Positions 1 through 64,000 of a stretch of 64,000 nucleotides of DNA are shown here, piece by piece; positions within the stretch are counted from its first letter, which is position 1, and every line of letters begins with the position of its first letter. The DNA is from Tetrahymena elliotti 4EA (Eukaryota; Ciliophora; Oligohymenophorea; Hymenostomatida; Tetrahymenidae): positions 623,161 to 687,160 of the forward strand of contig JH720317.1 in assembly GCA_000231825.2 (NCBI GenBank), in the 5' to 3' direction. A program made the position numbers and the translations under genes. Under the pieces are notes generated by a model. The model worked only from the letters and a program-made list of their open reading frames with translations, was not told where the DNA came from and did no database searches.

Positions 1-2735
1 TTTCTAAAAGCTTTGAATTAGATGTTTTGATGGATGTAATCTTAAAAATGCATGGTATACAAGCAAATAATTTGCATTTCTTACAATAGAAGGCATTTTC
101 TTTACGCCTTTAGATTCTACAAATGCAGCATGTTTCATCACAATCTTAACAAAATGAGTGATGATTGGATTATTCATCTTATGATTCATTTTTTTTAATA
201 TTTAGACATTGCATGCAACGGCATTTACAGTATTCTTGGCTTTTTTACTGTCTATCTATTATCTTATTACATTTTTCACACCATAAATATTTACAATTTT
301 TACATTACTAGTACTACCATTTTTTCACTGTAGTTAAATCACAAGCTCTACAAACTGGACATCTATTCTTAAAGAGTTCTGTTTCCTTTTTATCTTTACA
401 ATTTTTGCAAATTTCTTAAGCTTAAGATGATTTGAAAAAATTAATAGGAGGCTTGGCAGTAATTTTGTATTTTAATGGGCGTAATAACTCATTTGAATTA
501 CAATTTGAACATTTAATATAAAATGTTTATTCTAGATCACCTAAGAAACTAATGAGCTAATTATCAGAAATAGAAACCTGACAATTTTTTGATAAGCATG
601 AGCTGGCAGAATATTTAAACGGATCAATTAAGCACTGTTTACACAAATAGTGCTTACATTGACTAACATATAAAAGTGATTTTATTTACAATTATTTTTC
701 ACAACAGCTTGTTTTAACAATACTATTTGGATTATACAGTGCATTGTTTTAGTTTTAAGTATTTACTTATTGTTAACCGCTCTCTAAATCTCTACTAGAT
801 GGTTCTGCACTATCTTGAACTCTTATACTTTGATCTCGTTCTTCTTATTATTGCTAATTCTATTTTCCTCTTCTATTCCCTTTAGGAATAGTATTACCCT
901 ATGTGTTCCACTCTGTCATAAATAATTAGTGCTCCTAAGGCAGAGGGTTTTAAACCTAACTAGGAGCAGCAGCATTATTTATTTGAGCTTACTGCTTTGG
1001 TAATCCAGTAGTTAATCTTGTAGCTAATCTATCATCATAAAGCAAAAAAATATCTTCTTCATTATCAATATTATTTTCTATAAGAATCTTAACTTTAGTT
1101 TTACCTCTAACATTAAAATCAAAATGCCAGCTTTTAGTTTTGTATTCAAAATAAAATTATTAAAAAATAAATAAATAAATTATTTTATTTTTTATCAAGA
1201 TCATACATAAAATGATTTATTCTTATCATGATACCATTTTTTTTAAATATTCAATAATTATCAATTTTATTCATATATCTCTCAAAAAAAATCGAAGTAA
1301 ATAAAATTAAATGTCATTTAAAAAGTAAAGAGTATTATGAATAAGAATTTTAAAAAATAAAAATAAAATGCTTCAATGAATAATTTTATTAAATTAATTA
1401 CTTTTGAGTGTTGTGAGTTACCGAAATCTTCATATCAAATTACTGCAACACTTAATTTATAGTTAGCATATACTTCTTTAGGTTTTATTTACTTGTTAAC
1501 AAATTCTCTACTTCATTAATTTCAGTAAAATTTCTCTCTTTTATATTACAAAAAATTTATGAAGAAATATTTTAAAATGAAAGAAAGAATAAATGAATAA
1601 ATGGATTCTTCCTTAATTTAATAAATGAAATAATGAGTCACTGTTTAAATAAATCATGAAATAAATAAATGAATAAATAAAATGAATGAAAGAATAAATA
1701 ATTACCTAAAAAGTACAGTTGATCCTTTTTTAGAATGTAATTGTCAACAACCATTTGAATTTCTTTTCTGTTGATCAAGCAGCTATGTAAAACAGCTTAC
1801 TCCAGCAAGTTTTGACTTAAAATTTCTTACTTGTTGAGCTCATTAGATGCAATGTTATTTTCAATTTTGGTGATAAAGTTGTTAATAACATTAAAAAACA
1901 TATCAAAGTTAAGAATATATTCTTTAGATTAAACCCTTTAAAAGGCTGGTGCATTTTCATAATCTTTTATACTATGTAAAAAGGTCTAAATATCTTAATT
2001 TGACCCATATAGAACGACTTCTTCAATAATTGCTATGAAAATTATATTCTAAATTATTTTTTTTGAATTTTTTATCATCTTTTTGAATTATGATTTTTTA
2101 TCAATAACCATTTTATTATGTTATAAATCTTTATTTAATGGTCTAGCCTTATTTTATTCTAGATAAGAAGTGTAATAAATATACTGCTTATCTCTTTTTT
2201 CATCAAATTAGACTAATTTAGGTTAGTTTTAATAAATGTAGGAATTATTTACAGCTATGTCATCAGGTAAAGGTAATCGTTTTGGTTCTTTTCCTTCAAC
2301 TACCTTATTTTTGAAGTGCTTCAGTCTAATTGTTTTTTTAATCCTAGAATTGGGATCATTTTTAATTGATTGAATATATTTTATATAATCATATTTTTCA
2401 GCTTTTAGTTGGTCTTCATAATCTGATATTTCCTCCTCCTCTTATTCAAATTAATTTTAAATGTATTTATCCCCTTTCTCTAAAAATTTCTTCTTAGATT
2501 AATATTGATTATACAATTAAGATTTCTAATTCATAGGTGCATATTATAAATTATACATAGTGTTTTCTTCTTCATCGTCATCCTCAACTTAGTTTTAGAA
2601 TCTCAAAATAATGTTTTCATTATTCTTGTTTCGAGGTCTAATTTTAGTGGTTTCTGATTAAGTTTCAGTTATTTTATTATTCTTCTATGTGTTCTAGTTT
2701 TTATTACATTTAGTTATTTCTCCATTATCTCCCAT
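1..2735 (-). CDS. Cys-rich zinc-binding protein, RING/RBR-like (3' end cut by window edge)
   Basis: Three exons are seen: 2735-1706, 1537-1402 and 1130 to the edge, with GT..AG introns at 1705-1538 and 1401-1131. Phases match at both joins (1030 nt, then 136 nt). The start is the ATG at 2735, opening with MGDNGEI. About 765 residues are present. Residues 1-390 are acidic and Gln-rich with no domain I recognise. From about residue 535 to the edge the protein is packed with Cys pairs, including CKHYLCKQC, CSNC, CKNC, CPVC, CKNCKYLWCEKC and CKKC. The first cluster fits the C-x-H-x3-C-x2-C spacing of RING1 in RBR ubiquitin ligases, and the later pairs could be IBR/RING2-like. The catalytic Cys of RING2 cannot be assigned, so E3 ligase activity is an inference. 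Another multi-zinc-finger scaffold is equally possible. Coding is clear; function is moderate. Confidence 0.72.
1567..1700. repeat. GAAT/AAAT microsatellite inside an intron
   Basis: Irregular tandem AATGAATAAATA-type units fill most of intron 1 (1538-1705) of the Cys-rich gene. They lie between the donor and acceptor and have no coding role. Confidence 0.7.
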
Positions 2736-4295
2736 TTTCAACTTCTTTGATAATTATGATTCTATTCCTAAATTTTTTTTATCTGATCTTTATTCAAATT
2801 AAACTAAAATATTGGTAATTTGCCTGATAACTTTATCAATATAATACTATAAAAATATTTTATTTACAATTCACCTAGTTGCTTTTTTAGTTTTCTTACA
2901 AAAAATGAGGATTTATTTATTTTGAAATAAACTTATTTTCTTGTTGTTCGAATTAAATATTTTCTGATAATTAAAATGTAAAAAGCTTAATTGTCACAAA
3001 AATATTAATAGAAATTGATTAAACATTTATTTCGATTTATTAGAATATGTACTTATTAATGAATGTATCTTTTTTTTTTGATTAAAATTGATAGATTCTT
3101 TCAAAAATTAAGACCAGAAAGCAAATATCAAATTAATTATTTATTATAATAATTATTTAATATTTAATAATTTCTAAATTTGAGACTGGATATAAATTTC
3201 AAAAATCATTTTGCAACAAATCAAATAATTTTATTTTTTTGGTTTTACTTTTTTTTTCTAATTTAAATTTTCTTAATTTTACATCAATTAAAGATTTTTA
3301 TCTCTCAAACTATCAGCCCTAATAGTTATCCCAAATAAATATGACAGATTAATACAAAATATTTAATTAAAAATCGATTATAGTATTCCTTCTGAATTAA
3401 AGTAGAAATGATCATATATCTACTTTTGCTTGTTAACTTTTTAAAGTATATAAATAATTGTTGAAAGGTGCATTTATTTCTCATGTATTCTTATTTATTC
3501 TAATCTTATATAAAATTAATTAATTATTTTATTTCATCTTTTACCAAATTATTTTCTAAATTAAAATGTTGATTTTTGAAATATAACTAACTTTAAAGGT
3601 GGTGTAGTAATTAGATTTAAGTTAATTTCTTACTAAATAAAATTATGTTTTTTAAATTATTTATTTTTTAAAAGATTTATTCAAAAACTTAAAGAATTTA
3701 AGAAATATTTGAATAAGTATTGCATTTATTTGAAGATATCCAAAATTACTAGATTTAATTAATACAATTTAATCCAATAAAATATCAAAACAAACTCATC
3801 AACAATTAAATTATTAAAATAAATAAATTCCTCAACAATCAAATTATTTAAAATTGAAGTATTCTTTAATAATCATATCATGTCTTTAATTCTAAGTATT
3901 CTTAGAAATTTCTTAAAATTCTACATTATTGCCCTTTTTAAAATATTTTTATTGTTGAAAGATTTGTTTAGAAAATTATTTCATATTTTGCATTAATATA
4001 TTTTTGTGAAATTTGAATTGGCTTAGAACACTCTTTTTATGACTAAGACTTTTAAAGAAGATTCAAGAAATTTAATTTAGGGAAGGTAGGAAATAGGAAT
4101 ATATACTTTGTTATTTTTGAATATGTGATATATACATAATTGAAGTGATTGAAGCAATTTGGGTTGGTAGAAAGAAAGAAAAATAGAAGTAGGATATACT
4201 TAATTTATTAGTTAACAAAGCAATCAATCAGATTCATAATTAAATATCAAATTATTTATAAAATTATAATTAAATATTAATAGCTCTAATTTTTT
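2736..4295. other. intergenic, promoter region between divergent genes
   Basis: About 1.56 kb of AT-rich DNA lies between the divergently transcribed Cys-rich gene and the RsfS-like gene, so it must hold both promoters. I see poly-A/T tracts but no reading frame with protein-like composition and no RNA gene. Confidence 0.6.
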
Positions 4296-5457
4296 ATGAT
4301 TTTAAGGAGATTTGTATAGTAATTAAGCCAAGTGTAACTTTTAAACAAACAAGTTTACTAATTTGGCAGACCATTTAAAGTTAAGGTTAATAAATTTAGC
4401 GCAGGTGCACTTTAGTCAAAAAAGAAAGAATAGGAGGTAGAATAGGATGAAGATATCAATTATCAAGAATTAGAAGATGCTGATTTTGATAAAAAAAAGC
4501 AATAAAACAAATTTAGATTTATAGATGAAGATGATTAATAAGATCTTTAAAATAATAAATTTGATATTTCTTAATTTGCTGAGTCAGCAAATGAGGTAGT
4601 GCTTGATTCTTTTTAAAATCCTGAATTTGATCCTTCAAAAGCAAACACAATCAAGAAATTTAGTGATGAGAGTGATGCAGAAGATTAAGAAGAGTAAAAG
4701 TAATTAAAATTATCAAAAGAAGAAGACAAATAATTCACAAAGGAATAAGTTTAGTTTATTAAAGATACTCTCATGTATGAAGGAGAAGATCCATATTTTG
4801 AAAAACTTGTTAATCGCCCTGAAAAGGGAGTTGTATGGGGTCTCGGTGGTCAACTTTTAAAGCAATAAAAAAGTAAATAAGCAATAATAATAATATCTAA
4901 ATATATTGATTTTAACTAATTAACCAATTCGATTAATTTGTAATTTAATCCACAAAGAGAATAGCCTTAACTACTTTTCAATTTATTTTTAACAATTAAA
5001 TTATTATATAATAGATTTCTTTGAGAAGGGAAAATACCCATCTCCTGAAGCAGTTATTAGTTTCTTGGAATTGGAACAAGGAAAAGATATTATTTGTGTA
5101 GATTTAGAAAAAGAGTGTAATAGATATGATCTTCCTAGATATGGAATTATTCTTTCTTCCTTTTCATGTAGACATAACTATAGAATAGCATCTAATCTCC
5201 TAAAAGCAATTAAGGAGCTAGAAATCCCAGAAATGAAAGATAAAAACTTTAAAATAAGTGGCAGAAAAGATGATGAATGGTTGATGGTTGATTTTAATGA
5301 TATTCAAGTTCATTGTTTTGTGGAAGAATCAAGAGAAGAAATAGATCTTGAATGGAAGTGGAAGAATCCTCCTTCTAAAGAAGAAATGGCAGAGTTCGAA
5401 AAAATACAAAATCACAAATCTAGAAAAACATTCTTTGAACCATTAGATGATTACTGA
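4296..5457 (+). CDS. rsfS: Mitochondrial ribosome silencing factor, RsfS/Iojap/MALSU1 family
   Basis: Exons are 4296-4872 and 5015-5457. The intron is GT..AG in phase 1, giving 339 residues. The N-terminus, starting MILRRFVQQ, is Arg/Lys/Gln-rich with no acidic residue in the first 40, like a mitochondrial presequence. A long acidic linker follows. The C-terminal third (about 195-320) is the RsfS domain: a helix-rich EAVISFLELEQGKDIICVDL start, an LSSFSCRHNYRIASNL core matching the family's 'S.RH...IA' motif, and the signature MVDFNDIQVHCF followed by SREEIDLEWKW, equal to the family's 'vDfgdvvvHvF...R..YdLE.lW'. RsfS proteins bind uL14 on the large subunit and block or assist subunit joining. 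Here that would act on the mitochondrial large subunit. The acidic N-terminal half is longer than in bacterial homologues. Confidence 0.86.
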
Positions 5458-6789
5458 TACAACAGAGGTCTCTCTATCTATATATGTGTTTTTATACAAA
5501 TGAATATTTAAAATAAATTTCTTTTAAAAATAAATAAAATCTACTCTTTATATTTCATTTTTATATTAATGTTAAATTATTCTTATTGTTAGTTTTAAAA
5601 CTAATTATTCTATCCAAATTCTTTTTTTCTAAAGTAATACAATTTAAAATTTCAGAACCAGAAATTATTTTTTTTCTTAAAATAATCATTGATTATCACT
5701 TAGTGGTTAACATTTCTTTATCTTTTCATAATTCAACAATCTCTTTTAAAAATGACACTTTTAATCTCACTTCTTTTAAAAATATCATGCTAATATTATG
5801 GTTAATTTTAATTTAAAATATAAAGTTGTTGTTATTTGCTAATTTAAAATAAAAAATTTCTGGATACGAAACTCACCTCCTCATAACAGAAAAATATATT
5901 TTTTAAGATTTCACATTCTTTTTGTTAAATTTAAATCAATATTTGATTCATTTAAAATAAATTCAAACAATTTTTTATAATTTAATTTTTAATATGACGA
6001 ATAATAATTGCATTTATTTAATTAAATTTTAAATAAAATTAATTTTTTTGAATTTCATAAAAAAGAAAAAACCAATAAATTTACTCCAAAATTTGAATAA
6101 AATTTTGAAGAATAATTAACTAACCAATCATGCATACTTAATTGAATTTAAATAAAAACAGAAATTAAATTTAGATGTTTTACTTTTATTTTTTGGATAA
6201 AGTTGACAATTTTCTTAAATCAAAAATTATGTCAGAATTTTATTTACATTTAGAAAGGTCAAATTAATATTATTGGATAAGATAAATTATGTTGATTGAT
6301 TTTTTTTGCTCAAAAGTACAGATACCCTCTTTTTTAAAAATTATTTTAAAACGAGTATTCATTATTTTAAAAAGATATCTATCAAGGATCCAAAAGTTTG
6401 TTTAATAAAATGATGACCACTAAAATTTAAATGTAATCAGTATTTTGAGTAAGTATTAAGTAATAGATAGATTAATAAAAATCAAATAAAGTGGGCTACT
6501 TTTTTGAATTTAGTTTTTATAATTTTATCTATCAAGAGCGAATAAATCATAAAAGAATAATAAAGTAAAGCACTCTATAATAAGGATATAGTTTTTGATA
6601 ATTAATTGAAATAAAAAAGTAAGTCATCTACCTTTGCACCTATTTAATTATTAAAAATAGTAACAAAGATTAGAATAAAGTATTTCATAAACAAAAACTA
6701 TCTACATACCAGATAAGCTAATCCAAAAACATAACTCTAAGTTCATCCTCATCAAAAAGAAGGCTCAAATTTTTATCAAATAAATATAA
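5458..6789. other. intergenic
   Basis: About 1.3 kb of AT-rich DNA between two plus-strand genes. It holds the 3' region of the RsfS-like gene and the promoter of the seven-TM gene. No supportable gene or RNA was seen. Confidence 0.6.
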
Positions 6790-8303
6790 ATGGAAATAGA
6801 AAAACTTATCATTGTTTTACCTGCTTCTACTGGAATAATTTCATAATTACTCTACATATCAAAGCTAGCAGTTCAAAACAATCACATCAAGACTAAAGAT
6901 AAAATTCTGTTAAATGTTTTTGTAAGCAGTATGATTGTCAATATTGGTCTTATTTTAATGTCTCTTACATCAACTTAATGCATTATCTCTCAAGCTTTAA
7001 TTACTTTTGGATTTAACTCATCTATTATGTTCTCAATTATATACATTTATACTGAATATCAGAGTCTAAAATCTGCTGAAATCATTTCTAGTAAACGCAA
7101 GATAACTTTCCTATTCCTCATTATAGTTATTAATCTCTTATGCATTTGTCTTGGTTTTATGTAATTTCTTTTAATATTTTTAATTCTAAATAAACTTTTA
7201 TAAAATTTTTCCAGAATTTTGAACCATTTTATTAGAAAAAAACATGTTTATGCTTAACTTAGGCTCTATTTTTATTAAGCCATAAACAACAAAAATTTTA
7301 ATAAATTAATAATCAAAAATACTTAATTAATCAACTTAGATTTTTGTTGATAAAAATGAAGATAATATCTATGATTTATTTATTACTTTTTATCTTTCCA
7401 AACTCCTCCTTTTTAAATTACTCTCAATATTAAAAAAATTCATTCGCTAAAAAATCCTTTTCAATAAGTTATTTTTGATTCTAATTATTCATACATTTTT
7501 AGGTTTCAGTTTATTTGCAATTTCATAACACAAAAATCTTCAAGTCATCATAAATTCTTAAAATTGCAAACCTTCAAATTGCTAAAACAAAAAAAAATTT
7601 AATAAATCTTATTGTGAATTTTAATGATTTTTTTTTGCTAGATTTTAGTTATGATTTTAAAATATTTACAGTAATTTGTAGAAAAATAAATTTTACTTTA
7701 ATTATTTTTAAATAAAAAAGATCTATGTTTTAAATTGGTGATGAATTAAATAGTAACTCAGATAAAACCTGCTTAGAATTGGTTAATTCATCATTTATGA
7801 ACAAATAATATGTGCTAGTTATTTGTCATTTGATACCATTTACAATCTCATTTGTTTTAATGGCAATCTAATTATATAACATATCAATAAAGCTTCATAG
7901 GAAATATTTAGTGATAGTATCTTCTAAAAAAATAATATTACCTATATTTTGTCTTATTTTTTATTTTACCATGACTATCTAAGTTATTTTGCAAATATGT
8001 TATCCTTAGTCTATAAACGAAGAATCTAATAGAGATTCTTAAAGAGCAGAGTTGTGGAGAAAATTTGGGCTGTTTGCTCTTTCTTTTTATGGAATTTTTT
8101 ATTCTCTTTTTCAAACCCTGTTTATTTGTAAAAAGATTGTGCCTTAAAAAAAATACTAAAGCTTCTCTTCTGTTCAGGAAGATGACTCTGATTTACATAA
8201 AAGCAAAAAAAGTGTCTTATGCAAACATTTCTTATCAGATGATGAAATTTTAATTGGGTAATAAATAATGTTAAATAATAGCTCTAAAATTAACAAAAGT
8301 TGA
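6790..8303 (+). CDS. Seven-transmembrane receptor-like protein (GPCR-like)
   Basis: Proposed exons are 6790-7160 and 7721-8303, joined in phase 2 by a GTAA..AAAAAG intron, giving 317 residues. Seven hydrophobic segments can be counted. Exon 1 carries TM1 (LIIVLPASTGIISQLLYI), TM2, TM3 (ending SIIYIYTEY) and TM4 (FLFLIIVINLLCICLGF). Exon 2 carries TM5 (LIPFTISFVLMAIQLYNI), TM6 (IILPIFCLIFYFTMTIQVIL) and TM7 (FGLFALSFYGIFYSLFQTLFI). The predicted extracellular loop 2 has a Cys and the C-tail is Ser/Lys-rich. The layout resembles the cAMP-receptor-like and other small GPCRs of protists, but I cannot name a ligand or subfamily. The 560-bp intron is long for this window, and a small middle exon near 7216-7340 cannot be excluded, though it is not needed. 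Confidence 0.68.
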
Positions 8304-9421
8304 TACTCATAACCTTAAAGAAATAAATTAAAATGTATATTCTAAAAAACAAACCATAATCAATCTACAAATATTATAATTTATATACTAAATTAATTGA
8401 GTTTTAAAATATTAAAACTTACCTTTTTGTAAAAATATTTTCAACCTAAATAAGAATCTCAGTGAGAAAGATAGACATCTAATATTAACAAAGATCTTGA
8501 AATTATTTTTGTAAAATAATTTAAAAATATTAAATAACTAAAAAATTTATTATTTAATCTATTTATATTTTATTTCAAAATAATTAATTTATTATTTGTT
8601 ATCATTAAAATTTAAATCAATACAATACAAAATAAATAAATTTATTTTAACACTGCTTGCTTATTTAAAATTAAATCCATAATTTGCTTTTTTAAATTAT
8701 TTAAATTTTTTAAATTCTGCACAAAACGAAAATTTTAAATCTTAAATAGAAATTAACCAAACTTATTTTTTATGATTAAAAATATTTAAAGTATTTAATA
8801 AATTCATACAATTTACTGATTTTTACAAAAAATTATTTTATTGATTCATAAATTTTTTTAATTTAATTAAATTTCCAGTGTTCTGATTACTTTTTTTATT
8901 TCTTAATGTTTTTTATCACGCAGTATCCTTTTATTATTATTTTTTTATTGTTTTTTAACAAAAAAATGGTAACTCTAGATAGCAAGGCTTTTGTTAAAGA
9001 TTAAATTCTAACATATAAAAATGAAAATAGATTAAAAATTTTTAATTTATTTTGTTTGAAATTTGCTTAATGTTTTATTGTTTTTTGTTTGCTAAATAGT
9101 TAAATATAAATTTTATGATTTTATTAAAGCTGAAAGAGAGTTTTTTAACTAAATTTTAAGAATAATATGTTTTCATATTAGTGCTCTATTTATTTATTTT
9201 TAAATTGGAGGTTTCTCTTAGAAGGAACTAGTTATTTATTTAATGAGTGTAAAATATTTTAATTAAAATTAGCCGTTAGATTTGTAAATAGAAATTAGGT
9301 AATTTTGTATGTTTTGTTTTTTTGATAAAAATTATATTTATTTTTAAGTATTTGTTAAGTTGAAATTTTAATATTAAAATTCAAAATCTTTACATACATA
9401 AAGTATTATACAGTAAAAAAA
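8304..9421. other. intergenic
   Basis: About 1.1 kb of AT-rich DNA between two plus-strand genes. I see nothing in it beyond expected 3' and promoter sequence. Confidence 0.6.
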
Positions 9422-12139
9422 ATGGATAAATTAGATAAATTTTCAACAGATTTTTTTGATGATGATATAAGTTATTAAAGTATACTAAAAGAGATAGTCA
9501 AGGAGTTTAATCTAATGGTACCTAGTGATAAAGATGATATATATTTAGGATACTCCTTTAGGACTAGATAGATTATTATTCAGCTAAAAAAAATATCATC
9601 TATTTTATACAAACCGTATGATGAGGAATTTCGAGATATAATTGACACTTAGAGTTTATGTTCTGAATTTATTCACACTTTTAAGGAATCTATTTCATAA
9701 ATTATTTTAGAGATTCCTGAGCTGGAAAATATTTTGTAAAGGATCAGGATATTTTCTTTAAGGCTCAGTCGAATTTATGAGTTTACAGATTATGGAAACA
9801 GCATCAGATCATCTTAAATTCGCTTAAGAAATTAATGGTAAAATATATAAAATTAATAAAAAGAGAATAAAGATTAATAAAATGCAAATTAATTCAATTT
9901 GAGCTCACTGTTTTAAAGAGAAAATGAAGCAAAGCATAATATTCATGAACATAAGCAAAAATAATAACAAAAAAATAAATATTTATTTGATGATATTTTC
10001 TAATTAAATTCAGAAATGCTTAAAGATAGAGAAATGAAAAAAGATTTTGTGAGCAATCTTAATTTTACAGAAAAAGAGTTTACAAAAACTCAAAAAAAGA
10101 TAAAAATAGAACAGCTAACAAAATATGATTCACAAGTTATTTCATTTCCTTTAATGTATTTAAGTCATGAGGATGATTTTCCTTGGACCTTGTAATAAGT
10201 TGTTAAAGTTAAATAAGATTGTGTAGAATTTGTAGGAGTTGATTTGAAGAAAGATGAGGTGATTAGTATATTCTTTTTTATTAGCAATAAAGGGGAATAT
10301 ATGGAGTTGATTAGTAATCATTATAAACTCCATTAAAAAAATATCAAAGGAATTAGAGAACTTTATGATTTTTATTTATATACTCTAGAAAATGGAGATA
10401 ATATTTTTATTGTAACAAAAGAATTTGCAAGCTCTGATATTATGCAAGTTGTTAGAGAAAGAGAAAAGAAATTTCATTAATATAATAGTTTAGATTTACT
10501 TTAAACATTTAAATTTTTAACAGGTACTCTGGTGAGAATTCATAATTAGAATATTTATTTAAAAAACATTTGTCCTGCAAATATTGTTTTCTCATTAAAA
10601 GATAACTGTTGGAAATTTGATAATTTAACTAGTTGTGTAGAAATTAACTTAGAAGAAGCATAGGTTATGTTAGAAAATTATTCATAAGACTTTTATAATT
10701 GGGATTATATTGATTTGCATTCTATATTCAAACCAGAGCAATATGAATGTTTTAAGGTAGAAGGTTATTTAGGATATTTGAACAATGAATTAAAGCATCT
10801 AATGAAATCTTAGCACTCATAAATTTCTTATTATGATCTTTAAGCTGCAGATAGATATGCTTTAGGTAAAATTTATGAAAAGATTCTAGAAAGGCTTATT
10901 TAATTAATTGAAATTTTGGAAATAAAATCATAACCAGATGGATTTGAGACTAAAGCAGCAGATTTTTGGAATAAAGATCCAAATGTTGTTTTATGCTAAT
11001 AGATATCTTAAATATTAATGTCTTAAGGGGGGAAATTGAATGAGAATCACACAACAGGAAACATCACTCATTCAGAGGATGCATAATATGCTTAAAAGAA
11101 ATTTTAATATAAAAATAAGTTTCATTAAGAGTTATTGCTAGCTAGAGGGTATAAATTAATTTAGTTTAAAAGTAAAGCTGATTAGCATTTTAAGAATGCG
11201 TTATAAGAAATATAACTTAAATCGGTTGAAGGGAAATAGGATTAAGCTCTATTGTTGAGAGAAATATCTATTTTTTATAGCGACTATTAAATGAATTACT
11301 ATGACGCACTTCAGAAAACAAGCGAGTGCTTATTTTTATTTAATCAGTAAAATATTTCTGCTGCTGGCACTATTAAATTAGTTACTTAACTTGACTTGAA
11401 AAAATTGCTTTTAAAATTGGGTAAATATTAAGAATGTATAGAATTTGTAATTATTCATCACAATTTAATTGATTCTGAAAGTTATTTTATATTCCAAGCA
11501 TTAAATATTGAAAGCTAAGCTTAGTTTAAAATTGGCAATGCCGAGCAAGCCTCGAAGACTATGAAATAGGCCCTGAATATACTTTATTCTTATGAGAAAA
11601 CTAATTTAGATTATTTATTCGAATTAGAGAAAGCTGAGGCGTTGTAATTTTTAGGTATATATCAACACTATGAAGGAAATCACATAGAAGCTATATAGAA
11701 TTTAAAACGAGCAGCTAAAATTTACATGAAGCACAGCCTTATTGAAGACTTTACAGACTCGCTTAGTTTAGCTGCGAAATCAGAATTATCTATTCTAAAT
11801 TTTAAAAATTGCATCGCCACAGTAGAGATATGCTTAAAGCACTAAATTTATTCCTTATAATAATAATACCTAAAATTAATCGATTTGTTATTTATGGCAA
11901 GTGAATGTTATAGACATCTTAATATAAGACATGAGGAAAATAGATATATTTCAGAAATCATCAAGATTATCAAAGAAAAGGATATTTATTTAGACAAATG
12001 CCCGGAGCGCATTCAGCGACTTCTTAAATTCTAAAACTAAATTGAAGAATTAAGCAGCATGTATCTTCCTAGTATGAAAGGAGGAAATTAGAATACAATT
12101 TACTCAGAAAATAATTAATTGCTTTAGAGATTCTATTGA
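9422..12139 (+). CDS. Pseudokinase with C-terminal TPR-like repeats
   Basis: One uninterrupted exon of 906 codons. Residues about 250-500 have the outline of a protein kinase fold. A hinge-like IFIVTKEFASSDIMQVV is followed by a catalytic-loop analogue, HNQNIYLKNICPANIVF, where a kinase has 'HRDIKPANI'. Next come WKFDNLTS in place of the DFG segment and AADRYALGKIYEKIL in place of the 'sDiysLG.ilyell' F-helix. The HRD Asp has become Asn, the catalytic-loop Lys is Cys and DFG is DNL, so phosphotransfer is unlikely. Residues about 655-830 form helical pairs of TPR type (for example LLKLGKYQECIEFVIIH, FLGIYQHYEGNHIEAIQNLKRAA). A scaffold or regulatory role is inferred. Partners are unknown. Confidence 0.8.
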
Positions 12140-13567
12140 AATTTGAAGTACAAAAAATATAAAAATGAAATTAATTTGAAAATGAATGAAGTGTAATTCC
12201 AATTTTATCTAAGCTGATTACAGATAAAAAAATATAAATGATGATTAAAGTTAATCATAATTAAGCTTTATTAGAGTACGATTTCGAAGGTATTGAAGTA
12301 ACCAATTAACAAATAAAATATTACAATACTATTAGTTCAAAACATTTATGAGTAGTAAATTTATCCAATTGAGAGTATGATTAAAAAAAGAAACAAAAAT
12401 AAAAAGAACTCCTTAAATATTTTAGAAATTTTTATATATTTTAATACAATTAGTAATTGCGTTTTACATATTAAACATGAATGATTGGTCGAAAAATATT
12501 TATTCAAAATATGTGATTGATTACTTTGATTTTCTTTTCTTATTTGTATTATAGATTAATAATTTTTTGATTATAAAATTCTATTTGCATTATTTGAGAT
12601 TACATAACAATAATCAAGCAATATCATTCTTACGAAATACTAGCTTGGAGGCTGAATCATAATCTGATAATTAATTTATAAGTACTATTTACTCCTTAAT
12701 ATTTTTCATAACTCTCGCAATCAAGAAACATTCATTCATCGATGTGTTAGCGAATAAGATAGCAAACAAAACTTCCTTAAATAAAATTCAAATTCCAAGC
12801 AAAAAGAAATAAGCACAGTAACAAGGACACAGTTCATTGAAGTTTTATCTAAAAATACATGTCAAAATAATTTTATTGATCAATCATCACACACTTGCAT
12901 GCTTCATATTTATTCTATAACTTATCTATATAATTATCAAAAATTTAGAATATCAGGAAATGGAATCTCCTAGCCGAAACTTCATTCTAGTTTCAAGTTA
13001 TTTTTAGAATAAGTCAAATCAAATCTTAATAATTTAGACTATCATTAATGACATCAATACAAGTATATTTAAGAAATAAAACTAAAATTTGTGGTTGATT
13101 TTAAAATAATTATTAGTTATTATTGTTTCTCCAGATAAAAATAAATAAATAAACTAACTACTAGTGGCTTAAAGTAAAAGAAATAACTTTAGTGATTTAA
13201 CTTACATATTTTTCAAAACTGTGCTAAAAATCAAATGGCAGAATTTAAATTTTATTTATCGCCAGTTTAATAAGACAAAATAGAAAGAAAGATAGATATA
13301 CATAAATTTTTTTAAAAAGGATTTATGCATATATTTTGTCTGGGCTGAATTTGAAGAAGAAGACAATGATGAATCAGATTTTTTTTAATTGCTCTCTAAA
13401 AAACAAACAAATGAATAAATAGTAGAAGTTTATTTATTTTGCTTCTTATTTTTTTATAATTAATTAATTTAAATAACAAAAAGTAATTGAATTACGAAAC
13501 AAAAAAGAAGCGAAAAATACTGGAAAATACATCAAACTATTAACATATTCATTTATTTATAACACAA
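12140..13567. other. gap between genes, mostly covered by one doubtful ORF
   Basis: The first 340 bases hold nothing recognisable. 12477-13490 is an open frame listed separately. The last 77 bases before the coiled-coil gene must contain its promoter if that ORF is real. Confidence 0.5.
12477..13490 (+). CDS. Doubtful ORF, hydrophobic hypothetical protein
   Basis: A 338-codon frame runs from ATG 12477 to TGA 13490 with no in-frame TGA. It has hydrophobic stretches such as FLFLFVLQINNFLII and ACFIFILQLIYIII, and an acidic patch EFEEEDNDESD near the end. With TGA as the only stop in AT-rich DNA, open frames of 100-200 codons arise often by chance. The composition here is mixed rather than clearly protein-like, and it ends only 77 bp before the next start. 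Introns could also be hidden in it. No family recognised. Confidence 0.28.
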
Positions 13568-15131
13568 ATGATGGACGTAAAGAACTTTGCTTTAAATTAA
13601 TCTCAATCTTATTTCAACGGAATTACTCAACTTACCAGTTCAATTAATTGTTAATCGCCTAAATCCTAAATAAGTACAACAAAACTTTCTGAAAATAATC
13701 CATTTTACAATGATCCTCTTATCAATTCCCTTTTGAATAAATACAATCAAAAACCTATATAAAGTGACACTAATATAAAAAATCAGGATATTTCTTCTAT
13801 ATCAACTCAGCTCTCTCCAAAGAGCAATTACTCTCCTATTCTTTTTGGCTAGAAATAGATTTAAATTCAATGCTCACCACTTGATACTAGCCAATCAAAA
13901 TACTCAGATATTATGAGCGAACAGGCTTCTAATCCTATTTTTAATTCTTACTATTTAGTCGATTCTCAAAACACTTACCAATCCCCACTTAAAGATGCTG
14001 AAAAGTATAAAGAAGAGATATATCAATTGAATAAAGAGGTATTAAGATTAAAAAGTATCAACAATGAACTCATTTAACAAAATAATAAATTAACATAACG
14101 TGTTGCATAATGTGAAACCTAACGCAATTCAGATTAGTAATCCATAATAAAGTACGAAAATGCTATACTTGTTTTAGACTAAAAAGTGAATCAATTAGAT
14201 ATAAATCTCAAACAAAAGAATGAAGAATTAATAAATTTGTAAATATCTTAGCAAAAAGAAATAGAAAAAGAGTAAGCTAAATTAAATTATGCATTTCAAA
14301 TGGAAAAAATAGCTCTCAGCACAGAAATCTAGAATTTAAAAAACTCATTAAAAAATATTTAAATGAAGACTGATTCAGAAATGCACTAGATTGGCTAAAA
14401 CAACCAAGTGTAATTGATTCTCTTTAATTCACTATTTATTTATCTCTGATAATTATAAAGCAAATTCAGGATATTTTTGTACTAGTTAAATAAATAAATC
14501 AATCAGTAAGATTAAATCATTTTTTAATTAAAATAGGAATGTAGAAATTCAGAAATTAAAACAAGAATACGAAGGGCTCAAGCAAGAAAATAATATATTA
14601 AAGGATGAGTTAATAAAAAGAATAGAGTTCGAAAATGAAAACAAAGACATTACTTAAATGCAATAGGTTCTATAGCAAAAAAATTAAGAAATTGATGAGC
14701 TCTAAAAGAGTATTTTGATGATCCACAGTCAATTAGAAATCTCATAAACATCATAAAATTAGTTACGCTAGTCTTAATATTAAAATGAAGGACAGGAATC
14801 ATTATAGCAATAGCTCTAAGAATAATAGGAAATGCTTATGGACTAAGAACAAACAATAGAATTATTAAGATCTTCTTTGGATAATTTAAATGAAAAATGT
14901 AAATATTAAGAAGAAGAGCTCACAAAATGCACCCAAGAAAGAGATGAATTAAGAGAAAAATATGATCAAATGAAAGAAGATAACCTCGTCTTAAGAATTT
15001 CTGTCTCTTGCAAAGAAAAAGAATATTAAGAATTGGCCTTAAAAATGGAACAATAGGGAAAAGTAAAATAAAATGTTGTCTAAAGAAAGGTATTAACAGG
15101 CTCTCTCGATTTGAGAGATTTACTAAAGTGA
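13568..15131 (+). CDS. Coiled-coil protein of unknown function
   Basis: Exons are 13568-14409 and 14537-15131. The GTAATTG..AAATAG intron is in phase 2, giving 478 residues. Residues 1-140 are Ser/Asn/Gln-rich and low complexity, with SP and TP motifs that could be phosphorylated. From about residue 145 to the end it is nearly continuous heptad-type coiled coil (for example EEIYQLNKEVLRLKSINNEL and QKLKQEYEGLKQENNILKDE). Such proteins in ciliates are often basal-body, cortical or other cytoskeletal scaffolds, but nothing here fixes a location. The protein ends LTGSLDLRDLLK before TGA. Confidence 0.82.
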
Positions 15132-16394
15132 TATCAGAGTTGTTAAGACTGCCAGAATTATCAAATAAATCATTCTATAAATGCTTACTAATTATTTACA
15201 ATCTTTATATATATATAAATACATTATAGTTAGAGTACTACATTACTATTATCTTACTTGAAACATAAATATATACTTACACATCCCTTGCTTATAATTT
15301 TCTTGATTTAAAAAAATATTTAAATCATTAATTTTTTCTTTTCCTTAAAATACTAACTAAAAAGTACAACCATAATTATATTCCTTCAAAAATAGAATTA
15401 TGATTCTCTTTGCTTTGTTATCCCCCTTAATAAATTTTTAAAAATTTAATAAATATAATTGCTGTATGAAGATGGATTAGTGGAAAAAGCACAATTTTTT
15501 TTTGTAGGTGCTAATTTGAGGACATGCATTATTTAAATAAAAAAATAGTGGTTTTCACTGTATATTTTTTAATTTCAAAGGAAAAAATGAATTGTAAGAT
15601 AAAGAAGCTAAATAAAATAATCAAAAAAGACCAAAATATTTTTTTTGTCATTAAATTAGTTAAATAGTAAAAAAATAAATTAAATAAATATAAATTGTAC
15701 AATTAAAATTAATACTATATTAATTATTTTTGTTATTATGCTAAAGAGATAATCATTTTTGTATGTTTGAATGTTTTATTGTCAAAATTTGTATTGAAAC
15801 TTTAGGAAGAATTTATAAGCTGAAAGGATTTAAATAAATATTTTATTTCTAAAATTGGAATCTGAATTTAAGCTTGCTATTTCATTTAAATCAATAGATT
15901 TATGGTTGTATTTTATAAAGTGGTAATCATTATCATTAACTTTAAAAACAAATTTTTTCATTTTTTGTTATGTTTAGTTTTTGAGCTTGTATCCCAAAAA
16001 TTAGCCTGATTTTTAATAAAATATTTCCAACTCTGTTTCAAAAAATTATCTTTCTTATATTAACTACAATTATGAATAGCCTTATGTTATTCTTAGTTGC
16101 TTTGTATAACTAACTGGCTGGGAAGTAAGTAAGTAAGTAGGAAGAATGAATAAGAAGGTGGATAAATAAATAAGTAAGTAGGTAATCAAGCTGTACTTTG
16201 ATTATCTTATATTGAATGAAGATTGTAAGTAATGATTAAATAAATTATCTCTCTAAGCAAGTTATATAGACAAAAATAAGGCAGAATTATATATGATTTG
16301 TTATATATTTATTATTTTTTACTTGCTCTCAATTAACCAATAAATTAAAAGAGTTTGGCAAGAAGTTTGATTGATTGTAAGTTAGGTTATGAAA
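15132..16394. other. intergenic between convergent genes, with AAGT repeat
   Basis: About 1.26 kb separates two convergent genes. 16123-16185 carries a short irregular tandem tract of AAGT and AAGTAGG units. No other feature was seen. Confidence 0.6.
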
Positions 16395-18646
16395 TCATTA
16401 AATAAATTCGTTGTATGGCATAAATATTTTAATTTATTATTCTTTGAAATGTTGTTTAATAGAAGAGGTATTTTTAATACGATCATTAGCAATCAGCATT
16501 TCATATGGATCACTAAAGTAGTACTATAATTTGTATCCCTTTTAATCAATTTTATCACATTTCTCGATGTTCAAGCCTTCAAACAATTAATCGATTTCTT
16601 CTTTTAAAATTTCTCCTTAAATAGGATTAATATTATAAAGATCAAGTTATTTTTAAGGAGTGACTATCTCGAATTTATTTTCAAAACAGAAAGACTTTAA
16701 ACTATTTTTTTCAGCTAACATTTTAGTCTTGAATTCTTCTAAATCAGCAACACTGTAAACAATTCTGTGTTGGAATTGAGGGCGAGTGTGTTGGATTTTA
16801 CGATCAGTCATTAATTATTCTAATTTCTTTTAGTATTCTTCACGTCTAGAAGATAAAGAATTATTCACTACAACTAAGTTAGAGCTGTTATGGGGAGGAA
16901 GACGAGCTTTTCCATCTACAACAACCTTTTTAGCTCCTAAATCTGAATACATTTTACTTTCTTTTTCTTTAGAAAATTCTAAAATACTTTTAATTAAATT
17001 GCTTGGGACTATTTTTGATTCTAAAAATACATGCTGACCATGCTCTTCTGCTGATAAATTAAACTTTTAGAAAATAATTTATATAATTTTTTTTCTGTTT
17101 TCAGCAATTGGAATATCAAATATTTATAAAATATAAGGTGAAAGAATTAATTCAAAAGTTGGAGCAGGATAAACAATAGGCTAGGCTAAAGGTACTGGAT
17201 TACGAGCACGGGAGATTATTTCTTCTTCTTATTCAATATAATAAATACGCTTATTCAATTCTCCATCTCTCTTATAGGATACGATAGATTTATTTTCAGC
17301 AACAAAACGAGAATTTCCATGTTAACTGACAACACTGCTTACAGGATCAATAGAGTAAGGCCACTTGTAAAGACGATCACGTAATTTACCCTAATTAACT
17401 CTCACTTTAAGCACAAACATATCTTATATTATAATTTATTTATTTTCATAACTTCTAATAGGGAAATAATCAATTCCTATTTCGTCTTCATCAACTTGGG
17501 GATAGAATTAAGAACGAATATTCTTAACACACAAAGCAAAATTTTCTCTTTGTGCATCAGTTACTCTAATACCTTGGACTGATTTTGTTTTCTTATTAAT
17601 ACCTAAGAGTATTACACCTCCTTCCAAATTAAGGAAGGCACAAATAGTCTTATGAAGTTCATATTCAGATTTGTCACCTTTAGAAATAGGCCAAATAGTG
17701 AATGGAATGGCTAATCTGCTATCATCATTGCAGTCAACTATTTCATTCATAAAGAAGTAACCTCTTTCATGAATTGAAACGGCTCCTTCACTATTTTTAA
17801 ATTAAAAATGTTTATTTATTTATTAAATCAAATTTATTTTAGAATTAATAGTTTGTTGTTGCTCAAATATTTATTTATAAATAAAATTTGAATCTTGAAT
17901 TAAAACAATTTTGAAAAAGAAATTTAAAAAGTTTTTTAAATTTTTATTTTCATAAATTAAATTTCATTTCAAATTTTTTGAATCAAATCTCAAAGTAACT
18001 TAGTCTTTTTAAGTAGACGATATAATTTCTTTTAAATTAAATGCAAAAATTATTTCTTAAACAAAAAAATTATCCTTGACAATCTATTTATTGAGAAGCT
18101 AATTTTCCCTAAAATATCGTTCTAATTTGGATAGCTTTTATTGTTAATGGCAAGCAATTAAACACTTTAATGAATATTTTATTTTTCTTAAGTTACAATT
18201 AGGTTGAAAAAATAATTATTTTTAGACTAAGATTAATTTTTTAATATTCTGTTTGACTTTTATAATAAATCTTTTGAATTTAATCTTAAAAATGCAAATG
18301 CTTTTGTAAATTTTAAATTTAAATAATAAAATCAAATAAAAATATTTTAATTATTTGATAATTAGTTTGTAATCAGCTGCTTAAAAAATTTTTTAACTAA
18401 CAAAAGTTGGAGCTAACATTTTAAATTGAATATTTTAAATTAATACGGAATGTTGCTAGATGAATTATTCTTCTATTCTTCAATTTCTTCTTGAACTTAA
18501 GGATTAGATTAATGTCTAATCATATCCTTGGCTGATAGCTCTTCGATTCCATTACCATTTTCATAATTATTCTTGGCGGAAATGTGATTGCTATTAGAAG
18601 AATGCTTATTATAAGGTTTTTTATTATTATTTGGTTGGTATGACAT
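16395..18646 (-). CDS. Schlafen-like protein with AlbA_2 DNA-binding domain
   Basis: Exons are 18646-18447 and 17790-16395. The 656-bp intron is in phase 2, giving 531 residues. The start MSYQPNNNKK opens a hydrophilic N-terminus. From about residue 68 the AlbA_2/Schlafen fold follows. Its typical core is present: a strand entering at ERGYFFMNEIVDC, helix ELHKTICAFLNLEGG, then the glycine-rich strand GVILLGINKKTKSVQGI, matching the family's 'AfaNt.GG.lyiGi.d.g.i.G'. The remaining 330 residues are Lys/Glu-rich and I do not recognise them. This domain occurs in bacterial transcriptional regulators and in Schlafen proteins, which bind or cleave tRNA or act in DNA damage. No nuclease triad can be assigned, so the nucleic-acid target is open. 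No helicase domain is present. Confidence 0.8.
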
Positions 18647-20359
18647 TGCTGTTTTTAAATATTCAAAAAAAATGATTAGATGAATATCTTTCTACTTGCA
18701 AAATTTTCAAAATGAAGGCCTTGATAACTAAATTATATTGAAGAAAAGCGAGCCTTATTTAAAAATTAGTAGAATAAATCTAATAAATTAATACATTTAT
18801 TGGGAAATGTGCTCATTTTATAACTTTTTAGGTATTTAACTACTCTTGATCTATGAGGTTTAGCTTGTTTGCTTCTTTCTTTTATATTTACTTATTTTAT
18901 TTTTAAAAGATTTCTAATTTTTTATATTTTAATTAATTTATATGTGCCGTCAATCAATCCTAATGTATTTATTAATATTTGTATGTTTATCTTTCTATTT
19001 ATCTATATATCTTTTTTAACTTTCTTTCACTCTTAAATATCTTCATTTTTCCATTCAAATTTATAAATTCTCCCTTGCCCTCATTTTTGTTTGCTCCATC
19101 CAAGAAATATATTCATTATTTTATTATTTACAAAAACTTCTTTTTCTTCTCCTTTTTATATTTTTTTCATTTTATTTTCTTCTCCTTTTAGACTTTCCTC
19201 TCATTTTTCTCTGTACTTGATACAGTAACAAATTACTAACAAATCAAATTAGTCTTTCCCTAACTCATCTACTGATATGATCACTACTATATTTAGGTAC
19301 TTTTTTATCTAATTCCAATAACTAATTATGGTGACTTTTTAACTAATTATAGTAATGATATGAAAAATTAAATCTAATCATAATCCATATATAGTAACTA
19401 AATTTCTAACTTATTTAAAAAAGTAAAAAATAAAAGAGTTTTTATTTAAAATTTACTATTAAAATTTCAATAATAATTATTGAAATATACATTATAAAAT
19501 AAACATAAACAATATTAAATTAAAGTTAATTCAATCATAACCTACTTCTATAAAGTAGCAAATTAAAATTAAATATACTTTAAATCCTCATTTATTCTTA
19601 CACTACTTTCCCTTTTTATCAAGTACAACTTTTGATTTTTTTAAACAAATAGTTTGTGGATAATAATTTATTAGATAAATTTTTAAAAAGCATTCAGAGA
19701 GACTTTATAAAAGAAAAAATAATAAATTGAAGTCTATAAAACAATAATGTTACTAAAGTTACCAATAAAAAAAATATTTAAATTTCAAGCACTGTAAGAA
19801 GAAAATAAAATTGTTAATTTTTCATTAGTGTTTTTTGAAAGATATTATTAAATAATACAAACTTTCAAAAAAGTCCACAAACTATTTAACAAAGTGAAAT
19901 TTAAATAACCATGATAGCTTCTTTAAATTACAAAACAAAAAAAGAATATTTAATAAATATTCAACTTTGTATAAAGAGTTAAAAGAAAAGGTAAAACATT
20001 TTTTTACTTAATAATTAAAGTGGCTGTAAAAAACAAAATACGTAAATGGAAAAGTGAATTAATCATTTTCAATCGAATGTTAGCTAAAGGATCTAACTAA
20101 CTTAAAAGCTACTTTAGCAATAAGCAAGATAAAACTTACTGTAAAAGTTACTAACCCAGCCAAAAAAAATTGATCTAATTGAAACTAAAATAAAGTTCAT
20201 CTATGAATTATGGTAACAACTGGAATAAAATAAAAAAGTTAACAATTTTAGTATAATATTTTAAGTCTCTTTGCCTTCCTTATTCATTTAAAATGAAGAG
20301 CAGGCTAGAATATTTCTTAATGAAACCAGAAATCATTCATTTGATTTTTGCTTTATAAT
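18647..20359. other. intergenic
   Basis: About 1.7 kb. 18985-19200 is a pyrimidine-rich stretch on the plus strand. A plus-strand frame of about 45 codons from ATG 19911 and another at about 20020-20400 are open but have no support. The second runs antisense through the end of the peptidase-like gene. Confidence 0.5.
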
Positions 20360-21154
20360 TCAATCAACTTTAACTGTACCTATCTTGCTGAAAGGATATA
20401 TTCTGAATAAAGGTAGTCCTACTACTAAACTCATGTAAAACTAATTTAAATTTATATAATAAATATATCAAAATTCAAAAATAAAATAGTGAATGTTTTA
20501 CCACATTTTCATATGGATTTGCATTTGAATTTCTGTCCTTAAAATTATTAGAAGTATCATTTACAATATATTCACTTAAATTAGTAGTCTCTTTTATCTT
20601 AGTTTATTATTCACTTTCTACATACATTGTACCTTAAGGGATCTATTTATTTATAATATCAGTTTATTTCAAATGTTTTTTTTATAAATCATTACAAAGA
20701 TATTTATCCTTGAGCTATAATCTTAAACAAAGTCATTTGGAACTCCTTTGATTCTTCTGAAAATATAGTTCTACTTGATAGGTTCACTATTTATGCAAAA
20801 TAATTGTTTAATAATCTAAAAGTTGATCTTTTTTACTAAATAAGTGCTATTTTATTTTTGATCTAATCATGGTTGATTCCTTTGAAAGAAATAACAATAT
20901 CTCCCTTTTCTAAATAAGGACTCATTTCATCATCTTAAACTCTTGCTTTTGCAATAATAATTAAAAATCATTTAATCAAATCAAATTTTATTCATTTTTC
21001 ATTTATTTAATTGTAAATTTGGTTGATGCTATCTATTATTTTAATTTATGTTCTACTTATTAAAAAAGAATGCAGCTTTTTTTATTGCAACAAAGCAAAT
21101 GAAGATGCCTGAACCAATAGCTAAGTTATGAATAGTTTTAGGGTTTTAAAACAT
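20360..21154 (-). CDS. Mitochondrial inner membrane peptidase-like protein (S26), probably inactive
   Basis: Five exons (21154-21057, 20941-20837, 20756-20696, 20642-20502, 20440-20360) sum to 486 nt, or 161 residues. All four introns (115, 80, 52, 61 bp) are GT..AG and keep phase. The order of motifs is that of IMP1/IMP2: an N-terminal TM (IGSGIFICFVAI), then VQDDEMSPYLEKGDIVI where peptidases have 'v.G.SM.PTl..GDiVl', then IQRIKGVPNDFV for 'iKRv.glpGD.v', then IPQGTMYVESE for 'vP.Gh.wv.GDN', and a C-terminus SLVVGLPLFRIYPFSKIG for 'vplGLi.g.v..iiwP..riG'. The catalytic Ser position is Glu and the catalytic Lys position is Gln (a TAA codon), so proteolysis is unlikely. A non-catalytic partner of the IMP complex is one inference. 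Confidence 0.75.
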
Positions 21155-21416
21155 TTATTTTGAGAATATGCTTGATCTAATTTACTTATTTGCTTTTTGT
21201 AAAAATGAATATTAACACTAAATATTTTTTATGTATGATCTAAATATTTATTATTTTCCAGAAAAGTATTTGTTTAATTTTTCAATTTTTAGTTCAAAGA
21301 AATGAACCAGTTTTTAGATATTGAATACGATTCTAATAAATAGATAAATAAATTACTTATTTTAACTTATAAAAATAATAACTAAAATAGAATATATAAA
21401 CAATGATTTATAAAAC

Positions 21417-22107
21417 TCAAATCCATAAATGAGTTAGTGGTTAATCTTTTTAAGAAGCCTCATTAAATGATTTATTTATATGTTAATTAATTACTGAAAA
21501 TACTTCCTCTTTAGTTCCGCTTGCATCAATATAAATAACATTGTCTTCATTTTTTAACAGCTTATCAAAGGATTCCCTTACTTTTTATTAGAATTCTTCT
21601 TTCTCATACCTTTCACCTCCAAATCCTGATCTTTTTTATATAACTTCTTTAGGAGCATGCAAATATAAAACAACATCAGGCTTAATTAATCCTTTATCTG
21701 GATTTTTGCACCATTCCATATCATAACCCTATTTGAAATAAAAAATTAATCTTATAAATCAAGAAAAAACTAATAAAGTCTACTTTAGCAGAAGTGTAAA
21801 CTGCTCCTGAATAGCAGTATCTATCGCAAACAATATTTGTTCCTTCTTCTAATATTTTTTTAATTTCCTCTTATTATTCCCAACGATTTGCAGAGAAAAT
21901 CAAATGAATAGCTTAATCGCTTAAATTCTACTTTCCTTAAAGATAGTTATTAATTGTTTGTCCTATAGTAGTAGTTCTATCTGGATATCTTTTCATAATA
22001 ACTTATTTTCCACTTTCTTTTATAAAATTAACCAATTGCTCGCATTAAGATGTCTTTCCACATCTATCTAATCCTTCAAAAACAATAAATAGTCCCCTTT
22101 TATTCAT
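21417..22107 (-). CDS. tmk: Thymidylate kinase (dTMP kinase)
   Basis: Exons are 22107-21784 and 21728-21417, with a 54-bp intron in phase 0, giving 211 residues (family usual 200-215). The start [20 protein letters not shown] contains the P-loop ([10 protein letters not shown], about residues 12-21). The dTMP/DRX region is [12 protein letters not shown], and [15 protein letters not shown] is the thymidylate kinase signature split across the intron. The lid [15 protein letters not shown] is Arg-bearing. The enzyme phosphorylates dTMP to dTDP with ATP, an essential step to dTTP. No transit peptide is evident, so a cytosolic or nuclear location is likely. It lies 262 bp upstream of the IMP-like gene on the same strand, and the two are separate transcripts as far as can be seen. 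Confidence 0.95.
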
Positions 22108-22448
22108 TTATTTTCACTTTTTAACTTAACTAAAATATTTGATTTCGCGCTTTGAATTTTAATTATAATGTATTTAATTAAATTGCGGAGAATTTCACCA
22201 GCATGGTCCAAAAATTTTGTAGCTTTCTAATAACCAAATATTGTAAAAAAAAATGCTGCTAATAAATATTTGATGAAGAATGTTTAATAAATTTAATTAT
22301 TTAAATTTACACACAAAAAATTCATAATATTACACTAAAAACAAAATAATTATTAATTAAATATTAATTTTGCAAAGATTTGCAAATATTTTTTTGCATT
22401 TAAATTATTTTTTTAAATAAAAATAAATAATGAATAAGATTAAAAATA
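22108..22448. other. intergenic
   Basis: 341 bp between the thymidylate kinase start and the end of the LRR gene, both minus strand. It is AT-rich and nothing else was seen. Confidence 0.6.
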
Positions 22449-23287
22449 TCATCTGTGAAATTTGAAAATGTTTTATACTAATCTTTTTGATTTTAAAATT
22501 TTGCTATTTTTAAATTGAGAAAAATCAGCTTCATAATCTGTTTAAAAGAACAATAAGCTTAGAAATTTTAGACTTTCAGACTTACAAATAGTTGATGTAA
22601 TATCTTTATAAATAAAATTAGAATAAAAAGGAGAGTATTTGATTATTAGTGTTACACCAGATAGATTTTAACATTTACTTACATTTATTATTTTAATACC
22701 AAAGTTATATTGAGCTTCTAATTCAGTAATACTCCTTAAATCAAGTGTTAATTTAGAAAGATTTTAGCAATTTGCGAAGCCAGAACCTAATTGATCTATT
22801 TCTTTAATAGTCATATCATTTAGGCAAATATTCAAATCTTAAAGATTTTAGCAGTTTTCAAAGGCTTTAAAATAATTCTTATTTTTATGAATTATTATTT
22901 ACTTCTATTGGAATAAATCAATGTTCAAACTTGATAGCTTTTAGCATTTTGATAAAGCTAAACCAACATCTAAAGGATTGAACACAATTATTTCATTTTC
23001 ACTTAGATCTAAAGCTAAGTTTTACAAGTTAGTACAATTTCCTATCCCATCAACTAAATCTTGTGTACCCGAATCAGTAATTTAATTCCTTTTTAAACAG
23101 AGTATTAATTTGGAGAGATTAGAGCATTTAGCTAATCCTGAATCTAGATACAGTCACTGATTTTATTTCTACCAAGATCAAGAATTAAAGTTTTGAGATT
23201 ATAACAGCTTCCAAAAGCAGTACTTAAATTTTCTACATCTTACCTAATCACAAATTTCAAAATTTCTTAAGTAAACTAATAAGTCAT
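22449..23287 (-). pseudogene. Leucine-rich-repeat protein with apparent frameshift
   Basis: The frame from ATG 23287 (MTYQFTQEILKF) gives an LRR: ENLSTAFGSCYNLKTLILDL. The repeat pattern then continues in another frame from about 23150 downward: GLAKCSNLSKLILCL, GIGNCTNLQNLALDLSEN, LSKCQKLSSLNIDL, FENCQNLQDLNICLND and FANCQNLSKLTLDL. It ends at TGA 22449. The consensus is about 'l..al..C.nL..L.LdL..N.I.d', the cysteine-containing LRR type very common in ciliates. The two frames can be joined only by an indel near 23145-23160, because an in-frame TGA blocks the downstream frame there and no GT..AG intron of plausible size fits. It is either a decayed gene, an assembly error or an unusual structure. 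Ligand unknown. Confidence 0.7.
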
Positions 23288-24142
23288 TGATAAATTATAA
23301 AGAAGAATTTAAAAGGCTATCTAAATCACAAAACTATTATCTTTATAATCCCATCATTTTTATTTTTGCTAATAATAATATTTCACATGAATTATTTTAA
23401 ATAGATTTTTCTCCTTAGCATATATTTTGATGTTATTTATTGTGGATATCAACATACAAGAAAATTTAGAATATTTTTTATTTTAAATGTTTAGTGCAAA
23501 TTTCAATTTCAATTTCTAAAAAACGTTACCAGTTCTAAAAGTACTTCATAATATTTCAAATAAATTAACCTAAAGATTAAATTTTTGTTGATGTAAGTAA
23601 GAATTAACATTTAAAAAAATATATTTTAATTTAAATTAACTACATACCTTTTAAAGAAAATATTAATTTAAAATTTCTAAAAAGATAATCTTATTCTAAT
23701 AAGTCATTAAACAAATTCAATTAAAAGTTGATAAAAGATTTATTCTTTTATATTATTATAAATAATTGTTAGGAGTTTGAGAAATCAATTTTAATTTGAA
23801 ATAAAATATCCACATTCCTTTCATCTCTTCAAATTTTTTTTTAAAAAAATTAGTAATTAAATAAAAATAAATAGTTGAGAAGAGACAAAAACAACAAATA
23901 TTTTTTTTTAATTATGAAAGAGTAAGCTAATTAAAATACTAATTATAAAGAAGAAGAAAAAATCGATTGCTTTTTCTTTATGGTAAAAACTTAAATGAAA
24001 TAAATTCAAAATTGAAAAGTAAAAAAAAAGATTATTTATTTATAAAATATAAAAAGTATTTATTCTATGTTTTTTTTTTTATTAATTTCAAGTAAACGAA
24101 AATCCAATTAAGTTAATTTTATTAATTTTAGAATAAATATCC
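23288..24142. other. intergenic
   Basis: About 855 bp of AT-rich DNA. It begins with a short open frame from ATG 23357 that overlaps the LRR start in another frame, which could be a 5' exon. Nothing else is supportable. Confidence 0.5.
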
Positions 24143-25213
24143 TCAACAAGGTTAATATCTATAATAACCAACTTAATATCCACAGAATGGGCAGAAGTGT
24201 TACTTGTCTTAAAAGTTATCCATACATAAAACAGGTAAAGCACATATACCTACCACACAACAAGCTAAAAGACAGCATGTGTATGTTCCACTTCCTGTTT
24301 AACAGACAACTTAGCTCGTACCTACTCTTTAGCAGGCAGGGCATTTCATTTATTATGGAAATTAGCAATGATCCAAATTTGAAGGATAAAAATTTGCAAC
24401 AGGCTATCTTTAAACTGCAATAATTTGTTATGGTTGTCCATTAGGAATTGGTTAAATCATGATGGGTTAACCTTGAGGTAAGTTAGGATTAATCATATTA
24501 GGTCCTATAGGGGCTCCTACTGGGTAAATAGGAGGGACATATTAACCTTAAGGAGGAGGAGGAGGATTCATTTTAAGTTATTCAGCTTAGAGTTAGGGAT
24601 TACTTGGATTAGCATGATTATAAGGAGGATTTGCTTGCTGACCAGGAATATAATTTTAAGCTTAAGGCAAATTTATATTTTATCCTTAGAATTAGTTATT
24701 TTATGGATTATTAAAATCACCTTGATGATAACCGTTAGGTGGTTGCATATACATACCTTAATTATCCATGCTTGGTAAAGCAACATTTATGTTTACTGCT
24801 CCTCCAACAGGGTTTCCAGTAGCTACAGAATGTTCACTATTATAATTTCCTTTTTCCATTCCTTAACTATAGTTGTAATTAAGTTCAGGCTTAACATATT
24901 CCTTGTATTATTCATTTTAGGTTTGAGGAACATAATTCATATTAGGAGTCTACATTTAAGGAGCAGGAGGTTATCCAGATAAATCAAATCTATTTTATTA
25001 TTATTGTTGAGTATAATCAGGATACATATTGTTTGCCATCAAGGGTTAATTCATATTAAATCTTTAATTATCCATTTGGTTGTTTACATGATTGTAATCG
25101 TATTATTATTAACCAGGAGCAGGTGGAGGGGGAAGGTAATTATTATTATGAGGATTATTTCCAGATAAATCGAATCTTCCGTTATTGTTGTTATTACCGT
25201 CGTTTCTATCCAT
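24143..25213 (-). CDS. LITAF-domain protein with Pro/Gln/Asn-rich N-terminus
   Basis: A single exon of 357 codons. Residues 1-285 are Pro, Gln, Asn, Tyr and Gly-rich (for example NYLPPPPAPGQQQYDYN), a flexible region with PPxY-like and poly-Pro stretches. The C-terminal 70 residues are a LITAF (SIMPLE) domain. CPAC (about 290) is one knuckle, followed by a membrane-inserting hydrophobic patch, TYTCCLLACCVVGICALPVL, and the second knuckle HFCPFCGYQVG (about 335-345). Such proteins bind one Zn with the two CxxC knuckles, insert monotopically into endosome or lysosome membranes and act in trafficking. Pro-rich tails in the family recruit WW-domain ubiquitin ligases and ESCRT. The N-terminal half here is much longer than in animal LITAF. 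Confidence 0.88.
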
Positions 25214-25708
25214 GAAAAAGCTGCTTTTTAAATAGAGTATTTTTGCTATTTTAAACAAGATTTAATCTTTTTTTTTCTTTATTAATAATTCTAAAAAAAC
25301 AAATTGAACATAAATCTCAGATTTTTTATTAAACTCAAAATCTCATTTCTTTTCATATTAATTGTAAAGATAAATCTGATGATATTCATCAATATATCAT
25401 CTTATTATAATCATACTAACATTTATATTGATATACATACGCACATGCTGGGGGGTAGATTCCAAATTCCAACTCTCAGCGTAATAATATAAACATTCAA
25501 TCATATTATTAATATGAAGAAAATATGTTATTGAAATTAAATTAAATATTTATTAAACGCTGTATAATTTAGTAGAGATACTAATTATAAAAAATTAAGT
25601 TATTAAAAAATTAGGTGTTAGGTTTTAAATTCAGTACCTTTTAGATTGTAAATAATTTGTAGAGATACATACACACCTTATTTAAGCTAAAATTAAATAT
25701 AATAAGTT
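25214..25708. other. intergenic between divergent genes
   Basis: 495 bp shared as promoter by the LITAF gene (minus) and the large Gln/Asn-rich gene (plus). No gene was seen in it. Confidence 0.6.
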
Positions 25709-28700
25709 ATGTTCTACGGGTAGTAAGAACTACATTCTATCTAAGAAAGCTAATTTTAATAGTAATAGCAACAGTAGTAAGAATAGTAGTAGCCATCTCA
25801 ATAGTAGTAGCAGTAATCAGCAACTTAATAGCTTTTAGTTGAATCTAATTTAATTGATCAAAATGGGAAAGTTTTTAGATAGAATTAAGATGCTGATCTG
25901 ACAGATTCTAGAAAACTTAAAGATTAAAATTATTAATTAGCAAGTGATTAATTTGCTTAGATTTAGAAATAATAAAAGGCTTCATTAAGGCCTTAGTCAG
26001 CAGGAGGAAATCTGATATAGTTTTAGCACTAAAATCAATAAATTTATTAGTAAATGAATAGATAAGCTACTTAAGAATAATAATAAAGGTAACTGCTGCA
26101 GTAGCAGAGGCAACTTCTTAATCAGTAAAAATTAGAATAATACAGGTTACAGCAATAGGAGGAAGAAGACTATGAAGAGGAATAATTATTAATACAATAA
26201 TAAAAGTAAGATTCAATATTATAGGACTAATAACAATCGCAGCAGTAGCAGCCGTTACCATAAAATTCATCTCAAATAAAATAGAATGATTAAAGCAATA
26301 ATTTAGTGGAATAGATAGATGATGCATTAATTGATTTGAAAATAGGCTTAGTCCAAAGCTCTATCAGCAAGTTCGAAAATATAATACAAAAAGCTTTGAT
26401 AGAATTCTCAGATGAACAGTTTGCAAAGACATTTATTAAGATTGTAAAAAAATTAAACTTTATTTCTATTGATTATTTAAACCAAGGCGATATAAGTTCT
26501 TCATTGAAGATTTTAACCAAATGTGAATAGTGGACATAGCCTTCTGATTTTGGATTCTTTCCTGATATGAGAGCACTTACATTGAATCACATTGGTTGCA
26601 CCCATAGAAGATAGAATAATTTTAAAAAAGCCATGCTTTTCTTTGAGTAAGCACTAAAGATTTTACTGAATGCAAATCAAAGAAGTTATTTAGGAATTAC
26701 TTATTTGAATTTATCAGCTTTATGTTCCTAAATAGGACAACATAAAAAGGGATTAGAATATGCAAGAATGGCATTAGTTGAGAGTTAGCATGAATTTATG
26801 CAACTAGTCAAGAGCTAATCCCACAAAAAATTTTAAGGATAGTTAAGATTTAAAAATAATGATTCTTAAGGTAATATGAATGAAGAAAATATTAATGACA
26901 TAGATGATGAAGAGGATTTAGATTATTAAAATAAGATAAACACATTAGTTATTAGTTACCATAATATAGCAGCAGAAGAGGAATATTTTTTAAACTATGA
27001 AGAAGCTTTAATTCACTATTAAAATTCAGTTAATACATCTGAAGACTATTTGGGATCACAAAGCAAAATAACTTAACATTTTAAATAAGAATTTTCAAAA
27101 TTCTCTTAAAGATATGCTCATTTTAAAGTTCATAATAATAATGGTGTAATGGCAGGTGGATAAGGTCTTTATCCGTAATATTAGAATCAATTATTTTCAA
27201 ATACAGATTAATTTTTTGTTGTTCAAATACCCAAAGGAATGTATCAAATTTCTGAAGGAAAGAAAGGAAGAATATTATCAGCAAATGGAAAGAGAATAAT
27301 TAGAAAGAAATCTTCAAAAAAAAGTAAGAAGAAAATGATAATGATTTCTAATGGAAACAATATTCCATAAGGATTTAAACAAGCTACTCTTTCTCCTTAC
27401 TTATAACCTGTTATTCCATTAGAATAGGCTCATAATTAACAACTTGCAAACAGCCAGTAAACATATTATGGTATTAATGGATACTAATAGCAAAACAGTT
27501 AAAATAATACTAATAATCAAACAGCATTAAGTCATAAAGGATTGATTCCTGCTAGCAGCAGTAATAGCAATTTGATTAATTCTGGAGTAAACTATTAAAA
27601 CATATCTATAAATACTGCTATAAATCCTTAAAATTCAACAAGTGTAGGCCTTCTCTCTTCTTAACCTACTAAAGTGATTAATCGCCCAATGAGTGCAGCA
27701 TATGATAGCTATTACAACAACTAGCTAAATGTTACTACTAGATCTAACTTTGTAAATACTCAAAGAACTAAATCACCTCTTGTAATGAGAAGTATGGTAC
27801 CTTCTTAACAGTTATCACCCACAAAATATTAGCAATAATAGACTAAAAAAAGAAAAATTGTTTCAGGTAAAAATAAAGGATTAAAAATAAATAGCAATAA
27901 TTTAGATTTTGCTGGTCCATTTTATGAAGCAAGAGGACCTCTTTCTTATAAAGGTAGTGTACCATTAATAGCTTCTTAAACACCATCTTTAGGATCATAA
28001 TTATCACCATCTTTAACTGCACCTTTTTATTCTTCAACCACAACATAAACTCCAAATCAATAAAGTATTTCAAGTAATGGATCAAATAAACTGTTGTTTG
28101 CTTCAGCTTCTAATAAAAATATGAATCCGATTTACTAAGATTAGAATTCTTTTTAAAGCTAGAGGAAACTTATAACTTTTTCTTAAAACTAAAGTGTTTC
28201 AAGATAATTAACATCAGAGTTTGCTTAAAATGATCAGACTTTTTTCAAAACAAGTAGATAAAATAGTAATTCTAATCCTTAAGAATTTGTTTCAGGTCAA
28301 AGCTAGCCACCAGATACTTTATCAAGGATACAACTCTTAGAAAACTTAAAATAACAATATCAAAGAGCTCAAAATAACGTTTAAAATATCTAATTAAAAA
28401 TTCAACAAGAAATGCTAAAAAATGATAATTATAATCCTAATCAGGCTTTTGGTAACAATAATCAAAACATTGCTTAGGATTATAATAGCATGAAAAGGAA
28501 GCTTTCATCTCATAATGGTATAGGATAAATGAATCATAAGAAGACTCCTTCATCTCTTTCGAATCAAAATTACCAAACTGCATAAAATTAAATTTAGAAT
28601 TAAGTAGGATAGACACCTTACAATAATCTTACTAAGAAATACACACAAGATAAATTTGTTATTAGAAATCCTAAAATTTCGTAAATAGCTTCTGGAAATA

Positions 28701-31700
28701 ACTCAAAAAAAGATTAAACAAATAAACAAAGTAGCATGTAGAATTACAGCAACTAAAACATTTCAAAGTAGTCATCACAAAATGACTAAATTGATGAAGT
28801 TTTGCAACAAAATATGCTAATGCAGAACAATGGAGAAGGTATAGGGTAATCAATATAAATTCAATAATAATATAATTCTAATAACGTTTACAATTAGTAA
28901 ATTCAATAATTAAATAACACAAACACGGACTAATCATAAAATCAACAAAATATGTAAATGAATTAAAGTCTTTTGTTATAGTAATAACAATAATTATTTT
29001 AATAATCTACTTAGTAACAAATAGAAATAATTTTAGAAAATCCAAGAATTTAGCTAAAAGAATTAAGAGACCCCAAATTCAAGTCTTTTGATGGTACTCT
29101 CAAATTTACTCTTAACAAATAAAGATTTTTTATTTCAATTCAATTTGAGAGTGAAAGGTTAAGTAATTAAATTTTTGAGCATTTCATTAATGTAAGTGAT
29201 ATTTTCCATACAAAAGATTATGATTACTCTTAAATTCAGTAATTGATGCTTGCTTTTTGTAACGAAATAACGAAATTTTTATATGTTAATCTCTTGTAGG
29301 AATGTTTGAGTATAAATTTTTAGTCTTTGTCTTCACTTTTAAATACCAATACAAACAATGCAAGCAGCAACAACAATAATAATAATAAAAATTCTAACAA
29401 CAGTGATACCAATCAAAATTCATAAATCTAATGCATCCAAAATGTTATACTATTTGACAAAGTTCCAATAAAGTTGGACTTAAAAAATGTTTAAAGAGAA
29501 TTAGATATTGTGGTTAAGAATAATTCAGAAAGTATACTTTTGCTTTGTGATGATCCTGCAACAGCTATGGCACTAAGAATGTAAGATAATGTCCAAAATA
29601 GCTAACAAGTTGGGGAAGATGATAATATTAAGCCTTTAGTAAATACATATTTGATGCAGATTTAAAATGATTAAGGAGATTTAGCAAAAATAGATCAAAG
29701 TTAAGATTCAATCACTCCCATTATTTTAGATCCAAACACACTTATGGATCAGAATATCCCAGATTTCTCTGATGGATATAAAGATTATTTGTAGAGCCCA
29801 TATTCCAATAATAGAAATAAAAATGGTAAGAATGGCAAGTAGAATATCTATGCTGGAAATGACATGATTCCAGAGCTAGAGGAAGCTGACACATTCTCTT
29901 AAATGAGAAATAACAATGGAACACCATATAATAATAATGGAAGCAACAATATTAGTAAATAAAATCAAAATTATGATGGATAAATGAATAAAGACAATAA
30001 CTAGATTGATGATTATGATGAAGAAATTTTAGATGATATTCAGGATTATGGTGATGATTTTGAAGATAATTTTGATCAATAAGTAATGGATGCTAAAGAA
30101 AAGAATCCTAACAAAGGTAAATTAGCATCTCGACCCAAAAGTTCTTATAAAAACAGAATTGTATAAGATAAAAAAATAAAAAACGAAGAGGTTTAAGAAG
30201 AAATAGTAAAAGAAGCAGGGCAAAGCAAGTATGGATTTTAAAATATGTACCAGTTAAAAAAGCAGTAGTAAAGAGATAATAGATTGTCTTAAATTGAAAA
30301 TGAATTTGACATACCAAATGATGATGAAAGATTTGGTAAGTAGAAACTGGATAATTTTGAGTTTGAAGATATAGATAAAGACTCTGCTTTCTAATAGAAT
30401 AAAAATGAGCACAGATTTGACGATTCTGCAAATAGTTTGGAATAAATTACTCATACTATGGAGAATGGCAATAACAGTGGAAGGAAACATAGTACATTTA
30501 AGTCTATGAAAGATTCAACTCCTAAAAATGATATTGACGTTAATATATTTAAAGTTGATAGTAAAATGAGAGATAGTAGCGCTAAAAATTAGAGTTTTGG
30601 TGAAGAATTATAGATGTCAAAAGGCAAATAATCTTCTCAAAATAGAAGGAATACTCCTCCTCCAAAGATAGTTATAAACAATGGATTTGATAATGAAGAT
30701 CCATATATAGCTTATGATAGTGCTTAGAATGATGATAAATTATAAAAAGAAAAAGAAGCTTAAGAAGCTAAGGAAGAATTTGATAAGTTGATTTAAGAAA
30801 AGGGTGAAAAAAAAGTTTCTGCTGCTGCAACTTTTATTTAGTTAAAATATAAAAAGAAAAGAAACTAAAAAATAGAAAATGAGAATGTTATTTAAGAAAA
30901 AAGTGATTAAAATAAATAACAATAGAATAAATAAGTAGCAGAGGAGCCTCCAATAGATATAAATGATGAAAATAGGTAGGATTTTGAAAAAGCAGCTAAT
31001 TTAATTGGTTCTAAATTTAGGATGAGATAAAAGAAAAAGAAAATTGAAAATGGGTAGGAGTAAGATAAAGCGAAGAATAAGGATTAATAGAAGGAGAAAG
31101 AAGTACAAAAGAATAATGATAATACTTAAAAAAAGAATGAAGTAGAGGTTGTATTAGAAGGTCCTATAGAGGAATATGAAAAAGTAGCTACTCTTATTGG
31201 AGGAGCATTCCGATAAAAGAAAATGAGATAGAAATAGTAAGATGAGTAGAAAAAAAAGGAATAAGATGAATAATAATAAAAGTAGATTAGTTAAAAGAAA
31301 GAAGAACCACCTGTAGTCTTAGATGGCCCATTAGAAGAATATAAAGATGTAGCTAGTAAGATTGAAAATGCTTTTTTGCTGAGGAAAAAAAGATAATAAG
31401 AACGCCAAGAAGAAGAGAAAAAAAAGCAATAAGATCAAAATAAGAATGAAGATAATACTGATAGTTTAAAGAAGACTAATCCTTCTATGTTTATATCATT
31501 TGGTGCAAATGGTCTAGACAATGGCAGCTAAACATCTAGCCAATTTCCTACCATTACAGATGAAAATAATTAATTGCCAGTAACAATAATAGATGGAGGA
31601 AAACCTAATTAAAATAATGAAATGAAAAAAATTCCCAATTCAACTGATATGCTTTTAGATAAAAATTCAAGCAGTAGCCATTCAGCTAGTAATATTAATG

Positions 31701-31867
31701 AAAATTTAGATAATTTGAATGAAGAAAACAATAATCCAGAAGCCACAACATAAAAATAAGGAGGAACAGTAGAAAAATAAAAGAAACCAGTTAAAAAGAA
31801 AGCATAAGTGTAGGCAAATTTCAAATTGAATAGAAGATGGAATTAGAACCTAGGATTTAATGTTTGA
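25709..31867 (+). CDS. Large Gln/Asn-rich protein with TPR-like repeats and IQ-like motifs
   Basis: One exon of 2,053 codons without an in-frame TGA, far beyond chance. Residues 1-215 are largely Gln, encoded mostly by TAA/TAG runs. Residues about 230-450 are helical and TPR-like (for example FKKAMLFFEQALKILL followed by TYLNLSALCSQIGQHKKGLE). Residues 450-1100 are Ser/Asn/Gln-rich. Residues about 1110-1260 form a more ordered part (KSFDGTLKFTLNKQRFFISI) that I do not recognise. An acidic and Lys-rich region follows. Between about 1700 and 1890 four related segments repeat: AAATFIQLKYKKKR, AANLIGSKFRMRQKKKK, VATLIGGAFRQKKMRQ and VASKIENAFLLRKKRQ. They resemble degenerate IQ motifs, which bind calmodulin-like light chains. 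A Ca2+-linked scaffold is an inference. Confidence 0.85.
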
Positions 31868-33579
31868 ATGAGGAGCAGTAAAATAAAATAGAAATAAAAT
31901 TGAATGGAAATTTTTATTTATGATTGAATTTTAAAAATTAAAAGAACAATTATTGAATGACTTAAAAATAAATAATGAATTAGAAAATTATTGAATAAAA
32001 TAGTATTTTTATAAATTATATTAACATTTTTAAATGTATTTTGATAAATAGAAGAAAATTAAGTATTTAGATTAATTCATTTTTTTATTCAAATAAATCA
32101 CATCTCTATGGCTGACTTTCTTTTTTTCAAATCAGGGCTAGCTATTTTTATGTTTTTTTAGTAGCTTTGTAATTATAATTTCAATTGAAATCACTAATCA
32201 TTATATTATTTATTTTTTATTATATCAAGATTTTTCAATATATTTATTAGTGGTATTTTCTTAATTATAGAAATTTTTATACAGAAGCTATGAAAATTAT
32301 AAGAAATATTTATAGCTTATTGTTTAAACTCATTTGTTTATCAAAATATAATGACTCAATTTCAAGATTGCCACTTTAAAAATTGTAGTTTTTCTTTATT
32401 GTTAAGAAAATAACTCGACTGTATTTTTTCAAAGCTATTTCTATTAATTTTTTTTCTTTTATCTTTCTTTATAAGTAATGTTAATCATAATTAATATTAT
32501 TCAAATATTATAAGTATTTATTGTTTATTATCTAAATTGATTGGTATAGCAACAAATATTGCCATTTACAATGATTACCTATTGGTAAAAATTTTTTTTT
32601 TTTTGTTTATTAATTTTAAGAGTCTTTTTAATTCTTAGAGAGTATATATCAAATCATCTCTTTTGTTTTATTTGTCTCAGCAAATATCAATTTTTAACAT
32701 CTCTTAAAAATTGATAGTAAATACTTATTAATTATTGTTTAAATTGATTCGTTTACCTAATTTAATAATTTTTTAGATTGCTTCTTTACAAATCAAATTT
32801 AATATTTGCTTTGATTTTTTATTAATTTCAAAATAAAAATGTTCAATAAGATCTTTGATAATATCATATTTCTTATTCTCTAAAGCAGTATTAATTACTA
32901 ATACTTTTATAAAATCATTTTAAATCGCTATCGCTTATTATTTAAATTCTTTTATTTAATATAAAATATTAGGTTTTGAAATTGTTTCTTTAAAGAAATT
33001 AATTTTTGTTTTGATTTTTATGTAATAATTCTAGGATTAAATTATTTTCTTTTAACTTTTAGAGTGACATTAGTTACAATTTCTATTTTCAAATAATTAG
33101 AAATACTTACATGATATATTTACCAAATTTTGAATTGTTTTATGATTGCGTATTTAAAAAATAAAATTTTGAGTTTCTTTTTTTATATTTTTTTTCTTAA
33201 TATTTTTTCAATGCAATTTTAATTAATCTATTTTGGATTTATTTGTTCTAGCACTTATGATTATGATTTTATTACTATGACTGCTTTAGATATTTAAGTT
33301 TTACAGTTTTGGGTAATTAGATTGGTTACTATATTAATCATAAAGATAACTTATATTGATTTTGAAAATTAGGATATTTAAAGAACTTTGCGTTTTGTTT
33401 AAAATAGTGGTAAATATTTGATTCTAATGAATCTATATTTAGTTTTTAATAGATTAATTTATTATTTTTAGAATAATTAATTCAGTTCTATAGTATAATG
33501 TTATTGATTGGATAAATTACATTTAATAAAAGGTGTTTTTCTTTATTTGATCAAGGTTTAATTAAAGTTTTTGATATGC
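31868..33579. other. intergenic between convergent genes
   Basis: About 1.7 kb of very AT-rich DNA with long poly-T and poly-A runs. It holds two 3' ends. I see no gene. Confidence 0.6.
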
Positions 33580-34584
33580 TCAACAATTATTACACTTTTT
33601 GTCCTTTTTCTTAATTTTTTTATTTATTTAAAAGAACTTTCTCTTTTTGTGTTTTTACAAGCTATCAAGAAGGGATTTATTTTCATATGAAAGTAAAAGG
33701 AATTAAATCACTTTTTGATGTGACAATAAATCTTGAATTTTGCTGTTTTGTAGCTACTAATCAATAAAATTTGTAAGAAAGAACTTAAAAATTGAGGAAT
33801 ACTACTAATGATTAATCAACAAACATACGGTTTAGTGATTGAATGGTTTATTTTCAATATACCTTTTAAATTTCTAATATATTTCTATCAAGTTGTTTTC
33901 TCTTTCTTGTTAATTCTAATTAAACAAGCTTTTTATTTGACTTTGGGTGCTCTCCATAGTAAATTACTCTACATCATTAGAATTAAGGTAATCTTCAATT
34001 TTAGGTTGCTAAAAAAATCCAATTCTTTCATAGGGTTTCTTAGTATTATCTGTTATGGAATTTTGCTTTGTGTTTTCTTCTGGGTTTAAAACCAAATACA
34101 TAAACTTTTTGAATGAGTACATTACATTTTTTATCACATTTTTTCTCTTAGCCTAATTGATTAGTAACAAATCATCCTGATCAATGTTTTCATTTCTAAT
34201 TTCTTCTTCTTTGCTTTCATTTATATCCTTTATTTCTTCTTATGTTGGAAAATCTTGTTACTCTGACTCGTTTTCAGCTTATTCTAGATTAATTGAAGTA
34301 TTGGGCTTCTCTAAAGCTAGCTGATAGAAGTCAGTGTTGGCATTTTCACTCCTATTTATACTGCTTGAACTAAAATTGACCAGAGAATTTTAACTCATTT
34401 TGTCATTTAATATGATGACAGTTTAATAGTTTTGAGAAATATAATTTTAATCGTTCTTGTAATCGTAAAATACAGTATTTTAATTGGAAGTTATATCAAT
34501 TTAAGTTGAGAACTGAAATTTATTTTAGTTTTTAATCAATTTACTATTGGTATCCTAGCTGCTATTTTACTTTATTTATTTCAT
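33580..34584 (-). CDS. Family-1 paralogue A, unknown conserved C-terminal domain
   Basis: 334 residues from the first in-frame ATG (34584) to TGA 33580. The frame stays open and protein-like up to an in-frame TGA at 34732-34734, so a 5' exon is likely, possibly with an ATG near 34771 or 34833. The N-terminal part is polar. From about residue 145 come KNVIKNVMYSFKKF, FKRYIENKPFNHQTVCLLI, QYSSIFKFFLTNF and HQKVIQFLLLSYENKSLL, matched segment by segment in the genes at 36.8-39.0 kb and 42.1-45.0 kb. The domain is helical, basic and aromatic and resembles no family I know. The end is very Lys-rich (KHKKRKFF, KKIKKKDKK), which would suit nucleic-acid binding or nuclear targeting. That is inference only. 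Confidence 0.72.
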
Positions 34585-35838
34585 TTTTGGACTTAAAGAT
34601 GTAAGAATAATATTAAATTGTATTTTCTTAATCTTTTTTGAGTTTTTGATAACTTAAGAATTAAGTGTAGTAAATTTTATTTCAATCACGCAACTCCTTA
34701 GCTAAATTTCAATTTTGCCTCTATTTATATGTCATAAATCTTTCAATAATATTAAACAATTCCTTTATACTCATATCATATAATTATACACTATTTCTCT
34801 TAAATTATTAATAACTACACTTTTACACTTCATGCTCTTTAAATTTGTAAGTTAAAACCAACTTAAACATTTTGATTTTATTTTATAAAATACATTTTTG
34901 CTATGTTAAAATTACTTCTTAGATAACTTAAATTTTTGTTCATTCATTTCTTGTCTAAAATTAATCAAACTGAGGATAAATTTTAATTTTCTTTAACAGA
35001 AAAAAAAATTAATTCCACACAATGTCTATAATATCAATTTTTTACCTTCCGAGTAAAAAAATGTTTCTTTTTTCTAATTTTCATAACAAATAAAATTTAA
35101 TGATATCAATAATCGTTTACTCCTTTAAGAAAATATAATTACTTATCTACTTCAAAAAATTATACAGTAATTCTAACAAAGTTAATTTAAAATTTCAATG
35201 TTACTCAAAAAATAATCGAAATGAATTTTTTGATCTAGCTTTGATTATATATTGAATTGATCAAGTTTTAATTCATTGAAATTCTTGAATAAATTAATTC
35301 TTATGATTCATACCAATTCCAACTTTGAATGTTTAATAAATATATTTTGTTGCTTATATTTTAAATATCATGGACATCAAAAAGTTAAAACATTTTCATT
35401 TTAAAAATATATTTTTCATATAAAAATAACTTTTTCAATAACTCTATCATTTACTAGATAATTTTCACTATTTTTTCAAAAATTATTAATATTTTATCAT
35501 AAATTAATAACTTTAACTCCTTAAAGTTAATATTCTATTTATTAAACATTAAAATATTTTTTATATTAAACTGCTCAAATGAAAAATTTAAATTTATTTA
35601 AAATAAAAATTATTTGGTTTTTTCATAAACTTCACTTAATTATTATTATAAAAACTCATAACGAAAATATATCTATTAAATTAAAAAATTAATTTTGATA
35701 AAGATTATATCCTCCTAATTTAGAATCTGGGTAAATACATTAAAAATTATAATGATTATTTATGGATCATCACTACAAATTTATGCATTAATATAATGTG
35801 ATATTTCATTGTTAATTTTTTGAGTTTACACAAAAAAA
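34585..35838. other. intergenic or 5' region of paralogue A
   Basis: The first 150 bp continue the open frame of paralogue A. The rest is AT-rich. A perfect 12-bp inverted repeat starts here (35795-35806), with its partner at 35846-35857 just inside the next ORF. Confidence 0.5.
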
Positions 35839-36306
35839 ATGCATTAAATATCACATTTGTTAAGCTCAGATTTGAAATGCATATAAAATCAAAATTAAAT
35901 AGAAAATAATGATATTTTTCTTACATAATTAAAAGAGTAAGATTAAATTCAAGAAGATTGGAGTATATTAATTAAAAAGCTAAGTTACTCACAAGTATAT
36001 ATTTATTGGTTGTAATCTTAAATTGGATATTAAGCATATTTATCAGATTTTATGGTTCAGAACCAGGAATTTCTTGAAAAAATGTAAGAGAAAGTAAGTT
36101 TATCGGATGATTATGAAAATAAAATAAATACTACTTCAATATTAACTGGTATCTATCTTTTCCATTTTTTAGAAAAGATGTTGCAATAATCTAATAAATC
36201 AGTATCAATCAATTTAAACAATAATAGATTAAAATTGAATTTTCTTTTTTCAATTAATTCAATTTAACTTTTTTATGATAATTAAATATGTTTTACTTTC
36301 TTTTGA
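35839..36306 (+). CDS. Hypothetical protein, 155 residues
   Basis: An open frame of 156 codons from ATG 35839. Its first 90 residues have a protein-like mix of charged and aromatic residues (QIQEDWSILIKKLSYSQVY, FMVQNQEFLEKMQEK). A strong donor-like GTAAGT follows LEKMQEK (36094) and an acceptor-like TTTTTTAG lies at about 36170. The frame also reads straight through, so whether there is an intron is unclear. No family recognised. It is the only plus-strand call among the three minus-strand paralogues and shows no similarity to them. Confidence 0.42.
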
Positions 36307-36770
36307 ATTTATAAATTGTGCAAAATATTTTAAATTTTAATAAAATATGTAAAAGAAACATCAATTATTTTGTTCTTAAACATTCTGTGTATAGATTCAA
36401 TAATTCATGTTATATAAAAATATCAAAGTATTTAATAGATAATAAATGTATCAAATTTAATTCAAATTAAAATGATCATTAAAAAAAATTTTTTTATTTA
36501 TTAATACATTTAAGAATATAAATTGACTTTGTTTTTATTTTTTCATATCATGTTTTAAAAATATGTATTTATTTAATTAATTATAGGACTGTAGATTTTC
36601 TAAGCAAAACAATAAAAAATAAATAAAAGGATGGTTGATCTACAAAGTAAGTTTAAACAATTGCAAAAAAATAAAATGTTGATACATATTTTATTTAAAA
36701 TTAAATATTTAATATTTTTTTTTTCTTTTATAATGAAATGAATTTTTAATTAAAAGAGCTAGAAAACTTA
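36307..36770. other. intergenic between convergent genes
   Basis: 464 bp of AT-rich DNA with nothing recognisable. Confidence 0.6.
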
Positions 36771-38952
36771 TCAAAGTGTAGATTCCTATTTTTAATAATT
36801 AGCATGCTAGAGTTGTTCAACTAATTAGGGAGAAGTATAAGATTTGAGAAGAAATTCAACCATCATCTAGTGAGAGAAGCGATCGTTGACTTTTGAATTA
36901 ATTAACCAGTTGGATACGAAATTTTGTAAATAATATTTAAATATTAGTGTATACTATTAATGCTATAGAAGAAGAGACAAAGTATAGTGATTAAAAAGTT
37001 TATTATCCAAGTATCTTTTATATTTCTTAAGAAATTTCAATTCATCTTCTATGTTATATATATTTTCATTTTTATAGTAAAATGATAATATTTAGCTGCG
37101 AATTTCTTAGAGAAGTTCAGGATTTATTTATTAATTTTAATCAAAATAAACATTAATGCTGGATTTCTTAAATAAGTAATCCTTTTTCATTTTTTTTTTA
37201 GTTTAGTTTTCCTTCTCAAAAAGAAGGACTACAAAGTTTTTGAATGAAGTCATCAAGTTTTTGACAACATTTTTCTTTTATATTGTATTGATGCTAGAGA
37301 GAAGGCTTTTTAAATTTGGTTTAATCTATTGATAATTTGATACTTCATCATTTTCAGTATCATCCTTTTGATTAGTTTCTTCAATTGTAGAGTAATGCTT
37401 GTTTTGTTAATCGTCAATATATTGGTCTTATTCTAGTTAATATAATGAAATATTTAAAAATTTTGTCAAAAGAGAAAATAATTTATGAATAAATTTATGT
37501 AAATAATTACAATAAGCTTGAAGGTCATCTTCGTTTTACAAGATAATTTGACTGCTACGTAATGAATTGAGATGATCTAATTTATCCTAATTATTTTGTA
37601 TCAAGTGGATAAATTAATGATGAGAATTCATAGAGTTTTCACCCATTTTTAATTAAGTAGATATTTGAATTGATTAATTCTGATAATTTGAAACGCTTTG
37701 CTATTGTTGGTGGTTTTAAGTGAAGTAGTAATTACTTGAACTAGGATTGATTTCAAAGCAATCAGCTGTAACTAAACATTAGGGAATATCTTCCTATATG
37801 ATCTGATGAAAAAAGGGAAAATTTTAATGATCCGATAGATGGGAATTTTATTGAGAAATTTCTTAATTTTAATTATCTTCTTATTCTTGAAAGTGCGTAT
37901 CTTGAATTTTTGTGTTTAAGATTTCTTTTTGACCTTAAAAATACTTATTTTATTGGTTCTGATCTAGCTGAATTACTTGCTAATTTGGATTTTAAGAGTT
38001 TTTCTCTGCTTTTACCGGAGTATTTTGAGTTGTTTGGCTTCTTAGCACCCTCTTTGGAAAAGAAGAAATTTTCTGCTAAAAAGCTATGAGTTTTTGCTTC
38101 TTTTTTTCCATTCTCTTAATTTTTATTTCACGAGATTTTTGCAAACTGTCAATTAACTCGCCCTTAATTTCTTAATTATTTTTAACTTTTTCTTACGCAA
38201 TTTAGTTTTAATTTATATTATAAATAGGGGTAACTTCTTTGTATTATTCCTAAGTGTTTTCCATCAAAAAGTCATTACTTTTGCCATTCTAATTAGAACC
38301 AATAGTTTATAACATTGCTTTTTGAAGATCGCAATTAAAATCCAGATTTTGATACTCCTTCTAATAATCCTCCTCTTCATCTTATAGTTATCTCAAATCA
38401 ACACATTTTGAAGATTATTTTTCTTGTAATCCCATCTGTGAGTTCTTCATTTTTATTTCCTGATTGCCATTAAAATTATGATTAAAGAAGATCGTTTTGT
38501 TGTTATTGTTATTGTTATTGTTATTGCTGCAACTTTTTGCAGAGTTATTGTTATAATTAGTTGGAAGAGAAAAGGGACTATGCTGTCTTTTAATTTATAT
38601 AATAAATAATTATTTGCTAATTATACAAAAGTGAATATTTTTAAAATGCACAATCAAAGTTTTACCTCTAGATAAGGTTTACACAAAAGCTATTACCTGT
38701 CTCGTTGTTCTAGATGCTAAGAGTACTATTAAAATTAGGGAATTGAGTTACATATAAATGGTGTTTTCCAATAATAAATATGATAGATATAATCTGCATT
38801 TGTTACTCATGTTTGTATGTGTATTATGGATTTTCGAACGGTTGTTATGGATGGTTAAAATGTTATTCAGAAAACAAATAGGGTAGTTCTTGGTACTAAT
38901 AGTAGGATGATGCATCATATCTCTGTCCCTTTTTTTGTTATAAATCTTACAT
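36771..38952 (-). CDS. Family-1 paralogue B, unknown conserved C-terminal domain
   Basis: Exons are 38952-38752 and 38582-36771, joined in phase 0 over a 169-bp intron, giving 670 residues. The start is MQDLQQKKGQ. An alternative donor at 38697 would change only the end of exon 1. Residues 60-480 are low complexity: a run of nine Asn encoded by AAC/AAT (about 85-93), acidic DEEEDYQKEYQ, a Lys-rich KRMEKKKQK and many Gln. Residues about 490-660 carry the shared domain: KNVVKNLMTSFKNF, YKRYLDNKLFNHYTLSLLL, QYTLIFKYYLQNFVSNWLI and MMVEFLLKSYTSPQLVEQL. Coding is certain from composition and from its paralogues. Function is unknown. The disordered N-terminus and conserved basic-aromatic tail are the family plan. 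Confidence 0.8.
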
Positions 38953-41900
38953 TAGAAATTTAAAGATAGCTCATATAATCATAAACAATCAATCAACAGA
39001 CACATAGAAAGAAAGAAAGAATGTTGGTAAAAGTAAAATTAAAGTAAAAATTTATTCCTTCTATCAATAAAAAAATTTATTTACATCTCTCATCGAATTT
39101 GTTTCATTAAAGATATTTTAATCTTCTCCATACAGCTAATTGTCCATAACACTAAAAAAAATTAAAAGAATATTTGTTAGCTCGTTTGTTTGTTTTAAAA
39201 TACCAAATAGTTTTTAATTTGATTAGATTATTTAAATTATTTGTACAACTCAGAGAATTTTGATCTGAATCTTCTTTTCTCAATATTAAAATTTTTTACT
39301 ATTTAAAGCAAAATCTAATATGGTAAGGGCTCTTCCTTCTTATTTTCTCACCAAAAATATTCCCTGAATTCTAAAAAAAACTGCTAACTTAAATTTACCT
39401 TAATCACCTCTAATAAAGACAGTTGAATTTTATTGTTAACCTTGAGTAAGAGATAGTAAGATTTGAGTCATTAAGTAGCTGAAAATAAATAATACAATCA
39501 TTTATAACTCTTTTTTGAGTATGTATACCAACTACTATTTTAGCAATTTTAGAAGATTTTTTTTGTACCAATCAAAAGAAAGAATAATCAAATTCTACAT
39601 AGTCATTTTTGAAATACTTAATTTTAGCCTAAAAATAATTAAGGTATTTCTTAAATTTTAGACCAATAGATCAAATATCACTTATATTAAATTACTTTCA
39701 TTTTAAAATCTTAAAGGAGTATTAACAAAAGTGAAATTAAGATTTGTTTACAAATTCTTTAATTATTTTGAGGGTGCATAAAACCAAGTAAATTTTTAGC
39801 ACATAAATATATCAAATTAAACATTTTTCTTATACACGCTCTCTGTTTTAACTTAAAATTTTAATTGAGTAACTTGAATTACAAAAATTATACTCATAAC
39901 TTTTCTAATTTCACTTACAAACTATTTTTCATTTTCAATAAATAAATAATCATGTTTAAATTCAAAATTTATAAATGAAATCAAAAAAATTATTTTTCTT
40001 TTTTCAAAAAAACTTTAAATTTATTTAATAATTTATTGTTTTGAAAATATCATTTAAGAATATTTAGAAGTAAAAATTTGATAAAATTTTATTTTATTTG
40101 TTTTTTGGTGGTTCTTCAGATACATCTTTTATTTGAAAATAAAAAAAGAAAAGAAATATTTTAATGGTAATTTATTTGTATTAATTCAAATTTAAAGTTT
40201 CAAAGAAATTCAATGATGAAGAGAGAGAATCAATAGAAAACTAAAATTACAAAATAGAGATAACTTTTTTTCTTTATAAAATATGCAAGATAAATTAAGA
40301 TGTATTCTCTACAGTAGTTTGTATATTATTCTAATTAATTAATAATAATAGATAGAACTCTCAATGTCTTAATTTTATTTTAATGATAAAGAGTTAGAAA
40401 AAAGTAAGTTCTAATATATTTTTCTCTTCCTATAAAATTTGTTCTCTCTATTAATAATATTTTTAAATTAACTTCTTTAAAAAAATCTATTTTAGATATA
40501 AGATAAATATACTTCACAACTAAGCCAAGTGATTTTTTTAGATCAAGTAAGAAATATGCTAATTTAGAATAATAAACAATTGAGATAAACGATATGGTTT
40601 ATTTACTTTTAAAACAAAAGTGATTATCAAGTGAATAAAAAAATGATTTTAATTTTCGAGAGCAAATACCTTTAAGTTGAAAAGAGATTTTAAGTTTCTC
40701 TATTTTCAAAACAGCATTATGAGCTTTCAATGTTTTTATCAGACTAATTTTATAATTTAAGCTTGATTTTAAGTTTTGATAGTAGTGTGTTTGAAAAAAT
40801 TAACATGATATCTAAACAGATAAAATAATCTTTTTTGAAATTAAAATATAAACAGAGGATAAGAAAATATGTTAATTGATTGGTTTGGTTTACGTAATAC
40901 AGAAAGGCTATATATCACTCACTAATAAAAGAAATTAAATTTGTTAAAAAATATCAAAAAAAGATAAATTGTAAACTATTATTTATTTTTTGAAGATAAT
41001 TAGTGCAACCTATTTAAGTAAGGTAAAATTCTAAAAAATTTATTTTGATAGAACAAAGATAAGAATTAGTTAGAAGGTATATCAAGTTGCTTACTTATCT
41101 TTAAGCATAAATCATGTATTAATGCGGGCAAAAATACATTGAATAAGGTCAATTATTTTATCTTCATATTTAGTTAAATCTTGTCTTACTTTAATTAAAA
41201 TCAAATTATTCATTTAATCTTATATTTACTTCTTTGTTTTAAAAATTTCAGTCTCTGGTGTAATTTTCTTATCATTCAATTTATTTTATAAATCCTTTTT
41301 TAAGGTAACTTTTGATATTTATTTTATTTTAGAATAAATAATCCTCTTTGTTTAATTAGATAATTAATTAATGGTTCAGCGATGTTCATTTATTTTCTGG
41401 TAAAAAAGAAAACATTATAATTAAATTTTAAAAAACATCTAATCAAAATTGGTAGAATATTTATTTATATTATTTCAATATTTAGATCAGAAATAGATAA
41501 AATATTAATTTTATTCATTTATTACTTATGAAAAATAAATATTCTTTTGAAACAATATTATTAAAAGATAAATGTTTTGCTAAATTTTAGATTTATGATA
41601 ATTATTTCTTTCTTTTCAAAGTATTTTTTAATACAAAAAGAAACTTATTTTATTAATATAATTGAACCTTTGTAATTATTAAAATGAAAATTAACAGAAA
41701 ATATTTTATTTAGAGTGAACAGAAAAAAAGAGAATCGCTATTTTTTATTTTTTAAATTTAATAAATTTACGTTTGAATGTATTTTCTATTTACTGAACTA
41801 ATTTTTTTAATTTCTTGCCTTTGTTTAATCCTGTTATTTTAAGTGTATTTTATGTTTTATTTGGCAAAATTAATATTAATTACATGTTGCAAATAAGCTT

Positions 41901-42117
41901 TAATTATGAATAATTTTAAAGTGAAAAAGATTTGATAAAATGATTTTAATATTTTAGTAATATCTTTGTAAAAATAAAATTTTGAAGGAGGTTATAAATG
42001 AATTTAGAATTTTGTTTACAATTTTTCGAAGAAGAAGAAATGTAAAAAAAATTAGCAATACAAATTATTTGTTAATTTAATTAAATGTTTCATTCACCAA
42101 TAAAATAAATAAGAAAA
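38953..42117. other. gene-poor gap between paralogues B and C
   Basis: About 3.2 kb of very AT-rich DNA. A small secretory-type ORF at 39280-39501 is listed separately. A plus-strand frame open at about 40480-40879 (containing FLDQVRNMLIQNNKQL), with possible upstream exons from 40283, looks partly protein-like but two frames compete for it, so it is not called. A short minus-strand Lys/Pro patch near 40125 (DVSEEPPKNKQ) could be an exon end. Confidence 0.4.
39280..39501 (-). CDS. Doubtful small ORF with signal-peptide-like start
   Basis: 74 codons. The first 20 residues, starting MIVLFIFSYLMTQILLSLTQ, look like a secretory signal peptide and are followed by GQQQNSTVFIRGDQG. The frame extends further upstream without a stop. 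A GTAAAT donor right after GDQG and a nearby TTTTTTTTAG suggest splicing into a second frame that stays open to about 39090. Without a relative to compare, neither form can be confirmed. Confidence 0.28.
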
Positions 42118-44983
42118 TCAATCTTTATTTTCTTCTTATAAGATTATTTTGTTTTGTTTTTTTTCTACAAGTTATTAAGAATGTATTTTTTGAGAAATCA
42201 ATTATATCATATCATAATGTGATTAATAATTTTTTATTTTTGAATTTATTACCCAATTTTTAGCAAAGTTCTCCAAAAAATAATTAAAAATCTATGAATA
42301 TTATTTATGTTTTAGAAGAAGAGAAAGTGTTTGATTGTTAAAATGCTTATGATTTATATATCTTTTGAATTTTTTTAAGAAGGATTACTCATTATCATCC
42401 TGATCTTATGACTCATTATTTAGATATATCTTTAAAACTTCTTTGCGAATATCATATAAATTATTCTTTTCTTACTCTTAAAAGTATATGGAAATGTTAG
42501 ATTTCTAAAATTGATGGTCTTTTTTATTCTTTTTTAGGGATTGAGTCTCTTTCTAAAATAATATGGTCACAAAATTTTTAAAAGATGTCATTATATTTTT
42601 CACAACATTCTTCTTCTAATGATTAGCAAGCTCGTAACTTATTTCTGCTTAATTTAAATGTAGAACTGAATTGCTTTCCTATTTTTTTAAACTCATATCA
42701 GAATAGTCCAAATAACCAATTTCTTAATCAAGTTCTGAGGTCAATTATTTATCATATATTTTATTACTGCCGCAATCTTACATTTGAAATTTAGTGTAAT
42801 TTCTTGCTTCTTACTCAAAAAATTGTGAGCTATATTAGCTATTTAGCTAAGTAAAGCTCTTTTCTTAGATGTTACAATTTTCATTTTCACTAGATGAAGC
42901 TGTGTTTTAATTATTAAAATTTAAAGGAGTAAACTAATCAAAATACAATTATTCTTAACCTTAATTTGTGTATGGGTGGTCATCATCATTACCATCATCT
43001 TTTTCTTCTTGAATAAATTACTAATCAGTTTTTTGATTACTTACAATCTAACCATTAATTGAATAGGAATATTTACTTTGATTATCTCTAGATAATTTCC
43101 TATTATTTTAACAATTATCTCTAAAGTCATTTTACTACTAATCAATAAAGTAGCTCTCATTGAATTGTTATTAATAAGAATTATTTCTATTATCTTAGTA
43201 TTATACAGTCTATTCATTAAATTAATTAGTTTGATTTGTTTAGTTTTATTGCCATTCAATGTACTAGCTATTTTAATTAATTTATTTTTAATTATTATGA
43301 AGGGATGACTAGACAAAATATTCATTTTCGTATTAATTTTAGTTACTTTAAAAAATTGATTACTCTGATTAATACACATTTTTATTTTGTTCCTTTTCAT
43401 AAGTAATATTATTTTCACTTATTTAGCTTTTATTTTGCAATGAAGTTCTATCAATCTAATAATTACTTGTTTGCTCAGAAGAATTAACTTGATTTATTTG
43501 GTTTTATTATCTATTATTTGATAATGAATAATCTTATTGATTCTCTTGAATACACTGATTACTTTAATAAATATTTTCTTGAGTATTATAATTATTTTAA
43601 TTAATTAAATTTGTTTTATCTCTACAATTAACTTATTGTTGATATCCACAGCTGTAATCTTTCATTTAGTTCATAGGAACTTATTTATAATTAAGTGGAT
43701 TAATAAATTTGTTATTATTTGTATTTTTTTCAAAAAAATTATCAACTTTGCCATTTAGCTATCGACCATTGTTAACATTAAAGGTATTCTAAATATATGA
43801 ATCATCTTATTAATTGTTAATAAATAAATTATTTTAATGTTCTAAAAGAAGGTTATTACCATTATTCATTCTTTAAACATCCTAAAAATTAAATTATTCT
43901 TGATATTCACCACTAAAATCTTTCATTTAATTGATAGAAATTTATTCTTTGCTAAGAGGATTAATAAATATATTATTATTCGTATTATTTTACTCTATAC
44001 AATTATTAAATTTATCATTCAATTAATTATTAAAATTATTAGGATAACAGATATTTTGAATAAAGTTGTCATTTTTTTAATCATCAAAACATTTATAATT
44101 ATAGTATTAATGATTATCATCATTTATTTTTTAAGTATCCTAACCATTTAAAAAATATTCATTTTAGATTTAAAATAGACTTCTTTCAGCTTGTATTTAT
44201 TGACATTAAAAATTAAGAGAATTTTATTATTTTTAGTTCATTTGATATTATGAGGTATTTATCATATTTTTTGTGTAATTATCATTCATTTTAAGTTAAT
44301 TATCTTTTTCTTTTAAGCAGCTTATTGATTAATTTAATTGATTGCTCTAAAGTTTTTATTGCTTCATTTCATATTTGATGTTTTTTAGGATATGCTATTG
44401 ATTACGCTCCACCATCTATTGCTAGATTTCGTTTTGTTTTTACCTAATTTATTATTAATAATGTTTAGATAGTTTTTAATTAAGCGAATTCTGAATAAGC
44501 AAAAAGCTTATCTTTTTTTAATTAAATCTTCTGCTAATATTTTATTGGAAAAGAAATTTACATTTATTTAAATTTTTCTTGTCTAATAGGATCATTACAA
44601 TAGATTTATTGATACTGATTTCCTCCTGATTTACCAAATAATTTTTATGATTTTTAATTAGTTTCTTCATTAATATTTGTTTACAAATGGTTTTGTAAAC
44701 TTATTCTTTCTTCTAGCTATTGCTATTTTGAATTTCTTCTATAATAACAATAAGAAACATTGTCTAATTGTTTCAGCTCCTAAGGAATGTAATATCCTCC
44801 TTCTACATTCTATCTAAAGAAATTATTTGTTATCAAGTCATCATCTTTTTTATGATTCTATTTACAGAAGCAACTATAAATCGAATAGTTACTTTGTTTA
44901 ACATCTTGACATTTGTACTCAGTATCAATTTCATAGCAATCAATTAATGAACTATTCATTTTATAAAAAAAAGGATTAAACAT
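42118..44983 (-). CDS. Family-1 paralogue C, Asn/Gln-rich with unknown conserved C-terminal domain
   Basis: From ATG 44983 (MFNPFFYKMNSS; the frame is open further upstream, so a 5' exon is possible) to TGA 42118, about 945 residues. The frame changes near 44561-44531. A 28- or 31-nt GTAAAT..TTAG/CAG intron restores phase exactly, although a one-base indel would look similar. Residues 150-770 are Asn/Gln-rich with a duplicated block, INPLSKEQISINQMKDFSG and INPLNYKQVPMNQMKDYSC. The shared domain spans about 775-930: KNVVKNIMTSFKNF, FKRYINHKHFNNQTLSLLL and QYSQIFNYFLENFAKNWVI. It is the largest family member here. The N-terminal 150 residues contain several Cys (CYEID, CQDV, CFCKQ) not found in A or B. 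Confidence 0.74.
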
Positions 44984-46155
44984 ATTAAAATAACCATCAA
45001 AATTTGCATTTTTCTCTTAATTATACTCCTTAATAATACCATTTTATTATTTTTAAATTTTAATTAGCAATCTTAAAAAAATTTCATTTTTTGAAGTATT
45101 ATAAAGTGAAGTGCAGAGTATTAAATGAGCTTTTATGAAAATTATGCAATGATTTTTTTAAATTTACTTTTATGGAGAGATATTCTATGATGAATTAGAG
45201 GATATTTACTAGTAAGGGCAATTAAAATGTGTAGGAGCTTCTTCATTATAGCATCTGTTTTCAATAATCTTTGATAAAGAAAAAAAAAATGAATTGTGGA
45301 TGAATTTAATTATGAAAGAATACAAGTATTAAAAACAAATAAAATGAAAAAATATTTGATATATTATGGTAAATTAAACCATTTTACATTTAAATCGTCT
45401 TTGATTGATAAAGCATTTTAAGATTTGTAATAATTTTCCATTGGATAAAAAATCTATTTTATGTTTTTTGTAGTTTGTATTTTGAATTGATGTTTGCTTT
45501 TTACTTTTAGTTTGATTAACAATTAAATTAAGGACAATAAATAATTAAATTCAAAACCTTTTCTTTTCTATTTCCTCTCTGTGAACAAGCTAAAAGTTGT
45601 AAAATTAATAATAGGTAATATTTCTTTTGTTTCTAGCATGTGGTTTTTACAGATTGTAATTTCTTTATTTATGAATAAATAAAATTTAGTATTTACTTAA
45701 ATCAAGTTGTACTAAATAGACATTTATTTGCAATAGAATCTTTTCAATTCAAAAATAATTATAAAGTTCAAAGCCTCAAACAAATAAATTATTTCTTTTA
45801 CCCCAGTAATTCACATCAATCTATCTAAATAATTTTTTTGACAGCATCAATCATGCACTTTTAAATCTTTAAATATCTGAAATGTTTAATTCCCATAAAA
45901 TATGTAAATTAAAAATTAATATTACCATTTCTTTAAAGTTTATTTTCCTAATATTTTTAGCATGAAAATTATTATTTTTCTTAGAAGCTCATAGTTAAAA
46001 CCCTATTTATCTATTATTTATCGGGCGGTCCTATTTTTAAAATTTTACTTAAACATTAAAGGCTCATTTAATCTAAATTTTTAAGGATCAAATAAATTGA
46101 ATAAATTTAATCGCAATTAAAAATTAAGATTTCAATCTAAAACTATTAATATTAG

Positions 46156-46621
46156 TTAGGAAGGAGTATTTCACAAAATCTAATAATTAAGTTATTTACT
46201 TCTCCAAACGTCATACTCTTAGTGAAGTATACAAAAGTAAATATCATTTATTTTATTCTAATTTTTATGATTAAAGAGATAGAAAAGAAATCGCAAAATA
46301 TTTAAAAATTATATTTGGCAATCCAACACTATTTTAAGTATTGTTTTATCTTTAATTTATAAAATGTGTAACTAAGTTAAGCATAGTTATTAAAAAATTT
46401 TTATCTTTAAGATTAGACACAAAAACCTTTTAAAAAGAATAAGAATTGTTTGGAGATTACATTTCATTAAAGAATACTTTATTTATCAATATTGAAGATT
46501 TTCCAAAAGTAAGTTAAAATCAATTAGCATATTCTTAGATAAATTTAGTAAAAAATATATTTAAAAACAAATTTAAAATATTATTTTGCAACAAAATTAG
46601 ATAGAGCCAACATAATTTTGA
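46156..46621 (+). CDS. Doubtful split gene, 3' part only
   Basis: Proposed exons are 46156-46236, 46279-46508 and 46601-46621 (TGA), with GTAA..GAG and GTAAGT..TTAG introns that keep phase. The reading is HTLSEVYK, then RKEIAKYLKIIFGNPTLF, then LFGDYISLKNTLFINIEDF, PK and IEPTQF. Composition, with Gly, Asp and Glu, is better than chance. No start codon is found in frame, so 5' exons would lie upstream. A second frame is also open over much of this stretch, which lowers confidence. Confidence 0.32.
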
Positions 46622-49275
46622 AATAGAAAATAAAAATTATGGTTTAAAAAATTAAATATTTTGATTGGCTTAATTGTATAGTAATAAATGCTTTTACAAA
46701 TAAGTTCAGTTCTTACAAAATATTAGACTTTTTTTGTATTTGATTAAAAATTAAAATTTTTAATTCAGCATTTTGATGGTTTAATTCATTCATTCATTCA
46801 TGCTTTTATGGACCTAATTTTAATGAAATTAATTTGATCAAACTCTTAAATAATAAATAATTGTCGAGTATGAAATATTATTCATTATTAGTTATATTAT
46901 AGATATAGAAAGCCATACTAAAAATCCTTCTCTCTTCCTTGATTAAATTATCACAAATAGATAAAAATAATTTATTAAAAATTGGCTGACTTGTTTTATT
47001 TGTCTTGCTTGTTGTTTTTGCTATATTTGTTCAATAAAAAAGATTGACTTTTATTCAAATGCAACCAGAAATTATTTTATCATTTACATAAAGTTAATTT
47101 TAAGTAATATTAAAAATCATCAAATATAATTTAATTTAATTATTTTTTTCGAAATTATGAAATAAAAAAAATAATTGTCCTTTCTTAGCAAAAGTTAGAT
47201 TTCAAAAATACTATTATTTGGTTCTATAAAAAATGTTAAGCATTGTCTAAAAAAATATAACACTCAATGAATAAATACCAACTAAAGTTATCAAATTTAA
47301 TTTGACAAAAGAAACTTAAATAAAGAGAGTAAATAATACTTAAAAAAAATTTTTGGATTAGATATTTTAAACAAAGACATCAAGTTGTATTTATATTTAA
47401 TAAAATTTAAGAAAAATAAATTAGTATTTTTAATAAGAAAATTTATTTTAGCTTAAAAAAGATTTAGGTATTTTAAGTCAATAACTTGAATCGATTACTC
47501 AGGGATTAAATTATTTTGTGTATTTTTTAGTTGATTACATAGATCTGAAGAAAAATGAAATTAATTAGTGTTTGAAATATTTAGTTAGACCACTTTTAGT
47601 CTAACTTACATTTAGTAAATTAATTTGTACCAAAAATTCAAATTTATATCAATAATCTTTTTGGTAATGAAATGTCTTTGGTAATGCATTTAAATTTAAA
47701 AGACTTACTTAAAATAACGCAGAAACATTGAAATTCTTAGTTTACTTAAGCATAAATAATTTTTTATGATTATTGCATGTAGTTTTAAAACATATTTTAT
47801 TGTTAATACCTAATAAAAATATTTTCCTTATTTTGAGTTAAGAAAGTGTAGTTTTGACAGATAATATCTAAGAAGCCAAGTGTTACTATTCCAAATAAAA
47901 ACAAGTTTACTCTATTTATTTTAATTTGGATAGAAAGTCTGATAAAAAAATCTATTTACAAAATTTTGATAATGTGGATTTTATTACATGAACATATTTT
48001 AAAAACTTAACTTCAAATAATAAATTGATTATTCTTAAAAAACTATTAAATTTAAGAACAAAATAAATAGTGCATTTTATTTAACTTATTTTTCATATTG
48101 CTAAACCTTAAAATTAAATTTAAACTCTTTTTTTGCTTAGATTTACTCAAAAAATAGCTAATATTTCATATTATTTTTTATATGAAAATCTAATTTTATC
48201 CCTGATCAATTAAAAATTCTACCAAAATTTAAATAGCAATAAAATCCAATTTGATTGATCCTTAAATACATAAAAAATAAAAGTATATATTTATTTTTGG
48301 ATCTCTATTTTCCAAAAAATCAATGCATTTCTTCTTAAAAATTATTGAGTTGATATTTCAGAGATTTAAAAATTTCTCTTAAAAAATCTTAAATTAATTC
48401 ATATGATATCTTCAAATGTATATTATAATTGTATACAAAACAAATATATTTTATAGAAATAGGTTAAATGTTCAAAAAAAAGAATTAGAATGTGAAGCTA
48501 GTTGAAACTATTTTTGACTAATTTATGTCTAAAATTTTTCAATAAATTAACTTTAAAAATTAACTTGGGTTTTGATTAACAATTAATTAATTAATTAAAA
48601 AGTTAGTAAATTAATTATCCAATCAAAGTACATACATTTTATAATTACTTTATTAATTGAATTTAAAAGCATAAATTTAAAATTAATTTAATAAGTAAAT
48701 TATGAGTAATTTTTTATTCTCAATTTATTAAAATATTTTATTATGAATAAAAATCCTTTATCAAAGTATTTTTTGAAAAAAATAGACTTTAAGAAATTAA
48801 TAACTTCAAGGAAGGTTTATTTTTCAACATAAATATTTTTAAGATCAAAATAACTATTTAATTAAAGTTAAAAATTATTATTTCAATTAAAAAAATATGT
48901 ATGAATTTGTTAAATGTAACAAGAAATTGAATCATTTGAAAAGATTAAATTTTATTTAATTTAAAGGTATTTAGATTAATATGTAAAAAAAAAGGAGATA
49001 TTTACCATAAAAGTTTCTGAATAAATAGATCTTGTTGTTAAATTCAATTCTATTAATATTTTAAAGAGATAAAAATAAGTTTATAATGGTTGAATCATTT
49101 AAGCTGGGTCTATAATTCATATTTGCAAATTATTTATATGATTTGTTTTTAAATAATGTTATTTGTTCTATCTTAAGCAAACATCTAAAAAATGAATCAA
49201 TTATGACAAACATTCACTATTTTAAAGCTTTTATTTAAGGGCAAAAGAATTAATATAATAGACTGAGGAGAAAGT

Positions 49276-49350
49276 TTAGATAATAGCAATAACTATCTAT
49301 TTAGATAATAGCAATAACTATCTATTTAGATAATAGCAATAACTATCTAT
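49276..49350. repeat. Minisatellite, three exact 25-bp copies
   Basis: The unit TTAGATAATAGCAATAACTA plus TCTAT is repeated three times without a mismatch. Each unit has TAGATA near its left end and its reverse complement TATCTA near its right end, so every copy, and the whole array, could fold into hairpins. It lies about 330 bp upstream of the start at 49683, outside any coding frame (25 is not a multiple of 3). Confidence 0.93.
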
Positions 49351-49682
49351 TAATGAAGCGTCTGGATATATTTGTTGAGTTTTTAATGATTAAATTTTCG
49401 TTTAATTTAAAAAAAATGAAATGCTGCTGGTCTAGATAGTAATTCATTTGAAAGAATAAAATTTAAGATTTCTAAAAATAATTGATATTTTTAAATAAGT
49501 GCAGTTATTTTGTTGTGAATGAAATTAAGCATCATAATTGAAGTAATTTTATAATAACTATATAAAGAAAGTTAGATATATATTTGAATAAACTTCTTTC
49601 AATAAATTAGTAAAGCAAAAGCTATTAATAATAATACAAGTAGGGATTTCTTATCTTCATAAAACAATCAATTTACTTTGTT

Positions 49683-51980
49683 ATGGAGACTAAAACAATA
49701 GGTTATCTTAATGATTAAAGGAGGTTTCATAACGATGTTAATTAGATGCTATTATCAAAAAGTTCACTTCCTACTTTGACTAAAAACAATCCTTCTACTT
49801 TATATAATTTTCAACCATCTTCTCCTAAAATATCTTTAAATAAGAATACTTCTACTTTTTAAGAATACATTAATTATATTTTAGCTGAGAGAATGAAAAA
49901 GAGCTAGGAGGCTTTAAATAATTCTAAAGAAGATAACAAACTTTATTTCAACAGAGTTTTACATTCAAAAAACCCTAGTCAAGGAAAAATATTCATCTAA
50001 AGAGACTTAAGCCTTTAATCCTTAACTGATCGTGAGAAAATGCAAAATCTAATTGAAAGACCTACTATAGAAAAATTATTTCCAGATATTGTAAACAAAA
50101 ATATTCAGAAATAAAGTCTATCAGCTGGAAGAAAAGCATACTTTTAGTCAAATAACTTGAGCATCAGTAAAAGCACAAGCTAAGAAAAGTTTAAATATGA
50201 ACAACTTTAAGAACCTGCTAAGTACAATTATAATTAATAAAATTAAGACATCTCTGTAATAAATAATAGTCCTAATTACTAAAGTATAGATATGTATTAG
50301 CTCAGAAACTATTCATAGTAGAATTAAAAAGAGTAAACCCTCAACTAAAATTAAAAAAATTCTTACAATGATGAGTATGGAAGTACAAAGAATAGATATT
50401 TTTAATTTGATACTTCAAAAAACGAAGCTATCAAAGAAAAGAATATTGATAATTTTATTGAAGTTGACTAGAAATTAGAAGAGAAAAGTAATGTTAGTAT
50501 TATTGAGTACGATTAAAATGAATAAAATCAAAACCATTTAGAAGAAGATGCTAAGAAATCTGAACACAATTTTTGTAATAAAAATTAACTATTTCCTTAA
50601 AAAATGGAATTAAATTTACCAAAATAAATAATAGTTATTAAAAAACAAAAGAATAAACTTAATTAGTAGCACTAAGCTAACCAACAGAGCAAAAACCACG
50701 AAATTTATTCAAAACAATAAGAACTAAACGCTGCTAAATAACAATCATAAAACATAAAAAAAAATAGTTTCAACACTAGCTAATAATTTTATTTTTAGTC
50801 AAACCCAAGGCCAACTGCTTCAAATACCAAATAAACTCATAAAATATATTTGAATACTAGATCTTCATAGCTATAAAAGGCAAAAAATGATATTAATTAA
50901 TCTGATTCATAAGAGGGCATAAATAAAGAAAAAGTTGACTAAATTTGTGAAGATATGATAAAAAAATAGAATTAAGAATAAGAACCCTCTTTTTAGCTGC
51001 ACAGCCAAACAACTTAACCATCATTAAAGTATTTGATTGATAAAAGTTATAAAAAAGAGTTTACAAAACCCTCTTAAAATATTAGTAAGGATAATAACAG
51101 TGTGTCTATTATGATTAATTAAACAGCCTCACCTAAGATACATTTAGCTAATGGAATAAAAAACTCATAGACTTAAATTGAAGAATCAATAACAAGTGAC
51201 AAGTAATTCTAAGCAGTATCTTTTGAATTCAGAAAAAACTAATCAGATAATTCTATAACTTCAAATAACATAAAATAAATATAAAATGAATAAAAGCATT
51301 AAACTTCAAATATCTAGAAATTGTCATAAATTATCAAATCTTCAACAGATAAGCTCAAATTATCAAATTATAAAAAATAAGTCTAAATGCTTAAATTTTC
51401 TATTTAGGAAGAAAAATTTTAACTAAAAAAAGCATTTGACTAAATCTTATAAATAAATAATGCAAAAAACAAATTTTTGTAAACTTTTACTACAGTTACT
51501 GGAATTTAATAGACTTCTTTATAAGAATCAGCAAAGACTCAAGTTTAAAAAACTCAATAAAATAGAATTGAAAATTCATAAAACACCCAAATTCATTATC
51601 GATTAAATGATATCAATTAAGAAAACTCCATAACAAATGAAGACTAATAAGAGACAAAAGATGTTTTGGACTCTTCTATAAAAGATTACTTAATTCAAAA
51701 ATCTACATCCAAATATTAACAAACTTATATAGAAGATAGTAAATTAGTAAGTATTAAAAAATAAGACAAAATTGACTTTTATAAGCTCAGATTGTATTAT
51801 GGAAATAAGTATGAATCTAAACTTGCCTCTAAAAACATAAAATAAATAAATTAGAACGCATTTCGTGAAAGAAGTTTCACCAATAATACCCCAGAAATCA
51901 GTAATAATATGCAATTAGATCCTTGGGAAAGTAATCACTCAGATACCTTAGAAGAATATGAATATTATTTATAAATTTGA
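49683..51980 (+). CDS. Gln/Ser/Lys-rich protein of unknown function
   Basis: A single exon of 766 codons. It starts METKTIGYLNDQRR; a second in-frame ATG at 49746 is an alternative. It is low complexity throughout and dominated by Gln (TAA/TAG), Asn, Ser and Lys, with little secondary structure expected. One stretch near 51390-51480 (LKFSIQEEKFQLKKAFDQIL) could form a helix. Many basic and Ser/Thr-rich segments would be phosphorylation targets. The end is acidic (DTLEEYEYYLQI). No domain recognised. The length without TGA and the codon pattern make coding certain. Confidence 0.82.
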
Positions 51981-52433
51981 TGATTACTTCATTCTAAAAA
52001 ATCAATTAACTAATAAGATTAAACAAATATTATTTAGCTCAAATTAAAAAATATTAAGATCTTTTTCAATTACTTTATTTTAATTTTAAACAAATTATAT
52101 CATATTTTATGTAATTCAAATGAGATAATATTACAAAAAAATTAATTTAATTAAATGATTAAAAAAAATCTAAAATTAAAAATAGTTATATTTAGGAAAA
52201 ATTATTGAAATTTATTTTGAAAAAATGAAGATTCATGGAGTGTATTTGTAAATTTAAAATAATAGTAACAAAATTATTTATTGATTTATTTAATCTAAAA
52301 TATTACAAAATTAATACAAAAATTATCTAAAATATTTGCATAAATAATAAACTTAATATATTTTATTAAAATTTAATTGTTATTTATTTGAATAGTAAAC
52401 TAATTATTAAATTTATATTTTTAAATTCACCAC
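51981..52433. other. intergenic between convergent genes
   Basis: 453 bp of AT-rich DNA with no feature seen. Confidence 0.6.
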
Positions 52434-53921
52434 TCATGAGAAATCTCTCTCTGGGAAAATAGAGGGAGCTACAAGGGTCCAGATATAAAGAAGAGAAGAT
52501 GCCCAGGAAACAATAATTTTTACCCAATAGCTACTCTAAGATGGTTGATACATGTTAAATGTAGAGGCATCCATATCAGGAGATCCCCAGTTAGTTAATA
52601 GCATAGATCCATAAACTGAGGAAGTAAGCATTACAATATGGAAAATTATATAGGTGTTAGAATAAATATATGGACGAAGTTTTTTGTCACATTTTAGATA
52701 TTTTTAATATTCAATTTCTTCAGGACTTAATTATTATTATTATTCTTCAGGATTTTTTTGGTTTGATTCTTAGTTTTTTTTATTCATTTTGTTAGATAAT
52801 TGTTCTTCATCTTCCTCTGCTTCATTTTCTTCTGATTCCTCTTCTTGGTCATTATCAGCTAAAATAGCTCCATTTAATTCAACATTTTAGCTCACAGGTA
52901 TACGTCTCTAGCTACTTTCTTTTGTTCCAAATGTTAAATATAGCTAAACAATAATTAAAATCATAAGACCAACAACGAGTTCAACAGTAAAAATAGAGTT
53001 ATTATCAATTGCAAGATTACAAGATGATTCTCCTGAAAGCTGAGCACTAAATGTTAAGAATGTCATATATAATCCCTAAGAACCGCTACATATAAGAGAG
53101 CCATGAGGATTATATCCAAGTAATTAGACAACAGTAATACCAATTACTAAAATTAGGTTAGCAATATTGATAAAAGTATTCAATCCGCAACCATTGAACC
53201 AAATAAAATTAAGGACAACTAATGTAATAGTCAATCCATAAAGAACAACAGTTGTACCAATAAGAACTGATCCCATCCATTCAGCACCTTCATCATATTT
53301 GGCTTTCCATTTTAAACCCCACATATAAAAAATATCTATCAACATGACAGATTATATCACCAAAAAGATAGCACCAAAAATACGAGCAAAGTCTCTATAT
53401 CCATCAAAGAATGAATAATCGATGTACATAAACCCAACAAAAGTTCCAATAATAAACAAAAATTTCAATATCCAAATTCCTTCATTAATCATTTTACTGC
53501 ATTCGTTTCTACCCCAAACTGCTATCAATATCAAAGCATACAAAATAGCTAGTGAAAAACTTATTCTATAAACTGAACTTACCTATTTATTTTGTTAAAA
53601 AAAAAATGTCTAAATTATCTCTTTGGTGATTTTTAAAATAGGAAAATTCAAAATTCTATTCTAGATATAAAATATGTTTACGCCTAAACAATTTAGCTTG
53701 CCTCCTGCTTCCTCTGGACAATGAATAAATGAAGAAAAGTAGTCGAAAGCACTTTATACATAGTGAAGAACTATGATAGCGAATAAAAAGAAAAATATAT
53801 TCATTAAGACATAACTCAATCTAATTTATTGCTTCATTGTCATTTTGCAGCAGCATTTAAAGCACGCACAGCAAGCACTGCATACTTCTCTACCTGCACA
53901 GCATATAATTGAAGTGCACAT
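52434..53921 (-). CDS. SERINC: SERINC/TDE1 family membrane protein (serine incorporator)
   Basis: Exons are 53921-53682 and 53582-52434, with a 99-bp intron in phase 0, giving 462 residues (family usual 400-500). The start [10 protein letters not shown] leads into the Cys-rich N-terminal segment typical of the family ([12 protein letters not shown]). About ten hydrophobic helices follow. Diagnostic pieces are [19 protein letters not shown] after the first loop, [20 protein letters not shown], and the C-terminal signature [12 protein letters not shown] ... [10 protein letters not shown] ... [18 protein letters not shown], which ends the protein as in animals and plants. SERINC proteins are multipass proteins of plasma and vacuolar membranes with lipid scramblase-like behaviour. 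They were first described as aiding serine incorporation into phosphatidylserine and sphingolipids. A long acidic cytosolic loop ([15 protein letters not shown]) precedes the last two helices. Confidence 0.95.
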
Positions 53922-55595
53922 TATGAACTATTCTACCTATTTAAAAATTCAAATATTATTAATAACTTTATCTTATTGGTTGAGTATTTTAATAATTTTT
54001 GTGATGAAAGATATCAAACTATTTTAATTATTAGATTTTATAAATAAATTATACAGTTTATAAATAATTTACCTTCAAACAAACATATTCTCAAATAATA
54101 TTGTAGAACAAAATTATTACATAATAATCAATAATAAATTAGCTAATCACTAAGTAACACACAACAAAATTTTTTGTTAAGCTCTGATCAGTGTCTCTTC
54201 TCTATAATTTAATTTAATTTACAAAATTTAAACTTTAAATTTTTAATAGATTTGATAAGATCTGTATAAAGACTGCTAGTTAAATAGGTTGAAATAAGGT
54301 TAAATATTTACATAAATAAAACAAATTTATTTAAGCTCAAATGTAATTTTCACTAAATCAAAAGTTAAAAAAATAAATTCCAAATATTTTTAATATTTTG
54401 AAAAGAATAAACATATTTAGTAAATATAAAAATGATCAAACAAAAGTAAATTTATTTAGAGAAACATAGATTTTGAAATTCTTAAAGATAATTTAAATTA
54501 AATTTTATTTTAAATGAAGAAAATGGTGATTATGCAGTTAAGTTATCAACTAACTAGTGATAATAAATTTTAATTTTAAAGTGTCTAAATACAATAATCC
54601 TAGTCTTTATGTAGGATATCATATTTTTTTAAAAAATCTATCAGAATAAATCTGGAAAAGAAGCTGTTATTAAATTAAAAAACTCATTTGAGTAAATAAA
54701 TAAGCCCATTTAAAGTATTTTATTTTTTAACTAAAATATAATTTTAAAAATAAACAAAATCTTTTAAAATTATTTAAAGGAAATATATAAATAGATTTTA
54801 ATATCACTTAAAATAAGTAAAGTCAAATGAACATAAAAGTATTAGGAAAAATAAAAAAATAAAAAATTTTAAGAGAGAGGTAACTTTTAAATATTTATTC
54901 CAAAGTTGTTTTATTACATTAAAAATAAAAAATAAACAAATAAAATAAATTAAGTTAATCTCAAATTCTCCTCCCCTTATATTTTATTAATTTGAGACTC
55001 CAAATATTGTTTTAAATTTTTAGAGTAAAATATTTAATTTTATCAATAGAGAAATTAGAAGAATACAAAAATGTATTATCAAATAAATGACTTTCCTCGC
55101 ATATGTAATGAATAGTATATTTTAAAATCAACAAATACTGAAAACATGTAAAAAAAATTTAAAAAAACAAACTTTTTCTATCTATCAATCTAGTTTTTCT
55201 AATAATATATGAATTAGATTTTAGGTTGTAAAGAAAGTATAGCTTTAAATGTTTCATAAATGTTGTTTATTTTAAACAATAAAAATAATATATTCTTTCT
55301 TGTATAGTACAGTACTCTCATTAATTATTTTTATCCATTAAATCAATTAAATTTTTTATTTTTAAGTATTTAACTACTATATAAAATAAATCAAATATTA
55401 GTAAAAATAAAGACCATGTAAAATAGATAATTAACCATATTTGGATGAGAAGTATTATAAAAAAATAGTGAGATAGCTAACTATTTATCTATCTATCTAT
55501 TAATTTATATCTAAAATAATTAAATTATTTATAATCAATACTTAAAGATAAAAATTCTAAACAAATTAAAAAAAGAATCTATCAAAAAATAAGTA
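53922..55595. other. intergenic between divergent genes
   Basis: About 1.67 kb of AT-rich DNA between SERINC and the kinase. A short TCTA tract lies at 55482-55500. No gene was seen. Confidence 0.6.
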
Positions 55596-56941
55596 ATGAA
55601 TTATAATTTTAACATAGGCCAACCAAATAAGAATTAGGCTTAAGGCCAGCAATAGAATTATTATTAATAGCCTTAATAGTATTAGTATTAGTAAGTACAG
55701 CAACAGTAAGGCAATCCAAATTAATAATAGTAATGGCAATCTCCTCATATAAAATATAATTTTATTCAAAGTAAAAATGGGTAATAATAAGCTACATATT
55801 AACCAGTATTTTAGTAACAGCAATATGTATAATAATAAAATAACTAAATGTAAAATTAATAATATATAAAAAATCAATATTAGAATCAAAACTAATATTA
55901 GTAGACAAATCCAGCAGTATAAATTTAATATGGCAATATAAAAATATTTTAAAACTTTACCATTTTTCTGTCTAATAGTTTAGGAAAAGGATAATATGGT
56001 GAAGTTTTTTTGTGTATCGATAATAGGACATAGAGATAGTATGCTTGTAAAATGATAGCAATACATTAGCAATCTAATGTTCTATAAGAGCTTTAAGTTG
56101 CTTAGTAAATTCAGGGAGAGTTCATCTGCGAACTTAAATATGCTGGTATTTCATAAAATTACTTGTACCTTATTTCTGAATACTGTCCTGATGGAACTCT
56201 CAAGTAATGGTACTAAAATAAACAAAAATTTTCTTAAGTTCCTCTTAATGAAATTATGAGAATATTTTTACAGATTGTCAAAGGCTACAATGATTCAATA
56301 AAAAGTAAGGGTTTTATACATAGGGATTTAAAACTTGATAACATACTTATGATGGATGATAAGCCTAAGATTTGTGATTTTGGTTTTGGTAAATTTTTAG
56401 ATGATGTAAATGTCTCTATTGAGATGTCATATAAATGTAAATTAATAATTATCAGCATTTCTTTTAAATAGATTTTAAATCATTTTATAAAAAAGGTACC
56501 CCTTTGTATGGAGCTCCGCAGATTACTAACACCCCAGACATGAAGTATAGTTATAAAGCTGATATATATAGTTTAGGAGTTCTTCTTTACTAGTTGACTA
56601 ACAATTTATTAAACCCAAACCTAATGAAAACGTAGGCTGAATTGGTAAAGTTTCATGAAAGTAATAAATAAGAAGGAATAAGAAAAACTTTGTAATTTTA
56701 AAATTATGTTCCTCAGATTATCAAAAATATAATTTATGAAATGATGGAGTACACAGAAGAGGCTAGAATCTCTATTGAAGATTTATTGAAAAGGGTTTAA
56801 GAAATTTGTAATTTCTTAAGAAATCCTACTGGTACAGGTTTTACAGGTTTTAGCGATTAAATCAATCATGACACTTTTGCTAATACTATTAATAACAACA
56901 ATTAAATGAAATACAATTTCAATGGCAAAACAACTAGTTGA
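55596..56941 (+). CDS. Serine/threonine protein kinase with Gln-rich N-terminus
   Basis: Exons are 55596-56436 and 56472-56941. The intron is only 35 bp (GTAAAT..AAATAG, phase 1), giving 436 residues. Residues 1-115 are Gln/Asn/Tyr-rich. The kinase domain begins FTIFLSNSLGKGQYGEVF (Gly loop, about 128). The ATP Lys is in YACKMI (about 150), the catalytic loop is HRDLKLDNIL (about 241), the metal motif is DFG in ICDFGFGKFL (about 260), and the activation segment ends GTPLYGAPQ. Helix F is KADIYSLGVLLYQL. All catalytic residues are present, so it should be active. The APE Glu is Gln, and an insert (NDSIKSKG) precedes HRD, as in some ciliate-expanded ULK/Aurora-like groups. I cannot assign a subfamily. 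The C-tail of about 50 residues is Asn/Gly/Thr-rich. Confidence 0.93.
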
Positions 56942-57548
56942 AAAAGTATCTATCTTCGTATGATTCTTACTTTATATTTCCTTTAAAAAGAGTATTAGAA
57001 TATTGACTAATTTTCTTTCTGATGTTATTAATCTAAATTTTATGTTTTCTAGCTAATCAAATTACCATGAATTAAATCAATTTTTTATCTTTAAAATCTT
57101 TCTCTCCCAAATTCAGTCTTTAATTTGTAATAAAAGTTTCTTTTATCAAAATCAAGTCAAATAAGAAAATAAAATAAAACAAAACAAACTACATTTAAGG
57201 GGGGTGGGGACCATTTCCACTTTTTTTATTTTATTTTTTTTAGATTGAAGACATAATTTTAGTGATTAAAATGAATTTAAATATTTAATTTTTACCCTCT
57301 CCCTTAATTATTAAAAATAAACTTTAAAAACTAAGCTTTATTCAAAATATTAATAAATAGCCAATCAAATGATAAGCTCATCTATTTATTATTATGTTCT
57401 TTAATCTAGAAATTCAAATTTAAATATGTTTTTTTATTTACTTTTTTTAAAGAGCCAAAAAAACAAACAACAGATTTAATTATGAAATAATACAACTTTT
57501 ATTGAAGTCTAAATTAATTTTAAAACAATTAAATGAGAATTTGATTAA
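56942..57548. other. intergenic between convergent genes, with G-rich run
   Basis: 607 bp of AT-rich DNA except for GGGGGGTGGGG at 57199-57209, the longest G run in the window. No gene was seen. Confidence 0.6.
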
Positions 57549-58875
57549 TCAAATTTATTCTATTTATTTATTTTAGAAATTCTATTTTTGAATAAACAAA
57601 TTTTTAACTGAGCTAAAACCTTAATTCATTTATTTGACAAAAGACTATATTAAAGTTTCATCATATAGGATTTAATCTATTTCTTACTAACTAACTGCTA
57701 ATACAGTTGGATGAAACCATTAAGGAATATAGTTTTTATTAAGAACAGCTTTCTTCAAGCCTTCTTAGCAATCTGCAGATAATTTAGTTATATTTATAGC
57801 AGCTTTCGCTTATTAAAGCATGAATACATCTGGGTTAAATGATTTATCAAGTGATTGTTAAATTAAACTATAGTTTACTCTTATTGACATTTTGCTACTT
57901 AAATCCATTTATTTTAAGCAGTAATTTGCAAATTTTTTGAGTTGAAGGTCTTCATTTTGCTAAGCTTTATTATTTATATTTTACCAGAATGTATTGAAGT
58001 CAGCTACTTCAAATATGTCTTTAATATATTCTAAATTCTTTATTTGGTTGATATCTATTTTCTTGGAATATTTTTAGCAAACTTTATGACAATCCTCTAC
58101 ACTTTCTTATTATTCAAGTTCTCTTTAGAGTTCTTCTAATTTAGAATTCTCAACAAAGTAATCTGCTAATCCAAATCTAACACAATCTTCACCTCTAATG
58201 AAGTCTCCAGTCATCATTAAATAGACTCCAATATTATCCCTTAAATTAGAAAAATACTAAATGCTAGGAACGACTAGACCATTCTTACATTCTATTTATA
58301 AAAATTAATTAATTTATTCTATTCAAAGTAATTATTGAAATGCCAAAATCCACTTTATCTAAAAAAAAAACAAAATAAAAAAATAAGCCATTTAACTATT
58401 TTAAGTAAAAAAAACTCTTTAAGTTACCTGGTAATGAAATAAGAGTGTTTTCACAGCAAATTCTAATCTTAGAATAGATACTCATAGTGATACTTCCTCC
58501 AATAGCAATACCATTATATATAGTTATTTGAGCACAATTGGGTAGTTAATTATGTAAGTAGTAAGAATAATCCATCTTAAATTCTTCATCAAAATATAGC
58601 ATTAGAGATTCATCATCTTATGTAGTTATAAATTTATGTAAACCTTTAACATCTCCTCCACAGCTAAAAGCTTTATCACCAACACCTCTCATTATTAATA
58701 TTTTAGTGTTAAAGTTTTAAACTATTTAGGATAGCTTGTTGAACATGTAAATGTCAAGAGAGTTTAAGCGCTTAATGTTATTAAGTAAAACTGACACTGT
58801 TGATGGATACTTACATGTTTTTGCAATCACTTTTTCTTCTTTGATTTGCTAGTTTATATTCTCTATTCTTTCCAT
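57549..58875 (-). CDS. HIBCH: 3-hydroxyisobutyryl-CoA hydrolase-like protein (crotonase fold)
   Basis: Exons are 58875-58428 and 58291-57549, with a 136-bp intron in phase 1, giving 396 residues (HIBCH usual about 385). Crotonase motifs are in order: SVLLNNIKRLNSLDIYMFN (the 'L.rp.kLNaL' strand and helix), then ILIMRGVGDKAFSCGGDV (CoA-binding and oxyanion motif, about 60-72), then QITIYNGIAIGGSITMSIY (second oxyanion Gly), then TLISLPE at the exon junction, then LMMTGDFIRGEDCVRFGLAD, equal to 'yLaLTG.rl.g.d....GlAth.v'. The C-terminal half has the HIBCH helical layout. HIBCH releases 3-hydroxyisobutyrate in mitochondrial valine breakdown. The usual 'PDvG' after the catalytic Glu is PSIQ here, so activity may be altered. 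The start MERIENINQQ is not a clear presequence. Confidence 0.85.
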
Positions 58876-59994
58876 ACTTATATTCTTGCTGTCTGATTGT
58901 CTTTATATTAATTTTAGCTGTATATTTTACTAATTACTTTTAAGAATCTAGAGATATTACAGTCGATTTATGTATTTATTCATGCTAATACCTAAGATAA
59001 TTAATAAATTAAATTTAATTTTTTTTAATTTGATAAACGTAATCTGCTTCTACTTGATGTCAGTATAAAATGTACGTAAATAAGCTGATTTAATTTTTTT
59101 AAAGCTTAATTACAAAGTAAACATAGTAAGTAAATCTTCTTTTTAATCCCTCAAATAGTCATTTGAAAATTTCTAGAAAAATTCATCAATCTTTAATTAA
59201 CATGAAATTTCATGATTAAAGAGCTTATGTTTTAAGCCTTACTCTCACTTTATTTTTAAATGATAAGTTTTGCTTAGTTTTTTAGAGAAATGAATATATC
59301 AAATTTCAGTTGAAGAGTTTAATTATTAAAAATAATTTATTTTAATATCTAAAATTTAAAATTGAGATATGATATTTCATTTTTATATTTTTCATAAAAA
59401 AAGTAATATTCAATAAAATGATATTCAACTTAAAGAATTCATTCAATATTGATTTTAAGAGTAAACAAAAACTTCCCTTCTTTAAAAAATGGATCAATGA
59501 ACAGACTAAGTTGAGGAAAATCTTTTGAGTTGATGAAAAGAAAAAGAAACAGCCAAACAGCCTAATAAAAAATTCTAACTTTTTTTGATTCTTTTTAGGA
59601 AATCTTAAGAAAATATCAGGTAATAAAATAAATAATTTTAAATTCAATTTTTTTTTTCTTTTTAGTAAAAAAAGTTTATTTGATGTTTTTGAAAGGAATA
59701 TTTAGATTGAGAAAAATTTTAATTTTTTTAAATTTATTTAATTTTATTAGTAAATATTAATATATCAAATTTTACAACTAAAACAACAAAATAAAAAGAT
59801 TAAAATAATAATTGTTTTAAATTCAATTTTTTATTTATTTTTAATAAATAGAATTTGGTATTTATCAAGAGAAAATTTAGTTTTGATTTTTTAGTTGAAT
59901 TAATTTTATTTGATTTTAATTGTAAAATAAGTGGTTTAAGTTGTTTTAAAATTTATTTAGAATAATTAAATATTATTTGAATCTAAGTATTTTT
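58876..59994. other. intergenic
   Basis: About 1.1 kb between two minus-strand genes. A plus-strand stretch at 59420-59525 reads as 35 protein-like residues (MIFNLKNSF ... KLPFFKKWINEQTKLRKIF) before a TGA and is followed in frame by a Lys-rich run. Too short and isolated to call. Confidence 0.45.
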
Positions 59995-62900
59995 TCAAAA
60001 TTGAATTTTTTTTTTGAATGAAGATTGATTGGATTACTAGGGATGCTTGTTTTCATTAAAAATATCTTGATTTTATTAGTAGTTGCTTTCAGATAAAGAT
60101 GAGCTTTCTTCTTCAATAGAGAATTATTTTAGATATTTTTCTTGCTTAATTGAATTATTTTTGTAGTGGCTATAGGATTAGTTTTATGGAGATAGCTTAG
60201 GATTACTGTTAGATTTACTAAACTGAGAGATATTATTAATATGAATTTATGAGTTTTCACTACTATTCTCTCTATTAGGACTTTAATTGCTTGACGAATC
60301 TGTCTTTTTATCAATTTATTCAATATAGTTGATTTATTTGTTAATACTGTTGATAACGTCTGTATTTAAAACATTATTATTGCTTGCATATTCTTTGATC
60401 TAACTTAATTCTTTTCTATAATCAATTAATGTGTCCTTTATATCACCATATAAAACTTATCTAATATCTACTAATTTTTGAGTATATTACTATTTCAACA
60501 TGCTATGAGTTTTTTTGTCCTAGGCTTAGCCGTTTTTCATACGAGAATATTATTGCTTTATTTCATCTGACTGCTAATGGTGGTCTTGATTTAAGGTGTG
60601 TATTTATTAAATAAAATGAGATTATATAGTATCTAGTCTCTTTAAAACGATTTGAAGTAAATCTTCTTTTGTCTTGTTTTCTGTCTACAATTTTTTGCCT
60701 ATTTCTTAATTTTTAGATATTGCTTAAATATCAACTCTTGGAGAGGTTTATTCACTAGATTTTTTTGAAGGATCCATTTCAACAGTTCTTGGTGAGAGGA
60801 TAGAATTATAGGAAAATTACATTGGTTAATTCTCATCAAATACATGTTTTCTTATAGATTCTTCTTAACTTAGTTTAATGCTTTTATTAATTTCTTTTAA
60901 ATGTTAGTTTTCTTTAATAATAGCTTCATACTATGTAGGTAAATAGTTATTCTTTCTCTTTTGTATTTGCTATATTAATTTATTATTAAGTTGCTAATTC
61001 ATTTCTTTTAAATATGTAATTTCTGTAAACTGTTTATTAACTAAAGCTTCTTATTCTTAGATTTCCACTTAATTATCTTTAAGCAACTGAATTAGTTAAC
61101 TATTAGATTAGTTAGCATATATCTATATGTGTTAAGCTATTCCTTCGCTTATTTGTTAATTCATTTTCTCTATTTAATTCTCATAAAATTATTTAAAAAT
61201 ATTCTCCTTATGGTCATATTCTTCTCTTACATGAAGTAACTCAAACTCTAATTATTCTACTCTACTAGAAAGTTACATAATAACTTCTTTCTATTAAATC
61301 TCTATCTCTCTCAATCTCCTTTCTTCTTCTTCATGCTAAAGTAGTTTTTGTTAATTTTAAATATTCATTTCTCGACACATTTCCATTTCTTTCTAAACAT
61401 TTCTAACTTCCTTGCTTACATTTTTTAATTCATTAGCTTTATTTTCCTTTTACTCCATTAGTAATTTAATCTGCTGATTAAGTTATGCTATAGTTCCCTC
61501 ATAAGTCACTTAAGATTTTTCTTTATCAGAATGAGTTTTTTGTAATTTTGATACTTCTTCTTCTAATCTCTTCACTTCCTTACCTTTAGAGTCTAGTAAC
61601 CTATATAAATTACTCTTTTCTTCTTAAACTTCTGCTGACCTCTTCTCTATCTCTTCAAATTTTTACTAAGCTTTTGATAATCTCTTTATGATTTCTTAAA
61701 ACTCACTATTCTTTTGTTTAATTAAATCATCTTTTTCTCTCATTTCCATCCTTGTTTTCTCCTTTTCTATCTAGAATTAATCTATTTCTTTTTAACTCTT
61801 TCTCTGCAAGACTTCTAGCTCCTCTATTTTTCTCCTCAAATGATTAGTATCTTAAGAATCTCTATCTTATAGCATTTAAATCCTATTACAATTCAATAAA
61901 TAAAAAATCAATACACTTTAAAAATTTTAATTTAAAAGAATACTTATAAAGCAGCTTTGCATTTTCACTCTTTTCTTTTTCCAAAATTTAGGTGATTTCA
62001 ATAATTTCTTTGCCAAATGATTCTTTTTACAACTTTATTTATTACAGCTCTAGCTAAATTTTAGATATCTAATCATTCAGCAATTGCTTTTCTAGTTGAT
62101 ACTTTTCGTTTAGACTTGACTCGCCCATTTGTTTAGATTGTTTTAATAGAGAGTAATCTTTTTACAAATCTGTATTAATTTATTCAATTTTTTCTTGTAT
62201 TTTTTTCATGTCATTAATTTCAGATTTATGTAAAATTTTAAGTTGCTCTATGTTGTTTTTGTGTACTTCCTACATGTCTGACATTCTGGATTAAAGATTT
62301 TGATATTCTTGCCTCATTAATTGATTTTCATCCTCTAGTTCTTATAATTTGGAAGAGAATTCCTATATTTAGCTATTTAGCTACTCAAAGTGGTTACTCT
62401 AGTTTGTATTATGAACAATATTTATGTTATTCTTTTCTTCTAATATCTTTTCATACATTTCTTTTTCTTTTTTTCTTTGTGACTTCATTAACTTCAATTC
62501 TTTTTCATAAAATGAATTAATTTCTTCAATCTCTTTTTCTTATTTTTAATTAGATTCTTGTAATTTGGTAGAAATTTTTTGTATTTCTTGCTCTCTTTAC
62601 ATAATGTCTAATTGTAGCTTTTCCATTTCCTTCTTCATTATTTAATTCTAAACTAGTTATTCTTGATAAGTACTCTTCACCTACTAAGTTTCTTACTATT
62701 TTTCTGTAAACTATTGCAATTACACCTACAATTCATGGTTCTTTTTATCCAGCTTGTTATTTTATTCTTAAAGAGCTTCATACTTATCTACTAGTGCTTT
62801 TTCTGAATTGTTCCTGTCTAAATATAGCTACCTTATTTCGTTACTCCTTTCCTCATCTTTCTTTTGAATCTAATACGTAAATTTTAAAATAGTTAAAATT

Positions 62901-63800
62901 ATTATTTAAATGATAATTTACTTCAACTAACATATCCTCTAGTTAAATGCATTTTTGTTAATAACTTTATAGTTAATCATTATGATATTGCTACTTGTCT
63001 TCCTAATTAACTATCATTTCTTATAGCCTTATATTTTCTCCAACTTGATAATTAAGCTACTTTTACATCTCTTTGAGAGTTTAAATTAAAGACTTCACAT
63101 AAGAATCTTGAATAATTTCTTAAACTCTGTAATGTAGATATTCTCTTGAAGTTTCATCACTTTTAAGGGTCTGAAACAAACCATCATTTTATATCTTTTT
63201 ATAAATCTCGCCAATTACAAAGAAGAGATTATTATTATCAAACACAAGATAATTCTCACTTTCTTACGATTCCAAATTCTAAATCTAACTTTTTTATATC
63301 TTTTCAGTTATTTTAAATGGAATATTTTGGAGCTATTCTTGTTGTATAAATTATTCCTATAAAGATTTAGCGCTTTTCCCTTAAGTCAGTACTTCATCTT
63401 AGTTTTTTTTGGCTTTTTAACTAACTCTTAAGCTATTAGCTGTAGCTAATGGAGTTCTAGCTTAATAATTAGAGTTCAAATTCACAGTCTTTTCTAAATT
63501 GCTTGAAAAGCTATTTTATTTACTTCTATTAGGTTAGTATTAGTAATTCATTTAACTATTAGAATCTAGATAGTCCCTTACCTTCTAATTGTTATCTTAT
63601 TAATTATCAATATTGTTGTAGTTTTAAATATTTTCATAATAATCTTCTTAAGAGTTGTACCCATTATTATTCTCATGGTTATGAGAAAAATAATTTTATT
63701 CATCCAAATTATTTTACAACTCACCATTGCTTAATAATTCTTCATTATAATCATTCTACTAACCCTTTTAACTTTAGCTATACTAATAAATATCTGACAT
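59995..63800 (-). CDS. Large coiled-coil protein
   Basis: Exons are 63800-62922, 62869-61944 and 61882-59995, with introns of 52 and 61 bp in phases 0 and 2, giving 1,230 residues. The start is MSDIYQYSQSQ. Residues 1-170 are Asn/Gln/Ser-rich and disordered. From about 190 to 960 the protein is almost continuous coiled coil, rich in Glu/Lys/Gln/Leu heptads (for example ELKLMKSQRKKEKEMYEKIL and EEYDHKENIFKQFYEN). The C-terminal 270 residues mix short coils with Ser/Pro-rich linkers (SILSPRTVEMDPSKKSSE). The size and layout are those of centriolar, basal-body or intracellular-transport scaffolds, but no family-specific domain is visible. A 51-bp candidate intron lies in the 5' UTR (63880-63830). 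Confidence 0.88.
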
Positions 63801-64000
63801 AATAAATAATAATTAATTGGAATTGGTTCCTAAAAAAATAAACAAAAAAGAAATTCGAAAATTAATTAGTAAAAAAATACCTCTTTTCAAAGTTTTAAAT
63901 TTTTGTGAATACCATCTATTATCAATCAATTAATAAAATTGCGAAAATTAGTTGAGCTATTAAAATTTTCAAAAACAAATAACTTATAGAACAATTAAAT
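63801..64000 (-). promoter_or_regulatory. 5' region of the coiled-coil gene with candidate UTR intron
   Basis: Reading the minus strand, AAAAGAG is followed by GTATTTTTTT (donor, 63880), and TTTTTTTAG ends at 63830, 30 bases before the ATG. That is a typical ciliate intron shape, but it lies in untranslated sequence, so no reading frame tests it. Confidence 0.4.

What the first reader, a model, noticed from the sequence alone, without database searches (positions are those of the whole stretch)
33580..44983. Three-member local gene family with an unrecognised C-terminal domain
The genes at 33.6-34.6, 36.8-39.0 and 42.1-45.0 kb are all on the minus strand. Their N-termini are unrelated and low complexity, but their C-terminal parts of about 150-175 residues align in order: KNVIKNVMYSFKKF / KNVVKNLMTSFKNF / KNVVKNIMTSFKNF; then FKRYIENKPFNHQTVCLLI / YKRYLDNKLFNHYTLSLLL / FKRYINHKHFNNQTLSLLL; then QYSSIFKFFLTNF / QYTLIFKYYLQNF / QYSQIFNYFLENF. 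I know no family with this signature. Conserved tails on fast-changing disordered heads suggest a real domain under selection in a tandemly expanding ciliate family.
Basis: seen in the sequence. Interest (0 to 1): 0.78.

Follow-up and report, generated by a model that had tools for sequence, protein, structure and literature searches.

The report
Tandem ciliate genes sharing domain DUF4441
Three neighbouring ciliate genes share a helical tail that is already catalogued as a domain of unknown function (DUF4441); it belongs to a large Tetrahymena gene family whose job is still undescribed, in which the tails change slowly while the long glutamine- and asparagine-rich heads change fast.

Summary
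In detail: the three C-terminal segments align far above shuffled controls. 'Unrecognised' does not: all three match Pfam PF14536 (DUF4441), 64-81 bits against a cut-off of 24. The genome holds at least 156 such places on 47 contigs, 111 of them in 25 clusters. All named relatives returned are Tetrahymena. AlphaFold2 predicts a fairly confident all-helical domain (pLDDT 83.6) with no significant match among solved structures listed. Where measurable the domain is under purifying selection and heads drift faster. Added here: a long-form clade that holds the window's genes; some long-form members whose domain is 90-100% identical between species, against 74% for window gene 3; a K-rich + PKRxLRSQ element in some heads; a consistently basic domain; and a PDB chain (7w5z U5) that is a family member by sequence but is missing from four other entries of the same complex. 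I lean towards nuclear regulatory adaptors, by inference only. Known domain, unknown function: moderate interest.

The parts
33580..34689 (-). gene 1, open frame (code 6); first ATG at 34584
33649..34143 (-). DUF4441 domain of gene 1 (residues 183-347 of the frame; lacks the W that most members have)
   Evidence: PF14536, E 7.8e-23, 81.3 bits, profile 1-116
36771..38918 (-). gene 2, open frame (code 6); its upper part may be intron or lie in another frame (inference)
36807..37274 (-). DUF4441 domain of gene 2 (residues 549-704 of the frame)
   Evidence: E 1.5e-17, 64.3 bits, profile 1-114
38034..38135 (-). lysine-rich stretch + FPKRVLRSQ element in the head of gene 2
42118..44983 (-). gene 3: main open frame 42118-44760, probable upstream exon in another frame to about 44983
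42154..42612 (-). DUF4441 domain of gene 3 (residues 717-869 of the frame)
   Evidence: E 9.4e-18, 64.9 bits, profile 1-114; AlphaFold2 model

Best explanation
Identity (shown): three tandem paralogues of the long-form clade of the DUF4441 (PF14536) family, a multigene family with at least 156 places in this Tetrahymena genome. Mechanism (inferred; the confidence below is for this part): long-form proteins act in the nucleus as regulatory adaptors. A disordered Q/N-rich head, often opening with an acidic-aromatic stretch and in some members carrying a lysine-rich PKRxLRSQ element that could serve import or docking, recruits machinery. The basic C-terminal helical domain, with its nearly invariant N-x2-KN motif, binds a conserved acidic partner (a protein or nucleic acid). 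A few members keep a strongly constrained role; array copies such as the window's three keep the binding domain and vary the head, so that each could couple the same target to a different input.
For: PF14536 matches of all three genes. Purifying selection on the domain in the 5 of 13 pairs with unsaturated dS, dN/dS 0.14-0.33 against 0.42-0.67 for the heads. Domain 90-100% identical between species in four long-form members. Net charge of the domain +5 to +17, median +11, n=101, against a median of +1 in 194 windows of 10 other genes. N7, K10 and N11 present in 101, 100 and 100 of 101 domains. Head element PKRxLRSQ with K-rich lead. Best acidic-aromatic window of residues 1-60 at or above the 90th percentile of the head in 10 of 12 long homologues. 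No strongly hydrophobic stretch in these homologues (maximum 19-residue mean 0.63-1.27).
Against: No expression, localisation or binding data. No known DNA-binding or chromatin domain was found in the three proteins or in eight homologues. No fold match that would point to nucleic acid binding. The PKR element is absent from window genes 1 and 3. The acidic-aromatic score was chosen after looking, and 2 of 12 proteins fail it. Basic charge is not unique: 8.8% of control windows reach +11 and one control gene (RsfS frame) has a median of +17. A family member is the listed sequence of a mitochondrial complex IV chain in one PDB entry.
Confidence: 0.35

Rival explanations
1. Cytoplasmic signalling or recognition family: the constant domain docks on one cellular hub while variable heads and tandem gene birth give species-specific responses (food, environment, mating, defence).
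For: Tandem arrays (111 of 156 places in 25 clusters), fast heads. PMC6564038 (passages) reports that young, tandemly duplicated Tetrahymena genes evolve fast and are weakly expressed in axenic culture; DUF4441 is not among its seven expanded domains.
Against: Domain 90-100% identical between species in four long-form members; no receptor, membrane or signalling domain in the proteins scanned.
Confidence: 0.25
2. Structural scaffold of the ciliate cortex, basal body or cilium, with the helical domain as an assembly module.
For: Many paralogues of helical, disordered-head proteins would suit ciliate structural families (general knowledge); no direct evidence here.
Against: None of the solved-structure sequences, apart from 7w5z U5, match the family profile at E up to 10, which includes whatever Tetrahymena axonemal entries the copy holds (not checked).
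Confidence: 0.15
3. Mitochondrial complex IV subunit family, as the listing of a DUF4441 sequence for chain U5 of 7w5z would suggest.
For: 7w5z_U5 matches the family profile at E 1.1e-45.
Against: A SURF1-like chain of the same complex is in 7w5z, 8b6h, 8bqs, 8gym and 8gzu, whereas U5 is in 7w5z alone. U5 is not among the 32 matches or the 50 of 52 shown. The printed U5 start is acidic (4 K/R, 9 D/E in 45 residues), unlike a presequence.
Confidence: 0.05
4. Neutral expansion of largely functionless copies.
For: Large number of copies, a few partial matches or frames with a TGA, fast heads.
Against: Purifying selection on the domain in all 5 measurable pairs (4 from one array, 1 from another); N-x2-KN kept in nearly all of 101 domains.
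Confidence: 0.04

Closest known systems
Pfam PF14536, DUF4441 (domain of unknown function)
   Same: All three segments match above the curated cut-off over essentially the whole profile.
   Different: The window's long-form members carry a longer insert after the first helix and long Q/N-rich heads; nothing contradicts membership.
T. malaccensis ABPG74_000681 (P0001)
   Same: Nearest relative of gene 3: 71-74% identity in the domain, Q/N-rich head.
   Different: Head only 28% identical; orthology not proven.
T. thermophila TTHERM_00716120 (P0045; L012 in this genome)
   Same: Long-form member, same domain and head style; domain 143/144 identical between species.
   Different: Far more conserved than the window's gene 3, and alone on its contig in the list.
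PDB 7w5z chain U5, 172 residues
   Same: Family member by sequence; nearest in this genome are L017 (54.1% over 122 residues) and L016 (54.0% over 126).
   Different: Short form; listed in complex IV in one entry only.

Membership tests
Pfam PF14536 / DUF4441 | Score above the curated cut-off (24 bits) | tested here: met
   81.3, 64.3 and 64.9 bits
Pfam PF14536 / DUF4441 | Match covers the whole profile | tested here: met
   Profile positions 1-116, 1-114 and 1-114 of 116
Pfam PF14536 / DUF4441 | Core residues N-x2-KN, F, N, W, H (constant positions found here) | tested here: met
   Present in the three genes except the W in gene 1
Mitochondrial complex IV subunit | Present in independent structures of the complex | tested here: not met
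   Family sequence in 1 of the 5 entries that hold the SURF1-like chain
Mitochondrial complex IV subunit | Modelled chain has the predicted DUF4441 fold | tested here: inconclusive
   U5 not among listed fold matches; whether the library holds that chain is unknown
Nuclear transcription regulator | A known DNA-binding or chromatin domain | tested here: not met
   Only DUF4441 above its cut-off in the three proteins and in eight homologues
Nuclear transcription regulator | Nuclear import signal | tested here: inconclusive
   K-rich PKRxLRSQ element in gene 2 and some relatives, not in genes 1 and 3; the function of the element is a guess
Nuclear transcription regulator | Nuclear location and effect on transcription | not testable with these tools
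   No expression or localisation data available
Any fold family with a solved structure | Significant structural match | tested here: inconclusive

The most novel reading that the evidence does not exclude
DUF4441 is a fold of its own, so far seen only in Tetrahymena, that binds nucleic acid or a core nuclear complex and has founded the genus's own family of more than 150 regulators: a few nearly frozen members plus array copies that vary the head on a constant binding tail.
Probability: 0.15. Interest if true: 0.7.

Novelty: new member of a known kind. Interest (0 to 1): 0.35.

Why it matters
A family with at least 156 places in one protist genome, some members with a domain 90-100% identical between species, and no paper found under its name or accession, is a gap in the biology of a model ciliate. 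The slow and fast members, the nearly invariant N-x2-KN motif and the PKRxLRSQ element give concrete handles for tests. The question over 7w5z chain U5 also matters to users of that structure.

Tried and rejected

Literature: 'DUF4441', 'PF14536', six TTHERM identifiers and three more gave 0 papers each in the held open-access library; broader searches gave nothing on the family. Zhou et al. 2022, the 7W5Z paper, is not held. Of PMC10060162, PMC10227065 and PMC6564038 I saw passages found by search terms, not the whole texts, and no supplements.

Relatives outside Tetrahymena: three protein searches returned 1, 43 and 11 proteins at E<=0.001; 54 of 55 are named and are T. thermophila, T. malaccensis or T. 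utriculariae; one is an unnamed metagenome protein. The word-based candidate step and its length limits could miss distant ciliate relatives. A scan of viral contigs was not possible with the alignment.

Selection: 8 of 13 pairs were set aside because dS of the domain was near or beyond saturation, all three window pairs among them; of the 5 usable pairs 4 come from one array on contig C7. The head figures include some upstream sequence that may not be coding. Not all array members are fast: two short array members are 85-91% identical to relatives in other species, and of the window's genes only gene 3 had a near relative to compare. L009, one of the four slow members, lies in a two-member cluster.

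Complex IV control: COX6B and CDGSH families found no match in this genome; SURF1 worked.

Tree: 72 of 101 domain rows were used; 19 of 120 domain hits had been dropped as duplicates or with over 30% gaps, and of the protein rows only those among 20 that I had labelled went in. Window genes 2 and 3 stand in it through loci L002 and L001. It is a quick tree on 124 columns with 27 of 69 inner branches open.

Full report
OBSERVATION. The three minus-strand genes and their ordered C-terminal motifs are real. C-terminal alignment scores are 313, 246 and 428 against shuffled means of 56-63 (maximum 101); 0 of 500 shuffles reach the observed value for any pair. The heads score like shuffles. That search was unmasked and also gave spurious Q/N-rich matches, so the gene model is provisional.

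IDENTITY. hmmscan assigns all three segments to Pfam PF14536 (DUF4441): E 7.8e-23, 1.5e-17 and 9.4e-18; 81.3, 64.3 and 64.9 bits against a cut-off of 24; profile positions 1-116, 1-114 and 1-114 of 116. 'No known family' is therefore refuted, although the name says only that the function is unknown. Text searches for the name and the accession found no paper in the held library.

FAMILY. A six-frame search of the window's own assembly (90.0 Mb, 134 contigs) scored 150 of 181 candidates, all 150 above the cut-off, so the count is a lower bound. With six further places there are 156 places on 47 contigs; by a 15 kb rule 111 lie in 25 clusters, 24 of them on one strand throughout. Some places may be fragments. 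Homologues from three protein searches (1, 43 and 11 at E<=0.001) are all from Tetrahymena where named (54 of 55). Along the conserved member L012 this genome is 78-81% identical to T. thermophila, T. utriculariae and T. malaccensis, so it is a further Tetrahymena. Its size and base composition resemble those of T. elliotti in Table 1 of PMC6564038 (passage), but the species was not determined.

CLADES AND RATES. A quick tree of 72 domains separates a 29-row clade (support 95) that holds all three window genes and the other long Q/N-headed members from the remaining, mostly shorter, frames. Between species the domain is identical at 143/144, 142/144 and 142/144 positions (L012), 135/137, 131/137 and 132/137 (L015), 128/128 (L009), and 158/171 and 154/171 (L003), while heads are 41-79% identical. 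Window gene 3 has 123/167 (74%) in the domain and 28% in the head. Two short array members (L013, L011) are in between, 85-91%. Of 13 paralogue pairs, 5 have unsaturated dS in the domain: dN/dS is 0.14-0.33 for the domain and 0.42-0.67 for the heads; 4 of these 5 pairs are from one array. The window's own three pairs are saturated. Where measurable, then, the domain is under purifying selection and the heads are under weaker constraint.

HEADS. Gene 2 carries a lysine-rich stretch followed by FPKRVLRSQ at 38135-38034. The pattern [FLI]PKRx[LI]R occurs in 8 of 118 pooled family entries (gene 2 counted twice, as window and as L002), and outside the pool in 2 of 3438 open frames. Both of those lie at the upstream side of family members L003 and L007 and are probably their earlier exons. 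Genes 1 and 3 lack it. Long homologues often start with an acidic-aromatic stretch: in 10 of 12 the best 30-residue window of residues 1-60 is at or above the 90th percentile of the rest of the head; P0049 (0.64) and P0055 (0.34) fail. The score was chosen after looking. No homologue has a strongly hydrophobic stretch (same call).

MECHANISM. The best-supported guess is a nuclear regulatory adaptor with a variable head and a constant basic binding tail. Shown: a conserved, selected, basic, helical tail and fast heads. Inferred: nuclear location, partner and effect. No known DNA-binding or chromatin domain accompanies it. Rivals are a recognition or signalling family, a cytoskeletal scaffold, a mitochondrial subunit, and neutral expansion.

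THE 7W5Z LEAD. Chain U5 of the Tetrahymena complex IV entry 7w5z is a DUF4441 protein by sequence (E 1.1e-45). As a control, a SURF1-like chain of the same complex is in 7w5z, 8b6h, 8bqs, 8gym and 8gzu, whereas the U5 sequence is in 7w5z alone. Neither family model listed U5 by fold (32 of 32 matches shown, 50 of 52), although I could not confirm that the fold library holds the chain. PMC10060162 (passages) counts 11 canonical and 42 ciliate-specific complex IV subunits and mentions a previously unassigned one; I did not see its subunit table. I read U5 as a likely provisional sequence assignment, not as evidence for a mitochondrial family. The map must decide.

NOVELTY. The domain is already catalogued, so these are new members of a known, uncharacterised kind. 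I found no description of the family's size, its slow and fast members, the head element or the doubt over U5 in the searches made.

Noticed in passing
PDB 7w5z chain U5 (outside the window): The listed sequence is a DUF4441 protein, yet four other entries of the same complex lack it; possibly a provisional sequence assignment.
   Followed up: partly
L003:3-944 (+) and L007:309-863 (+): Open frames carrying the PKRxLR element beside DUF4441 frames, probably earlier exons of those genes.
   Followed up: partly
16398-17963 (-): Schlafen AlbA_2 domain protein (PF04326, E 2.3e-14).
   Followed up: no
4300-5454 (+): RsfS ribosomal silencing factor domain (PF02410, E 3.9e-18), in a very basic frame.
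   Followed up: no
25535-31864 (+): One open frame of 2110 codons with a single weak TPR stretch (TPR_12, E 3.8e-7); the rest matched no Pfam family.
   Followed up: no
24146-25342 (-), 52437-53948 (-), 55449-56938 (+), 58192-59244 (-): Ordinary neighbours: LITAF-like zinc ribbon protein, Serinc, a protein kinase split over two frames, and an enoyl-CoA hydratase/isomerase.
   Followed up: no
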